Shown: positions 1 through 53,818, counted from the first letter of the stretch. The stretch: DNA of 53,818 nucleotides from an uncultured Verrucomicrobiota bacterium (GCA_903896505.1 CAITXU010000157.1:1-53818), one strand, 5' to 3'. Numbers and translations are program-made. The notes: generated from the letters alone by a model not told the origin.

Positions 1-130
1 CCTGCATCCAATGGACAAATTGCTCCTTCTCGTTGGGCCCAAAGGCCATCCGCCGCTCCACCACCCGCGAAATGCAATGGTAGTACGCTGGTCCAACACA
101 GGAATCCAACTTCAGGCGAGCCTGTCGCAT
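1..130 (-). CDS. REP-associated tyrosine transposase (RAYT / IS200-like), N-terminal part
   Basis: Reading leftward from the ATG at 130, 43 codons run off the window edge. The residues around YYHCISRVVERR, followed by a short FGPNEKEQFV stretch, are typical of the N-terminus of Y1-type (HUH) single-strand transposases of the REP-associated family that are common in Verrucomicrobiota. The catalytic HUH and tyrosine motifs lie outside the window, so activity cannot be judged. A 13-bp hairpin (171-205) lies about 40 nt upstream of the start codon, as expected for a transposase that recognises REP hairpins. Family assignment rests on a short fragment and on memory of the family. Confidence 0.7.
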   Translation of the reverse strand, partial: MRQARLKLDSCVGPAYYHCISRVVERRMAFGPNEKEQFVHWMQ

Positions 131-170
131 GGATGGACAGTAGCTAGTCGCTAGAAGATGTCAAACTAAA

Positions 171-205
171 GACCTGTCCCTTTATAATTACAAAAGGGAC
201 AGGTC
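171..205. repeat. Perfect 13-bp hairpin next to the transposase start (REP-like)
   Basis: GACCTGTCCCTTT (171-183) is perfectly complementary to AAAGGGACAGGTC (193-205) across a 9-nt AT-rich loop. It sits between the divergent starts of the transposase fragment and the aminotransferase. It may be a REP end recognised by the adjacent transposase. A terminator role is less likely, because it lies upstream of both genes. Confidence 0.75.
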
Positions 206-261
206 ATTTGTTGAACACGATTTTGCTCGGATGCTTTTCCAGAATAGACCATGTGTAACAG

Positions 262-1677
262 GTGAGTTCGTTGTCTTCTGATTCCGTGGATTTCGCCGGT
301 GTTCAGGGCCGGCATCTGATGCAGTGCTGGTCGGCCCAGGCCGGATATGCCCCTATCCCGGTCGCTGAAACGCGCGGCTGCTGGATACATACCACTGATG
401 GCCGTCGGATTTTTGATCTGCGCAGTGCCCACGAATGCATTAATTTGGGGTTCAATCACCCACACGTTCTCCAGGCCATGCGGGAGCAGATGGAGCGGGT
501 GGTCTATGTCACGGACGATTTTGCGACCGCGCCGACGGCGGAGTTGGTTCGCCGACTGGCCCGACTGGCACCCGGGGGTCCCGACAAGAAGGTCTTTCTT
601 TCGCAAAGCGGAGCAGCGGCAGTGGAAGCCGCCATCAAGGCGGCCCGGATGTTTCAATATAACCGGGTATTTGGCGGAACAACACGACCCGAAGACCTCG
701 ATGCACCGCGACAATATCCGTTTCCCTACAAAATCATTTCACGGTACCGGTCATGGCACGGTTCGACATCCGGAGCGGCCTCGGCGAGCGGTGATCCGCG
801 GCGATGGTTTCAGGAACCGTTCACCGTTCCAGGCGTAGTTTTTGCCCCAGACGCCAACCCGTACCGATCTTTCTTTGGGAGCGGGGCCGAGGGATTACAG
901 GCGCATCTGAACTACCTCGAGTATTTGATCGAACAGGAGGGGGGAAGCAACAAGGTGGCAGCAGTCCTGATTGAGCCGGTGGTCGGAAGCAACGGGATCA
1001 TTCCTCCGCCGCCCGGTTACCTTGCAGGTCTCCGACAAATTTGTGACGACTGGAATCTGCTGTTGATCGCGGACGAGACGATGACCGGTCTGGGGCGGAC
1101 GGGGCGGATGCTGGCCATCGACCACGAGGGAATTCAACCGGACATCATCGTCCTGGGAAAAGCTCTGGGGGCCTACTGCCCGGTGGCCGCCACCATCTTT
1201 TCCGAACGGGTTTCCCGCTCTTTCGACCACAACATCTTCGGGCACGGCCAGAGTTTCTCGGGGCACGCTCTTGGTTGCGCGGCCGCGGTCGCGAGCCTGG
1301 ATGTGATTGAGGGAGAGGGGTTTCTTGAGCGTGTCCAGACGGATGGGGAATATCTCGGGTCTCGATTGCGAGCCCTGGCCCAACGCCACCCCTGTGTGGG
1401 GGACGTTCGGGGGCTAGGTTTTTTCTGGACCCTCGAACTGGTGAAGAATCGTGAAACCCGCGAGCCTCTTCGCCGTTTCACCGAGAAGTACACCTCCACC
1501 GTGGTCAGCCGGCTTTCCGATTTCCTTCTGAAGGAACGCCAGGTGTATGTCCCCTCTGACAAATTCGGTATCTGGGTGGTGCCACCCTTGGTGGCTAGCC
1601 GGGACGAACTGGACTTTGTGGTGGCGGCCATCGATGCCGCACTGGAGTTGGCGGATGCGGAGCTGGCTCCGGCGTAA
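262..1677 (+). CDS. Class III PLP-dependent aminotransferase
   Basis: A 471-residue fold-type I aminotransferase of the acetylornithine/omega-amino-acid group. It should move an amino group between an amine or omega-amino acid and a keto acid, using pyridoxal phosphate. Visible landmarks are FLSQSGAAAVEAAIKAAR (cofactor phosphate loop), LIADETMTGLGRTG near residue 270 (the Asp that pairs with the PLP ring nitrogen) and ILGKALG near residue 300 (Schiff-base lysine). The substrate cannot be read; taurine:pyruvate- or GABA-type enzymes are close relatives. The start is ambiguous: GTG at 262 opens the frame, but an AGGTG motif (260-264) is better spaced for the TTG at 271. The gene stands alone, divergent from the transposase fragment. 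Confidence 0.85.
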   Translation: MSSLSSDSVDFAGVQGRHLMQCWSAQAGYAPIPVAETRGCWIHTTDGRRIFDLRSAHECINLGFNHPHVLQAMREQMERVVYVTDDFATAPTAELVRRLARLAPGGPDKKVFLSQSGAAAVEAAIKAARMFQYNRVFGGTTRPEDLDAPRQYPFPYKIISRYRSWHGSTSGAASASGDPRRWFQEPFTVPGVVFAPDANPYRSFFGSGAEGLQAHLNYLEYLIEQEGGSNKVAAVLIEPVVGSNGIIPPPPGYLAGLRQICDDWNLLLIADETMTGLGRTGRMLAIDHEGIQPDIIVLGKALGAYCPVAATIFSERVSRSFDHNIFGHGQSFSGHALGCAAAVASLDVIEGEGFLERVQTDGEYLGSRLRALAQRHPCVGDVRGLGFFWTLELVKNRETREPLRRFTEKYTSTVVSRLSDFLLKERQVYVPSDKFGIWVVPPLVASRDELDFVVAAIDAALELADAELAPA

Positions 1678-1679
1678 CA

Positions 1680-1845
1680 GCCTCGGTCCTGCGGACGGCC
1701 AATTGGCTTCGCCTCTGCGAAACGGGCGTGGTTTGAACCGCCGCGGCTCGGCCGGAGCCTCGCCCTACCGATGTAACTGTGATTCAATAGCTTGCTGATG
1801 AATCGGTCAGTGACGAGAAACGCTGTTATTTGCAAGGTTTGGGCA
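1680..1845 (+). repeat. Dispersed intergenic repeat, copy A
   Basis: Starting directly after the aminotransferase stop, this stretch carries the modules GGTCCTGCGGACGGCC, CCGCCGCGGCTCGG and CGCCCTACCGATGT, followed by a GATTCAATAG-type tail. The same modules occur in the same order at 27135-27285 and, in part, inverted at 26682-26760. No reading frame is conserved between the copies, so this is a non-coding dispersed repeat or MITE-like sequence. Confidence 0.7.
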
Positions 1846-1871
1846 ACTGGGGCGGCCTATGGGGTCACGAC

Positions 1872-2891
1872 CTACTTCTTTTCCTCTGGCTTGGCCGGTG
1901 CGTTCGTCGCCGGAACGGCATTCGTGGCTGGAGCTTCCCAGCCGGTGTTGACGTACAACCCCGGGCGGGCGGCCTTGAGCTGTTGGACCGCATCCGGGGT
2001 GACCTTGGTCTGCCAAAGGTACAGCGACCTGAGGTGAGCGAGGTCCTTCAAGGCAGGCAGTGTGGCGTCGGTCACCTGGCTCCCGTAGAGGTTCAAGGTG
2101 ACGAGATTAGTGAGTTTCTTGAAGTGTTCGGCAGCACCGTCACCGATGCCGGTGATCTGCAACTGGAGATTCTGGAGATATCCAAGGCCATCCACGGCCG
2201 AAAGCCCGGCGTCGGTCACCTTGGTCGTCGCCAGGTTTAACTCGACGAGGCTCGTGACGTCCTTCAGCGGTGCAATGACGGCATCGGTGACGTTGGAGCC
2301 GGACAGCCGGAAGTTACCCTCGCGCCATGGTCCGTTCTGGGCGATCAACCGGACGTCGACACCGGATTTCGCAATGGCGGCGATGGCATTGGTTTCAGCG
2401 GCTGAGGGAACAAAATCCTTGGGAAGTTCGGGAAGGGGTGGAGGCGGAGGGCCAACCGGAGCCTTGGGTTGGGCGGAAGCCGCCGCGCCATCGGCAGTAG
2501 CCGCAGATTTGCCGCCTTTGGCGGTCAAGACCACACCCTCAGGCCAGACGGCACCTGCCTTGATCCAGTCGCGCAGGACGGTGATTTGCTCTTTGGTGAG
2601 GGGATCGCCCTCGGTCGGCATGTGATCGTCATTGTCCTTGGGCAACTCGACACGCTTGATGATTTCGCTGGCGTCCGGGTCACCGGCCTTGAGGGCGGGA
2701 CCGCCCTTGCCTCCCTTGAGGGCATTCTCGAGGGTGTCGAGGCGGAGCTTTCCCTTTTGCTTATCCGCCCCATGGCATCCGATGCACTTCTGCTCGAAAA
2801 TGGGGGCGACATCGGCCTTGAAATCCACCGCAGCAGCCGGGAGGGCCAGAGCGGATGCGCCGAGGAAGATGGACCAGCAGGAAAGCTTCAT
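1872..2891 (-). CDS. Secreted c-type cytochrome with leucine-rich repeats (PVC type)
   Basis: A 339-residue exported protein. The signal peptide (residues 1-21, ending ALPAAA) is followed by a PVC-type cytochrome c domain with heme motif CIGCH at 36-40 and the FEQKC...DHMPTEGDPLT pattern seen in planctomycete and verrucomicrobial cytochromes. After a Pro-rich linker, roughly residues 190-310 hold repeats of the form LVELNLATTKVTDAGL, i.e. leucine-rich repeats. The tail is low complexity (APATNAVPATNAP). It probably acts in the periplasm in electron transfer, the repeats perhaps binding a partner. The start was taken at the ATG at 2891 because it places the signal peptide at the N-terminus; an upstream extension to 2963 would mask it. 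Confidence 0.85.
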   Translation of the reverse strand: MKLSCWSIFLGASALALPAAAVDFKADVAPIFEQKCIGCHGADKQKGKLRLDTLENALKGGKGGPALKAGDPDASEIIKRVELPKDNDDHMPTEGDPLTKEQITVLRDWIKAGAVWPEGVVLTAKGGKSAATADGAAASAQPKAPVGPPPPPLPELPKDFVPSAAETNAIAAIAKSGVDVRLIAQNGPWREGNFRLSGSNVTDAVIAPLKDVTSLVELNLATTKVTDAGLSAVDGLGYLQNLQLQITGIGDGAAEHFKKLTNLVTLNLYGSQVTDATLPALKDLAHLRSLYLWQTKVTPDAVQQLKAARPGLYVNTGWEAPATNAVPATNAPAKPEEKK

Positions 2892-2976
2892 TGGGATGGA
2901 TATACCGGGGCACAGACGGGGATTCAACGACGGGAATTCGACAAGCCAACTTTTCTCGTTCAAAGGCCGTCCGAAT

Positions 2977-3510
2977 TTACCAATCGACGCTCACATTGAG
3001 GACCGCTCCAAAGCGATTTTTGAAGAACAACTGGCGATGTTGACAGCCAAACTCGTGGACCATTTTGGTCAATTTAACGTCGTAGCAGCAGTACTCGGCA
3101 ATTTCGGCCATTTTTCCCTGCTTGAACCATTCCAAGGCCTGAAGGCCTTCGCTGGTTTTGCCGAGACCAAAGGTTCCTTCTGCGAGGGCATCCAGCCCCA
3201 GTCGATGGCCCAGCCGGTCCCGCAGGTCCACCATCAAATCGAGGTTGGGGGACTGGGTCAGGTCGATGATGCTGTACCCGGAGAGGACTTCGTAATCAAA
3301 CTTGAGATGGTTGAAGCCCACCACCAAGTCGGCCCGCTGAAGTTCACGAATCAGGTCGTCCACCTTGTTTTCCGGGTAAACCAGGTAGGAAGCACGTGTC
3401 GTCGAATAGGTGACACCCAGGCTCATGCGCATGTCGCGCACCTTGCTCCAGCCACCGACTTCGTCGGCAGACTTTTGGGTTTCAAGGTCGAAGTAGACGA
3501 TGTTTTTCAC
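2977..3510 (-). CDS. RNase H-like (DEDD-type) predicted 3'-5' exonuclease
   Basis: A 177-residue single-domain protein resembling the RNase_H_2/YprB-like exonuclease family. YFDLET near residue 6 supplies the first Asp/Glu pair. VVGFNHLKFDYEVL in the middle and a late YCCYDVKLT supply the second and third acidic positions of a DEDD metal site. It would cut nucleic acid from the 3' end with two metal ions. It is cytoplasmic, with no signal peptide or membrane segment. It follows the SDR gene by 69 nt on the same strand and may be read with it. The substrate is unknown. Confidence 0.7.
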   Translation of the reverse strand: MKNIVYFDLETQKSADEVGGWSKVRDMRMSLGVTYSTTRASYLVYPENKVDDLIRELQRADLVVGFNHLKFDYEVLSGYSIIDLTQSPNLDLMVDLRDRLGHRLGLDALAEGTFGLGKTSEGLQALEWFKQGKMAEIAEYCCYDVKLTKMVHEFGCQHRQLFFKNRFGAVLNVSVDW

Positions 3511-3579
3511 CGGCCCGTGAGATGAACAGGTACACAGCGAAATGCCAGCGGGAAGAGCACCGAAATGGGGTCGTTCAGG

Positions 3580-4362
3580 TTACCATTGGTGACCGCTGGT
3601 CAGTGCCCGGTCGAGATGAGTGTACCCGCCATCGACAAAAACATGCTGGCCGGTGACATGGCTGGCCCGGCGGGATGCCAGCCACACGACGGCATCGGCG
3701 ATTTCCTCCGGGCGCGTCAGTCGGGCTTCCAGTGGGACAAGATCGGCCACCCTGCGCCGCGCCAGTTCCGGATCGGGCTGTCGGGCAAACCATTGGCGAT
3801 ATTGATCGGAATCGCATTCAGCGGGAATGACGGCGTTGACGCGAACACCATGGCGGGCAAGCGCTGCAGCCCACTCGCGGGTCAGGGCATGGATGGCTCC
3901 TTTGGCCGCGGCGTATCCAGAGGTCCCACCCTGCCCGGTGAAGCCCACCTTGGAACCAATATTGATGATCGCTCCCCTGCCCCGGACAAGGTCCTCCCGG
4001 GACCAATGGGTCAACTCATAGACGTGGAGGAGATTCCGGTGGATCGAGGCGAGGAAATCCACCGGTGGACCGTGGAGCGGCACGGCATCGTTGACCCCGG
4101 CATTGTTCACGAGCACATCGACCGGCCCGAGCTGTTGTTGAACAGCCCGGATCGCTTCGCGGCATCCGCTCTCAGCAGAAAGATCGACGGGGACGAACAA
4201 CGAATCGTTCAGTTCCCGTGCCAGAGCCTCGCCCGCAGCTGCATCACGGTCCAGAAGGGCCACCCGCGCACCTTCTTCCGCAAAAGAACGGGAAACAGCG
4301 GCACCGATGCCACGGGCCGCGCCCGACACCACGACCACGCGGTTTTTGAGTCCCAAATCCAT
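3580..4362 (-). CDS. Short-chain dehydrogenase/reductase, L-fucose-dehydrogenase-like
   Basis: A 260-residue classical SDR. It has the Rossmann motif SGAARGIG (about 12-19), NNAG for adenine-ring support, a catalytic Ser in IGSKVGF and YAAAK as the Tyr/Lys pair. The text around GQGGTSGYAAAKGA and the terminus GGYTHLDRAL resemble SDRs annotated as L-fucose dehydrogenases, so a sugar substrate is plausible but unproven. The start is the ATG at 4362; upstream codons up to 4467 run into cysN and lack SDR features. It lies 37 nt downstream of cysN on the same strand and is likely the tail of that transcription unit, although a role in sulfur metabolism is not evident. Confidence 0.8.
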   Translation of the reverse strand: MDLGLKNRVVVVSGAARGIGAAVSRSFAEEGARVALLDRDAAAGEALARELNDSLFVPVDLSAESGCREAIRAVQQQLGPVDVLVNNAGVNDAVPLHGPPVDFLASIHRNLLHVYELTHWSREDLVRGRGAIINIGSKVGFTGQGGTSGYAAAKGAIHALTREWAAALARHGVRVNAVIPAECDSDQYRQWFARQPDPELARRRVADLVPLEARLTRPEEIADAVVWLASRRASHVTGQHVFVDGGYTHLDRALTSGHQW

Positions 4363-4399
4363 CTGCCCACTTTCCAGAGGGTCCCGCCAAAGAGCGACC

Positions 4400-5719
4400 C
4401 TAAATCGCGAAGTCGGTGTATTCGGGTTTAATCGGTTCGGTGGGCGGAAACAACATGCCGGCTCCAACCGTCTGGTTGGTCCCCGGCTCGATCAGGATAA
4501 AGGAACCGGTGAGCCGGTTGACGGAATAGGAGTCGAAAACGAGCGGACGCGACGTGCGCACCCGGATTTCGCCCAAATCATTGACGCCCAATTCCTTCGG
4601 ATTCTCCTCTGTCTCAAAGTCGGCAATCTTGAGTCGATTTTCGAGGGAGGTGACGACCGCCTGAACGGTTTGGGTGGTGTGTTTGAGGAAGTATTTGCGG
4701 CCGGCCTGAAGCGGACGGGTGTTCATCCAGGCGACACGAGCGCGGAGATCGCTCGATACCCCGGGCATGGTGGTCAGTCCGACAATGGTATCGCCGCGGC
4801 TCACATCGATGTCGTGTTCCAACTGAAGCGTGACGGATGCAGGGCAAAAGGCCTCGGTGAGAGGGCCATCCATGGTCCAGATTTTCTGAACCGTCGTCTT
4901 TAAACCACTGGGGAGAACCATTACCGGCTGCCCGACTCGGACGATTCCTCCGGAAATCTGGCCGCTGACCCCGCGAAAGTCATGCCACTCCGGGTCCTGG
5001 GGACGATTGGGTCGGTTCACCCATTGAACCGGAAACCGGAACCCGTCCAGGTTCCAATCACTTCCGATATGTACGCCCTCCAAATGGCCGAGAAGGGTAG
5101 GTCCTGAATACCAAGGGGTATGGGGAGAGGCATCAACCACATTATCGCCGTTCAAGGCGCTGAGGGGGATGAACTTCACGTCCTTGATATCCAGCCGGGG
5201 CAGAAAGTCCTCGAATTGATTCCGGATTTCGTGGAAGCGAGTTTCGCTCCAACCGACGAGGTCCATCTTGTTGACCGCCACCACCAGGTGTGGAATCCGG
5301 AGCAGCGAGGCGATGCAGGTATGCCGTCGGCTTTGCTCAATCACCCCCAGGCGGGCATCCACCATGAGAATGGAGTGGTTGGCCGTTGAAGCTCCAGTGA
5401 CCATGTTCCGGGTGTACTGAACGTGCCCCGGGGTGTCAGCGATAATGAACTTTCGGCGTGGCGTGGCAAAATAGCGGTAGGCCACATCGATGGTGATCCC
5501 TTGTTCCCGTTCAGCACGGAGACCATCGGTCAGGTTGGCGAGGTTAATCTGGCCGCCACCGGTCAGGTCAGCGGAACGTTCCAAGGCTTCGATCTGGTCT
5601 TCCATCAGCGACTTGGAGTCGTAGAGGAGCCGCCCGATCAGGGTCGATTTGCCATCATCGACCGAGCCGCAGGTGTTGAACCGCAGCAGGTCGACTGGAA
5701 TGGGAGAGGAGTGGGGCAT
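4400..5719 (-). CDS. cysN: Sulfate adenylyltransferase, GTPase subunit 1
   Basis: A 439-residue regulatory subunit of ATP sulfurylase. With CysD it makes adenosine 5'-phosphosulfate from sulfate and ATP, driven by GTP hydrolysis. EF-Tu-like GTPase motifs are clear: GSVDDGKST (P-loop), REQGITID (switch I), DTPGH and NKMD. Two beta-barrel domains follow. At this length it ends where CysN normally ends, so it is not the CysNC fusion that carries APS kinase. The ATG at 5719 was preferred to the in-frame TTG at 5731. It starts 14 nt after cysD. Confidence 0.95.
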   Translation of the reverse strand: MPHSSPIPVDLLRFNTCGSVDDGKSTLIGRLLYDSKSLMEDQIEALERSADLTGGGQINLANLTDGLRAEREQGITIDVAYRYFATPRRKFIIADTPGHVQYTRNMVTGASTANHSILMVDARLGVIEQSRRHTCIASLLRIPHLVVAVNKMDLVGWSETRFHEIRNQFEDFLPRLDIKDVKFIPLSALNGDNVVDASPHTPWYSGPTLLGHLEGVHIGSDWNLDGFRFPVQWVNRPNRPQDPEWHDFRGVSGQISGGIVRVGQPVMVLPSGLKTTVQKIWTMDGPLTEAFCPASVTLQLEHDIDVSRGDTIVGLTTMPGVSSDLRARVAWMNTRPLQAGRKYFLKHTTQTVQAVVTSLENRLKIADFETEENPKELGVNDLGEIRVRTSRPLVFDSYSVNRLTGSFILIEPGTNQTVGAGMLFPPTEPIKPEYTDFAI

Positions 5720-5733
5720 GGAGCAAATCAACT

Positions 5734-6636
5734 CTAGAAATAACCTTGTTTCTTGCGGTCTTCCATGGCGGCTTCCGACGCCTTGTCATCCGCCCGGGAG
5801 CCTCGCTCGGTAACGCGCGCTGCCGCGATCTCCACCAGGATATCGTCGACAGTGTTGGCAGGTGACTCGATCATGCCGGTGCTGATGATGTCGCCAATGG
5901 TGCGGACGCGCACGACGAGTTCGCGCACTTCCTCCGAGGGCTTGGGTGGAAGAATGGAGGTAACGGGCAGCCACTGGCCCTGACGGCGGACACATTCCCG
6001 TCGGTGGCTGAAATAGATGGTGGGGACGGCGAGGTTCTCGCGCTTGATGTATTCCCAGACGTCCATCTCAGTCCAGTTGCTCAGGGGAAACACCCGCATG
6101 TGTTCACCGGCATTGACCCTGCCGTTGTACAGGTTCCAAATCTCTGGTCGCTGGTTCTTGGGGTCCCATTGGCCAAAACTGTCGCGGAAACTGAAAAACC
6201 GCTCCTTGGCGCGCGCTTTTTCTTCGTCCCGACGAGCCCCGCCAATCGCGCAATCGAATCGGAACTCCTCAATGGCGGCAAGGAGGGTGGGAATTTGCAG
6301 CCGATTACGGCTGACCTCACCGGGATTGGGAATGGCGATCCCCGAGGCGATGGCATCCTCGACCTTGCGCACGATGAGACGTCCCCCCAACTCCCGGGCG
6401 CGCGCGTCACGAAACGTATTCAGCTCAGGAAAGTGGTGACCGGTATCGACATTCAGGAACGGCATCGGGATGTCCGACGGCCGAAATGCCTTCTCGGCCA
6501 ACCGCAGAAGGCAAATGGAGTCCTTGCCGCCGGAAAAAAGCAGAGCGGGTCGCTCGAATTCGGAGGCGACTTCCCGCATGATGTGAATGGCCTCCGTCTC
6601 CAGGTATTGGAGATGGTCCAGGTGATAGGTGCTCAT
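5734..6636 (-). CDS. cysD: Sulfate adenylyltransferase, catalytic subunit 2
   Basis: A 300-residue adenylyl-transferring subunit of ATP sulfurylase, of the N-type ATP pyrophosphatase superfamily. LLFSGGKDSICLL is the PP-loop, VDTGHHFPE follows as in CysD/CysH, and GGARRDEEKARAKER is the characteristic CysD arginine-rich segment. It ends with the usual MEDRKKQGYF. The start was set at the ATG at 6636; the frame is open further upstream but the added residues are basic and unrelated. It lies 52 nt after cysH and directly precedes cysN. Confidence 0.96.
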   Translation of the reverse strand: MSTYHLDHLQYLETEAIHIMREVASEFERPALLFSGGKDSICLLRLAEKAFRPSDIPMPFLNVDTGHHFPELNTFRDARARELGGRLIVRKVEDAIASGIAIPNPGEVSRNRLQIPTLLAAIEEFRFDCAIGGARRDEEKARAKERFFSFRDSFGQWDPKNQRPEIWNLYNGRVNAGEHMRVFPLSNWTEMDVWEYIKRENLAVPTIYFSHRRECVRRQGQWLPVTSILPPKPSEEVRELVVRVRTIGDIISTGMIESPANTVDDILVEIAAARVTERGSRADDKASEAAMEDRKKQGYF

Positions 6637-6688
6637 TTCGATTCTTGCGCGATCTCTTGCCGTTGCCCGCAGGCGCGGGCGAGACGAT

Positions 6689-7354
6689 TCAGCGGGCGGC
6701 TGCCACGGCCTTGGCGCCCCACGCCGCGTGCAGGCCACACTCGCGCTTTTCGTCGGCCTTGGCGGGATCGAAGTAATCCCATTCGTTGGGAAGTTGATGA
6801 GCCGCCAGGTAGGCCTCCGCGTCCGCATCCGACCAATAGAAGAGCGGACTGACCTTCAGGGTGCCGAAATTGGCGTCTTCAGACAGGATATCGAGTTCTG
6901 CCCGATTCGGGTTCTGCACCTTCCGCAAGGCCGTGATCCAGACCTTCGGTGCCAGTTCGCGCATACCGCGCTGAAAGGGCTCCAGCTTCATTTCGGCACT
7001 GAAACGCTTCAGTCCTTCCTCGTCCTGTGGCGAAGGCAGCCCCCCGTGCAACGCATCATAATGGGCGGCGGTTTTCAATGGGAGGAATGGACGGATGTGC
7101 AGACCCAATCGCCGCCGAAGTTCCTCGGCGTGACGATAGGTGGCGGGGCGGTTGTAGCCGTGGTCGACCCACAGCACCGGAATGTCCGGCTGCACCTGGG
7201 TCACCAGGTGGAGAATCGCGGCTTCGTAGGGCCGGAAATTCGTCGAAACAACGGCCCGCCCCGGGGCTTTCGCAAGAGCCCACCGGATGATGTCCTGCGG
7301 GGGAAGGGTCCGCAGATGCCGGTTTTCGTCGGCCAATGAAAGAGAGAGAGACAT
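6689..7354 (-). CDS. cysH: Phosphoadenylyl-sulfate (or adenylyl-sulfate) reductase
   Basis: A 221-residue thioredoxin-dependent reductase that frees sulfite from the activated sulfate nucleotide. It has the PP-loop-like segment VVSTNFRPYEAAILH, VDHGYNRPATY, and the catalytic C-terminal ECGLH motif. The only cysteine in the protein is the one in ECGLH. The two Cys-Cys pairs that bind a [4Fe-4S] cluster in bacterial APS reductases are absent, which points to the PAPS type or to a cluster-free APS reductase. No APS kinase gene is in the window. The gene lies 41 nt after cysI on the same strand. Confidence 0.92.
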   Translation of the reverse strand: MSLSLSLADENRHLRTLPPQDIIRWALAKAPGRAVVSTNFRPYEAAILHLVTQVQPDIPVLWVDHGYNRPATYRHAEELRRRLGLHIRPFLPLKTAAHYDALHGGLPSPQDEEGLKRFSAEMKLEPFQRGMRELAPKVWITALRKVQNPNRAELDILSEDANFGTLKVSPLFYWSDADAEAYLAAHQLPNEWDYFDPAKADEKRECGLHAAWGAKAVAAAR

Positions 7355-7395
7355 GAAGAGGATCAGTCAGCGTCTGTCGGGCGCAGTGGAACCGC

Positions 7396-9090
7396 CTAGA
7401 TGGACGGATTGGTTTCGGATGTCCCCCAGAACGTGCGCTCTACCCAGTTTCCGAAGGCCTCTTCTGCCAAGCGTTCGGCGGCAAATCGGGCGAACACGGG
7501 TCGCAATTCGTTGACGATCTCAGGGTCCTTGATGTTGTCCCGCCAGAGACGACTCAACCGCGTGCCTTCCGGACTTGCTCCGAGCCATATCTGGTAGCGT
7601 CCGGGAGCCTTGCCGACGAAGCCAATCTCAGAGCTGTAGGGGCGGGCACAACCGTTGGGGCAACCGGTCATGCGGACCTTGATGGCCTGGTTGGGCAGAC
7701 CGACCTCAGCGCAGAGGGATTCCAGCCGCCCCACCAAACTTGGGAGATAGCGTTCCGCCTCGGCCAGGGCCAAACCGCACGTGGGCAAGGCTGGGCATCC
7801 CAATGCCTCCGCTTGAATCGGGGACGCCTGTTCGGATGTCTTCACCCCAAATTCGCCCAGAATGGCTTCAATTCGAGGCCGGTCCTCAATGGAAACATTG
7901 GCCAGGTAGATATTCTGGTTGGCCGACAACCGAAACTCGACGGGGAATTGATTGGCGATGCGTCGGAGCGCTGATTTCAGCTTGCTCTGGTTGGAATCCT
8001 TGATGCGTCCCATTTCGACAAACAGGCCAAGGAACCAACGGCCATCCAACTGCTGCCGCCATCCCAGCTGATCGCCCGTTGTGGTGAATTGGAACGGACG
8101 GGCTGATTCCAGGACGAATCCGGCCCGATGCTCGATCTCGGTCCGGGCCCAGGCGGCACCGCGCTCCTCGATGACATACTTCAGGCGGGCATGCTTCCGG
8201 TCGGTGCGGTCACCAAAATCGCGATGCAGGGTCAAGACGGCCTTGGCCACCGGCACCAGTTGGTCCCGAGTGAGGAATCCGAGCACATCCCCGAGGCGGG
8301 CGTAGGTGGCCTCGTTGCCGTGGCTACGACCGAGCCCACCTCCGACCGTAAGATTGTAACCGACCACCTGGCCGTTCTCGACGATACCAATGAATCCGAG
8401 GTCATTGGTGAAAACATCCATGTCATTCACCGGGGGGAGGACAATGGCAGCCTTGAACTTGCGGGGCAGGTATTGTTTGCCGTAGAGCGGGTCAACAAAG
8501 TCGCGCTGGGCCGGGTCTTCCAAATTGAGCTGGACCCCATCAATCCAAATGGCGTGGTAGGCGCTGGTCTTGGGCAGCAAGGCTTCGGAGACCCGACGTG
8601 CGTCCTCGTAGACCTGCTCCCGAGCGAGGCTGTCCGAAGGTGTGGGCGAAGCCATGACGTTACGGTTCACGTCTCCACAGGCGGCGAGGGTGTCGACCAA
8701 TGCGTCGTTGATTCCCTTCATCAGGGGTCCCAGCTGGTCTTTGACGACTCCGTGAAACTGAATGCTTTGACGGGTGGTGATCCGCAACGTGTCATTGCCA
8801 CAGCGGGTGGCGAGATCATCAAACACACGCCATTGCGATGCCGTCAGAACGCCGCCGGGAATCCGCCCGCGAACCATCAACATGTGTTTCTTCCCCGTCT
8901 TCCGCAGGTCGCGATCGTCCTGTTGGTAGATGCCGTGGAACTTGAGGAACTGCTCGTCGTCCGCCGAGAAAACGGCCGCCTGAGCATCAGCCAGCGTGGC
9001 GGCAATCCCACCGGCCAGGGTTGGAACGGCCAGCTTGAGCTGCTCGTTGCGGGTGAGAGGTTTTGGCTCTGCCTCGGCGACATTCGTCAT
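7396..9090 (-). CDS. cysI: Assimilatory sulfite reductase hemoprotein subunit
   Basis: A 564-residue siroheme/[4Fe-4S] enzyme that reduces sulfite to sulfide with six electrons. RFHG-type landmarks near the N-terminus (KFHGIYQQDDRD), RITTRQSIQFHG, and the cluster ligands in GCPALPTCGLA and TGCPNGC near the C-terminus are all present. The length fits the NADPH-type CysI. No cysJ flavoprotein gene is nearby, so the electron donor may be encoded elsewhere or be ferredoxin. It is first in the cysI-cysH-cysD-cysN order. The 52-nt gap upstream holds a palindrome (9108-9120). Confidence 0.95.
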   Translation of the reverse strand: MTNVAEAEPKPLTRNEQLKLAVPTLAGGIAATLADAQAAVFSADDEQFLKFHGIYQQDDRDLRKTGKKHMLMVRGRIPGGVLTASQWRVFDDLATRCGNDTLRITTRQSIQFHGVVKDQLGPLMKGINDALVDTLAACGDVNRNVMASPTPSDSLAREQVYEDARRVSEALLPKTSAYHAIWIDGVQLNLEDPAQRDFVDPLYGKQYLPRKFKAAIVLPPVNDMDVFTNDLGFIGIVENGQVVGYNLTVGGGLGRSHGNEATYARLGDVLGFLTRDQLVPVAKAVLTLHRDFGDRTDRKHARLKYVIEERGAAWARTEIEHRAGFVLESARPFQFTTTGDQLGWRQQLDGRWFLGLFVEMGRIKDSNQSKLKSALRRIANQFPVEFRLSANQNIYLANVSIEDRPRIEAILGEFGVKTSEQASPIQAEALGCPALPTCGLALAEAERYLPSLVGRLESLCAEVGLPNQAIKVRMTGCPNGCARPYSSEIGFVGKAPGRYQIWLGASPEGTRLSRLWRDNIKDPEIVNELRPVFARFAAERLAEEAFGNWVERTFWGTSETNPSI

Positions 9091-9107
9091 AATGTTCAGT
9101 GAACTAC

Positions 9108-9120
9108 CTAAGTTACTTAG
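9108..9120. promoter_or_regulatory. Candidate operator: CTAAG-N3-CTTAG palindrome before cysI
   Basis: CTAAGTTACTTAG is a perfect 5+3+5 dyad lying 18-30 nt upstream of the cysI start in the gap after the isomerase gene. Its position fits an operator of the sulfate-assimilation genes. No regulator gene is nearby, and the site occurs once here, so the assignment is a guess. Confidence 0.3.
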
Positions 9121-9142
9121 TTTAAGATCGGGCGGACGGGCG

Positions 9143-10210
9143 TCAAACTTTGGACGGTGGGCGACCGGGTCCCTGGGGAGGAAGTTTCGGTGCGTCGGGG
9201 CTCAATTCCACCCCCGCTTCCCTCCGCAATCGCTCGGCATAAGCGGGCAGAGCCTTCAATGACTCCTGCTCCACCAGTGCCTCCCGGAGGGATTCTCGGA
9301 CCGCCTCCAGAGGCTCCACCCGCGGCGGGCTTTTCTCCAAGGATTTGATCAGGTAAAAACCGGTTGCCGTCACGACCACATCGCTCAACTTTCCGACCGG
9401 CAGACTGAAACAGGCGGATTCAAACTCCCAAGGGGTTTGTCCCCGAACAACGACGATTTCACCACCGTTGGCTCGGGTTTTGGTGTCCTCGCTGTTCTCC
9501 TTCACCAAGGTAGAAAAATCAGCGTTCGGTTTGCTCGCCAAAGTCTTGAGTTCCTTGATGAGCGACTCCTTTCGGGAATAGTCGTCCGGGGACACCTCTT
9601 CCCCTGTGACCGGATTTCGTGTTTGCAGGAAGAGTTGAGCGACTTTGACCGATTCCGGCACTTTCCAGTTTTCAGGATGGGCGGCATACGCCTTTTCAAT
9701 GGCTTCGGGCGAAATCTGAATCCCCTGTTTGACCTCGCGAGTGATCAGGGCATTGACCAGGGCCTCATCGTATTTCTCCTGGCTGAAGGAGTCCGGGGTA
9801 TAGCCCGCCCGCTTTAAACGCCGGGCATAGTCGGTTTCGGATGCGGCGTTGGTGTAAATCTTGTGGATGAACGCGTCGGCGTTGGTCCGGGCAATGGCTC
9901 TATCGATGTCCGTCGCCCTGGCACGGCAGATTTGAATGAGAATGAGTTGGTCGAGCAGGCGGCCTTCGAACTCTTCCCATTTATCCTCCTGAACGAGGCT
10001 GCCGGTGCTCATCAGTTCGGTTTGGACCCGCCGAACCATCTTGTCGAGGTCACCCCGGGTGACGGTCCACCCTTTGGCCCGGGCGAGAACATGGTTCGTG
10101 CCTCCGGTGGCCTCAGCCGCCTCAGCGGTTGGTGTCGCCAATCCAATGGAGAGCCAAAGCCATGCGATCCCAAGAATCCGGGGTACCCAATTGCGTCCGA
10201 CAGTCGTCAT
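9143..10210 (-). CDS. Exported parvulin-type peptidylprolyl isomerase (PpiC/SurA-like)
   Basis: A 355-residue protein with an N-terminal signal peptide (hydrophobic ILGIAWLWLSIGLATPTAEA, about 11-30), a helical SurA-like region, and a parvulin domain at about 190-310 (KVAQLFLQTRNP...DFSTLVKENSED...GEIVVVRG...GFYLIKSLEK). It probably helps outer-membrane or periplasmic proteins fold by isomerising prolyl bonds. The ATG at 10210 gives the signal peptide; the frame stays open upstream to 10780, antisense to mnmE, and that extension was dropped. It shares strand with cysI, 52 nt downstream, so some read-through into the sulfur genes is possible. Confidence 0.88.
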   Translation of the reverse strand: MTTVGRNWVPRILGIAWLWLSIGLATPTAEAAEATGGTNHVLARAKGWTVTRGDLDKMVRRVQTELMSTGSLVQEDKWEEFEGRLLDQLILIQICRARATDIDRAIARTNADAFIHKIYTNAASETDYARRLKRAGYTPDSFSQEKYDEALVNALITREVKQGIQISPEAIEKAYAAHPENWKVPESVKVAQLFLQTRNPVTGEEVSPDDYSRKESLIKELKTLASKPNADFSTLVKENSEDTKTRANGGEIVVVRGQTPWEFESACFSLPVGKLSDVVVTATGFYLIKSLEKSPPRVEPLEAVRESLREALVEQESLKALPAYAERLRREAGVELSPDAPKLPPQGPGRPPSKV

Positions 10211-10294
10211 GCAGGGTTGAACGATAGTAGGACCGCCGGGTGGGGCGCAATGGGATCGCTTGGTGTCGACCGGATCAACTGCTATTTTCGATTC

Positions 10295-10549
10295 GTGACT
10301 TCGAACGAACAGGCAGTCCTGAAGACTCTGGTGGAACTGGAGACCCGGGTGGCTCAACTGGCCGCGCACAAGAGCGGTCCGAGCCTGCTGCCGCTGTTTG
10401 ACCAACTGCGGCAGTTGACCCACGACATGCCACCTTCCACGGACCCGACCCTGTTGCACTACCTTCACAAGCAAAGCTGGCAAAAGGCGCGACTCTGGCT
10501 CGAAGGGCGCGAGGCGGAAAACGTCACGGGTAGTTGCGGCCACGTGTGA
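10295..10549 (+). CDS. Small conserved-looking protein coupled to mnmE
   Basis: An 84-residue cytoplasmic helical protein starting at GTG 10295 (VTSNEQAVLKTLVELETRV). It has no domain I recognise. It is predicted mostly alpha-helical with a Trp/Arg-rich end (KQSWQKARLWLEGRE). Its TGA stop (10547-10549) overlaps the mnmE GTG start (10546-10548) in the GTGA arrangement, which implies translational coupling and supports the reality of both the ORF and the mnmE start. The frame extends far upstream antisense to the isomerase gene; that part is ignored. Confidence 0.65.
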   Translation: MTSNEQAVLKTLVELETRVAQLAAHKSGPSLLPLFDQLRQLTHDMPPSTDPTLLHYLHKQSWQKARLWLEGREAENVTGSCGHV

Positions 10550-11913
10550 GCCACTCCCTTTCGGACACCATCGCCGCGATTGCCACACCTCCAGGTGAGG
10601 GAGCGCTCGCCGTAGTGCGCATTTCTGGAAAACGGGCGCTGGCGGTGGCCGACGCCGTCTTTCGGTCGCCGTCGGGTCTGAAGCCATCGTCCGCGACTTC
10701 GCATACGGTTCATTACGGCCACGTTCACCGCGATGGCCAGGTGATTGATGAAGTACTGCTGACCGTTTTTCGAGCTCCACGGAGCTTCACCACTGAGGAC
10801 ACGGTCGAGATTTCCGGGCATGGCGGTTCGCTCGTATCGGGGCTGTTGCTGGGTGCAGTGTTGGCAGCGGGGGCGCGCGCGGCCGAGCCCGGCGAATTCA
10901 CCCAGCGGGCCTTCCTTCATGGTCGAATCGACCTCACTCAGGCCGAGGCGGTTGTTGATTTGATCCATGCCCGGACCGAGCTGGCCTTGGAATCAGCCCA
11001 TCGTCAATTGGCGGGTCGGCTGTCGGATTCCATCCGGGCGGTCCAACGACTCCTGTTGCAGAACCTTGCCCATATCGAAGCCCATCTGGATTTTCCCGAG
11101 GAGGACATAACCCCCCATTCGCAGGCTGAACTCATCTCCCGGCTTGGAACCGGTGGCGATCTGCTCGCGGAATTGTTGCGAACCGCCCGGGAAGGACGGG
11201 TGCTGCGGGAAGGGCTTCGCACCGCCATTCTGGGACGTCCCAATGCGGGGAAGTCATCGCTGATGAACCGCCTTTTGGGACACGACCGAACCATCGTTTC
11301 ACCCATCCCGGGGACCACTCGGGACACAGTTGAAGAGACCGCCAATCTGGGCGGAGTGCCAGTGACCTTGATTGACACGGCTGGGCTCCGGGCTACGGAC
11401 GATCCGGTGGAAGCAGAAGGTGTTCGGCGCAGTGAAAGCGCAGCCCGGGAAGCGGACCTTATCCTGCACGTGATCGATGGCTCGGAGCCTCTCACCGCGG
11501 ACGACGCCGTCCAACTGGAAAGACTGCGGAATCGTCCCCACCTCACGTTGTTGAACAAAGGAGACCGACCGGTATTGGCTCAGCTTCCGGAAGGGCTGGA
11601 ATTCATTCGGATATCGAGTCTCACCGGCGACGGCATGGATGATCTCAAAGCGGCGGTGCGCCGGTTTGTCGGATCGGGTCAGCAGCAATGGAGTCCGTCA
11701 GCCGTCGCCATCAGTGCCCGCCACGCGGACGCCCTGCGCCGGACATTGGAGAACGCGCAGCGAGCCGGGGTGGCGCTTCAGGAAAATGCGGGATTGGAGC
11801 TGGCCGCCTTTGAACTCCGGACAGCGTTGAGCGCGATTGGAGAAATTGTGGGGGAAACCACCACGGACGATCTGTTGGATTCCATCTTCAGCCAGTTTTG
11901 CCTAGGGAAGTAA
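10546..11913 (+). CDS. mnmE: tRNA modification GTPase MnmE
   Basis: A 455-residue GTPase that, with MnmG, installs the cmnm5 group on wobble uridine 34 of certain tRNAs. It has the N-terminal tetrahydrofolate-binding domain (SDTIAAIATPPGEGALAVVR), helical domains, and an inserted G domain with GRPNAGKSS, the DTAGLR motif and LLNKGD. It ends in the invariant FCLGK, whose cysteine is functionally important. The GTG at 10546 is chosen for its overlap with the upstream stop; an in-frame TTG at 10534 is less likely. Confidence 0.97.
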   Translation: MSHSLSDTIAAIATPPGEGALAVVRISGKRALAVADAVFRSPSGLKPSSATSHTVHYGHVHRDGQVIDEVLLTVFRAPRSFTTEDTVEISGHGGSLVSGLLLGAVLAAGARAAEPGEFTQRAFLHGRIDLTQAEAVVDLIHARTELALESAHRQLAGRLSDSIRAVQRLLLQNLAHIEAHLDFPEEDITPHSQAELISRLGTGGDLLAELLRTAREGRVLREGLRTAILGRPNAGKSSLMNRLLGHDRTIVSPIPGTTRDTVEETANLGGVPVTLIDTAGLRATDDPVEAEGVRRSESAAREADLILHVIDGSEPLTADDAVQLERLRNRPHLTLLNKGDRPVLAQLPEGLEFIRISSLTGDGMDDLKAAVRRFVGSGQQQWSPSAVAISARHADALRRTLENAQRAGVALQENAGLELAAFELRTALSAIGEIVGETTTDDLLDSIFSQFCLGK

Positions 11914-12706
11914 GCGGACCGGGACTCACAATTCTACGTTGGGACACAATTCTGGCCATGCGTCATTCACTAATTAACAGAAAGCCGGATGTGATAGTGC
12001 ATTTCTGTAACATCATCGGATCCACAGATAGACAAAATGAGGCGGGCGATTTTACGGAGCCGTCGATTCTATGATGTCGGCGAGACGCTCGCCAGAATTG
12101 GAGCCTCTCAACGGCAAGATCGAGGTTCACCGAAACGTGCTCAACTGATTAATGCTAGCACTATGAGACTAATTACTGCTTTTTGCCTTTCCATCTTCTT
12201 CTTTGACTTAACCCTTAATAAATTGCGGAATCTCGCGAATATTTGTTAGGTTATTAAGTCCTTTGCTCGCATTGATGACGGCTCTATTTGATTCCTTGGG
12301 AATTGCAGGATCATGATTCACCTGGTTAAGCCCTTCAACCCTTGCATCAAGACTCTGAAGATTCTCGATAACTTCGCGAAATCGGCTATGAATATCAACC
12401 ATCTGACTTGCTGCTATTTCTTTTTTGTGTAGTATGTTCATAATTCCATCTTATTGCACAACGAACTCGAAGTCAATATCCATTAAATGCAATGCACAAT
12501 GTGTCTCGTCGTCGATGATGTACATCGAGCGACCACAAAGCAATGCTTGAGCGAACCTCTTAATGAACCGCGGCGGTTCAGATCGCCGCCCAATGTCGCC
12601 CTTATTCAATCGGTGCGATTCCTTCTGCCACCGGGCGAGACGCCCGGGCTCCCGGATTGGAGGGGCCGTGCTCATCCCAAGACTCAAAATCCGAACCTCC
12701 AAGCGC
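11914..12706. other. Gene-poor, AT-richer stretch with REP-like hairpins
   Basis: About 790 bp between mnmE and the propeller gene. Two short dyads share a GAGACG-like loop: GGCGAG-ACG-CTCGCC (12079-12093) and CCGGGCG-AGA-CGCCCGG (12631-12647). Base composition in 11930-12530 is clearly more AT-rich than the neighbours, which suggests imported or decayed DNA. A leftward ORF at 12451-12720 ends in MYIIDDETHCALHLMDIDFE, but its first half runs through the hairpin repeat, so it is probably not an intact gene. One small ORF (12208-12441) is listed separately. Confidence 0.55.
12208..12441 (-). CDS. Small hypothetical protein in AT-rich region
   Basis: A 77-residue ORF starting MNILHKKEIAASQ, polar and probably helical (FREVIENLQSLDARVEGLNQ), with no recognised domain, signal or membrane segment. 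A GGA lies 4 nt before the ATG. Codon use is AT-rich, unlike neighbouring genes, which may mean recent transfer or chance. It could be the second gene of a decayed pair with the ORF ending at 12451. Confidence 0.3.
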   Translation of the reverse strand: MNILHKKEIAASQMVDIHSRFREVIENLQSLDARVEGLNQVNHDPAIPKESNRAVINASKGLNNLTNIREIPQFIKG

Positions 12707-14563
12707 TCACGGAGTGCCATTCACCGCCCGATAGAAGCGCTGACTTCCCTTCCCTGCCCCGGGATCAGAGATGGTTTGAGGGTAGCCATTGAGGGTCAGG
12801 GTGGTGAGTGTCTTCCACCCGCCTCCTGTGGCGTCCAGGTTCGAGGAATATTGAACCGTGCAGTCGATGCCGGTCCTTCCCCGTACGGTGATCTCCTGAG
12901 GAAGGCTGAACGAAATAGAGGGCGGCGGGAACACTCCAAATACGGCGACACCGCTGCCGGTTCCGACGTAGACCTTGCCGTTCGAAATAATCGGGGTCGA
13001 AAACTTCATTGCGAGTCCTGTCAGATCGCGATCACCCGCCTGGGTGTTGTCGTACAATTCGTGGGTGATGTCCTTGGCATCGTAGGCCCGAAGAATGGCG
13101 GGCCACCCATTCCGGAAACCGCTGGCCTGGACGATCCAAAGAATGGCGTTGGTCATGCCATTGGCGGAGAGGCAGGGCGAGCCGCCGGGTGAGCCCAAAC
13201 CTTCCACGGTCTGGGATGTCGGTGCGGGCGATAGAGTGGCATCGGCCACCGAGTAGCAATAGAGGTAGCTGGAGATGAGGTTGATATAGAACCGGTGATT
13301 GAAATAGAGCGAATCAACGCAACTGGGTATTCCCGTCGATACCGCTTGGACGATTTGGTCATTACTCGTGGGCGAATTGTGGCCCATGTTGTCCCGGTCA
13401 ACGACATAGATGATACCGTCTTTGCCAGCCCCAACGACCAAATGCGGGTGTTGAGGGCTCCCTGCTTCTTCTGGAAGGAGTATGGGGCCACCTGAGCCCA
13501 AATCCCCGTCAATTGACGCCAGAAGCGCCTGGTCCGACGGAGAAAAGTAATCTTGAACCTGCAGGCCGATGCCCGTGGGGGTTGAGCCTTGGGTGGGCGC
13601 AAGTTTGACGAAACTGTCGCCAAAATTCGACTGGCCATCAAAGGACCCGTTGCCGGTAATGAGGTAGATGTTTCCAGCGGGGTCGGCAGCAGGCCCTGCT
13701 CCGGCCATCCAAATCCCGCCGGCGACCCCGTTCGGCGTGTCATTAAAGACGGAGACTTGCTGAAGCGTTTTAGCGTCATAGCCCAGGAGCCAGCCATGGT
13801 ACACCCCAAAGTCACCCAGCGAAGAGAAGGCGATGTAAACAACCCCATTTACTAGGAGGAGGCCGCTGCGCTGGAATTGATAGAAATCGTCGAACTCGAT
13901 GACGCTTCCATTGGAGCTGCCTCCGGTCCCCGGGACCCTGGCGGAGATTTTCACCGGGCCACCGAATTTCTGAGCGCCAGTGGCCACGTCCAGGGCGCAT
14001 AACAGGTGGTAGTAAGTGGGATTGGTTCCGCTGGTATCCTTGACGTGGGCGACCAGATAGAGCGTGCCTGATTGAGGGTCGATCACGGGTGTTCCGGTGA
14101 TTCCCAATCGGGCTAACGAACCGTCGCTGGTTCCGTAATCAAAGAGCGGAACAGCCGACGTGCCGGTGGCCGCGTCGGTCAGGTGGACGGTCCAGAGGGG
14201 TTCCGTTGCGACTCCAATGTCGGAGTCGGCATCGAAGGCGTAGACGCTGTCGTTCTCGGTGACTGCATACACCACGTTGTGGACCCCTTTTCCCGGAATG
14301 GACACTCCGGCGAGATATAGAGGTTGAGCGTAGAGGAAGTCGTCGGTGGGAAGGTTAAAGAGAAGCCCGAACGTGCCGGAGTTGACGAGGGCGGGAGTCA
14401 GGAAGGTTTCGTTGGTGTTCAGACCTGACCGCGCCGTGTCGTAATGCCAGGTGAGGACGTTGACGGGAGTGGGGGAACCTGCCTTCTCGGAGGCCGAACC
14501 CACAAATAGAAGGGCGGACGAAGACGCGAGGACGGTGAAAGAAAGAAGGAGGCGATGGATCAT
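12707..14563 (-). CDS. Secreted PQQ-like beta-propeller protein
   Basis: A 618-residue exported protein. The signal peptide (MIHRLLLSFTVLASSSALLF) is followed by repeated beta-strand blades of the quinoprotein-alcohol-dehydrogenase-like propeller, e.g. VVYAVTENDSVYAFDADS, GTLYLVAHV, GNIYLITGNGSFDG and GKVYVGTGSGVAVFG. The last 80 residues (YSSNLDATGGGWKTLTTL...RFYRAVNGTP) resemble a C-terminal beta module common on verrucomicrobial secreted proteins. No PQQ-binding or heme motif was recognised, so enzyme activity is uncertain; it may be structural or bind polysaccharide. It stands alone. Confidence 0.75.
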   Translation of the reverse strand: MIHRLLLSFTVLASSSALLFVGSASEKAGSPTPVNVLTWHYDTARSGLNTNETFLTPALVNSGTFGLLFNLPTDDFLYAQPLYLAGVSIPGKGVHNVVYAVTENDSVYAFDADSDIGVATEPLWTVHLTDAATGTSAVPLFDYGTSDGSLARLGITGTPVIDPQSGTLYLVAHVKDTSGTNPTYYHLLCALDVATGAQKFGGPVKISARVPGTGGSSNGSVIEFDDFYQFQRSGLLLVNGVVYIAFSSLGDFGVYHGWLLGYDAKTLQQVSVFNDTPNGVAGGIWMAGAGPAADPAGNIYLITGNGSFDGQSNFGDSFVKLAPTQGSTPTGIGLQVQDYFSPSDQALLASIDGDLGSGGPILLPEEAGSPQHPHLVVGAGKDGIIYVVDRDNMGHNSPTSNDQIVQAVSTGIPSCVDSLYFNHRFYINLISSYLYCYSVADATLSPAPTSQTVEGLGSPGGSPCLSANGMTNAILWIVQASGFRNGWPAILRAYDAKDITHELYDNTQAGDRDLTGLAMKFSTPIISNGKVYVGTGSGVAVFGVFPPPSISFSLPQEITVRGRTGIDCTVQYSSNLDATGGGWKTLTTLTLNGYPQTISDPGAGKGSQRFYRAVNGTP

Positions 14564-15076
14564 GGCGTTGAAACAATCACCCCCCTTCAGACGCTGCCCA
14601 ACGATCCAGGGTAACGCGCTTAGCGAAGATGGGGATGCTCTACAGGGTTAGATTATGGCGATTGAAGTGGAATCGTTTGGACCGTCGAAACCGACGATCC
14701 ACGACAACGCAGAACACGAGTTCTGCGGGAAATGAATTTGTTCGTCGACACCTCCATTAACCCAAGGCAGCAATTTCCGCGCCGAACTGGCAACGAATGG
14801 TGTGCGCGGTGGGCTCAACGCCTCCGCAGTGACCTCTGCTTGGCTTCCAGACGCGCTGGCTTCGGTCGAAAGTGCCATTATCCGGTCATTGGAGTGGTCA
14901 GGGGGGCACCTTGATGGCCATGCGGTGCAGCCGTGCTAGGCGTTCAAGGACTGGGCATGTGGAAAGGAACTGATCATGGACCGACCACAATTTAACTGAT
15001 TTCTTGACACAAATAGTTTTCTTGACGCGCCTAGAAAGCGGGCACAAGTTGCGTGCGTTAAGTCGACTCTACTGCG
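14564..15076. other. Intergenic region with a hairpin and an 8-bp direct repeat
   Basis: About 510 bp without a convincing gene. CGCAGAAC-ACGA-GTTCTGCG (14708-14727) is a perfect 8-bp hairpin of REP type. TTCTTGAC occurs twice, at 15001-15008 and 15019-15026, with starts 18 bp apart, just upstream of the toxin-antitoxin pair. This could be its operator or -35 region, but no good -10 was found. Confidence 0.45.
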
Positions 15077-15319
15077 ATGAAAAGGAAAATTGGGACAGTC
15101 GTTGAAGACACTCTTTACAACCAAGTAAAGGTGCTCGCCATTCAGGAGCGGCTGAGAATTTCTGACGTGGTTCAAATCGCTCTGAACGATTATGTTGAGA
15201 AGTCCAAGCGAAAGAATCCGTTCGGGTCTGGGCTTTGCCGTTTCCTTGCAGCGCCCTCTTTCAACCTGACCGATGAACAATTCTGTGAATCCCTGGACCT
15301 CGACCCCTATGAGCAGTGA
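15077..15319 (+). CDS. Antitoxin of a VapBC-type pair
   Basis: An 80-residue protein. Its first 45 residues (KRKIGTVVEDTLYNQVKVLA, then a helix ISDVVQIALNDYVEK) look like a ribbon-helix-helix DNA-binding domain, and the C-terminal part would wrap the toxin. It should neutralise the downstream PIN-domain nuclease and repress its own promoter, perhaps through the direct repeat at 15001-15026. Its stop overlaps the toxin start as GTGA. Assignment relies on gene order, since antitoxins diverge quickly. Confidence 0.75.
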   Translation: MKRKIGTVVEDTLYNQVKVLAIQERLRISDVVQIALNDYVEKSKRKNPFGSGLCRFLAAPSFNLTDEQFCESLDLDPYEQ

Positions 15320-15828
15320 AACTGCGTGAGTTACCGGACGGAAGCACGATTCTTGTGGACACCAACGTGCTGCTCTACGCCCGGAACAGCCGTTCAAGTC
15401 AATGTCGCGAGTTGTTGGTGCGCTGTGAGCATGGGGTCGTCACGGGCGTTATCACTCTAACCATCGTTGCCGAGTTCAATCATCGCTGCATGATTCAAGA
15501 AGCTCGGGCCAAGGGGTTGGCCGTCTCCAATCCTGCACGAGCTCTGTCCGAGCGTCCTGAACTGGTACGCCGACTGAGTGTTTACTCGGAGAGCGTTCGT
15601 GATTTGCTGGATTGTGCGCTCGTCGTTGCTGAACCGACCCCCCAAGACTTTCATGTCGCTCTCGAACTGCAAAGGCAACACGGACTCCTGACGAACGATT
15701 CACTCAATCTCGCCATCGCACGGCGGCACGGCATCAAGGACATCGCCACTGCCGACAACGGTTTTGACAGAGTTCCCCGCCTGAACGTCTACAAACCGGA
15801 GGACATTCCCCTCGCAGACCCAGTATAA
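15316..15828 (+). CDS. PIN-domain ribonuclease toxin (VapC-like)
   Basis: A 170-residue PIN-domain protein. Acidic metal-site residues are visible in LVDTNVLLYA (N-terminal Asp), IVAEFNHR (Glu), LLTNDSLNLAIA (Asp) and IATADNGFDRV (Asp). This is the standard order for VapC toxins, which cut RNA, often tRNA or 23S rRNA. It starts with GTG at 15316, overlapping the antitoxin stop, so the two are translationally coupled. It lies among gene remnants, a typical accessory position. Confidence 0.88.
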   Translation: MKLRELPDGSTILVDTNVLLYARNSRSSQCRELLVRCEHGVVTGVITLTIVAEFNHRCMIQEARAKGLAVSNPARALSERPELVRRLSVYSESVRDLLDCALVVAEPTPQDFHVALELQRQHGLLTNDSLNLAIARRHGIKDIATADNGFDRVPRLNVYKPEDIPLADPV

Positions 15829-15963
15829 GCGAAACTACAGCGGGGGGTGAAGCTGGGGCATCAAATAAAGCCCGTGAGTCGATCCGACTTTGGAGCGTGG
15901 CCGGCGAGAAACCGAGGAGCGCCCGACCCGTGGGGTCCAACCTTGGGCTGGCTTCCGCCTGTC

Positions 15964-16591
15964 TCAACGGTCCCGGCGTTCCAACAGGAAGACCCAGTCC
16001 TCCGTGTCTTTCACCCGGGGCGAGGTCCACGACGAACCGCCAGGGGCATCCGCGAGTTTCACAGACGCGCCGGTTCGGGGGTTGAACAGTTCGACCCGAT
16101 AATGACCTGGAGACAGTTGTACGGTGGCGGTGCCGCCTTGCCGCAGATACAGGACGTAGCGTTGCCCCGGCTCGGCCAGGCATAGCGCCGGGGCAATGGG
16201 ACTGCCGCCTTCGATCACGGGCAATGCCAGACTCTCGCCGTTCACAAGCTCGGGATGCGGTTCGAGCTTCCACCAGGAAAAGCGCTCGAAGAACCCTCGC
16301 ATTCGCGCGTAGCCAACGAGCATGGTCATTTCGGAATTGCCGCGACCAGTAATCCAACCGCCCTGGCCGGCGATGTTGGCTCGTTCGCCGGTGGTCTGAT
16401 AGGCACCGGCCATGGTCATTTCCCAGGCGAGCTTGCGTCGATTGCGTGAAGGTATCAGCCCGAGCCAACCCGGCGAGTGCCATCGCCATCGAGAGGAAGA
16501 GTCGGCGGCACCATTGCGGTGAAGAGCTGTTCAGGATAAAAAAACGGCCATGGCTGACGGTCGGATGTTCCGGTTCAGCGACTTGTTTCAT
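15964..16591 (-). pseudogene. Remnant of a secreted glycosidase-like protein (collagen-binding-type C-terminus)
   Basis: Two parts in different frames. The 5' part (from ATG 16591) ends in a signal peptide, LFLSMAMALAGLARA, then goes out of frame. The 3' part (codons up to the stop at 15964) contains RRKLAWEMTMAGAYQTTGE, FFERFSWWKLEPHPELVNG and a beta module with YVLYLRQGGTATVQL and RVELFNPRTG. That is the end of DUF4038/apiosidase-like secreted proteins with their putative collagen-binding domain. The catalytic barrel is missing, so an internal deletion plus frameshift near 16420-16445 is inferred. The 5' end overlaps the last codons of the next gene. Confidence 0.6.
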
Positions 16592-19500
16592 GAATGAAGA
16601 GATTGCGGAACTGGATGCGCCCGTGTTCATGCTGCAATCCGATGGGCCCACGAAGGGGTATACCCGGGAGTTCAGCGTTGCGGACCACCTGTTCTCCGTT
16701 GACCCAGACGGAGATTCGGTCGCCGAGGAGCTGGATTTTCATTTCGTTCCAATCACCGATCGGACGATCCGCGTTTTTCGCAGGCGTGAAGGCTCGGCGC
16801 TGGTCAGCGGAGGAATTCGAATCGGTGCGATATTCCCAAAACTCGCCGCTGCCGACGGGGTAGCAGAAAAGATTCGCCTGAGCCTTGTAGAGTCCACGCA
16901 TCAGAACCCCGCTGTCGCCAGCATCCAAGACACGCAGGGTGGCAGCCCGACCATCGGGACCGGCTTCAAGTCCATCGGCGTTGATGAGTGGGAAGTTTTC
17001 CCACTTCGGCGCATCGGCCCAGCGCCATTCCAACACGAGCTCAAAGTCACTCCATTCCTCTTCGCTCCAAAGGTCCCCGGTCAGTCCATCATGTTCGAGC
17101 ACACCGTTCCTGGCGACCCAGTGTTCCGGCGGACGGCCAAAAGCCGCCGTCGGTCCACCCACAGCTTTTGTCCCTGCCGGGAATTCCCGCCAACCGGCGA
17201 GATCGTGTCCATTGAATAGAGATCGAAAATTTGCCGGAGGCGGCTTCGTGACCAGCTGGCGCGGGTCGATCCTGCGGGATTCAAGGAACCCAACGAGGTC
17301 GGCGAACTGTTCGAGCGATAAACCCACCTGCAAACCCTCGGGCATCAGGGATAGGGAGCTGACCCGACGGCTGAGAATATCCTTCTTGGGCAGGGACTGC
17401 CCCTGGCCGTTGGCGGTAACGATGGTCAGTGCCTCCGCCGTTTCGCCCTTGATCAGCCCCGACCAGGTCTCGCCGTCCCGCATGTCGATCGTGAATTGCT
17501 GATAGCCTTCACGCACCACCTTGCTGGGTTCGAGGACGTGCTCGATCAGTTCCCGGCGGGAAAATTGTGCGCCAATGAGTGTGAGGTCCGGACCCACCTG
17601 AGCACCCTGCCCTGCCACCTGATGACACTTGAGGCACGCCACGCCGTTCTCGTCCCAAAACACGCGTTGACCGCGGACCGGGTCCCCGGCATGGGCCAGT
17701 GCAAAATGAGCGTAATCCTCGACGGTGAGTGCTGTATTTCTCGTGGAGAAAAGCGGGCCCTGCTGCGCAGGCACGTGATCGCGGTACACTTCGCGCAGCT
17801 CGGCAATGACGATTGGCGGGAGTGCGCCCGCACGGGACTCGAGAGCGGGGAGCACGTTGTCACGCAGCCCGCCGAGGGCGCGACGACATTGCTCACGAAC
17901 GGTGGGATTCGCGCTGGCGAGACCCTCCAGGTAGGCGTCCAAAGCGCGGGCGTCCCCATGCCGAACCAACGCGTCGAGCGCCTCCGATCGGGTTTCCGCT
18001 TCGCGCCAGAGTTCCAGCAACCAGGGAACGGTATCGACCGTCGGCCAGCCATCCAGGACGCGGGCGAGGGCACGCCGCTCTGGAATGGACTTGGATGCGA
18101 GCACGGGTTGTAACGCGGTGAACGCCTCGGGGCCCTTGATCATTCCGAGAGAACGGATGGCGGCCAGCCGGACGCTCACTTCGGAATCCGAAAGCGCCCA
18201 ACCGAGGGTCGAAACAGCATTGGTCGGGCCCATCGCGCCCAACGCGGCGACGGCCTCCGCGCGGACGGCAGGGTTCGAGCGGACGAGCTGGATCAGAGCT
18301 TCGGTGCAGTTGGTGCCACCGAGAATCACCGCCGCGCGGATGGCTTCGCGAAGGAGTTCATCATCGGACGGCGGCTGACGAAGGAGTTCGGCGATCAACG
18401 GGATGGCGTTGGTCTCCTTGGATTCAACCAAGGCCTGCAGCGTGGCCCGCCGGACGGCGGGATCCGTTTCCAACGGAAAGCGCTCGAGCAACCTGGGCGA
18501 AGCCGCCAGCAGTTGGGCGGAACGCAGCCCCTCGACGGCGGCCAGCCGTACGGTCGATGCCGGATCGCCCAGGGCAGCCAACAGGGCCGATTGAACCGGC
18601 TGGGTCCCTTTCCACTCCACGGCGCGTTTCGGCGGTGGTGCGAGTGCGGGATGGTACGCCCCCCACTCGCCCTTCCATGGCGGCAACGTGTGATGCAGTG
18701 GAGCGAGCAACTGCACCGCCGCCTCGCGTGTGGCGGCATTCGTGGACGAGCCAGCCAGGGACGCCAGCACGGCCACCAGCTCTTCATTCTCCGTATCGCG
18801 CAACGCAAACGCGGTGGCATCCTGAATGCGGGCATTGGTACTGCTGAGGCCCTCGGCAATGGCGGACCAGGATTGCGGATGGGCACGTCCGATCTCGTTC
18901 AGGGACGAAAAAGCGGCAAAACGCGCGAACAGATCCGTTTGGTCCAGGACCGAGGTCAGTGCAGGAATGGCAGCGGGATCACCGATTCGCCCCAGCGCAG
19001 TCGCAGCCTGAAAACGGACCGAGGCTTCGATTGAAGCCCCTTGAAGCAGCGCGGCAAGGGGTCCGATGGCATTCGTCACCCGCCGCAATCCGACCTGCCG
19101 GACTACTTGACGGAGCAGGGACTCTTCCGTGTCCCTCCGCAACAGATCGATGATTATGTCTCGTGCACCCCGTCCTTCATCCTGAGCATCCAGCGCCCAG
19201 AGCGCATGCATTCGTGCGGGCACGGACGCCGAAGGGTCTCGCAACAGGGCGGTGAGAGTTGCTGCGGCCGCAGGGGTGTTTCTATCGGCCAGTCGCCGTT
19301 GGGCGGTGAGCCGGACGTTCCGCGACGGATGTCCCAGCGCCAGAACGAGTTCCTTATCGGTGGCTCGGAATTCACGCCCCAGCGCCGCCGCCTCGTACCA
19401 GGCTGGCTTCGGCAAGGCCGCCGTGGCATTGGTGAACGTCAACCGCCAGAGGCGTCCGACCTGCACATTCTCCTTCGTGTCGCGATGTTGCCAATCGCAA

Positions 19501-20510
19501 ATCAGCAGGCTTCGGCCATCATTCGCCCATGCGATACCGACGGGGCGGAAATCTTCCGGTGGATTCGGAAACATCTCCGTCGGCTTCACCACCTCGTAGG
19601 TTGCACCAGCCCGCCGGATGGGAACCCGCAGCAATTGGCGTTTGCCGAAATCGGCCAGGAAAAGATTGCCATGATACTCCGTGGGCAGCACGCCCTCGGT
19701 GTCGCATGCGACACCCGTGGCAGCGCCTCCTCCGAAGTCGTGCATCATCCAAAGCGTGTAGGGCCGACGCGGAACGAAATCGTGCGGATAACCGTAGGTG
19801 CCCCGCTCCACCATATGCGTGAGACGTCCCATCCAGTCGTGCTCGTCGGTGTTGTCGTAGGTAAACAACTCGTCCTCGGCATTGAGGGCGACATCCATGA
19901 TGTTTCGGACGCCCCGGCAAAACACTTCCAACCTGGTGCCGTCAGGCCGGAGCCGGAGAATGCCGCCCCCGGGCAGGTCCACGCGGGAACCATCGCGACC
20001 GACCGCGCCATAAAGACCCTTGTCGCCAATGGCGACGTAGAAATAGCCGTCCATGCCGAGCCGAAAATTGGCCGGAACATGGTCGTTCCAATCCAGCGCC
20101 CAAGGGTTTGGATTCGTCTGTTCGATCAGGTCCACGCCATCCCGGCCCACCCCCTGGTCATCGGTGAAGACGGTGAACCTCGGGTTGTGAAGGACGTACA
20201 GTTTGCCTTCCAGATACTGCATCCCGAAGACGGCATGGAGTCGTTCGGCGAAAACCGTGAAATGGCCGTCGGGATGCCGACAGAGGATGCGTCCCTCGGT
20301 CGCATCGGCATGCGCCGTGCGGATATCCATCGGGTCCTCCGCCACAAAAATCCGTCCATCGGGCGCGGAGCAGACCACCGATGGATAACTGACCTGCGGC
20401 GATTCCGCCATCAGTTCCATGCGCCAGCCCGGCAGAGTTTTCGGGACGGCGACGGCGAGGACGGAAGATACCTCCATCCACGCAATCAGGATCAGGGATG
20501 CGAAACGCAT
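16575..20510 (-). CDS. Giant exported propeller-HEAT-cytochrome-DUF1080 protein
   Basis: A 1311-residue protein of the PVC 'membrane-bound dehydrogenase/heme-binding' group. In order: a signal peptide (1-19); a sorbosone-dehydrogenase-like beta-propeller (about 25-370, with PDGRIFVAEDPMDI and FLADFGKRQLLRVP); a long HEAT-repeat region (about 380-890); a cytochrome c domain with CLKCH near 957; and a C-terminal DUF1080/3-keto-disaccharide hydrolase-like beta-sandwich (about 1095-1311, FRSLFNGHDLAGW to GRIQFRNLFIH). It probably acts in the periplasm on sugars or glycosides and passes electrons through the heme. Having the sandwich on the same chain as the redox part suggests oxidation coupled to glycoside cleavage. 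It is monocistronic. Confidence 0.88.
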   Translation of the reverse strand: MRFASLILIAWMEVSSVLAVAVPKTLPGWRMELMAESPQVSYPSVVCSAPDGRIFVAEDPMDIRTAHADATEGRILCRHPDGHFTVFAERLHAVFGMQYLEGKLYVLHNPRFTVFTDDQGVGRDGVDLIEQTNPNPWALDWNDHVPANFRLGMDGYFYVAIGDKGLYGAVGRDGSRVDLPGGGILRLRPDGTRLEVFCRGVRNIMDVALNAEDELFTYDNTDEHDWMGRLTHMVERGTYGYPHDFVPRRPYTLWMMHDFGGGAATGVACDTEGVLPTEYHGNLFLADFGKRQLLRVPIRRAGATYEVVKPTEMFPNPPEDFRPVGIAWANDGRSLLICDWQHRDTKENVQVGRLWRLTFTNATAALPKPAWYEAAALGREFRATDKELVLALGHPSRNVRLTAQRRLADRNTPAAAATLTALLRDPSASVPARMHALWALDAQDEGRGARDIIIDLLRRDTEESLLRQVVRQVGLRRVTNAIGPLAALLQGASIEASVRFQAATALGRIGDPAAIPALTSVLDQTDLFARFAAFSSLNEIGRAHPQSWSAIAEGLSSTNARIQDATAFALRDTENEELVAVLASLAGSSTNAATREAAVQLLAPLHHTLPPWKGEWGAYHPALAPPPKRAVEWKGTQPVQSALLAALGDPASTVRLAAVEGLRSAQLLAASPRLLERFPLETDPAVRRATLQALVESKETNAIPLIAELLRQPPSDDELLREAIRAAVILGGTNCTEALIQLVRSNPAVRAEAVAALGAMGPTNAVSTLGWALSDSEVSVRLAAIRSLGMIKGPEAFTALQPVLASKSIPERRALARVLDGWPTVDTVPWLLELWREAETRSEALDALVRHGDARALDAYLEGLASANPTVREQCRRALGGLRDNVLPALESRAGALPPIVIAELREVYRDHVPAQQGPLFSTRNTALTVEDYAHFALAHAGDPVRGQRVFWDENGVACLKCHQVAGQGAQVGPDLTLIGAQFSRRELIEHVLEPSKVVREGYQQFTIDMRDGETWSGLIKGETAEALTIVTANGQGQSLPKKDILSRRVSSLSLMPEGLQVGLSLEQFADLVGFLESRRIDPRQLVTKPPPANFRSLFNGHDLAGWREFPAGTKAVGGPTAAFGRPPEHWVARNGVLEHDGLTGDLWSEEEWSDFELVLEWRWADAPKWENFPLINADGLEAGPDGRAATLRVLDAGDSGVLMRGLYKAQANLFCYPVGSGEFWEYRTDSNSSADQRRAFTPAKNADRPIGDWNEMKIQLLGDRISVWVNGEQVVRNAELPGIPLRGPIGLQHEHGRIQFRNLFIHETSR

Positions 20511-20724
20511 GATCGGTTGGCGGAACCGTCCGCACGAGTTAGCTCAGTTGGCGTGCCAGGATAACACCATCAATCGTCAACCACCGGTAGTATAAAACGA
20601 AGGGTTTGCCCGCACCGATTGACTGGATGGTGGCTCGACCAACCAACGTGTGTTGATCACGTCGACGGAGAGGTATCCCGAGTTGGGTTCACCAGTGCCC
20701 GATCCGCTTCACAAAAATGTGCTC

Positions 20725-21510
20725 TCATTTCAGGTCTGAGAAACCCGTCGGTGCCAGCTTGTAGGCGGTGACCCCAGAACGAAGTTTTCCGGTGGCTTCC
20801 GTCTCCTTCTCCACCCGGATCCACTCGGCATCTTTGTGGAACTCATCTATCGATTTTTGAATCGCTGAAACGCTTTCACCTGCCAGCAGGCAGACGAACT
20901 GGTCGTTGCCCTCGGCATCCTTCTGGTCCGCGATCCACCATCCGACGCTGCGCAAGCCGTGATGACCGTAGATCGGCACGGCAAAATCACGCCAGCGATT
21001 GCGAAAGGCGTCCAGCTTCCCGGGCAAGACCGAGTAAATTCGCAGGTTGAATGCCCGGGCAGGATTCGATGGTGCAAAATTGAACTTCGCGGTGGGATCG
21101 ACCTGCAATGGAATGGTGGAAATCCGATCAACGGTTTTGCCGTGCTTGGCGTTCGATGCCCCGTAACCTCTCTGAAAATCCGGGTCCGCGCCGAATTCCG
21201 ATTCCTGTCTCCGCAATTCCTCAACACTCGGAGCGGTCAGCAAATAAATGAACTTATCACCATTTGTCGTGGCAACCGTCCAGTAGCCGACGGTCTTGAT
21301 GCCGTGTCGACGGCGAACCGGCTCAACCGTTTCGCGGAAGCGCTCCAGGACTGCGTCCAGCTTGTTCGAAGTCACCGTGTAGATGCGCAGTTCGTAGTAA
21401 GGCGGGCGGACCGTTTCTCCTCGGACCAAGGAGCAGGCCGCAAGGAACAGCATGGCGACGAGGCCGACGAAAGTACGGGAGCCGCTTATCGATCCGAGCC
21501 CGGATTTCAT
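20725..21510 (-). CDS. NIPSNAP-family lipoprotein with two domains
   Basis: A 261-residue exported protein starting MKSGLGS. The hydrophobic segment ends in LAAC, a good lipobox, so it is probably anchored to a membrane by lipid. Two tandem ferredoxin-like NIPSNAP domains are evident from the repeated pattern YYELRIYTVTSNKLDAVLERF / FNLRIYSVLPGKLDAFRNRW and GIKTVGYW / GLRSVGWW. The function of NIPSNAP proteins in bacteria is not settled. The upstream frame from 21612 was not used because it buries the lipoprotein signal. Confidence 0.8.
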   Translation of the reverse strand: MKSGLGSISGSRTFVGLVAMLFLAACSLVRGETVRPPYYELRIYTVTSNKLDAVLERFRETVEPVRRRHGIKTVGYWTVATTNGDKFIYLLTAPSVEELRRQESEFGADPDFQRGYGASNAKHGKTVDRISTIPLQVDPTAKFNFAPSNPARAFNLRIYSVLPGKLDAFRNRWRDFAVPIYGHHGLRSVGWWIADQKDAEGNDQFVCLLAGESVSAIQKSIDEFHKDAEWIRVEKETEATGKLRSGVTAYKLAPTGFSDLK

Positions 21511-22103
21511 CGCCAGAACGATAATCCGGGCAATAGCAATGAACGCTGCCAGCGAAGATACCGGCGGATGCAAAAAGTGCGCGGAAATCTTGAAATTGCA
21601 CTTCGGGGACATGAGCTCATCCTCTCACCTCCATCGCCCGATGACTAGAAGACTCACATGTTTTTGGGGATGATTCCGGAATTTTAATCTCCTGACGAGC
21701 CTCTGACGGTTCAAACCCCAGCCTATCCTGGGTACGCGGAGGTTTCGTCCGAAGGATCGAACCACACCCAATTTGCGGACGCGAGGCCAAAGCGGCAGGA
21801 TGCCGCTTCCACTTTGGTGCCCACGCCGTGCGGGGTCGCCCACGGTGCTTCATTCGCTCCTCAGCGCCAAGATCATATCCACACATGCGGCACGACGAGC
21901 GGGCAGCCAGCAGGCGAAGAGGTCGGGCAGGACAAGGATCACTGGAGCGATGGCGACGATTAACAGGTCGAACGGCTGGCTTTGAAGCGCTTTGCCGCCT
22001 TGGAATGCAGTTGTCAGCGATGCCACCTCGATTGGGCCAAAAATGAAGCAACCCTGCTTCGAGGTTGTCCGGTTTTGGGGGCATGCGGCAGATTATCCCT
22101 GTT
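21511..22103. other. Intergenic region with hairpin and a gene remnant
   Basis: About 590 bp between two divergent genes. AGCGGCA-GGA-TGCCGCT (21791-21807) is a REP-like hairpin. The part at 21850-22020 encodes the tail of a permease, listed separately. The rest (21511-21790) shows no convincing gene; the long leftward ORF at 21617-22126 crosses both elements and looks spurious. Confidence 0.45.
21850..22020 (-). pseudogene. C-terminal remnant of a MacB/FtsX-type permease
   Basis: Reading leftward from 22020 to a TGA at 21850-21852 gives about 56 codons with a hydrophobic helix (LLIVAIAPVILVLPDLF) followed by ACWLPARRAACVDMILALR. The pattern CWLPARRAARVDPxxALR is the hallmark ending of the duplicated-orphan-permease branch of MacB-like ABC transporters. 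Here the Pro before the last segment is lost and no upstream permease sequence remains, because the sigma factor gene starts about 80 bp away on the other strand. Probably a fossil. Confidence 0.6.
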
Positions 22104-23699
22104 ATGACGATGGATGCCCCTGACAACGCGCTGCTGACCGCCTACACGGCGGAGGAGTCAGAAGTGGCATTTCGAGCCATTGTCCGCCGGCATGTCAATC
22201 TGGTGTTTGCGACTGCGATGCGAATCGCGGGGGATCGGGGCCTTGCGGAAGAGATCACCCAAAATGTATTCGTTGCGCTGGCCCGCAAGGCACCTGGGCT
22301 GAAACAGCATCCATCCCTCGCCGGCTGGCTTCACCGGACGACGGTGCTGGAAGCGCGGGCAAAGGTGCGGGCGGAACTCCGACGTCGGCACAGGGAAACT
22401 GCTGCGTGTGAGATTTCACTGCGCGAGATGGAGGGATCGTCACCGCTGGAGGCCCTGCTGCCGATTCTGGACGATGGCCTTCTCGAATTGAAGGAGGTTG
22501 ATCGCACGGCGCTGGTGCTTCGGTTTTTCGAAGAACGAAGCCTCCGGGAAGTGGGTCAATTGCTGGGGATGGAGGAGGATGCCGCTCGCAAGCGGGTGAC
22601 CCGTGCCCTAGATCGATTGACGGAGTTCTTTCGCCAGCGTGGCTTTGCGCTACCGGGTGCAGCCGGGACCGCTTCCGTGTTGACCGGTGGGATGCAGGCG
22701 GCACCGGCGGGACTCGTCTCTTCCATTGTTGACGTCAGTTTTGGTCTCGCACCGACGGCCGGCAGTTCCCTGAACGCACTTCTAAACGCCATGACCATCA
22801 CCAAAACACAAACGGCAGTGGTCTGCCTCCTGGTGGCGGCGCTACCACTTTCCTGGCAATGGCGGGCGGAAGGTAACGTCCTTCGTACCCAAGCAAGCCA
22901 TATTGGCGAACTCGACAAAGCCCGTTCCGAGTTGAAATCACTTTCCGAGGACGAAGCCAAACTGGACCAGGAGCTTGGACGGTTAACATCGGCGACCGTG
23001 AGTGCCCGCCATCGACTTGATACAGTCCTGGCGGTTCGGGATGGGCGAAAGCCTCCGCTCCGATACCGTTGGGATGACCTGTCGCCGTTCGTTCGCGTGG
23101 CCAAGAGGGATATCACATCCATGCACCTCACGTCGGTCCAGGATAGGAAGGGGTCGGTCTCCCCTGAAATGAAGCTGGCACTCCAACTCTCAGGCGAGGA
23201 AAGGGATGCCGTGCAGGCGCTCGTCGACCGATTCTTGTCGGATTACCACACCGCCGAGTTAACCGCCGTCCACCTGACGACGCCGAAGCCTGAAGAGATC
23301 ATCCGGGGCAAACCTGAGGAGACACGTGTCTTTGAGGTGGATGATCTGACAGCAACGATAGCCGGTCTGCGTGAAACGCTCTTTACGGGACTCCGGAGGG
23401 TCCTTGGTGCCGATCGTTACGAGATTTTTCGGGATGGGTTGAGCTCGTGGATGCCGGTGGATGACGAGGAGCGGGGACTGAATTCCAACCTGCAAGTGGT
23501 CAGCCCCGCCCACCGCGTTATCGTGAACCCGGTTTTTGCCGACGGAAAATGGCTGGGCTGGACCATCAGCCATCCGGAAAGAGGTTCCATCCACGTGCCC
23601 ATGGACCCGGAAGATGTACCGGATGCGTACCGGGCAGCACTTCAGGACTGGATAGAAGCCGCGCAAAAGGTGGCAGCCCAGTCGCCCGAACGCCCGTAG
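22104..23699 (+). CDS. ECF sigma factor with transmembrane C-terminal extension
   Basis: A 531-residue protein from ATG 22104. Residues about 10-80 form sigma region 2 (EVAFRAIVRRHVNLVFATAM, AEEITQNVFVALARK). Residues 120-180 form region 4 with a helix-turn-helix (RSLREVGQLLGMEEDAARKR). After a linker, residues 238-251 (AVVCLLVAALPLSW) look like one membrane helix. About 280 further residues follow: a coiled coil (GELDKARSELKSLSEDEAK) and an unrecognised domain. A sigma factor of this length is three times the usual ECF size. The tail may sense an extracytoplasmic signal and hold the sigma domain at the membrane. Starts at 22065 (TTG) and 22083 are also possible. Confidence 0.85.
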   Translation: MTMDAPDNALLTAYTAEESEVAFRAIVRRHVNLVFATAMRIAGDRGLAEEITQNVFVALARKAPGLKQHPSLAGWLHRTTVLEARAKVRAELRRRHRETAACEISLREMEGSSPLEALLPILDDGLLELKEVDRTALVLRFFEERSLREVGQLLGMEEDAARKRVTRALDRLTEFFRQRGFALPGAAGTASVLTGGMQAAPAGLVSSIVDVSFGLAPTAGSSLNALLNAMTITKTQTAVVCLLVAALPLSWQWRAEGNVLRTQASHIGELDKARSELKSLSEDEAKLDQELGRLTSATVSARHRLDTVLAVRDGRKPPLRYRWDDLSPFVRVAKRDITSMHLTSVQDRKGSVSPEMKLALQLSGEERDAVQALVDRFLSDYHTAELTAVHLTTPKPEEIIRGKPEETRVFEVDDLTATIAGLRETLFTGLRRVLGADRYEIFRDGLSSWMPVDDEERGLNSNLQVVSPAHRVIVNPVFADGKWLGWTISHPERGSIHVPMDPEDVPDAYRAALQDWIEAAQKVAAQSPERP

Positions 23700-23721
23700 G
23701 AACCCGTAGAGCGAGCGACCG

Positions 23722-24618
23722 ATGGACATGACCCTGAAACAGATCCTAATGTCGACTGCGGTGGCACTGGCCATCGCCTGGGCACACGGCACCCTCCGGT
23801 TGCGTGCCCTGCGGCGGGAGATCGCAGAGGTTTCGCAGACGCTGGCCGAAACCAAGAGCCAGGTGAGCGACGCCGAAAGTCGACTCGCGCAGCGTCGCCA
23901 GCAACTGGCGACGAGTGCAGAAGAACGTGACCACCTATTGGCGTCCGCTGCATTTACTGAAAATGCCCTGACTAAATCAGACCCGGAAAGCCGCTGGGCC
24001 AGTCCGCCGGAGGGAGAACAACGGTGGAATCCGGAATCGCCTTATATCTGGCTGAGTCGAGATGCACTTCAAACTCTGCCGCTCTCACCGCTGGTCTTCG
24101 ACGGGGATGGAGAATTGGGTGATCGGATTGCAGATATCCTCGCAGTGGATGACGCAACCTATACCCGGCTTAATCAAAACCTGTCGGCCATCGTGAAGGA
24201 TTACCGAACGCAGGCGGTCAGCCATATCAAGATCCTGACGGAACTACCGTCCGATATCGCAAACCAGGATGGGGAGAAACTGGCGATTCAGGTGGTACCC
24301 CAGCCGAAGGAAAGCAAACGGTATGAGGAAGCCTACATTGAAGCGCTCCGGGAACAGCTTGGCGAGGTTCGATCCGACCTGATCAGCTCGATGACCAAGG
24401 AGCGGCTCACATCGGAATTCAATCTTTCTGATGAAGACCCGACCACGATCGGGGTTGTCCTCCATGCTGATGGTTCCTACACTATCTCCACACATTCGGG
24501 CGGAGGCTTTCTTCAGGTCGGTGGAGTCCGAACGTTGGCGGACAACATCCCGGCATATCTGTTGCCCTTTTTCCAGGGGCTCGAAAACTGGGAACCCGCT
24601 ACCAATGGGGTGCCCTGA
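23722..24618 (+). CDS. Membrane-anchored coiled-coil protein, partner of the sigma factor
   Basis: A 298-residue protein with an N-terminal hydrophobic segment (ILMSTAVALAIAWAHGTL), a coiled coil (REIAEVSQTLAETKSQVSDAESRLAQRRQQL), then a soluble domain with RWASPPEGEQRWNPESPYIWLSRDAL and a Gly-rich end. I do not recognise the family. It starts 22 nt after the sigma factor stop and repeats that gene's tail layout (one membrane helix, a coiled coil, an extracytoplasmic domain). It may have arisen by duplication of the tail or interact with it. Role unknown. Confidence 0.7.
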   Translation: MDMTLKQILMSTAVALAIAWAHGTLRLRALRREIAEVSQTLAETKSQVSDAESRLAQRRQQLATSAEERDHLLASAAFTENALTKSDPESRWASPPEGEQRWNPESPYIWLSRDALQTLPLSPLVFDGDGELGDRIADILAVDDATYTRLNQNLSAIVKDYRTQAVSHIKILTELPSDIANQDGEKLAIQVVPQPKESKRYEEAYIEALREQLGEVRSDLISSMTKERLTSEFNLSDEDPTTIGVVLHADGSYTISTHSGGGFLQVGGVRTLADNIPAYLLPFFQGLENWEPATNGVP

Positions 24619-24749
24619 ACCGTGCCCGAAAAATTGAACTCGCGGAGGATTTGGTAACCACTACTGAGCAGCAGGGACTGGGACTGCCACCCTATTTGAT
24701 ACGGCCTATGCGCGGCTCGTGTCTATAAGGTCCTATTGAGATTGATTGT

Positions 24750-24786
24750 TTTGTTTGGTGCCGAGATTCTCACATCGCCAAACAAA
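24750..24786. terminator. Possible bidirectional terminator between convergent genes
   Basis: TTTGTTTGG (24750-24758) pairs with CCAAACAAA (24778-24786) over a 19-nt loop, in the gap between the convergent coiled-coil and pseudopilin genes. No U-rich tract follows on either strand, so this is weak as an intrinsic terminator. Confidence 0.3.
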
Positions 24787-24804
24787 CCCGATGCTTTCGA
24801 GGTA

Positions 24805-25581
24805 TTACGGCTGGCCGTCGTTGTTCGGAAAAATCAGTTGAATGGCGCCACTGCGGCTATTGGTTTTCGCCTCCCGGACCGCAGCGCGAAGCCTTGCACT
24901 GGTCCATTGCTGAACGCTTCCGTCGCCCAGGAGGGCGTTGCCTTTGGAGCCATGAATCGCCGGGCTGTAGCCCAATTCTTGTCGGCCGCTGCGGGACGCC
25001 GATAGCTCCTGGAGGCTCAAACGGGTGACCCCATTGTTCGCTGTGTCGTCAGGACTGCCGTAGAGTTGAACGACCGGGGCGGTTGCGTCCGCAGTGATAT
25101 TGCGGTCGCCGCCGAGGATGCTGGTCGGATCTTCCTCCAATGCAGAGAGCCCAATCAGGTAGCTAATACCTTGATTCAAGCTGGGCTTCTGGCCCCGGGC
25201 AGCCAGAGCATCGAAATCCTTCGCATTACCTTTCGCCGCGATACTTCCCGCCACATCCTGGTCGCCTGGGCAAACGAGGACCTTCGGAGTATTCAATTCA
25301 TTCGAAACCGCCACAAAATGAGCCCAGGTATGCTGATGATTGAGCAGGCGCGGATGAAAGGTCCCACCGTTTGTCTCGGCCATGGCCCAGGGGTATTTGC
25401 TGCCGTTGTCGGTTGAAAAGATTCGGAACGCGATGCCCTGCTGCTTGAGCATGTTGACGCAACCGATTCTACTGGAGCGAGACATCGACCTGAAAATGAC
25501 CGGAAGGACCATCGCCATCAGGATGACGATGGTGACCACGACGACCAAAATCTCAACCAACGTGGAGGCGCTTTTTCGCAA
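24805..25581 (-). CDS. Type IV pilin-like (pseudopilin) protein
   Basis: A 258-residue protein with a class III signal and hydrophobic helix (STLVEILVVVVTIVILMAMVLPVIFR), then a globular domain of the kind common in Verrucomicrobiota (CVNMLKQQGIAFRIFSTDNGSKYPW, then HGSKGNALLGDGSVQQWT). These proteins resemble type II secretion pseudopilins, but many copies per genome have unknown roles. Two oddities: the residue before the S-T-L-V-E cleavage region is Ala rather than the normal Gly, and the only in-frame start is a TTG (25581) just after an in-frame stop, so the 5' end may be altered. Confidence 0.8.
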   Translation of the reverse strand: MRKSASTLVEILVVVVTIVILMAMVLPVIFRSMSRSSRIGCVNMLKQQGIAFRIFSTDNGSKYPWAMAETNGGTFHPRLLNHQHTWAHFVAVSNELNTPKVLVCPGDQDVAGSIAAKGNAKDFDALAARGQKPSLNQGISYLIGLSALEEDPTSILGGDRNITADATAPVVQLYGSPDDTANNGVTRLSLQELSASRSGRQELGYSPAIHGSKGNALLGDGSVQQWTSARLRAAVREAKTNSRSGAIQLIFPNNDGQP

Positions 25582-25670
25582 TCCCGATCATTCATTCTGA
25601 AGCAATCCGCCTTGTCAATTGCGGGGTTTTCTCCCTTTCCAAATGGGACGAGCCGGACATTATCCCGCCC

Positions 25671-26465
25671 ATGAAGTACAGCTATGCCGATTTGGCGAAG
25701 ATGATCGATCATTCCCTGCTTCACCCGACCATGACGGACCAGGACCTGGAGGACGGTTGCCGTTTGGCCGCCAAGTATCATGTCGCTTCGGTCTGCATCA
25801 AGCCGTACGCGGTCAAGCGGGCGTCCGAATTGCTTCAGGGCACCGGGGTGCTGGTGGGGGCGGTGATTGGCTTTCCCCATGGCAATTCCGCCACCGAGTC
25901 CAAGCGGTACGAGACCGAGCTCGCCTGCCGGGATGGTGCTTCCGAGATCGACATGGTCATCAATATCGGCAAAGCCCTGGGTGGCGATTGGGGCTACGTT
26001 TCAAACGATGTCCGGGCCGTGTGTGACGAGGCCCATCGCCATGGAGCCAAGGTGAAGGTCATTTTCGAGAACGATTACCTGACCAAAGGTGGTGCCGGAC
26101 TGAGCAGCGATGACTTCAAACGAAAGCTGTGCGTTCTCTGTGAGGAGGCTGGTGCCGACTGGGTCAAGACCTCAAGCGGTTACGGGTTCGTGAAGCAGGC
26201 CGATGGCAGTTACAATTACAAGGGGGCGACGGAACACGACTTGGCACTCATGCGGGCCAGTGTCTCTCCGCGGGTTCAGGTGAAGGCGGCGGGCGGCGTT
26301 CGTGATCTCGATGGCCTGATTCGGGTGCGGGACCTGGGCGGTTCCCGGTGCGGCGCCACTGCCACGGCAGCCATGATGGACGAGTATCGCCGACGCGAAG
26401 CCGCCGAGGCGGCCGGCGGTGCCGAGGAGAAGAAATCGGGACAACTGGGGGCGGGCGGGTACTAG
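25671..26465 (+). CDS. deoC: Deoxyribose-phosphate aldolase
   Basis: A 264-residue class I aldolase that splits 2-deoxyribose 5-phosphate into glyceraldehyde 3-phosphate and acetaldehyde. SVCIKPY, GFPHGNSATESK, EIDMVINIG (catalytic Asp) and WVKTSSGYG (Schiff-base lysine) are all in place, followed by KAAGGVRD for the phosphate site. The last 25 residues (AAEAAGGAEEKKSGQLGAGGY) are a low-complexity extension. It is divergent from the pseudopilin gene and not in an operon with nucleoside genes here. Confidence 0.95.
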   Translation: MKYSYADLAKMIDHSLLHPTMTDQDLEDGCRLAAKYHVASVCIKPYAVKRASELLQGTGVLVGAVIGFPHGNSATESKRYETELACRDGASEIDMVINIGKALGGDWGYVSNDVRAVCDEAHRHGAKVKVIFENDYLTKGGAGLSSDDFKRKLCVLCEEAGADWVKTSSGYGFVKQADGSYNYKGATEHDLALMRASVSPRVQVKAAGGVRDLDGLIRVRDLGGSRCGATATAAMMDEYRRREAAEAAGGAEEKKSGQLGAGGY

Positions 26466-27436
26466 TGTCGTGTATCCGAAATAGCTTACCGTTTGCCGCG
26501 AGGGATTTTCGGTTCCCTCGAAGCGACGAAGCGAGGAGCATACCCATAGTGGTCTGTGAGGAGTGAGCAACGAAGCGGTGGCGACGCTTGTGTCTGTAAA
26601 ACAAACATGCATCCATGAAGTAGCCCTCACGTCGAACCGCCGACTTTCCTGGTTGCCGAAAAACAGCTTTTGATCTCAGCGGTTGATTCGTCTGCAACCT
26701 ATTGAATCAAAGTCACATCGGTAGGGCGATGCTCCTGTCGAGCCGCGGCGGCCCGCACCTGTTCCGCCTCGCAAGTTATACCCGGCCTGACCACGAGCGC
26801 CACGGGCGGGGTGCTTTCAAATAACGGCTTTTCGTCCGCCCAGGCGATTCAAGCAAACGCCCTTGAAATCATCCGGTTCTCTGAGCCCTTTGAGCCCTCT
26901 GTGGTTCGACTCTTGCCCACGGTCAGGAGGTTTAACCACAGAGGACAGAGAACACAGAGAAAGAAGGATTAGGGGATGGGGCCGACGTGCACGGTCAAAG
27001 CCGCAGGCCATCTGCCCACGCCCAGCAGGCCTGGAGGCCCGCGATACAGAAGCACCCCACCCGTGGCGCTCAGAAGTCAGGCGGGGTGTAACTTGCGAGG
27101 CGGGCATGGTCCGAACCGCCGCAGCTCGGCGGGAGTCTCGGTCCTGCGGACGGCCTATTGGCTTCGCACGTGCGGAAGGGGCCTGGTTTTGGACCGCCGC
27201 GGCTCGGCAGGAGCCTCGCCCTACCGATGTCACTTTGATTCAATAGGTTGCAGACGAATCGACCGATGAAGAGAATAGCTGTTGTTTGGAGTATCTGGAA
27301 ACCTGCGCTACATCGCATCGACGCCGGATTGCATATCCGATTTTGGAGGGGTTCCGCACTTATGAGCAACAAACATGGCTTGGGGCAGGTACTGTTGCGT
27401 TAGTTCAGCTTCACTGGAGTCTGGAGGTCGGAGACC
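26466..27436. repeat. Gene-free region with a long imperfect inverted repeat (MITE-like)
   Basis: About 970 bp with no credible gene. The left arm (26682-26818) and right arm (27049-27264) are inverted copies. The outer 44 bp (26685-26728 against 27217-27260) match with one mismatch, and the inner ends (26797-26818 against 27049-27071) match again. The right arm carries an additional module, shared with the repeat at 1680-1845. Nested inside is a second dyad, CTCTGTGGTT (26897-26906) and AACCACAGAG (26933-26942). It probably arose by insertion of non-autonomous elements. Confidence 0.7.
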
Positions 27437-28537
27437 TTACTGACCTAATGGGTTGCTGACCCCCACACCGCCAAAGCTCGTGTCGACGGCGTGGCCACCT
27501 TCATTGGCCGCAACGGTCCGGACAAACGTGTCGGTGATCAATTTCGCGTAGCGTTCGAGGGTGCGGAAGGGGCTGCGTGGGACATAGACGATATCGCCCG
27601 CCTGCAGGCTCACGTCCTTCTGTCGTCCCAGGTAGATGGCCTGAAAGTTGACCAATCCGATCCGGGGCTCGGTAAGAGACCCACGCACGATGGCCACTTG
27701 ACTAACGTAGGCATCCGGAGTGGTTCCCAAGGCTTTGGCGATGGCGGTGGTCAGGGTCATATGGTCCACATACCCCAGCGGGCGCGGGCCCCGGACAGCT
27801 CCAAGAACATAGATTTGGGATGAGAGCGATGATGGGAGGTAAAGGAAATCATCCGGTTCGAGGTAGATGTTTTGGGTGGTGTCCCCCTGACGCAGCAAGC
27901 GTTGAAAATTGATGGGCAGCATCTCTCCATTCCGAATCAAAAAACTATGGTTGAGATCGGCCAACTCCTCGGTGGTGCCCGTAAAACGGGACGTAAAGAG
28001 TCCTCCAGCGCGGGCAATGGCTTCGATGACCGTCATGGGGGCGTCCAATGGAAAGACGCCGGATTTGTTCAGGCGACCCATGACCCAGACCCGCTTGCTT
28101 TCGGCCCGCGTCAATTGAAGCGATAGTTTGGGATGCAGATAATACTGGGTCAGCTCCTTTTCCAGCTTGATCCTCGCCTCCTCCAGAGTCATTGCCCAGA
28201 CATCCATTCCGGGTAGAAGATCGAAGTAAATCTTGCCGTCGGCGCAGACGAAGGTGGTGGTACGGGTGCCCGTGCGCCCAAGGATTTCCAGTTCGATGCG
28301 GTCGCCGGGTCCCAGACGATACGGTTCGGTCGATGGATGCAGCCATTCCGGTCGAATTTGATTAGAACTGACCACACTGGTCAGGTTGGTGGCGGGAGCT
28401 CCCACCGGTGCCGGGGTTGTAGCCCTGGGATCAAATTTCTTGGCCACCAGGACCGATTCCGGCGCGCAGCCTGCAAACAGGAGCGCCAATCCCGCCAGAA
28501 GCAGCGGAACGAGGGTATTGTAGGCGGCCCTCATCAT
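27437..28537 (-). CDS. Outer-membrane polysaccharide export lipoprotein (Wza-like)
   Basis: A 366-residue lipoprotein (lipobox LFAGC). The poly-export domain (YRLGPGDRIELEILGRTG ... LEEARIKLEKELTQYYLHPKLSL) is followed by two SLBB domains (VWVMGRLNKSGVFPL and IYVLGAVRGPRPLGYV). It should form the outer-membrane channel for the polymer made by this operon. It is the last gene of the leftward operon and starts 1 nt after a second, related exporter. It may have an amphipathic C-terminal helix (TLERYAKLITDTFVRTVAA), as Wza has. Confidence 0.88.
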   Translation of the reverse strand: MMRAAYNTLVPLLLAGLALLFAGCAPESVLVAKKFDPRATTPAPVGAPATNLTSVVSSNQIRPEWLHPSTEPYRLGPGDRIELEILGRTGTRTTTFVCADGKIYFDLLPGMDVWAMTLEEARIKLEKELTQYYLHPKLSLQLTRAESKRVWVMGRLNKSGVFPLDAPMTVIEAIARAGGLFTSRFTGTTEELADLNHSFLIRNGEMLPINFQRLLRQGDTTQNIYLEPDDFLYLPSSLSSQIYVLGAVRGPRPLGYVDHMTLTTAIAKALGTTPDAYVSQVAIVRGSLTEPRIGLVNFQAIYLGRQKDVSLQAGDIVYVPRSPFRTLERYAKLITDTFVRTVAANEGGHAVDTSFGGVGVSNPLGQ

Positions 28538-28538
28538 A

Positions 28539-29588
28539 TCATTTGATACCCGGGACCACCGGGCTGGTGATGAAGGGGCCAATGTTTCTGCCGGTCCAGG
28601 TGGTCACCACCGTCTGGATGAACGACGTGACCGCGAGGTCGGCGAGGTCCTCGACACGAATCCACGGGCGATTGGACACATAAACCAGATCGCGGGGCAG
28701 CAGCCGGAAATCAGGAACCTTCCCGGCAAGGACGTCCTTGATATTGACGATGAAGCGCTCGGGGTTTTCGAGGCTGCCGCGGACGACGAGGACGCGTTGA
28801 CGGAAGGCATTTTCTGTAAAACCGCCGGCCAGGGTGATGGAACCGAGGACGCTGGCATCGATCGACAATCCCTGAGCACCGGGCGAGCCTACGGCACCCA
28901 GGACATAAATCTCATTATTGACCGACGACGGAAAGTAGAGGTAGTCGTCGGGTTCAATCAGGATGTTTTGGGTCAAATCCCCATGCCGAAATAGTTTATC
29001 GAGGTCGATGGGAACCCGTTGATGATTGCGGATGAGGAAGCTTCGGGGTAGATCGGCCAACTCGACCGTGTTGAGCTGGAAGATACCCGTTTCGAGTCCA
29101 CCAGCCTGGGCCACCGCCTCAATGACGGTCATGGGACGCTCAAGGGTAAAAGCGCCCTTATTAATTACCTTACCCAGAATATAGAACTTTTTGCTCCGCA
29201 ATTCCCCGGGGGTGACAATGACCCGGGGTCGGACGTAATAGCGCGACAACTCCGCAGTGACCACTTCCCGGAGTTCGTCGATGGTCTTTCCCGCGGCCAT
29301 CACCCCGAGGGCCTGGAGGTAGTTGACCCGCCCGTCGGGGGCGATGACGACGTTGGGACGGGCGAGCTCTGGATGACCGTAAAAGGAAAACCCGATGACA
29401 TCATTGGGTCCGAGGGTGTAGTGCTCCTGCCAGGCGGCCTTGATCTTGGAATTGCTCCCGGCAAAGACGAGCGGTGCCGACGGCTTGGGTGCAGTAGGAA
29501 TGATCGCGTCTTCGGCCCGAACGAAGAAGGGCATCAGGAAGGCTATGATCAACGCCAGACACCCGGGGAGGCTGGACGGGGTTCTCAT
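28539..29588 (-). CDS. Polysaccharide export protein, second Wza-like paralogue
   Basis: A 349-residue exported protein with the same layout as its neighbour: poly-export domain (YTLGPNDVIGFSFYGHPEL), then SLBB repeats (FYILGKVINKGAFTLERP, IYVLGAVGSPGAQGL). It has an ordinary signal peptide (CLALIIAFLMPFFVRA) rather than a clear lipobox, so it may be soluble in the periplasm or inserted differently. The shared phrase ERPMTVIEAVAQAGGL / DAPMTVIEAIARAGGL shows recent duplication. The start ATG (29588) overlaps the Wzc-like stop as ATGA. Confidence 0.87.
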   Translation of the reverse strand: MRTPSSLPGCLALIIAFLMPFFVRAEDAIIPTAPKPSAPLVFAGSNSKIKAAWQEHYTLGPNDVIGFSFYGHPELARPNVVIAPDGRVNYLQALGVMAAGKTIDELREVVTAELSRYYVRPRVIVTPGELRSKKFYILGKVINKGAFTLERPMTVIEAVAQAGGLETGIFQLNTVELADLPRSFLIRNHQRVPIDLDKLFRHGDLTQNILIEPDDYLYFPSSVNNEIYVLGAVGSPGAQGLSIDASVLGSITLAGGFTENAFRQRVLVVRGSLENPERFIVNIKDVLAGKVPDFRLLPRDLVYVSNRPWIRVEDLADLAVTSFIQTVVTTWTGRNIGPFITSPVVPGIK

Positions 29589-31606
29589 GACCACGGAAAA
29601 AGCTTTGCCTCCTGGTTCAACAGGGCACCGGCCAATGGGCACCGGGCGTTCTGGAGGATGACCAGACGTTCGCGGACGTCCCGTCCGCGAGTCAGATTGC
29701 CTCGGGCAAGCCAGAGCAGTTGAGGAACGGTTTCCGCCCACATCAGGGTATCCGGCTGATCGGTGCCGGCGATTTCGAGGAGAACCACGACACCGGTGGC
29801 CTGATTCCAGCGTCCGATCACTTCCTGCCATTGCTGTCGACGAGTTGCCGTCCACTCCCAAGCGGGCGGTAGCAGCAGCCAGAGGGTCTGTCCGGCGATC
29901 GGGTTGGCCTCCGTTGGTTGGTTGAGAGCCTGATCAATCGGGATGACCCGGCCGTTGAGAGGCGTTCGATTGGTGACGACGAGCACGGAGGAATGGCGTT
30001 GACCGGCGGCGGCAGCCAGGAGTTCGGTCCAGGTGGAGGCTCCCTCCTGGCGGGAGGCGGTCACGAAACCGCAGACCACGTTGCCATTGGGGCTGGCGAC
30101 GAGTTTGCTTTGAAGGGCCAGCCACGTGCGGAAGGCCCAATGGGACTGGGCGACGGCATCCAGGCTTCCGAGGTCAGGGAGGCGCGCCAGCAGGGGCAGC
30201 TTCGTGACGCGCTTCACGTCGGCGGCGGTCTTGATCCGATCATCCAGCAACTCGACCACGCAAATGCCGAACAACGTTCCCATGGCACCCAGAATCCCTC
30301 CGACCACCGCCAGGAGGATGACCTTCTTGGACCGTCCGGACACCTCGACATCTTCGACATTGGCATCGAAGTAGCGGTAATATCCGGGGGAATTCTCTTC
30401 GTACAACTGGGCTTCTCGCTGGCGGCTGGCCAAGAGGGAACGGGACCCTTCCAGCGATTGCTGCCGGGCCTTGATTCGCACGAGTTGCATGGCCTTCTCG
30501 GGCAGTCCGCGCAGTTTTTCGTCCACCTCGGCCCGGGTGGCCTTCATCTTTTCGATCTGGGCGGCGACCACTTGCTTATGGGTTCGCAAAGTGAGGAGTT
30601 CCGAGTAATACCCGGTGGAAAGGCCTCCTTCCCCCTGGCGGGGGGGCGCGATGGGGTTGGTGGCGGCTTCCTGGGCCCTTTTTTCCAGTTCGGTCAGCAG
30701 GGCTTGCTGCTCTTGAATGATCGGATTGAGTTCCGTGTATTCCTGGCGGAGGTCAGAGAGCCGCTCACGGGCCACCTGCACCTTTTCCTGGATGGGGCTG
30801 TGGGTGGTGAGCTCGCGTTCGAGCGCGGCCATCTGGAGGTCGATGGTTTCGTACTCGATTTTCATGGTGGAAAATCGGAGGTCCAGGTCCCCGAGAGTGC
30901 GCAGGTAGGCATCGATTTCCTTGTCGGCGTTAATCAGCCCGGCCTGTTTGGAGAATTCGAGTTCCTCCTGATTGGCCGCCCGGAGGTCCTCTTCAGTCTT
31001 GCTCAGTTGTCTTTTGAGGAGGCGGTTCATTTCCACCGCTTCCTGGGTCTGCATTTCTTTGATCAACTTCACCACCGTATTCCCAAAGATGTTCAGGACC
31101 CGGACTGCCGCTCCGGCGCTGCGACCCGACACGTAGGTGACGGTGATCAGGTCGGTGTTCCGTTCCGGAGTGACCGTCATATTCCCGATGATGGCCCGTG
31201 ACGACAACTGAGCCTCTTCGGCCACCCGCTGCATGACGACGGGTGATTTGACGAGGCTGACAAGCGTCTGGACGGTCATCTGCCGGGGCTTGAACGGTTC
31301 TCCCAGTTCGGAAGCTCGAAAGGTGGCGGACGATTCCTGGCGAATCAGCTGGGCAGTGGCCTTGTAGGAGGCGGTGAATTTCTTGTAGCCCAGCGCCCCG
31401 GCGAGGAGCGCCAGAACGGCTCCGGCCACGACCATCATCCACCATCGGCGAAGGATGGCGGCGACAAGACGCAGGGGATCGAGGGGCATGCCGGAACCGG
31501 ACGGCGGCGGGTTGGCGGGCGGCCCGGAGGATACCGCGCCGGTGGTCGCAGTCGGGATCGACTCCGGACTGGCTGTCGGCAAATCGGATTCAGGTCGGGT
31601 AGTCAC
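29585..31606 (-). CDS. Wzc-like chain-length protein with degenerate kinase domain
   Basis: A 673-residue inner-membrane co-polymerase. A Pro-rich N-terminus precedes TM1 (about 57-74). A Wzz-type periplasmic coiled coil follows, with long Glu/Arg helices from 190 to 400, and then TM2 (about 430-455). The cytoplasmic part resembles a tyrosine autokinase domain. However, the Walker A position reads TASRQEGASTWT, lacking the Gly-Lys-Ser/Thr that binds ATP phosphates, and the protein ends in KLFPWS with no tyrosine cluster. It should regulate chain length and meet the Wza channel without kinase activity. The start is GTG. Confidence 0.85.
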   Translation of the reverse strand: MTTRPESDLPTASPESIPTATTGAVSSGPPANPPPSGSGMPLDPLRLVAAILRRWWMMVVAGAVLALLAGALGYKKFTASYKATAQLIRQESSATFRASELGEPFKPRQMTVQTLVSLVKSPVVMQRVAEEAQLSSRAIIGNMTVTPERNTDLITVTYVSGRSAGAAVRVLNIFGNTVVKLIKEMQTQEAVEMNRLLKRQLSKTEEDLRAANQEELEFSKQAGLINADKEIDAYLRTLGDLDLRFSTMKIEYETIDLQMAALERELTTHSPIQEKVQVARERLSDLRQEYTELNPIIQEQQALLTELEKRAQEAATNPIAPPRQGEGGLSTGYYSELLTLRTHKQVVAAQIEKMKATRAEVDEKLRGLPEKAMQLVRIKARQQSLEGSRSLLASRQREAQLYEENSPGYYRYFDANVEDVEVSGRSKKVILLAVVGGILGAMGTLFGICVVELLDDRIKTAADVKRVTKLPLLARLPDLGSLDAVAQSHWAFRTWLALQSKLVASPNGNVVCGFVTASRQEGASTWTELLAAAAGQRHSSVLVVTNRTPLNGRVIPIDQALNQPTEANPIAGQTLWLLLPPAWEWTATRRQQWQEVIGRWNQATGVVVLLEIAGTDQPDTLMWAETVPQLLWLARGNLTRGRDVRERLVILQNARCPLAGALLNQEAKLFPWS

Positions 31607-31637
31607 GGTTCAATCAACCGCTGTTATTGGCACTGGG

Positions 31638-32792
31638 TCAGGCTCTCGCGGCATGGCGGGCAATGGCATCCCGATACACAGCAAGAACTTGGGACGCATT
31701 GCGCCGCCAGTCAAAGCCGACGGCGTGGACCCGTCCCAACCGGATCAACTCCATTCGGCGCGCTTCATCCGAGGCCATCCGGGTCAATCCCCGAGCCATG
31801 CTGTCGATATTCTCAGGGTCGAGGACCTCGGCGGCATCTCCAATCACTTCGGCGAGGGCACCCCGCGTGGAACTGAGCACCGGGCAACCACAGGCCATCG
31901 CTTCCACCGGTGGGAATCCAAATCCCTCAAACAAGGAGGGATAAACCATCGTCCCGGCCGCCTGATAGAGTGCGGGCAGCGCGTCGTCGGGGACAAATCC
32001 CAGAAAACGGATGTCCTTGCTGAACGGGGATTGCGCCGCAGCGCTGCGAATGAACTCGGCCCCGGGCCAATCTCCGCCTCCGATGGCCAGCAACCAGGGC
32101 GACCCCGTCTGACCTTTGAATCGGTTGAACGCCTCAAAAAGTCGGACGTGATTTTTCGCCGGATGCTCCAGGCGGGACACGTAGAGGAAATAGGGGCCGT
32201 CCAACTTCCATCGCCGCGATACTTCGGCCTCCGCCTCCTGGCGGATACCGGGCCGAAAGCGCTGGTGATCGATTCCGTTGTGCACCACATGCTGGCGCTG
32301 AACCGGAACGCCAAAAAAGCGCTCGATGTCTTTGGCGGTATTTTGACTGATGGCGATGATCTCCTCCTGGCGGCGGGCCAATTGCTTCACGATGACCTTG
32401 CCGTAGAACATGCGAGCGGGATCGTATTTGCCGCGGACATGGAAGGGTGCGAGGTCATGAATGGTGGCCACCCGGGCACAGGGAGCGCTCCAGACCATTC
32501 GCCGGTAGCTGGGAACGTGGAGGACATCGATTTCCAACTGGCGCAGCAATCCCGGCAGGGTGGAGTGATGCCACAGAATATTCCGTATCGCCCGGCGAGA
32601 GGTTTCGGGAACGGTGACGATCTCTGCCCTGCCCTGAGCGAAGGCAAACAATGGCAGCTCCTCTTCGAGAACGAACAGGACCAGCTCATGGTCGCCGGGC
32701 GTATCGAGCATCGCGCGGACCAGGGCGAGAATGTACTGTCCGACGCCGGACTTGCCGCGCTGCAAAACGGAGGTGGAAAGGGCGACGCGCAT
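31638..32792 (-). CDS. Glycosyltransferase, GT4 family
   Basis: A 384-residue GT-B enzyme that adds a sugar from a nucleotide donor to a lipid-linked intermediate at the cytoplasmic face. The C-terminal donor domain shows YFLYVSRLEHPAKN, GFVPDDALPALYQAAG and PSLFEGFGFPPVEAMACG; this is the E-x7-E motif of family 4 retaining transferases. The N-terminal acceptor domain begins with a Gly-rich loop (RGKSGVGQYI). It starts 2 nt after the STAS-fused transferase. Sugar specificity cannot be read. Confidence 0.88.
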   Translation of the reverse strand: MRVALSTSVLQRGKSGVGQYILALVRAMLDTPGDHELVLFVLEEELPLFAFAQGRAEIVTVPETSRRAIRNILWHHSTLPGLLRQLEIDVLHVPSYRRMVWSAPCARVATIHDLAPFHVRGKYDPARMFYGKVIVKQLARRQEEIIAISQNTAKDIERFFGVPVQRQHVVHNGIDHQRFRPGIRQEAEAEVSRRWKLDGPYFLYVSRLEHPAKNHVRLFEAFNRFKGQTGSPWLLAIGGGDWPGAEFIRSAAAQSPFSKDIRFLGFVPDDALPALYQAAGTMVYPSLFEGFGFPPVEAMACGCPVLSSTRGALAEVIGDAAEVLDPENIDSMARGLTRMASDEARRMELIRLGRVHAVGFDWRRNASQVLAVYRDAIARHAARA

Positions 32793-32794
32793 GA

Positions 32795-34309
32795 TCAACT
32801 GAGAAGCAGGTTGTCGAGCCTAACGATGCGCAGGACGTTCAGGACTGCGGGAGTGGGACTGACAAAGTGGACGTTCATTCCCAGCTTCACCCCGTGCTTT
32901 CGGACCTTCAGCATCAAGCGGACACCGGTGCTGTCGATGAAGCGCACCCCGTCCAAACGGATGGAGACATCGGAGGTGTGACCGTTTCGCAACTCGAGGT
33001 AGTACTGGGTCATATTCCAAACGGCGTCGACGTTGGCTGCAACGACCTCGCCGGTCCACACCAAGGGACCGACACGGCCGGACAGGTCCAGGTCCACTCC
33101 GACGGGGCGTTCACCCTCCCGCACACGAACCAACTCGTGAGCTGCGGCGACGTCCGGGGCGGTGGTAAACATTGCCGTTACGCGCATCAGGTCCAGAGCC
33201 CGAACAACGGGGGCGGATGGACCGACGAGTATCAGTTGACGTTCGTCGGTTCGCAGTTGCTTGAGCAACCGGATGAGCAGGCCCAAGCCGGTGCTGTCGA
33301 TGAACTGGATTTGCGACAGGTCTGCCAGGACATGCCCGTCGCTGGAGCGCAGCAGGCGGATGAGGTCCCGATATCTTTCGACCGCAGCGGCATCCAAGCG
33401 TTCGCCGAATCGGACGATCTCAGAACTGCCGTGGGTGGTTTCCCGGATTCCCACTGAATCTGATTTGGCCCCATGGGTTTTCCGGTGACGCAATGCCCAC
33501 CATTGAGAGGCAATCGCGCGACCAAAGACAACAAGGTCGACGGCATACCGCTTGAACAGACGCTTCGGTTCCTGCAGGAGGCGAAAGATCCATTCGAGAC
33601 CGGTCTTTTGCATCCACCGGGGTGCCCGTCGGACTGTGCCTCCGAGAAAGTCGATGGTCGCACCCACCCCGATGCTCACGGGGACTCCCGAAGCCACAAA
33701 GTGCATACGAATCCATTTTTCCTGTTTGGGACATCCAAAGGCAACCAGGACGATATCGGGTCGGGCGGCATGGAGGCGGCGCAGGACGTCGTCGTGGTCC
33801 ATGTCGACCAACGGTTTGAAGGGAGGGGAATAGCTTCCCACCAATTGGATCCGGGGGTATTTCATCCGGGTGTTGGCGGTTGCCCGCTCCAGGCTCGCCT
33901 CCGCCCCTCCGAGGAAGTAAATGCGCCATCCCCGCCGCTCAGCCTCCGCGAGGAGAAGAGGCACCAGGTCCGAACCAGTCACCCGTTCAGGGAGGGCGTT
34001 TCCGAGCAAGCGCGAGGCCCAGACGAGGGGCATGCCATCACACAAAACCAAGTCTGCCTCCGCCAGGATTCGTTGGAGCTCCACGTCGCGGAGGGCTTGA
34101 ACGGCAAAGTCCACGTTGGCCGTCGCCAGATAGTGTGGACGCTTTGAAAGAATCATTTCGCCAATGATCCGCAGGGTATCGGCCATGGTGACCTTGTCGA
34201 AGGGCACGCCCAACATGGCCACGGGAGCCGGACGGTCGTAGAGACTGGTCCGTTCCCCGACGGACACCGGTTTTGACTGGACGGGAGCGGATGAGGGAAC
34301 GGGAATCAT
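32795..34309 (-). CDS. WecG/TagA-type glycosyltransferase fused to two STAS domains
   Basis: A 504-residue fusion. Residues about 30-275 are a GT26 (WecG/TagA/CpsF) transferase: TANVDFAV, LCDGMPLVW (catalytic Asp near 91), FLGGAEASLE, LVAFGCPKQEKWI and IGVGATIDFLGG. Two STAS domains follow, about 295-395 (IQFIDSTGLGLLI) and 400-504 (VRFIDSTGVRLML). Each keeps the D-S-T-G motif whose hydroxyl residue is phosphorylated by RsbW-type kinases in anti-sigma antagonists. The kinase and phosphatase genes are in the same operon (44415-46235). I infer that transferase activity or location is set by STAS phosphorylation. The start ATG at 34309 lies 4 nt after the previous stop. Confidence 0.88.
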   Translation of the reverse strand: MIPVPSSAPVQSKPVSVGERTSLYDRPAPVAMLGVPFDKVTMADTLRIIGEMILSKRPHYLATANVDFAVQALRDVELQRILAEADLVLCDGMPLVWASRLLGNALPERVTGSDLVPLLLAEAERRGWRIYFLGGAEASLERATANTRMKYPRIQLVGSYSPPFKPLVDMDHDDVLRRLHAARPDIVLVAFGCPKQEKWIRMHFVASGVPVSIGVGATIDFLGGTVRRAPRWMQKTGLEWIFRLLQEPKRLFKRYAVDLVVFGRAIASQWWALRHRKTHGAKSDSVGIRETTHGSSEIVRFGERLDAAAVERYRDLIRLLRSSDGHVLADLSQIQFIDSTGLGLLIRLLKQLRTDERQLILVGPSAPVVRALDLMRVTAMFTTAPDVAAAHELVRVREGERPVGVDLDLSGRVGPLVWTGEVVAANVDAVWNMTQYYLELRNGHTSDVSIRLDGVRFIDSTGVRLMLKVRKHGVKLGMNVHFVSPTPAVLNVLRIVRLDNLLLS

Positions 34310-34313
34310 ATCG

Positions 34314-34736
34314 CTAAGGGGCGGAGTCGGTTGGCAACCCAAACGGTCGACGAAGCCAGGATATGGCAGAGGATACCTCGATGTCCCCGGTTCGCGTCAA
34401 ATGCACAGACAACCGGTAGTTTCGCGGCTCGACATAGTCACCGTGCCAGAATTCAACCCCGTTCGTGAAGAGCCTGGCCTCGGTCGCTGCTCCGGTTGCG
34501 TCCAGGGAAAAGCGGACGGACTCTCCGTCGGCGATCTCATCAAAAGTCCTCTGCTGCCCGCACGCGGCGACCCGCAGAGCTGACAGGGTTCGTCCGGTAT
34601 CGTTGTAAATCATAATGCGCGTCGTACCGGCTCGCACCCAGGCGATCGCTCCAGAAGCCACGATCATGGAAATGGCGAGCAGCGGCAACCAGACCCGTCG
34701 TCGGCGCCACCAGTCAGGAGGCAAAACGTCGCTCAT
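34314..34736 (-). CDS. Small membrane-anchored protein of the EPS operon
   Basis: A 140-residue protein with one N-terminal membrane helix (VWLPLLAISMIVASGAIAWV) after a basic WWRRRR stretch, then a beta-rich extracytoplasmic domain (TTRIMIYNDTGRTLSALRV, NYRLSVHLTRTGDIEV). I do not recognise a family. It overlaps the upstream glycosyltransferase by 23 nt and is followed after 4 nt by the STAS-fused transferase, so it belongs to the operon. It could be an assembly or anchoring factor. Confidence 0.7.
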   Translation of the reverse strand: MSDVLPPDWWRRRRVWLPLLAISMIVASGAIAWVRAGTTRIMIYNDTGRTLSALRVAACGQQRTFDEIADGESVRFSLDATGAATEARLFTNGVEFWHGDYVEPRNYRLSVHLTRTGDIEVSSAISWLRRPFGLPTDSAP

Positions 34737-35919
34737 AGGTTTCGCTCAGTTGCCGACCCAGCGTCTTCCAGGACAACCGGTCGTGCACGGTTTGCTTTCC
34801 GGTCAACTCCAGACGTTGGCGCAAGGCTCCATCGCGGAGCCCATTCCCCGTCTCTTCAATGAACGCCTGGGCGGTATCGGCCAGAAGGATTTCCTTACCA
34901 TGGCGAAGTTCAAGTCCCTGCGCCCCGATGGTGGTGGAGACGACCGGAGTGCCCATCGCCATGCTTTCGGGAATCTTCAATCGGGTTCCTCCACCGATTC
35001 GCAAGGGGACAATTTGCAACCAGGCCTGCCGGTAGTAGGGGCGAACGTCGGGGACACCGCCGGTGACGGTCACGCCCTTGCGGGAGGCGTACGCTTGAAC
35101 TTCCGGGAGAGGTGCCTTTCCGACAATGAGGATCCGCAGTTGAGGCACCCACTCCAGGAGTCCGTCATGGATTTCCTGAAAAAACCAGCGCAGGGCATCG
35201 ACATTGGGCGAATAGTCCATTGCCCCGCAGAAGAGCACTGTGGGTTCCACCGCCCTCGGCACCGGAGTGGATTCCGGTGTAAAATAGTCCAGGTCCACGC
35301 CATTGGTAATCACCAATGTCCGCACCTGCCTGGAAATCTCGAAGCGGATGAAATTCTCGTCATCGGGACCGCACACCACCTCGAGGGCGGTGCGCCGGGC
35401 GATCCGTCGCTCAAAGCGTCCGAGTTTTGCCAGATTCTCCCAATCAAGGAGCGATTGCCGAAAACCGCGCGAAAGTGCGGCGCGCTGGGCCAACTGGAAC
35501 TGGAGGTCCACACGGCTCCGGTCAATGGCGAGCGGCAGGTCCTGATGGTCTTCGAGAAAATACTGGGCCATGACGATGTCGCACACATGAACCAGCGGGT
35601 AGGTCTCGCTTCCGATAAACCGCTTCAAGGCCTCGGCGATATGGGGAAGCCGCCAGTGTCGGATGGTGGTGGGCAGCGGATTCAGGAGGCGGTCGGGAAA
35701 CAGACGGGGCCAGGGCGGATGGGCGAATCGGACAAATTCCACACGGCGGCAGAATTCCTGAAAATGAGGTTTCTGATCCTCCCGCTCACCGTTTTCGCAC
35801 AAGGCGAGCAGGTCCACTTCGTGATCCTTTGCCAGGGCACGCAGCAGGTGATAGGTCCGTTGAAACGTTCCCCGGTCGGGCGGGTACGGAACGTAGGGAT
35901 AAACAACGAGAAGCCGCAT
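34714..35919 (-). CDS. Glycosyltransferase, GT4-like (EpsH1/PEP-CTERM-associated type)
   Basis: A 401-residue GT-B transferase beginning RLLVVYPYVPYPPDRGTFQR, the N-terminal pattern of sugar transferases often found with exosortase-type exopolysaccharide loci. The donor half includes VLFCGAMDYSPNVDALRWF, LRILIVGKAP and LKIPESMAMGTPVVSTTIGAQGL. No exosortase gene is present in this window. It starts 2 nt after the nucleotidyltransferase-like gene. Confidence 0.85.
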   Translation of the reverse strand: MRLLVVYPYVPYPPDRGTFQRTYHLLRALAKDHEVDLLALCENGEREDQKPHFQEFCRRVEFVRFAHPPWPRLFPDRLLNPLPTTIRHWRLPHIAEALKRFIGSETYPLVHVCDIVMAQYFLEDHQDLPLAIDRSRVDLQFQLAQRAALSRGFRQSLLDWENLAKLGRFERRIARRTALEVVCGPDDENFIRFEISRQVRTLVITNGVDLDYFTPESTPVPRAVEPTVLFCGAMDYSPNVDALRWFFQEIHDGLLEWVPQLRILIVGKAPLPEVQAYASRKGVTVTGGVPDVRPYYRQAWLQIVPLRIGGGTRLKIPESMAMGTPVVSTTIGAQGLELRHGKEILLADTAQAFIEETGNGLRDGALRQRLELTGKQTVHDRLSWKTLGRQLSETYERRFAS

Positions 35920-35921
35920 GA

Positions 35922-37070
35922 TTAGTGGTATCGATGCCAGAGTCGTTCGTAAGCCGCAACCAATCCCGAAAGTTGAACCTCCCGGGTCCTCAATTCTCGC
36001 TGAAGCTGGCCATCCAACGGTCCTTCGGCCAGGACATGATCATCCCACAACAAGAGGCAGAGCGAGTGAAACAGCCGCTCACGGGGGTAGCGACCCGAAA
36101 ACACCCCCGACCAGCAGCGGTCCCGCAGGTTTACCAACCGGTTGCGCAAGGTCGGTTGTTCCGGGCATTTGTTCAACCGGCTACGAGCGTAGTCGGAGGA
36201 GTTGGAAAATGATGTGCCCAACCGACGATTCTCGAGCCACAGCCAGACGCATTCCGCTATGCCGGATAATTGCTGGTGGCGGGCCTTGAGTTCGTCCCGC
36301 GAGGCGGTTGTTCGATGCGGGTGTAATTTGAAGTCCACGCCCGCCCGGTGATGGTGCTGGACCTTTTCGAGGAAGGGCATCTCCGGAGTGGGGGCGATGG
36401 CCAGGAGTCGCTTGTGGCGTTCCCGGCAGCTCCAATGATATTCCCCTCGGCTTGTCAGAATCACGTCGCCCAATGCCAGTTCAAGTTTGGCCAGGTTGCG
36501 CCCGACAAAATCGGCTTCCTCGGGGCCAAACTCCGCGCGTTCCAATCGTTCCAGACTGAACAACAGCCCCGAGCAGCGGTTCATCAACAGCCGCGTCGCC
36601 TCATGGAGCGGGATGCGATGAGCGTCCCGACGGTGGGCCGCAAGCGACATATCCAGGAAGTCGGCATCACCAAAGATCAGCCGGTGTCCGGCTGCCAGAT
36701 CATAATAAAACATCGAGGGCAGCGAGGTCAGCAGCTTGGCCGCGGTCATGACTTTGAACTCCACCTCGAGACCAGCCGCAGGTGATAGCCGGGCTCCAAT
36801 CTGATGCAGGGGCCCTCGGAATTTTCGCTCGGACATCAGGGCGTTGCCCCGTAAAAAGACATAAAATTCGAGGTCATTGTAGGGCCTTTCTCCCTCCGGC
36901 GTCTGAAGCACACCCCCTTCCCCCCGTCCGTAGCCACCTCCCAACAGGATGCCATCGAGTTTCCAGGGCGGAATCAGCTCCAGAACGGCGTTCCGCACAT
37001 CCAGACAAAGTTGAGCGAGCCGCCTTTCCAGGTCAGGGCCTCCATCGACTGTAAACCGGATGGAATTCAT
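35922..37070 (-). CDS. Nucleotidyltransferase-fold protein of unknown role
   Basis: A 382-residue cytoplasmic protein. Near the N-terminus GGGYGRGEGG followed by NDLEFYVFLRG looks like the G-S/G and D-x-D/E elements of the polymerase-beta nucleotidyltransferase fold. The rest is helical and I recognise no domain. It is coupled by ATGA overlap to the upstream GT4 gene. It could transfer a nucleotide to a sugar or protein, or be a scaffold. The second metal ligand reads Asp-Leu-Glu, so activity is possible. Confidence 0.6.
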   Translation of the reverse strand: MNSIRFTVDGGPDLERRLAQLCLDVRNAVLELIPPWKLDGILLGGGYGRGEGGVLQTPEGERPYNDLEFYVFLRGNALMSERKFRGPLHQIGARLSPAAGLEVEFKVMTAAKLLTSLPSMFYYDLAAGHRLIFGDADFLDMSLAAHRRDAHRIPLHEATRLLMNRCSGLLFSLERLERAEFGPEEADFVGRNLAKLELALGDVILTSRGEYHWSCRERHKRLLAIAPTPEMPFLEKVQHHHRAGVDFKLHPHRTTASRDELKARHQQLSGIAECVWLWLENRRLGTSFSNSSDYARSRLNKCPEQPTLRNRLVNLRDRCWSGVFSGRYPRERLFHSLCLLLWDDHVLAEGPLDGQLQRELRTREVQLSGLVAAYERLWHRYH

Positions 37071-38347
37071 GATGGCACCCGGGTTCCAGATTTGTCAGCC
37101 GACGGCTTCCCTTTGGCCAGGGCAATCGTCTCCTCCAGGTAGCGCTCAAACTGGTCCACGATGACCGGTTCGTTGTAGCGAGACCGTACCTCGGCATGGC
37201 CGGTGGCCGCGATCCGGGCGCGGGCCACGGGGTCTGCCGCCAGTTCGACTATGCGTTCCGCCAGTTCGGCAGCGTCGCCGGCCTTATAGGTCAGGGCGTT
37301 TTCCCCATGCCTGAATAGTTCCGGGCTGCCTCCGGTCATGGTTCCAATAACCGGCAGGCCACTGCTCATGGCTTCGAGCGGTGTGAGGGCAAATGGCTCC
37401 TCCCATTCGGAGGTGAACAAGAGCGCGTCATGAGCCCGATAGATATTGGGCATCTCTGTCGATCGAGCCGTGTGAAAAAAGACGGGCAAATGATGTTCGC
37501 GGACATAGGCGTGAAGGCGTGCGGTGTAGTCGGCATCGCCACGACCGTAGACATGAAGTTCACCGGGAAAGCGTCCCTGCACTGCTGCCATGGCGCGAAG
37601 GGCGGTCATGACCCCCTTATCTTCTGCCAGGCGTCCCACGTAGAGCAGTCGATGAAGGATTTGCGAAGCGGGTGCGGGAGTGCCGGAAAACCGTCCGATA
37701 TCGACCGGACAATAGATGACGGCGCCGTGGCCCACGGAATAGCCTTTGGCCGCCGTCAGGTCGCGAAGAGCCCGACTGCAAAAGGAGATGCGATCAAACC
37801 GGATGGAACGGACCGGATCGGTTGGGGCGATGACACTCCATTTCCGCCGTTGACCGGTCCAATTCCACGCCGTCCGCAGCAGCCGCGCCATGGGGGATGG
37901 ATTGCTTCGGTTCCACCAGTCGAGCCAGACATCGGCGGCGAGGCTTCGGGCGATCCAATGGTCTGACAAATGATAGGCCGTTGGCACCGGCAAACCCTGC
38001 AAGGTCAGACAGATGGATTTGGAGATGCCTCCGAGATTCCAGACGTGGACCACATCCGGTTGAACCCGGGCAACGGCCTCCCGAACGCAGCGATTGTTAT
38101 GGAGTTCAAGGTCCGCCAGCGCCCGAATGCCGAGCCAGGGATGGCCAAAGAACCCGTGGACCCGCAACTGACGGCTGATCCCCGGTTCGGGGCCCTCCTC
38201 ACGAACTCCGTCGACCCGATGATTGGAGGTCAGGACCTCCACCTCGTGTCCGTGAGCCCGCCACGCTGCGACCATGGCGGCACAGATCAATTCGTATCCG
38301 CCGACATAATGCGGTGGATAAAGATTGGTCAGGACCAGGATTTTCAT
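37067..38347 (-). CDS. Glycosyltransferase, GT4 family
   Basis: A 426-residue GT-B enzyme with a classical N-terminus (KILVLTNLYPPHYVGGYEL), the mid-region WNLGGISK, and a donor site with LLYVGRLAEDKGVM, TSEWEEPFALTPLEAMSSG and a Gly-rich GTMTGGSPEL. It would add one of the internal sugars of the repeat unit. It overlaps both neighbours by 4 nt. A 29-codon upstream extension of the frame was rejected, because the ATG at 38347 overlaps the preceding stop. Confidence 0.9.
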   Translation of the reverse strand: MKILVLTNLYPPHYVGGYELICAAMVAAWRAHGHEVEVLTSNHRVDGVREEGPEPGISRQLRVHGFFGHPWLGIRALADLELHNNRCVREAVARVQPDVVHVWNLGGISKSICLTLQGLPVPTAYHLSDHWIARSLAADVWLDWWNRSNPSPMARLLRTAWNWTGQRRKWSVIAPTDPVRSIRFDRISFCSRALRDLTAAKGYSVGHGAVIYCPVDIGRFSGTPAPASQILHRLLYVGRLAEDKGVMTALRAMAAVQGRFPGELHVYGRGDADYTARLHAYVREHHLPVFFHTARSTEMPNIYRAHDALLFTSEWEEPFALTPLEAMSSGLPVIGTMTGGSPELFRHGENALTYKAGDAAELAERIVELAADPVARARIAATGHAEVRSRYNEPVIVDQFERYLEETIALAKGKPSADKSGTRVPS

Positions 38348-39213
38348 GCGGGAGTGGATTCCTTCCAGCCTTGGCGGTAACCGGCCAGCTTTCCGGCGCG
38401 CTGGGCCCATCGCACGCGGGCGGAGTGAGGCCATTCACGAAGGCGTCGGCTGTTCGAACAAAAGCGCAGGTCATGCCGGACATCGCTCAGCCAGCCGAGC
38501 AGGACCGTTTGCCACCAGGAAATCCCATCGGGCTGTCGAGTCCAGGCCCGGGCGATGGCCCGGGCATCGCCAAAGCTCCGGCGGCGGGCCTGCTCCACGG
38601 TGTAATTGTGCGAATGCATGACCACAGCCTCCGGCACATAGGTGATGTCATAGCCCTGCGACCGGCACCAGCGGGTGTATTCATCATCCTCGGCATATTG
38701 AAGTTCCTCGCGGAATCCACGCCGGGCCCAGGCATCCCGTCGGAGGCCGCTGCTGACCATGCTGAAAAAGTGGTCCCAACGGGCTGATTCCCGGTTAGGC
38801 CCGAAGCAGCGTTCATAGTCGCAGGCAAAAACGGCCTGACAGTCCGGACGCGGTATTTGTCGTCCAAAGACCGCGGCGACCTTGGGGTCGGCGAGCGGCG
38901 CAGACAGCCTGGGGAGCCAGTCCGTCCCTTGTGGCGTCGCATCGGCATTGAGAAAGAGGCAGATGTCGGCACGGGCCAGCCGCATACCGTGATTCATCAC
39001 CCGGCTTGGGTTGTATTCCTTGGGCGTGATCTGGATGAAATGGGCCGGCTGGGCAGCCTGAATGAGCTGTTGCGATCCATCGGTGGAGCCGGAGTCGATC
39101 ACGATCAGCTCCCAATTCCGATATTGCTGGGCCTGAAGTGCCGGCAGGGTTCCCTGGAGGGCCCATGCTTCGTTGTAGGAACGCATGATGATGCTGACCA
39201 ACGGTTCACTCAT
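38344..39213 (-). CDS. Glycosyltransferase, GT2 family
   Basis: A 289-residue GT-A inverting transferase. SIIMRSYNEAWAL and VIDSGSTDGSQQ form the nucleotide-binding part. LFLNADATPQG is the D-x-D-like metal site (here Asn-Ala-Asp), and YAEDDEYTRWCRSQG gives the acidic catalytic base region. The basic C-terminus (RWAQRAGKLAGYRQGW) may bind the membrane. ATGA overlaps on both sides. Confidence 0.9.
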   Translation of the reverse strand: MSEPLVSIIMRSYNEAWALQGTLPALQAQQYRNWELIVIDSGSTDGSQQLIQAAQPAHFIQITPKEYNPSRVMNHGMRLARADICLFLNADATPQGTDWLPRLSAPLADPKVAAVFGRQIPRPDCQAVFACDYERCFGPNRESARWDHFFSMVSSGLRRDAWARRGFREELQYAEDDEYTRWCRSQGYDITYVPEAVVMHSHNYTVEQARRRSFGDARAIARAWTRQPDGISWWQTVLLGWLSDVRHDLRFCSNSRRLREWPHSARVRWAQRAGKLAGYRQGWKESTPA

Positions 39214-40772
39214 GAGGCGGACCTCCTCAGGAACGGAATGCGTCGACCGAATTTCCGGGTCAATTCCTCCTGTTCGGGGGGCTGCAGGGCCATGCGCCAC
39301 AACCCCACCCCACCCACCAGACCGGCGAGCGTCCCTTCGATGAACATGGCGGCCATGGTCGAACCGCCGGGTGACAGAACCACCAATTTCAAGGCGGCCA
39401 AAACAGCGAGCATGGGCAGGCATCCGAGCCACGACGGAATCACGGATTGGCGGAACAACGGCCACCCCTTCAACCCCGTGTCCTTTGCCATCCATGGCCA
39501 CAGGTGGACCCATCCAAAATAGAGGGTTGGGATCAGTGAGCCGATCGCCACCGCCACGACACTCCGGGTCGCCAACACCAAACCGACGCTGAGGATCAGG
39601 TTGGCCGCTGCCTCGCCGAGACCGAGCCACATCAGTCGCCGTTCGTGGCCGGTCATCATGAAAATTCGTTTGGAAACACTATGAGTCAAAATGGTGGTGT
39701 AAAACCAAGTCAGTAGCACATGACCCACCAGGATGGTATCCGCCGATAGCGCCTTGTCGCCGGTCAACAACCGAAGCAACTCGGAAAGGTAAAAGGCGCA
39801 TAACAGGTAAAGGGGCGTGGCAATCAGGACCGTCCATCGAAGACTATTGACCAGCAAATCCTGAAGCGCGGCCTTGTCGCCCGTGGCGTGGAGGTGGGCG
39901 GCCGCCGGTGAGAGGGTGTCCTGCACCTGCTTGGTGAACTGGCTGAACACCTCCGCCACCTTGGCTCCGGCCTGGTAGAGGGCCACTGCTGATACCGAAA
40001 GGACAGCTCCCAGCACCAACTGGTCGGTCTTACCCAGGACTATGTTGGTGGCGGTGCCCAGGTAGGCGAACACCGAAAACTGCATGGTCTCACCCATCAT
40101 CGCCGGGGAAAACAACGACGGTCGAATTCGCACGCCCGGCATCCGTTGGAGCGCAAATAAGGCAGCCAGAAAGTCGGGGGCCAGCGCGAAGAAAAGCGCG
40201 ATAAACATCACCGCCATGAAACTCCACTTGAACCAGACGGCAGCGGCGATAAAGCCGAGCCGCAGGATCAGAGCGCCGGAGATCAGGTTATTGGTGAGCC
40301 GAATGCGCTGCTGGCCACGGAGGACCTCCGGGAAGATACCCATCGGAAAGGCCAGACCAATCCCGAGAAAAAAGACCACCATGACCTTGCGGAACTCCTC
40401 ATGGTTGGCTGCGGAAACACCAAACCACCGGACAATGGTGGCTGAACCCGCCAGCACCACCAAGGCGATGGCCACGGAAATGCCGGCATAGAAGACCAGA
40501 ATGGTGCTGAGGACGCGGCTCAGCTTTTCCCACTCTTTCAGCACCGAAAGTTCGGCCACCCGTTTTTGGGCGGCGAAACCGAATCCAAAGTCGAGAAGAA
40601 TGCCGTACCCAAACACGCTCCAAAGGAGCGACCAGAATCCGAACTGCTCCTGATTCAGGGACTGATACAACATTCGGAAGGTGAGCAGACCCACGGCCAT
40701 GCCCAACACCGTCCGGACATAGTTCGAAATCGAGTTGCTCCAGATGTTGCGTTTGACTTCGTCGTAGCTCAT
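39210..40772 (-). CDS. Wzx-like polysaccharide flippase (MOP superfamily)
   Basis: A 520-residue integral membrane protein with about 12-14 hydrophobic segments. Features include YVRTVLGMAVGLLTFRMLY at the start, FGFWSLLWSVFGYGILLDFGFG (typical Wzx text), and FAYLGTATNIVLGKTDQLVLG in the middle. It should flip the lipid-linked repeat unit to the periplasmic side. No separate Wzy polymerase was found in the operon. ATGA overlaps join it to the upstream GT4 and downstream GT2 genes. Confidence 0.87.
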   Translation of the reverse strand: MSYDEVKRNIWSNSISNYVRTVLGMAVGLLTFRMLYQSLNQEQFGFWSLLWSVFGYGILLDFGFGFAAQKRVAELSVLKEWEKLSRVLSTILVFYAGISVAIALVVLAGSATIVRWFGVSAANHEEFRKVMVVFFLGIGLAFPMGIFPEVLRGQQRIRLTNNLISGALILRLGFIAAAVWFKWSFMAVMFIALFFALAPDFLAALFALQRMPGVRIRPSLFSPAMMGETMQFSVFAYLGTATNIVLGKTDQLVLGAVLSVSAVALYQAGAKVAEVFSQFTKQVQDTLSPAAAHLHATGDKAALQDLLVNSLRWTVLIATPLYLLCAFYLSELLRLLTGDKALSADTILVGHVLLTWFYTTILTHSVSKRIFMMTGHERRLMWLGLGEAAANLILSVGLVLATRSVVAVAIGSLIPTLYFGWVHLWPWMAKDTGLKGWPLFRQSVIPSWLGCLPMLAVLAALKLVVLSPGGSTMAAMFIEGTLAGLVGGVGLWRMALQPPEQEELTRKFGRRIPFLRRSAS

Positions 40773-42055
40773 GCGGTGGCCCTCCCGTAGCGGGTCGCCG
40801 CATGCCGCTCCGCCGCCAGATAGAGCTGCTCCAATTGAACCGCCACCCGGCTCCAATCGTAGCGTTCCGTTGCCTCGGCCCTGCCGGCTTCACCCAATTT
40901 GCGACGCAAGCCCGGATCGTCGGCCAGCATGAGCAGTCGATTCGCGAGGTCGATGGAAGTACCCTCCCCGCCCGGTCGGATAAAGAGACCATTTTCCCCG
41001 TCCCGGACGAGTGCCCGAAGACCACCCACGTGATTGGCGATGACCGCCCGTCCGGCGCTCCACGCTTCCAGAACCACAATGCCAAATGGCTCGTGCCGGG
41101 AAGGCAGGACAAAAACGTCGCAGGCGTGGTAGGCCTCGACCAACTGAGGATCGTCGTTGCGCAATCCAGGCAGCAGTCGAACCGAGGCGGAAAGGTTCCG
41201 CTCGGCCACCAAGGCTCGGATTCGAGCCGCGTAGTCGGGCTGAGTCTCGGGACCTATCAGGACCAGAGATGAATTGGGCTTCCTTTGAATCAATTCGGCA
41301 AAGGCCTCCAATAAGAGCAATTGATTTTTCTGGGGATCAATCCGGCTCAGGTTGAGCACCACGAATGCATCGTCCGAGAGTCCGTGACGTCGACGGAAGG
41401 CGGCACCGTCCCCGGTGGCGAACCGGGCGGAATCGACTCCATTCGGAAGGTAGGCGATGCGGTCATGTTTCAATTGACCGCGGGCTCGTTCGAGCTCGCC
41501 CGCGCCCACGCAGATGACCTGGTCGGCATCGTCCAGGATGCGGCGTGACCCGAAGAGGGCACCGAAGACCTTGCCCCATTCCGGTTTGTTGGCGATGGGG
41601 CGGAGCATTTGCTCCCGTTCAGCCTCGGGAACATCAAACACGCCGCCGTGCAAGGTCACGACAAAGGGCTTCCGTCGCAGGCGGGCAGCAGTCCGGACCT
41701 CGCCTCCCAGGCGCTTTAGGGCGTGCGCATGAAACAACCGCACATTGGGACGCGACAACAGCCCATAGAACAGGGAGAGGGAGAGGAGGTTACCCCCCTT
41801 TTTGTCCATGGCCGCCCTGTCCTGGCGGCTCAAGCCCAAAAACGGGTAACAGTAGGGATAGCGTCGGACGGGGACCCCTCCGATCTCCTCGCGCCGCTGG
41901 CTGGCCAAAGCCATGGAGGTCAATATCTCAGGGGTGGCACCCGCCCGTTGTTGTTGGCGCGAGATTTCGAGAATCACGGTCTCCGTGCCACCCCACTCCG
42001 CGGCGACGAACCGGCGGGGGACATGAACAATCCGTTGTTTCTCTGACAAGCTCAC
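40769..42055 (-). CDS. Glycosyltransferase, GT4 family
   Basis: A 428-residue GT-B enzyme. The acceptor half has RFVAAEWGGTETVI and THLHGG-like VVTLHGGVFDV. The donor half has VLNLSRIDPQKNQLLLLEAF, LVLIGPETQPDY, and SRHEPFGIVVLEAWSAG as the E-x7-E motif. It starts with GTG at 42055, overlapping the methyltransferase stop as GTGA. Confidence 0.9.
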   Translation of the reverse strand: MSLSEKQRIVHVPRRFVAAEWGGTETVILEISRQQQRAGATPEILTSMALASQRREEIGGVPVRRYPYCYPFLGLSRQDRAAMDKKGGNLLSLSLFYGLLSRPNVRLFHAHALKRLGGEVRTAARLRRKPFVVTLHGGVFDVPEAEREQMLRPIANKPEWGKVFGALFGSRRILDDADQVICVGAGELERARGQLKHDRIAYLPNGVDSARFATGDGAAFRRRHGLSDDAFVVLNLSRIDPQKNQLLLLEAFAELIQRKPNSSLVLIGPETQPDYAARIRALVAERNLSASVRLLPGLRNDDPQLVEAYHACDVFVLPSRHEPFGIVVLEAWSAGRAVIANHVGGLRALVRDGENGLFIRPGGEGTSIDLANRLLMLADDPGLRRKLGEAGRAEATERYDWSRVAVQLEQLYLAAERHAATRYGRATA

Positions 42056-42810
42056 GGGCGCAAAAAGAGGAAGGTGCCCCCTTCCTCCCGTTCCACATGG
42101 AATCCGAGGTTAAGAAGGTCTCCAACAATCCGATAGGTGGCCTGATGCCCGATGAAGCCGGGGTGAAGCTCAACAATAATTTTGCGCACCGAGGCGGGAA
42201 GCTGGCGGAAATCGACGAATTGTTCCGCTCCTTCGATATCCATGATGAAGGCCGTCGGCGAATAATCCATTCGGGAAACCAGGGTGGTGAGAGAGACACC
42301 CGGAACCCGGACGGTTCGACCTCCCGAGCCGGCGACCAGAGAGTTCTCCCAGAATTCATTGCCAACATTGAGTGTCACCTCCCCGTCCTGGGCGGCCAGG
42401 GCCAGGTTCCAAACCGTTGGCGTCCGTCCGTTGATCTCGTAGTTGCGTTTCAGCCGTTCGACCGTTCCCGGATTGGCCTCCACGGTCGTGTACCGGGTGA
42501 TGCCCAGGCGGGTCTGGCAGAACAGTCCGATAAATCCGATGGCACCTCCGACCTCCAGGACCGTGTCGTCCGCGCGCAAAAACTGCTGCGCCAGCAGGCG
42601 CTCCTGCACTTCATAACGCCCGAGCAACAGATTATTCTTCATCACCGAAGACAGCCCCTTCACTTCCAATTGGACGCCCTCCAAGGTGACCCGTTCCAAC
42701 TTGGGCAGGGTGAATTTGAAGCGCCAGCGCGTGCGGAAATCCTCCCAGAGCTGGTACGGGAGCGTTCGCTCGAACAGGCTGGGACGGGTCGACGAAGGAT
42801 TGGAACTCAT
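42052..42810 (-). CDS. FkbM-type methyltransferase
   Basis: A 252-residue SAM-dependent O-methyltransferase. VLEVGGAIGFIGLF is the SAM loop, TTVEANPGTVERLKRNYE the acidic motif, and FIMDIEGAEQFV plus VELHPGFIG the FkbM signature. It probably methylates a sugar hydroxyl of the polymer. It overlaps both neighbours by 4 nt. Confidence 0.88.
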   Translation of the reverse strand: MSSNPSSTRPSLFERTLPYQLWEDFRTRWRFKFTLPKLERVTLEGVQLEVKGLSSVMKNNLLLGRYEVQERLLAQQFLRADDTVLEVGGAIGFIGLFCQTRLGITRYTTVEANPGTVERLKRNYEINGRTPTVWNLALAAQDGEVTLNVGNEFWENSLVAGSGGRTVRVPGVSLTTLVSRMDYSPTAFIMDIEGAEQFVDFRQLPASVRKIIVELHPGFIGHQATYRIVGDLLNLGFHVEREEGGTFLFLRP

Positions 42811-44024
42811 GAAGGGATGGGTGTGGCTGTCGACCGGTTGCGATCCCGGGCGAGCAGGGCGGTCTCTTTCATCAAATCACAGAGGTGGGGGATGGCAGTG
42901 AGGCTGTCGGGAAATCCGCCCTGATTGGTCAGCACCGTGGCATACGAATGCTTATCCGTCGGATGATAGCCGTGCATCGCACGGATGGGACGTTCCCCCA
43001 TGTGGCTCGGCACGATCAGGACGCCCTCCTTCACCAGAAAGATTAATTCCCCGAAATAGCGATCCTCGAAGCGGGTGTGCATCGCCTCCAATTCTTCATC
43101 CGGCAAAATCCGACCCTCAGGAACCCCACGAAGTGTCGACTCAATCAGTTGCCGGGCGCGATCGTTGAAAAACCAGAACCGGGCCATGGTTGAATCATAA
43201 ACGGCCGCGTAGTCCTGCTGGAATTTCAACGGGAGGGCATTGATCCGCGACATCAGGTCCAGATGAACGTCGCAGTTGGCCATCCCGTGATCGCTAAAAA
43301 CATACAACCGGATGTCTTCATACCGACTTTCGGCCGCATCGATGAGTTGCTGAAGCCACTGTTCATAAACCCGAAGACGGGCGGGAATTTCCGGCGAATC
43401 ATTTCCCACCCGATGCAACAGCCCATCCAACCCGGCCCAATAGAGAAAGGCAAAATCGATGGAGCCTTCACGAAGTTGCGCGGCGAGGACGTCACGATTG
43501 GTCTCCTCGGTCTGTGCCGGGTCGCTGACGAAATAAGGAATCTGGTGAGCCACCAGGAAATCGAAAATGTTCTCGCCCCGGTTCATTCCCCCGGGCTGGA
43601 GCGGGCTTTTCTTTTCGGTGAAGTCGTACCGGTGGATGTGTTGAAATGGAATATTGTAAAGATCAAAATATCCCTTGAATTGAAGGCGCGCCTTGAAAAT
43701 CCGGGTGAGGATCCGGCGGACGATGCGGCGTCCCGTCACCGCCCGAGGCAACCAACGGAGCCAGCGAAGGGAACGGAACGGGGAGTTTTCCGGATCGTGG
43801 ACAAAATAACACCAGTTACGGTGCTGAATTGGCCATCGCCCTGAAAGAATGGACGGTACACAGGTCGAACTGTAGCCGAAGACGCTGTCCAATCGCCTGC
43901 GGAGGGGGACAAAGCTCTTTCCAAAGGGATCACTGCGAAGAATTTCCCATCCCATGGCATCGATCATGACAAAGAGCCCCAGCATGGGCTTCCGAGGCGC
44001 AGCGACGGGTGGGGCGGGATTCAT
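42807..44024 (-). CDS. Alkaline-phosphatase-fold enzyme (type I phosphodiesterase/nucleotide pyrophosphatase)
   Basis: A 405-residue metal-dependent hydrolase. VMIDAMGWE gives the first Asp (22), YSSTCVPSILSG the nucleophile Thr (54), AGLDGLLHRVG Asp and His, YVFSDHGM Asp-His, and MHGYHPTDKHSYA the last His. These are the ligands of two zinc ions in this superfamily. No signal peptide is evident, so it seems cytoplasmic. Inside an EPS operon it may remove or transfer a phospho group on the glycan or a lipid intermediate. It sits between the regulatory genes and the methyltransferase, coupled by ATGA. Confidence 0.8.
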   Translation of the reverse strand: MNPAPPVAAPRKPMLGLFVMIDAMGWEILRSDPFGKSFVPLRRRLDSVFGYSSTCVPSILSGRWPIQHRNWCYFVHDPENSPFRSLRWLRWLPRAVTGRRIVRRILTRIFKARLQFKGYFDLYNIPFQHIHRYDFTEKKSPLQPGGMNRGENIFDFLVAHQIPYFVSDPAQTEETNRDVLAAQLREGSIDFAFLYWAGLDGLLHRVGNDSPEIPARLRVYEQWLQQLIDAAESRYEDIRLYVFSDHGMANCDVHLDLMSRINALPLKFQQDYAAVYDSTMARFWFFNDRARQLIESTLRGVPEGRILPDEELEAMHTRFEDRYFGELIFLVKEGVLIVPSHMGERPIRAMHGYHPTDKHSYATVLTNQGGFPDSLTAIPHLCDLMKETALLARDRNRSTATPIPS

Positions 44025-44413
44025 GGCGTGGCAGCAGGGGTTGGCAGGGCGGAGATCAGCCGTCGCGCTTCGGCCGCCAGCGAGCTGGGACTAAACGGCT
44101 TGGTCAGGTAGAGCGCCGCTCCCGAGCCTTGGGCTTCATTGCGGGTGATCGTTTGCCCTCGAGTCGTCAGCATGATGATCGGGATGGCCGCGGTCGCCGG
44201 CGTGGCTTTCAGTTGTCGGAGGGCGGTGATGCCGTCCATTTCGGGCATGGTGACGTCCATGACGATCAAGGCCGGTAATTCACGGCTGGCCAGGTCAATG
44301 GCCTCCCGACCACTCCGGGCGGTGAGGATTTGATACCCGTCCTTTTTGAGGCTCAGTTCGGTGAGTCGCAACATGTGCGGCTCGTCATCCACGATGAGGA
44401 CTTTGCGGCTCAT
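44021..44413 (-). CDS. Single-domain response regulator
   Basis: A 130-residue receiver domain. LIVDDEPH supplies the acidic pair, VMDVTMPEMDG the phosphoacceptor Asp (53), TT near 83-84 the switch residue, and LTKPF the conserved Lys (105). There is no output domain, so it must act by protein contact, perhaps on the kinase/phosphatase encoded 1 nt upstream. ATG 44413 is used; the upstream frame overlaps that gene. Its stop overlaps the phosphodiesterase start as ATGA. Confidence 0.92.
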   Translation of the reverse strand: MSRKVLIVDDEPHMLRLTELSLKKDGYQILTARSGREAIDLASRELPALIVMDVTMPEMDGITALRQLKATPATAAIPIIMLTTRGQTITRNEAQGSGAALYLTKPFSPSSLAAEARRLISALPTPAATP

Positions 44414-44414
44414 G

Positions 44415-46235
44415 TCAAAAAGGGAGGTTTCCAGCCAGAACCAGAAGTGCCGTGTCGTCGGCCGGCTCTCCTGCGTTTTCAAATTCACCGAGCATTTCCA
44501 CAATCTTACGGCGGGTGATATCGATCGGTTCCCCGCTCAGGGCGGCATTTCGGAGCAGAACCTTGATCGGTTCGAGGCCCAAAAGCTCACCATCCCGGTT
44601 GCGCGCTTCGATCAGTCCGTCGGTGAACAACAGGGCGCGGCCCCCGCTATACGAGCGGGTTTCCTCGGAGGGTTCGGAATCCTCCACGATGCCCAAGGGC
44701 GGCCCCCCTGCCCGGACTTCAATGACTTCGCCCTGATCAGTGGCGAGGAGCATGGGCGGATGGCCGGCTCCGGAAACCCGGATTTCAGCCCGGCCCACGT
44801 CGATATAGGCCAACTGGGCGGTAATGAACATTTCCGCTGCATCCAACTCGCTGAAGAGGTTTTGGTTTAACCAGGCCAGGAAACGGCCCGGATGGGGCGC
44901 CAGGTCGCGGCGGGAACGGACCAAGCTTCTGAACATGAGAGCGAACAACGCGGCGGGTAGTCCCTTGCCCATCACGTCACTCATGATCAGCAAAAGATTG
45001 CCGTCTTCAGTCACGAGGGCATCGTAGTAATCTCCACCAATCTGTCGGGCGCTTCGGCAAAACCCGGCGAGAGAGGCTCCCGGCAATAGTGGAAGTTTTT
45101 GCGGGAGCAACATCCGCTGGATGTTGGCGGCAATCTCAAAGTCGCGGGCATCCACTCGAGCCCGCAGTTGTTCCTCCAGAATCCTTTGACTGAGAATTCG
45201 AATACCAAGGAAATCGGCAATGGTCTGGATGACACTGACCTGGCCGTCTTCGAAGGCGGCGGTGAAGTCCTTTCGACCGATGGTAAACACGCCCACCAGC
45301 GTGTCGTTGACGAAGAGCGGGTGGGAGAAACCACCGCCGCGACCAAACCCCGCCAGCGGATCATCGGATGCCAACGGTGCCTGAGCATCAAACCAAACGT
45401 CACTCCGTTGAACGATGGCCCGGCACTCTGCGCCACTCGACGTGAGGGGAATGGATTCCGACGGGCGCAAACCGGTGGTAACGTCGAGCTCAGAGGTCAC
45501 GGAAAGCACCAATTGGGTTGCCTCGCGGTCGACCAACCGAAGAACAAACCAATCGGCACCCGTCATCGTCAGCAATTGGCGCAACCAGCGCTGAATGAAT
45601 TCATTGGAGCCGGCCTCCCCCTGCAACTCCGCGCTGAATCGAAAAATCGCGGCGAGACTTTCATAAGCCGATGCCAGTTCTTCGGTCATCGCCTCCAGCA
45701 TCTGACGGGCTTCGATGGATTCAGTGGACTCCGACTCCCCGGAGGGAGAGATCAGAGCGGAATTGGGGGTCGGAGCCGGAGCCGGGGTCGGATCAGCTGG
45801 GGATGGCGATGGTGGGTTGCGCCGCTTTCTGAGAATCAACTGGTTTTCGTCGGGTCCGCGCAAATATTTGGCCTCGTCGGTCAGTGCCTGGATGATGAAC
45901 AGGCCGCGACCCGATTCCGAATCATCCGGGGGCAATTCTGCATTTTCCGGAAAATCAAATCCTCCGGTCCGGTCAACCACATGAGCTTCGACCAGTTCCA
46001 CGGTCACCAGCAAACGGAGGCCCACCCCGCGTTCCTTACGTTCGGGCAGGGCGTGGGTCACCGCATTATTGGCGGCTTCCACCAGAACCAATTCCCACCC
46101 TCCGACCTCGTCCTCACCCAGTCCGGCTTGCTCCAGGAAGGTGCGGGCTTGAAGGCTTGCGGCACGCACTGACTCATAGTCGCATTCCACATCCATGACG
46201 TGGGTTCGAACAGGAATGACGCGCACAGGTTCCAT
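44415..46235 (-). CDS. RsbW-like kinase + GAF + PP2C phosphatase in one protein
   Basis: A 606-residue cytoplasmic regulator. Residues 15-140 are a GHKL ATPase of the RsbW/SpoIIAB type: N-box ELVLVEAANNAVTH (Asn 56/57), VVDRTGG and SGRGLFIIQ. A Pro/Ser linker follows (141-170). A GAF-like sensory domain occupies about 195-350. A PP2C/SpoIIE phosphatase occupies 370-606, with GGDYYD (Asp 402), SDVMGKG (Asp 420), FTDGLIE (Asp 539) and ADDTALL (Asp 593/594). It can in principle both phosphorylate and dephosphorylate STAS proteins. Candidate targets are the STAS protein 3 nt upstream and the STAS-fused transferase at 32795. Confidence 0.92.
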   Translation of the reverse strand: MEPVRVIPVRTHVMDVECDYESVRAASLQARTFLEQAGLGEDEVGGWELVLVEAANNAVTHALPERKERGVGLRLLVTVELVEAHVVDRTGGFDFPENAELPPDDSESGRGLFIIQALTDEAKYLRGPDENQLILRKRRNPPSPSPADPTPAPAPTPNSALISPSGESESTESIEARQMLEAMTEELASAYESLAAIFRFSAELQGEAGSNEFIQRWLRQLLTMTGADWFVLRLVDREATQLVLSVTSELDVTTGLRPSESIPLTSSGAECRAIVQRSDVWFDAQAPLASDDPLAGFGRGGGFSHPLFVNDTLVGVFTIGRKDFTAAFEDGQVSVIQTIADFLGIRILSQRILEEQLRARVDARDFEIAANIQRMLLPQKLPLLPGASLAGFCRSARQIGGDYYDALVTEDGNLLLIMSDVMGKGLPAALFALMFRSLVRSRRDLAPHPGRFLAWLNQNLFSELDAAEMFITAQLAYIDVGRAEIRVSGAGHPPMLLATDQGEVIEVRAGGPPLGIVEDSEPSEETRSYSGGRALLFTDGLIEARNRDGELLGLEPIKVLLRNAALSGEPIDITRRKIVEMLGEFENAGEPADDTALLVLAGNLPF

Positions 46236-46238
46236 GAA

Positions 46239-46541
46239 CTAGATTTTAACCACTTCAAAAAGCCGGTTGAGACGGGTGACCTCGAACACCTGCTCCACCG
46301 CATGAATGGGGTTCAACACCCGGACATGGCCGCCCCGCGCGAGCATCAGCTTGTGAATCGCAATCAGGGCACCGAGGCCGCTGCTGTCGACAAACCGCGT
46401 TTTCGACAAATCGATGTCCACACCGGTCACCTCCGAGGTCACCGCGCCGCGGACTCCATCGCGAACCGACGCAGCATTGGTGGCGTTGAGCTCCTGTAAG
46501 CCCGTCACCACGAGGACTCCTGGGGAATGGTGCAGTTTCAT
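46239..46541 (-). CDS. STAS-domain protein (anti-sigma-factor antagonist type)
   Basis: A 100-residue SpoIIAA/RsbV-like protein with the phosphorylation motif FVDSSGLGAL (Ser 53/54) and the hydrophobic strand pattern VDIDLSKTRF. It would be the substrate of the kinase and phosphatase domains of the next gene. It starts by ATGA overlap with the left-handed-helix protein and is followed after 3 nt by the kinase/phosphatase gene. Confidence 0.92.
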   Translation of the reverse strand: MKLHHSPGVLVVTGLQELNATNAASVRDGVRGAVTSEVTGVDIDLSKTRFVDSSGLGALIAIHKLMLARGGHVRVLNPIHAVEQVFEVTRLNRLFEVVKI

Positions 46542-47293
46542 GGGATGGGCAGGCGATGTCGCCACTGTTTCCAAAGGCGGGTCAGGGAAAATTTTGGCGC
46601 TGCGGCCTCGCTCAGGAGAAAACGATCCTGCACCTCGGTGAGCGAGCCGGTATCGAGTTGAAGCAAGTCCCGACCCCAGGCGAACGAGCGCCGAAGTTCG
46701 GTAAACGACCCCGCGTAGGTTCCAGGTCCAACAATGCTTTCGACCACTTCAGAGCCATCGTCGAGGTAGCTGTCGTCCTCCACCACAGCCTGTGGGCCGA
46801 CCACCGACCCCGGTCCAATAAAGACGTTATCACCAATCCACAACGGCCCCGTCAGCCGCGCGTCCGGCGCCAGGCGGGTCCTCAGGCCCACAAATACCCC
46901 GGGCCGTAATTCCCGCATTCCCACCCGTTGTCGCGCCATCCGTTCCAGCAGTGCCATCTGGGCATCGAACCAGACGGGATAGCTGGCCCACAGAGCGAGA
47001 TCGGGGGCCTGAGGCAGGCTATCGAGGATAAATCGTCGGGCACCGGCAAAATCCCGCTCATCAGGTCCTGTGATCTTCAGTCCCCAAACTTCGCCCGCAC
47101 CCACCGCCCGCAAGACCTCAGCGGTTCGCTCACCCGCCTGGAGGCAAATCTGTTTGGCCCCTTCGCCGGAAAGTCCCGAAAGGGTGTGTGCGAGGGCGGT
47201 CTGTCCCAGGAAGGGACTCAGAACGAGCGGGCGTTTCCGCGAGAGGGCGGGAACGCCGACAACCGCGACAGGACATTGGAGGATGACTTTCAC
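46538..47293 (-). CDS. Left-handed beta-helix protein related to NDP-sugar pyrophosphorylases
   Basis: A 251-residue protein starting at GTG 47293 (VKVILQCPVAV), 4 nt after the sugar transferase stop. The N-terminal half resembles a nucleotidyltransferase fold but lacks the G-x-G-T-R-x-x-P motif needed for catalysis. The second half has hexapeptide-like turns (LAPDARLTGPLWIGDNVFIGPGS, VVEDDSYLDDGSEV), i.e. a left-handed beta-helix. It could be a degraded pyrophosphorylase that still binds sugars, or a scaffold. Confidence 0.65.
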   Translation of the reverse strand: MKVILQCPVAVVGVPALSRKRPLVLSPFLGQTALAHTLSGLSGEGAKQICLQAGERTAEVLRAVGAGEVWGLKITGPDERDFAGARRFILDSLPQAPDLALWASYPVWFDAQMALLERMARQRVGMRELRPGVFVGLRTRLAPDARLTGPLWIGDNVFIGPGSVVGPQAVVEDDSYLDDGSEVVESIVGPGTYAGSFTELRRSFAWGRDLLQLDTGSLTEVQDRFLLSEAAAPKFSLTRLWKQWRHRLPIP

Positions 47294-47297
47294 GCGA

Positions 47298-48050
47298 TCA
47301 CATGCCCTTGCCAAAAAGAATGGCGGGAACCGTTTTGGTCAACAGCCACAAGTCCTTCCAGATGCTCTGGCTTTCGATGTAAAGGACGTCGAGGCTGACC
47401 TGTTCCGGAAAATCGATGGCATTCCGGTCTCCAATCTCAAAAATGCCCCCCTTGCGCTCGCCCACCTGCCAGATGCAGGTGATTCCGGGTTTGACCAGCA
47501 GCCGCCGCCGGTCGGCCGGTGAATAGAGAGCCACCTCCCGGGGGATGGGGGGACGCGGACCCACCAGCGACATATCGCCGATCAGCACGTTCCAGAACTG
47601 GGGCAATTCATCGAGGGAACTCTTGCGGATAAAACGTCCCACGCGGGTCACCCGGGGGTCGTTCTTCATTTTAAAGGTCACGCCCGACGATTTTTCGTTC
47701 TGTGCCAACAATTGCTGCAATCGGGCTTCGGCATCGACCACCATGGAGCGAAACTTCAGCATCTTGAATTCACGTCCGTTGAGCCCGACGCGCGTCTGGC
47801 GGAAAAGCATGGGGCCTCCATCGAGTTTCACCAGAATGCCCAAAGCCACAAGAACTGGCGATAGGAGCACCAACGCCACAATGCTCACCACGATGTCCAG
47901 CACCCGTTTGATGAAAAAGGTGGTGCCCACCACGGCGCTCCAGCTCAAGCGCTTCCAGCGGACGGTCGCATTCAGGCGGGCACGCCCCAGAGGTGTCTGG
48001 GCCTGCAACAGCCGGTTGGCGGCTTTCTCCGTGATATCTTCGCGACTCAT
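47298..48050 (-). CDS. Polyprenyl-phosphate sugar-1-phosphate transferase (EPS initiating)
   Basis: A 250-residue bacterial sugar transferase that loads the first sugar-1-phosphate on undecaprenyl phosphate. It has one membrane helix near residue 50 (FIKRVLDIVVSIVALVLLSPVL), then FRQTRVGLNGREFKMLKFRSM, SLDELPQFWNVLIGDMSLVGPRP and PGITCIWQV. It lacks the extra N-terminal helices of WbaP/WcaJ and so is the minimal type. ATGA overlap with the kinase-like gene. Confidence 0.93.
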   Translation of the reverse strand: MSREDITEKAANRLLQAQTPLGRARLNATVRWKRLSWSAVVGTTFFIKRVLDIVVSIVALVLLSPVLVALGILVKLDGGPMLFRQTRVGLNGREFKMLKFRSMVVDAEARLQQLLAQNEKSSGVTFKMKNDPRVTRVGRFIRKSSLDELPQFWNVLIGDMSLVGPRPPIPREVALYSPADRRRLLVKPGITCIWQVGERKGGIFEIGDRNAIDFPEQVSLDVLYIESQSIWKDLWLLTKTVPAILFGKGM

Positions 48051-48673
48051 GAACGAACTTTTGGACCGGATAAAAGTTGTCGGCACCGGTTCACCAGGTC
48101 CGGCATCCTGCTTGTCACTTCGTCGGTGTGCACAATCAGATCGGCCCGCACCGCCTGACCGCTGATGTATCGCCGATGCATGGGGGACACCTGGTGAGCG
48201 AATTGATGACGGATCGATTCCGGGGACCTGTTGCGTTCATGTTGATCCCGTTCGAGGCGACGGGCAAGCCGTGTTTCCTCCTCGCATTCCACAAACACGC
48301 TGAACCCCCACATTTCCCGCAATTCCCGTCGGCGCAGGAGCCAAAGCCCGTCCAACACCACCAGCGGACGGGGAACCCATCGACGAACACTCCCCGAACG
48401 AGTGTGGCTTCCGAAATCATAGACCGGAATCTCAACCGATAAACCTGCCTTCAACTGGGAGAGCACCCGGCGAAAGAGAGCCCAGTCGATGGCCCCGGGG
48501 CGGTCAAAATTGGTTTTCTCCCTCTCCTCGACCTCCAAATGCGACAAATCCCGATAGAAATCGTCGAGTGCCATGCGCCCGGCCATTCCGTTGAGCCCCT
48601 CCACCAGGCGGTCTGCAAGCCAGGTCTTGCCTGAACCGCTTCCGCCAACCACGGCAATCAATTGGGCCTTCAT
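48047..48673 (-). CDS. Uridine-kinase-like P-loop protein
   Basis: A 208-residue kinase of the uridine/phosphoribulokinase-like group. GGSGSGKTW is the Walker A motif, MALDDFYRDLSHL a substrate-binding acidic stretch, and VLDGLWLLRRRELREM the second acidic motif. It could make a sugar phosphate or nucleotide for the operon, or salvage UMP. It starts 1 nt after the first gene. Confidence 0.8.
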   Translation of the reverse strand: MKAQLIAVVGGSGSGKTWLADRLVEGLNGMAGRMALDDFYRDLSHLEVEEREKTNFDRPGAIDWALFRRVLSQLKAGLSVEIPVYDFGSHTRSGSVRRWVPRPLVVLDGLWLLRRRELREMWGFSVFVECEEETRLARRLERDQHERNRSPESIRHQFAHQVSPMHRRYISGQAVRADLIVHTDEVTSRMPDLVNRCRQLLSGPKVRS

Positions 48674-48674
48674 C

Positions 48675-49874
48675 TCAAGCAACCTTGGAACTCCGTTCGT
48701 CCACCACCCGGGCAAACATGGACTCCAAATCACCGATATAACCATCGAAGTCATAGCGTTCGGAAACAAACTTCAGCCCGTTCTCCCCCAAGCGCCGGGC
48801 GAGGGGTTTGTCCTGGAGCAGTTGGTCTATCCGAGCCGCATATTGGTCCACGTCGCTCCACGGCACCAGAAAGCCGGTCTGACCATCTGTCAGCCAGTCC
48901 CGAATACCTCCGGCATCGAAGGCTACCACCGGCAGGGCATATCGCATCACTTCGAGCCCGATGGTAGCGATTGGCTCAGGCCAGACCGAACTGATGGCAA
49001 CCACGGAGCATTCCCGGTAGTACCCCTTGAGTTCCTCCTGGGGAATGAATCCCTTAAACGTCACCCGGTCACTGAGCCCAAGGTCCTTGCTGAGCGCCTC
49101 GCAGGTGGCTTTGTGGTTTCCGTCACCCAAAATGACGCACTCAAACGGGGTCTTCAACCGCGCCAATGCCCGAAGCAGGAGGTCCACTCCCTTGCCGCGG
49201 ATGATTTGCCCCGCATACAGGATCAGGTTCCGGTCACTAAAACTGCTACGGAGATTGGGGTCTCCCATCCGTGGAACCGGAGCGTGAATCTCTATACGGC
49301 TGGCATCAAAGCCGTTGTTCAACAACTCGTCCCGCATGTAGTTGGTCACCACCACCATTCGGTTGAACCGTTGATTGAGAGCCACCTCCCGACGTTTTTC
49401 TGTGTAACTGACCCATTTCAGTGGAAATCCGCCGTCCCGGTTCTTAACGACGGACGCAAGACACGGGAAGATGCAGTGAAGCCCCACCGGACGGGTACAA
49501 ATGCGACGGCTGAAATAGTCGTACTTGTAGCTCCGCATGCAGTAGATGTCGTGATCATGCACCATTCGGACCAATGGGACACCCCGATTCACGAGCGCCT
49601 CAATCACCGCCAAATCGGCCATTTTGTGGACATAAACCACGTCGGGCCGGAATTCAGTCAATGCCCGCGCAGCGGCTGCTGCCGTATCGGTGGCCCCGAC
49701 CGGGAATCGATGGGGAAAGGTCGCCTCCCAACCGGATTCGTTTTTTCCAGTGGAGGGTCCGTGCAACAGGCCCAGGACATGCCCGCGTCGACCAAGCTCC
49801 GACGCAGTGATGAAGGCGTTGGCCTCCGCGCCCGCCAATGCCCCAAAGCGCTCATGAACATACAAGATGCGCAT
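48675..49874 (-). CDS. Glycosyltransferase, GT4 family (first gene of the EPS operon)
   Basis: A 399-residue GT-B enzyme with ILYVHERFGALAGAEANAFI at the N-terminus and a donor half with LILYAGQIIRGKGVDLLLRA, FECVILGDG, and SVWPEPIATIGLEVMRYALP as the E-x7-E motif. It is the first of 21 leftward genes ending at 27437. Its start follows a 129-bp gap that holds a small dyad (49897-49915). Confidence 0.9.
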   Translation of the reverse strand: MRILYVHERFGALAGAEANAFITASELGRRGHVLGLLHGPSTGKNESGWEATFPHRFPVGATDTAAAAARALTEFRPDVVYVHKMADLAVIEALVNRGVPLVRMVHDHDIYCMRSYKYDYFSRRICTRPVGLHCIFPCLASVVKNRDGGFPLKWVSYTEKRREVALNQRFNRMVVVTNYMRDELLNNGFDASRIEIHAPVPRMGDPNLRSSFSDRNLILYAGQIIRGKGVDLLLRALARLKTPFECVILGDGNHKATCEALSKDLGLSDRVTFKGFIPQEELKGYYRECSVVAISSVWPEPIATIGLEVMRYALPVVAFDAGGIRDWLTDGQTGFLVPWSDVDQYAARIDQLLQDKPLARRLGENGLKFVSERYDFDGYIGDLESMFARVVDERSSKVA

Positions 49875-49896
49875 AAGGCTTATGGAAGCAGTTTTC

Positions 49897-49915
49897 CGTG
49901 GAAATTAAAACCACG
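49897..49915. promoter_or_regulatory. Possible operator upstream of the EPS operon
   Basis: CGTGG-AAATTAAAA-CCACG is a 5-bp dyad with an AT-rich centre, 23-41 nt upstream of the first EPS gene in the only sizeable gap before the operon. It could be a protein-binding site or part of the promoter. No clear -35/-10 pair was found. Confidence 0.25.
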
Positions 49916-50003
49916 AATACGCCTTTAATTCAGGATTTCTCCCATTCAAACCTCATCCCCAAGCCACCTCGGTTCACCCTCAGGATGTCGTGACCGGGCG
50001 GAA

Positions 50004-51281
50004 TTAATTCCCGTTCACCGCCGAATAAATGACGCCTTTGAGGCCGGTCTCGAGATTGAAATTGTAGGGCATGGTTTGTTCCATGGTGATCACCACCAAA
50101 TCATCCTTCGGCGAGGCCCAATAATGGGTGCTGGCAGCACCGCCCCATCCCCATTCGCCGACGGGCGCGGCCGGGTCCCACTTGTCCGAATGCTCCACCC
50201 GCACATTGAAGCCGAGCCCGAAGCCGAGCCCGTACCGGAGCTCCTCACCAAATCGAATGGGCAGGATGGAAGCGGGCAAATCGTTGTGGGTCATGAGGTC
50301 AACGGTGGCGGGCTTCAACAAGCGGACACCGCCGAGCTCACCGCGATTCCGGATGAGGCTAAGGAATCGAAGATAGTCCCGGGTGGTCGACACCAATCCG
50401 CCGCCGCCTGAGAAAAACTTTGGCTTTTTCAAGTACACGCTGGCACCCGGACCGTCTTGGAGGGTCAGGCCCCCCTTTTCGTCGTAGTGATACAGCGCAG
50501 CAAACCGGGTCGCCTTTTCCGATGGAACAAAAAAGCCGGTGTCCTTCAGGTCCAGCGGACTGAAGATTCGTTGTTCGAGGAAAACATCAAAGGTCTGCCC
50601 CGAGGCCACTTCCACGATTCGTCCGAGCACATCAATGCCCACACTATATTGCCAGGCGGTACCGGGCTCGAAATGCAGGGGAATCCGACCCAGAGCCGCA
50701 CAGGTGGTCTGAAGGTCGATGTCGCGGTTCAGGATTTTTGCCGCCTGATAGGCCTTGTCGACGGCCGTTGTCCCCCCGCCGTAGCCGAGCCCGGCCGTGT
50801 GGAGGAGTAAATCGCGGACAGTCGGTTCTCTCTTGGCCGGATGATTTCCGAACGGTCCGGAAACCTGGATGCCCTTGAACTCGGGAATATATCTCGAAAT
50901 CGGGTCTTCCAGGCCGATTTTCCCCTCCTCCATCAACATCAGGACGGCAGCGGACGTAAAGGCCTTGGACATGGAATAAATCCGGAAGATGGTGTCCTCC
51001 GTCATCGGCGAGGACGCTTCACGGTCGCGTTGGCCAAAGGCTTTGAAATAGGCCACCTGACCATGCCGGGCCACGGCCACGGTTGCCCCGGCCAGCTTGT
51101 TGCTGGCGATCCATCCCGAAACCAGCCCGTCGATTTTACCTAGTTTTCCGGGGTCAAGACCGACCTTCTCCGGGGAAACGACCGGTAATTCGGTGCGAAA
51201 CACAGCCATGGAATAGACGAGTGTGGCGGCCCATCCCAGACTGGACAACCAAAGCCGGTGGGAAAAGCGGGAGGTGATCAT
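50004..51281 (-). CDS. Serine beta-lactamase-like hydrolase (class C / esterase type)
   Basis: A 425-residue exported protein (hydrophobic LWLSSLGWAATLVYSMAV, about 10-27). It has the active-site SMSK (103-106) and a YSV in place of the Tyr-x-Asn triad near 215. The region GWGGAASTHYWASP stands where the KTG-type strand is expected, so it is probably a peptidase/esterase of the EstB group rather than a true beta-lactamase. The ATG at 51281 is used; the longer frame runs through the pgk promoter region. Divergent from pgk. Confidence 0.85.
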   Translation of the reverse strand: MITSRFSHRLWLSSLGWAATLVYSMAVFRTELPVVSPEKVGLDPGKLGKIDGLVSGWIASNKLAGATVAVARHGQVAYFKAFGQRDREASSPMTEDTIFRIYSMSKAFTSAAVLMLMEEGKIGLEDPISRYIPEFKGIQVSGPFGNHPAKREPTVRDLLLHTAGLGYGGGTTAVDKAYQAAKILNRDIDLQTTCAALGRIPLHFEPGTAWQYSVGIDVLGRIVEVASGQTFDVFLEQRIFSPLDLKDTGFFVPSEKATRFAALYHYDEKGGLTLQDGPGASVYLKKPKFFSGGGGLVSTTRDYLRFLSLIRNRGELGGVRLLKPATVDLMTHNDLPASILPIRFGEELRYGLGFGLGFNVRVEHSDKWDPAAPVGEWGWGGAASTHYWASPKDDLVVITMEQTMPYNFNLETGLKGVIYSAVNGN

Positions 51282-51381
51282 TCCGGAATCATTCCAAAGC
51301 GCTGAAGCTTGTCGAGAGCCGGATTGAAAATCGCCTTGGACTGACTCCCGCCGCCCGATAGCCTGCAAGCGAAACAATTTT

Positions 51382-52635
51382 ATGGCCAAGCTTTCCATCC
51401 GTGATCTCGATGTTACCGGTAAACGCGTCCTTGTACGTGTCGATTACAACGTGCCGACAGAGGAGAAGAATGGAGTGATCGTGATCAACGACATCACCCG
51501 TATCCGCGAAACGCTCCCGACATTGCAATTGTTGATCCAGAAGGGTGCCCGGACGGTGCTTGCGGCGCATTTGGGACGTCCCGATGGCAAGCGTGAACCC
51601 TCCCTGAGCCTGAAGCCGGTGGCGGAAAAGCTGGCGGAATTGCTCGGCAAACCGGTGGCCTTCGTCGACGACTGCGTCGGGCCAGCCGCTGAGGCGGCTG
51701 TAGCAGCTCTCACGAACGGCGGTGTCCTGCTCTTGGAAAACGTTCGTTACCATGCCGAAGAGGAGGACAACGACCCCGTATTCGCAGCCCAACTCGCCCG
51801 CCTGGCCGACGTGTATGTCAATGATGCCTTCGGTGCCGCCCATCGGGCACACGCCTCGACCAGTGGAGTCGGACGAATCCTGCAAGCCTGGGGACGTCCC
51901 ACCGCTGCGGGATTGCTAATGGAACGCGAATTGAAGTTTCTGGGTGATGAATTGGACCATCCCGCACGCCCGTTTGTCGTGATTCTGGGCGGAGCCAAAG
52001 TCTCGGACAAGATCAAGGTCATCGACCGCCTGCTCGACAAGGCAGACACCGTCCTCATTGGCGGAGCAATGGCCTATACCTTCAAGCTGGCCCACGGTGG
52101 AAAAACAGGCAAAAGCCTGGTGGAAAAAGACCATACCGGCACCGCTCTGGCCGCCGAGGAGAAGGCAAAAAGCCGAAAGGTTGCATTTCATCTTCCCACC
52201 GACACGGTCATCGCCACCCCAGTGGACTCCGGCAAGGTCAACAAGAAGGGTCGCCCGGTCTATGATCTCCAGAATCCCCGCGTCGTCGCTGGCGATATTC
52301 CAGACGATGCCGAAGGCTTCGACATTGGACCGGAGACTGCCAAGGCCTACGCAGCCATCATCGCCGGGGCGGGCACCGTTTTGTGGAATGGACCGATGGG
52401 GATGTTTGAGGATACGCGATTCGCAGAAGGAACCATCGCTGTGGCAAAGGCGCTCGCCGAAGCCACTGCCAAGCATGGGACCAAGTCCATCATCGGCGGC
52501 GGGGACAGCGTGAAGGCCGTCAACAAGGCCGGCTTGGACAGCCAGATGACCTTCATGAGCACCGGGGGCGGTGCCAGCCTGGAATTCCTCGAGGGAATTC
52601 CCCTGCCGGGATTGAGTGCGCTCGATAACAAATAA
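51382..52635 (+). CDS. pgk: Phosphoglycerate kinase
   Basis: A 417-residue glycolytic enzyme that makes ATP and 3-phosphoglycerate from 1,3-bisphosphoglycerate. RVLVRVDYNVP, HLGRPDG, NDAFGAAHRAHAS, ILGGAKVSDKI and the C-terminal IIGGGDSVKAV are all in place. No Shine-Dalgarno is obvious before the ATG at 51382. It stands divergent from the hydrolase gene, with about 100 bp shared as promoter space. Confidence 0.97.
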   Translation: MAKLSIRDLDVTGKRVLVRVDYNVPTEEKNGVIVINDITRIRETLPTLQLLIQKGARTVLAAHLGRPDGKREPSLSLKPVAEKLAELLGKPVAFVDDCVGPAAEAAVAALTNGGVLLLENVRYHAEEEDNDPVFAAQLARLADVYVNDAFGAAHRAHASTSGVGRILQAWGRPTAAGLLMERELKFLGDELDHPARPFVVILGGAKVSDKIKVIDRLLDKADTVLIGGAMAYTFKLAHGGKTGKSLVEKDHTGTALAAEEKAKSRKVAFHLPTDTVIATPVDSGKVNKKGRPVYDLQNPRVVAGDIPDDAEGFDIGPETAKAYAAIIAGAGTVLWNGPMGMFEDTRFAEGTIAVAKALAEATAKHGTKSIIGGGDSVKAVNKAGLDSQMTFMSTGGGASLEFLEGIPLPGLSALDNK

Positions 52636-52647
52636 TATCGTCCGGCC

Positions 52648-52983
52648 ATGTTCGTGAAGGGTCAGAAAGTGGTCTGCATCAATGATGAGTTTCCGTCTGC
52701 CGCATTGCTGTTGTACTCCCAATTGCCAAAGAAGGACTCGGTGTACACCGTCCGCTCGGTGTACATCGGTCGCGGGAATTATACCCGGGCTGAAAGTGGG
52801 CAAAGAGACGGGGAAATCGGCCTGCTTCTGGAGGAATTGCTGAATCCCCGCGACCCTTCACTCAAGAACAACCTCCAGGGCGAGCTTGGTTTCAATTCCG
52901 AACGGTTTGCCCCCTTGGTCCATGAGGAGGACGAAACGGAATGGGCGGAGACAAAGTCGGATGAAATCCTGTTGCCCGCGTAG
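52648..52983 (+). CDS. Small conserved protein of unknown function
   Basis: A 111-residue cytoplasmic protein, 12 nt after pgk and on the same strand. The pattern FVKGQKVVCINDEF, KKDSVYTVRSVYIG, LLLEELLNP and FNSERFAPL resembles a widespread small beta-rich family found in bacteria and phages with no known function. The acidic tail (HEEDETEWAETKSDE) is unusual. Confidence 0.7.
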   Translation: MFVKGQKVVCINDEFPSAALLLYSQLPKKDSVYTVRSVYIGRGNYTRAESGQRDGEIGLLLEELLNPRDPSLKNNLQGELGFNSERFAPLVHEEDETEWAETKSDEILLPA

Positions 52984-52997
52984 GCCTCCACGCCGGC

Positions 52998-53564
52998 CTA
53001 TTTGCTTCCCGGTTTAATCGCGGGCAACTGCTGAAGGTCCTCGGGCAAAGCATCCGGGGCGAAAGTTTCCACGTTCAGCCGGATGAGGCTGAACGTCGGC
53101 ACGCCGAGATCGAGGGTGCCGTCGGATCGGTCCACCATCATGGCCACCGCAACCGGGATGGCACCCCGTTGGCGAACAATTTCGAGGGTTTCCTGCACGC
53201 GCCCGCCCTTGGTGACGACGTCCTCCACCACCAGGACCCGTTCATTTGCGGCTAGTTGAAATCCGCGCCGCAGCACGAGCCGGTTTTCCTCTTTTTCAGC
53301 AAAGATGAACCGGGTTCCCAGCTGGCGGGCGACCTCCTGACCGATGACCAGACCGCCCATGGCGGGGGCGATCACCGTTTGCGGTTGGAATGAGGCAATC
53401 TTTCCGGCCAATGCGGCACCGAACTGTTCAACAATCGGCATTTGTTGAAGGGCGAGGGCACATTGAAAAAACTGGCGACTGTGCAGTCCGCTCCGGAGGA
53501 TAAAGTGTCCCTCCAGAAGGGCACCGGTGCGGCGAAACAAATCCAAGGCTTCTTCGGACGTCAT
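52998..53564 (-). CDS. pyrE: Orotate phosphoribosyltransferase
   Basis: A 188-residue enzyme of pyrimidine synthesis that joins orotate with PRPP to give OMP. GHFILRSGLHSRQF near the N-terminus, FAEKEENRLVLRRGF (catalytic loop), and VLVVEDVVTKGGR (PRPP loop) are present. ATG 53564 is used; the frame extends upstream by 12 codons. It converges on the small ORF, with only 14 nt between the stops and no clear terminator. Confidence 0.95.
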   Translation of the reverse strand: MTSEEALDLFRRTGALLEGHFILRSGLHSRQFFQCALALQQMPIVEQFGAALAGKIASFQPQTVIAPAMGGLVIGQEVARQLGTRFIFAEKEENRLVLRRGFQLAANERVLVVEDVVTKGGRVQETLEIVRQRGAIPVAVAMMVDRSDGTLDLGVPTFSLIRLNVETFAPDALPEDLQQLPAIKPGSK

Positions 53565-53672
53565 GTTCCCGGCCAATCTACGGAGACCAAGTGTGGGCAC
53601 AAGGACGTTGAGGCAGGAGCCGCGCTACAAAGGTGCCTTTAGATCGGGAGTAGTAACGATCCCCGCAATAAT

Positions 53673-53760
53673 TGGGGACTTGCAGGAGCGCGTCCCTCCG
53701 GACGCAAGTTCCTCCGAAGGAGGAACATCCAGCGGAGGGACGCGCTCCTGCAAGTCCCCA
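53673..53760. repeat. Large perfect palindrome (REP/REPIN-like)
   Basis: The 28-nt arms at 53673-53700 and 53733-53760 are perfectly complementary. The 32-nt centre holds a second hairpin, GTTCCTCC-GAA-GGAGGAAC (53708-53726). This nested structure resembles two inverted REP sequences (a REPIN). The remaining bases to 53818 show nothing assignable. Confidence 0.8.
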
Positions 53761-53818
53761 TGTCGATTTCGAACACCGTCGCCCGTTCGTCCGGGGCGGA
53801 GAAACGCTATTATTCGGA

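What the first reader, a model, noticed from the sequence alone, without database searches (positions are those of the whole stretch)
44021..46541. Partner-switching module embedded inside the EPS operon
A STAS protein, a single protein carrying both RsbW-type kinase and PP2C phosphatase around a GAF sensor, and a lone response regulator lie within the operon, coupled to the biosynthetic genes by 1-4 nt gaps or ATGA overlaps. No sigma factor lies next to the module, so its target may be the STAS-fused enzyme rather than transcription. The logic recalls SypE/SypA in Vibrio fischeri, but domain order and targets differ.
Basis: partly seen in the sequence, partly recalled or inferred. Interest (0 to 1): 0.8.

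Follow-up and report, generated by a model that had tools for sequence, protein, structure and literature searches.

The report
Phosphorylation switch wired into slime-sugar operon
A bacterial on/off phosphorylation switch (a kinase-phosphatase protein, a small STAS protein and a receiver protein) sits inside the operon that builds a surface polysaccharide, and in many relatives it travels with a sugar-transferring enzyme that carries two copies of the kinase's usual target domain, so it may switch polysaccharide synthesis at the enzyme rather than through gene expression.

Summary
On the minus strand, STAS (46239-46541), a kinase-GAF-PP2C protein (44415-46235, here 'KGP') and a lone receiver (44021-44413) lie between a nucleotidyltransferase-like gene and a phosphodiesterase gene in a gap-free, roughly 21-gene EPS cluster (27437-49874). 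All catalytic and phospho-acceptor residues are present. The operon also encodes a WecG/TagA glycosyltransferase with two C-terminal STAS domains (32795-34342). The cassette is conserved across Verrucomicrobiota. In 13 of 13 order-level relatives with WecG-STAS-STAS a KGP gene is also found. Other families use a REC-PP2C-kinase fusion beside the same STAS and sugar-transferase genes. In three genomes WecG-STAS-STAS follows KGP-RR directly. In one of those the locus has no other STAS gene. In two of those three its glycosyltransferase is catalytically dead while both STAS serines remain. My best explanation is a partner switch that phosphorylates the free STAS and the STAS tandem on WecG, setting EPS synthesis post-translationally. 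The genomic linkage is shown; phosphorylation, binding and effect on EPS are inferred. The module also occurs without WecG-STAS, so that enzyme is not its only output. It is a new variant of the SypE/SypA- and HsbR/HsbA-type switch. No description of a STAS-fused glycosyltransferase was found in the papers searched.

The parts
46239..46541 (-). Stand-alone STAS protein (100 aa), RsbV/SpoIIAA-like, predicted phospho-acceptor Ser53 in DSSGLG
   Evidence: Pfam STAS 4e-14; NCBIfam ant_ant_sig over cut-off; aligns to SpoIIAA and TM1442; DS motif serine kept in all 20 homologues aligned
44415..46235 (-). KGP: RsbW-type serine kinase (res. 19-137) - GAF (212-347) - long helix (330-376) - PP2C/SpoIIE phosphatase (411-600)
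   Evidence: kinase residues E53, N57, D88, G109/G111 and PP2C residues D402, D420, D539 invariant in 18 homologues, D593/D594 nearly so; aligned to RsbW; model pLDDT 84, Foldseek hits to SiaA, RsbU/RsbW of Rv1364c and RsbW
44021..44413 (-). Lone receiver-domain response regulator (130 aa), acidic pair, VMD-V acceptor Asp, T and K switch residues present
   Evidence: Pfam Response_reg 2.5e-27; next to KGP in 46 of 65 KGP loci; alignment
32795..34342 (-). WecG/TagA/CpsF (GT26) glycosyltransferase with two C-terminal STAS domains (res. 308-401 and about 414-515), acceptor serines S350 and S471; candidate target
   Evidence: catalytic T74, N76, D102, R120 and C-tail R254/R261/R265 present; S471 kept in 46 of 47 and S350 in 47 of 55 homologues
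46538..47314 (-). Hexapeptide-repeat / nucleotidyltransferase-like protein, conserved immediately upstream of STAS
47298..48086 (-). Initiating polyprenyl-phosphate sugar transferase (EpsZ/WbaP type), conserved neighbour of the module
   Evidence: Pfam Bac_transf 8e-67
42807..44024 (-). Type I phosphodiesterase/phosphatase-like protein, conserved next gene after RR
27437..49874 (-). Whole EPS cluster: glycosyltransferases, Wzx-like flippase, Wzz-like chain-length protein, SLBB export proteins, the module and WecG-STAS-STAS; no clear intergenic gaps

Best explanation
This is a partner-switching module that controls exopolysaccharide synthesis mainly after translation. A phosphorelay, probably from an unlinked hybrid histidine kinase, sets the lone receiver. 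The receiver (with the GAF domain) tips KGP between its RsbW-type kinase and its PP2C phosphatase. KGP phosphorylates and dephosphorylates the acceptor serines of the small STAS protein and of the two STAS domains on the WecG-type glycosyltransferase. The kinase domain binds unphosphorylated STAS, so free STAS and enzyme-borne STAS compete for it. Release or capture changes the activity or membrane placement of the glycosyltransferase, whose catalytic C-terminal tail directly precedes the STAS pair, and so changes polymer output. Shown: gene content, intact active sites, conserved order and co-occurrence. Inferred: every interaction, the direction of control and the effect on polymer.
For: (1) Intact kinase, phosphatase, STAS and REC signature residues. 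(2) In 58 order-level genomes, all 13 with WecG-STAS-STAS are among the 20 with KGP (hypergeometric 2e-8 if genomes were independent). (3) In 27 of 28 WecG-STAS genomes inspected from a 388-genome phylum sample a fused kinase-phosphatase was found, usually beside sugar transferase, STAS and hexapeptide genes; kinase-domain base rate 225 of 388. (4) In other families the regulator is one REC-PP2C-kinase protein in the same context, which argues that the lone RR acts on KGP. (5) KGP-RR-WecG-STAS-STAS directly adjacent in L105, L107, L109; L105 has no other STAS within 10 kb. (6) In L105, L109 and related copies the GT is dead (catalytic Asp changed or missing, C-tail lost) but both STAS serines stay; STAS identity rises from about 42% (intact pairs) to about 75% (dead pairs) while the GT core stays at 72-73%. 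(7) Hybrid histidine kinases lie directly upstream of KGP-RR in other families.
Against: KGP-STAS-RR also occurs without WecG-STAS (G003, G010, G046, G055) and away from EPS genes, so other outputs exist. Dead-GT copies show that the STAS tandem can matter without controlling catalysis by its own GT. STAS1 in the REC-PP2C-kinase families has a changed motif (N/S-S-L-E). Two relatives carry a degenerate receiver (L046, L048). The WecG-STAS model was low confidence. No biochemical data.
Confidence: 0.5

Rival explanations
1. The module is a classical transcriptional partner switch: the KGP kinase domain (or the STAS protein) binds an unlinked sigma factor, anti-sigma factor or transcription regulator, and the EPS operon is its regulon. 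The STAS domains on WecG are not part of the switch.
For: Founding partner switches control sigma factors; in P. aeruginosa HsbR-HsbA acts on RpoS availability (PMC6482189 abstract). The genome has four sigma-70-family hits of 109-139 bits and ECF-like hits.
Against: No sigma gene next to the module here, and none was seen in the related loci, though those were annotated only with module and EPS models. No SigB/F/G-type sigma reaches the family cut-off. Does not explain the linkage to WecG-STAS-STAS or the conserved serines.
Confidence: 0.2
2. The free STAS protein is the output and acts on another EPS protein (sugar transferase, hexapeptide protein or chain-length regulator). The STAS pair on WecG is a second substrate or a sink that buffers the kinase.
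For: STAS sits between hexapeptide and KGP genes even where no WecG-STAS exists (L039, L042). Dead-GT STAS-STAS proteins fit a sink or scaffold role. In V. fischeri SypA is the downstream output with an unknown target (PMC10120452).
Against: Does not by itself explain why STAS is fused to an intact WecG in most carriers.
Confidence: 0.22
3. The STAS pair on WecG only mediates oligomerisation or membrane placement and never meets KGP; genes co-occur because whole EPS clusters are inherited together.
For: STAS domains can be structural; TagA activity depends on its oligomeric state and C-tail (PMC6493773).
Against: Direct KGP-RR-WecG-STAS adjacency outside the EPS cluster, with dead GT but conserved STAS serines, is not expected from passive co-inheritance.
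Confidence: 0.08

Closest known systems
SypE/SypA of Vibrio fischeri (syp polysaccharide locus)
   Same: STAS protein and a single kinase...phosphatase protein encoded in a polysaccharide locus, under two-component input, no adjacent sigma factor
   Different: SypE has REC in the middle; here GAF in the middle and REC as a separate gene. I know of no STAS-fused glycosyltransferase in syp (own knowledge). SypA's target is unknown (PMC10120452).
HsbR/HsbA of Pseudomonas aeruginosa
   Same: REC-PP2C-kinase architecture matches the alternative regulator in other Verrucomicrobiota EPS clusters (HsbR's domain order is own knowledge)
   Different: Hsb acts on RpoS availability (PMC6482189 abstract); the window protein has another domain order and context
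SiaABCD of Pseudomonas aeruginosa
   Same: Kinase/PP2C pair sets phosphorylation of a SpoIIAA-like protein that is proposed to act on an enzyme (diguanylate cyclase SiaD) rather than a sigma factor (PMC7647112); its PP2C is the best Foldseek hit
   Different: Separate proteins, threonine acceptor, enzyme makes c-di-GMP; no STAS fused to the enzyme
Rv1364c of Mycobacterium tuberculosis
   Same: Fused RsbU and RsbW domains in one protein (3ke6)
   Different: Phosphatase before kinase, PAS sensor and C-terminal STAS in the same chain (own knowledge); no EPS operon
HmpU/V/W of Nostoc punctiforme
   Same: Partner switch tied to polysaccharide and motility, target unknown (PMC8256260)
   Different: Three separate proteins; no STAS-fused glycosyltransferase reported there
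TagA/WecG (GT26) glycosyltransferases
   Same: Catalytic Thr/Asn/Asp/Arg and C-tail arginines conserved
   Different: The window protein adds two STAS domains directly after the catalytic C-tail

Membership tests
Partner-switching module (RsbU/V/W type) | RsbW-type kinase with E..N N-box and ATP-binding G boxes | tested here: met
Partner-switching module (RsbU/V/W type) | PP2C (SpoIIE/RsbU) phosphatase with metal-binding Asp residues | tested here: met
Partner-switching module (RsbU/V/W type) | STAS antagonist with acceptor Ser | tested here: met
Partner-switching module (RsbU/V/W type) | Phosphorylation-dependent exchange of binding partners | not testable with these tools
   needs biochemistry
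SigB/SpoIIA-type sigma control | Cognate SigB/F/G-type sigma gene in the operon | tested here: not met
   none adjacent; none over the SigBFG cut-off in the genome
SypE/SypA | Single kinase-REC-phosphatase protein | tested here: not met
   central GAF, REC encoded separately
SypE/SypA | STAS and kinase/phosphatase genes within a polysaccharide locus | tested here: met
HsbR/HsbA | REC-PP2C-kinase order in the regulator | tested here: not met
   window protein is kinase-GAF-PP2C; met in L263, L264, L265
WecG/TagA/CpsF (GT26) | Catalytic Thr/Asn/Asp and C-tail arginines | tested here: met

The most novel reading that the evidence does not exclude
A partner-switching kinase/phosphatase acts directly on STAS domains built into a glycosyltransferase, so the sigma factor of the classical switch is replaced by a biosynthetic enzyme. 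In some lineages the enzyme part has died and the STAS pair remains as a dedicated regulatory partner.
Probability: 0.42. Interest if true: 0.75.

Novelty: new variant of a known kind. Interest (0 to 1): 0.6.

Why it matters
Several STAS switches that control polysaccharide or biofilm (SypA, HmpV) have no known target. A phylum-wide system in which the likely target carries the STAS domains itself makes that question directly testable: three named serines and one named kinase. It would also add a case of EPS synthesis set at the glycosyltransferase by serine phosphorylation, and offers a natural series (intact, REC-fused and dead-enzyme versions) for working out the mechanism.

Tried and rejected
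Chance or frame artefact: rejected, the cassette is conserved at 30-50% identity with the same order. A histidine kinase between RR and phosphodiesterase in L047/L048: the extra gene in L048 is a CBS-DHH-DHHA2 (family II pyrophosphatase-like) protein, not a kinase; L047 was judged only by its similar sequence. KGP strictly tied to WecG-STAS: rejected, KGP occurs alone. WecG-STAS always in the same contig region as KGP: rejected, in several families it lies elsewhere in the genome. Structure of WecG-STAS-STAS: model too poor to interpret beyond secondary structure, because only four sequences were permitted. Literature searches for WecG plus STAS and for Verrucomicrobia plus EPS plus STAS found nothing; most subscription papers are not in that library.

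Full report
WHAT IS THERE. The window (G000:C157) belongs to a Verrucomicrobiota genome; the closest named matches are Pedosphaera/subdivision 3 MAGs. On the minus strand a 22-kb cluster of about 21 genes (27437-49874) runs without clear intergenic gaps. It encodes a GT4, a uridine-kinase-like protein, an EpsZ/WbaP-type sugar transferase, a hexapeptide protein, STAS, KGP, RR, a phosphodiesterase, an FkbM methyltransferase, further GTs, a Wzx-like flippase, WecG-STAS-STAS, a GT4, a Wzz-like protein and two SLBB export proteins. Some outermost start codons listed overlap the previous gene, so several true starts lie inside those ORFs.

INTEGRITY. KGP keeps the RsbW N-box Glu53/Asn57, Asp88 and Gly109/Gly111, and the PP2C Asp402, Asp420 and Asp539; these are invariant in 18 homologues, with Asp593/594 nearly so. 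Its model (pLDDT 84) matches SiaA-PP2C, the RsbU/RsbW pair of Rv1364c, and RsbW from the RsbV/RsbW complex (target TM 0.87). STAS Ser53 aligns with the SpoIIAA/TM1442 site. WecG keeps the equivalents of TagA Thr37, Asn39, Asp65 and Arg83 and the conserved C-tail arginines that TagA needs (PMC6493773). S350 and S471 start helices in the (poor) model, as expected for STAS acceptor sites.

CONSERVATION. In 58 order-level relatives KGP-like proteins occur in 20 genomes and STAS-bearing WecG in 13; all 13 are among the 20. The raw hypergeometric value is 2e-8, but genomes are related and a few hits are fragments (G001, G041, G052), so this is a description, not a clean test. Of 65 KGP loci, 52 have a separate STAS gene within 6 kb, 46 a lone RR beside them and 40 at least one EPS homologue nearby; many contigs are short, and overlaps between collections were not removed.

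TWO ARCHITECTURES. In other families (L263-L265, L298-L310, L312) the regulator is one REC-PP2C-kinase protein next to sugar transferase, STAS and hexapeptide genes, in genomes that also have WecG-STAS-STAS. One version adds Hpt (L305). The separate RR beside KGP and the fused REC elsewhere point to the RR acting on KGP. In families f26 and f35 hybrid histidine kinases lie just upstream of KGP-RR (L294, L296), a plausible input; the window has none nearby among the ORFs scanned.

LINK TO WecG-STAS-STAS. In 27 of 28 phylum-sample genomes inspected with STAS-bearing WecG, a fused kinase-phosphatase was found (exception G179, which has only a 153-aa kinase frame). A kinase domain alone is common (225 of 388), so context is the stronger argument. 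In L105, L107 and L109 the order is KGP-RR-WecG-STAS-STAS with nothing between, and in L105 no other STAS lies within 10 kb. In L105, L109, L326 and L328 the GT is degenerate: the catalytic Asp is G, E or missing, the Arg120 equivalent is changed or missing, and the C-tail is lost or shortened; both STAS serines remain. Among intact proteins the GT core is 73% and the STAS domains 40-43% identical; among the dead copies the core is 72% and the STAS domains 74-77%. The constraint has therefore shifted toward the STAS pair, as expected if that part carries the function. Samples are small (5 and 4 sequences).

LIMITS. KGP also occurs without WecG-STAS, in EPS clusters (G005, G046) and as a free-standing cassette (G003, G010, G055). 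WecG-STAS is therefore a likely client, not the sole output. A sigma target elsewhere in the genome is not excluded.

COMPARISON. It works like SypE/SypA, HsbR/HsbA and SiaABCD but is not a member of SypE/SypA or HsbR/HsbA by architecture. SypA's target is unknown (PMC10120452), and SiaC is proposed to act on an enzyme (PMC7647112), so an enzyme target has a precedent of sorts. STAS domains fused to a GT26 glycosyltransferase were not found described in the papers searched.

VERDICT. The module is real, conserved and most likely an EPS partner switch. Direct control of WecG through its STAS domains is the best-supported but unproven mechanism (about 0.5).

Noticed in passing
L105:12244-13743, L109:3150-4553, L326, L328, L330: WecG domains with lost catalytic residues fused to two STAS domains that keep both acceptor serines: apparent pseudo-glycosyltransferases.
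   Followed up: partly
window 22065-23696 (+): ECF-like sigma factor (Sigma70 r2 and r4) with a long C-terminal extension, far from the module and on the other strand.
   Followed up: no
L048:7067-8701 (similar gene at L047:6054-7685): A CBS-DHH-DHHA2 (family II pyrophosphatase-like) gene inserted between RR and phosphodiesterase genes in some relatives.
   Followed up: partly
L037, L039, L042, L100, L106: Two STAS genes in tandem before KGP; in L037, L039 and L042 the second has a DSEG motif instead of DSSG.
   Followed up: no
L046:6296-6664, L048:8698-9054: Receiver proteins of the module with degenerate signature residues (pseudo-receivers).
   Followed up: no
window 16575-20510 (-): 1311-aa protein with DUF7133, many HEAT repeats, cytochrome c-like and 3-keto-disaccharide hydrolase domains.
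   Followed up: no
window 35922-37070 (-): 382-aa protein without a Pfam match that is conserved in these EPS clusters.
   Followed up: no
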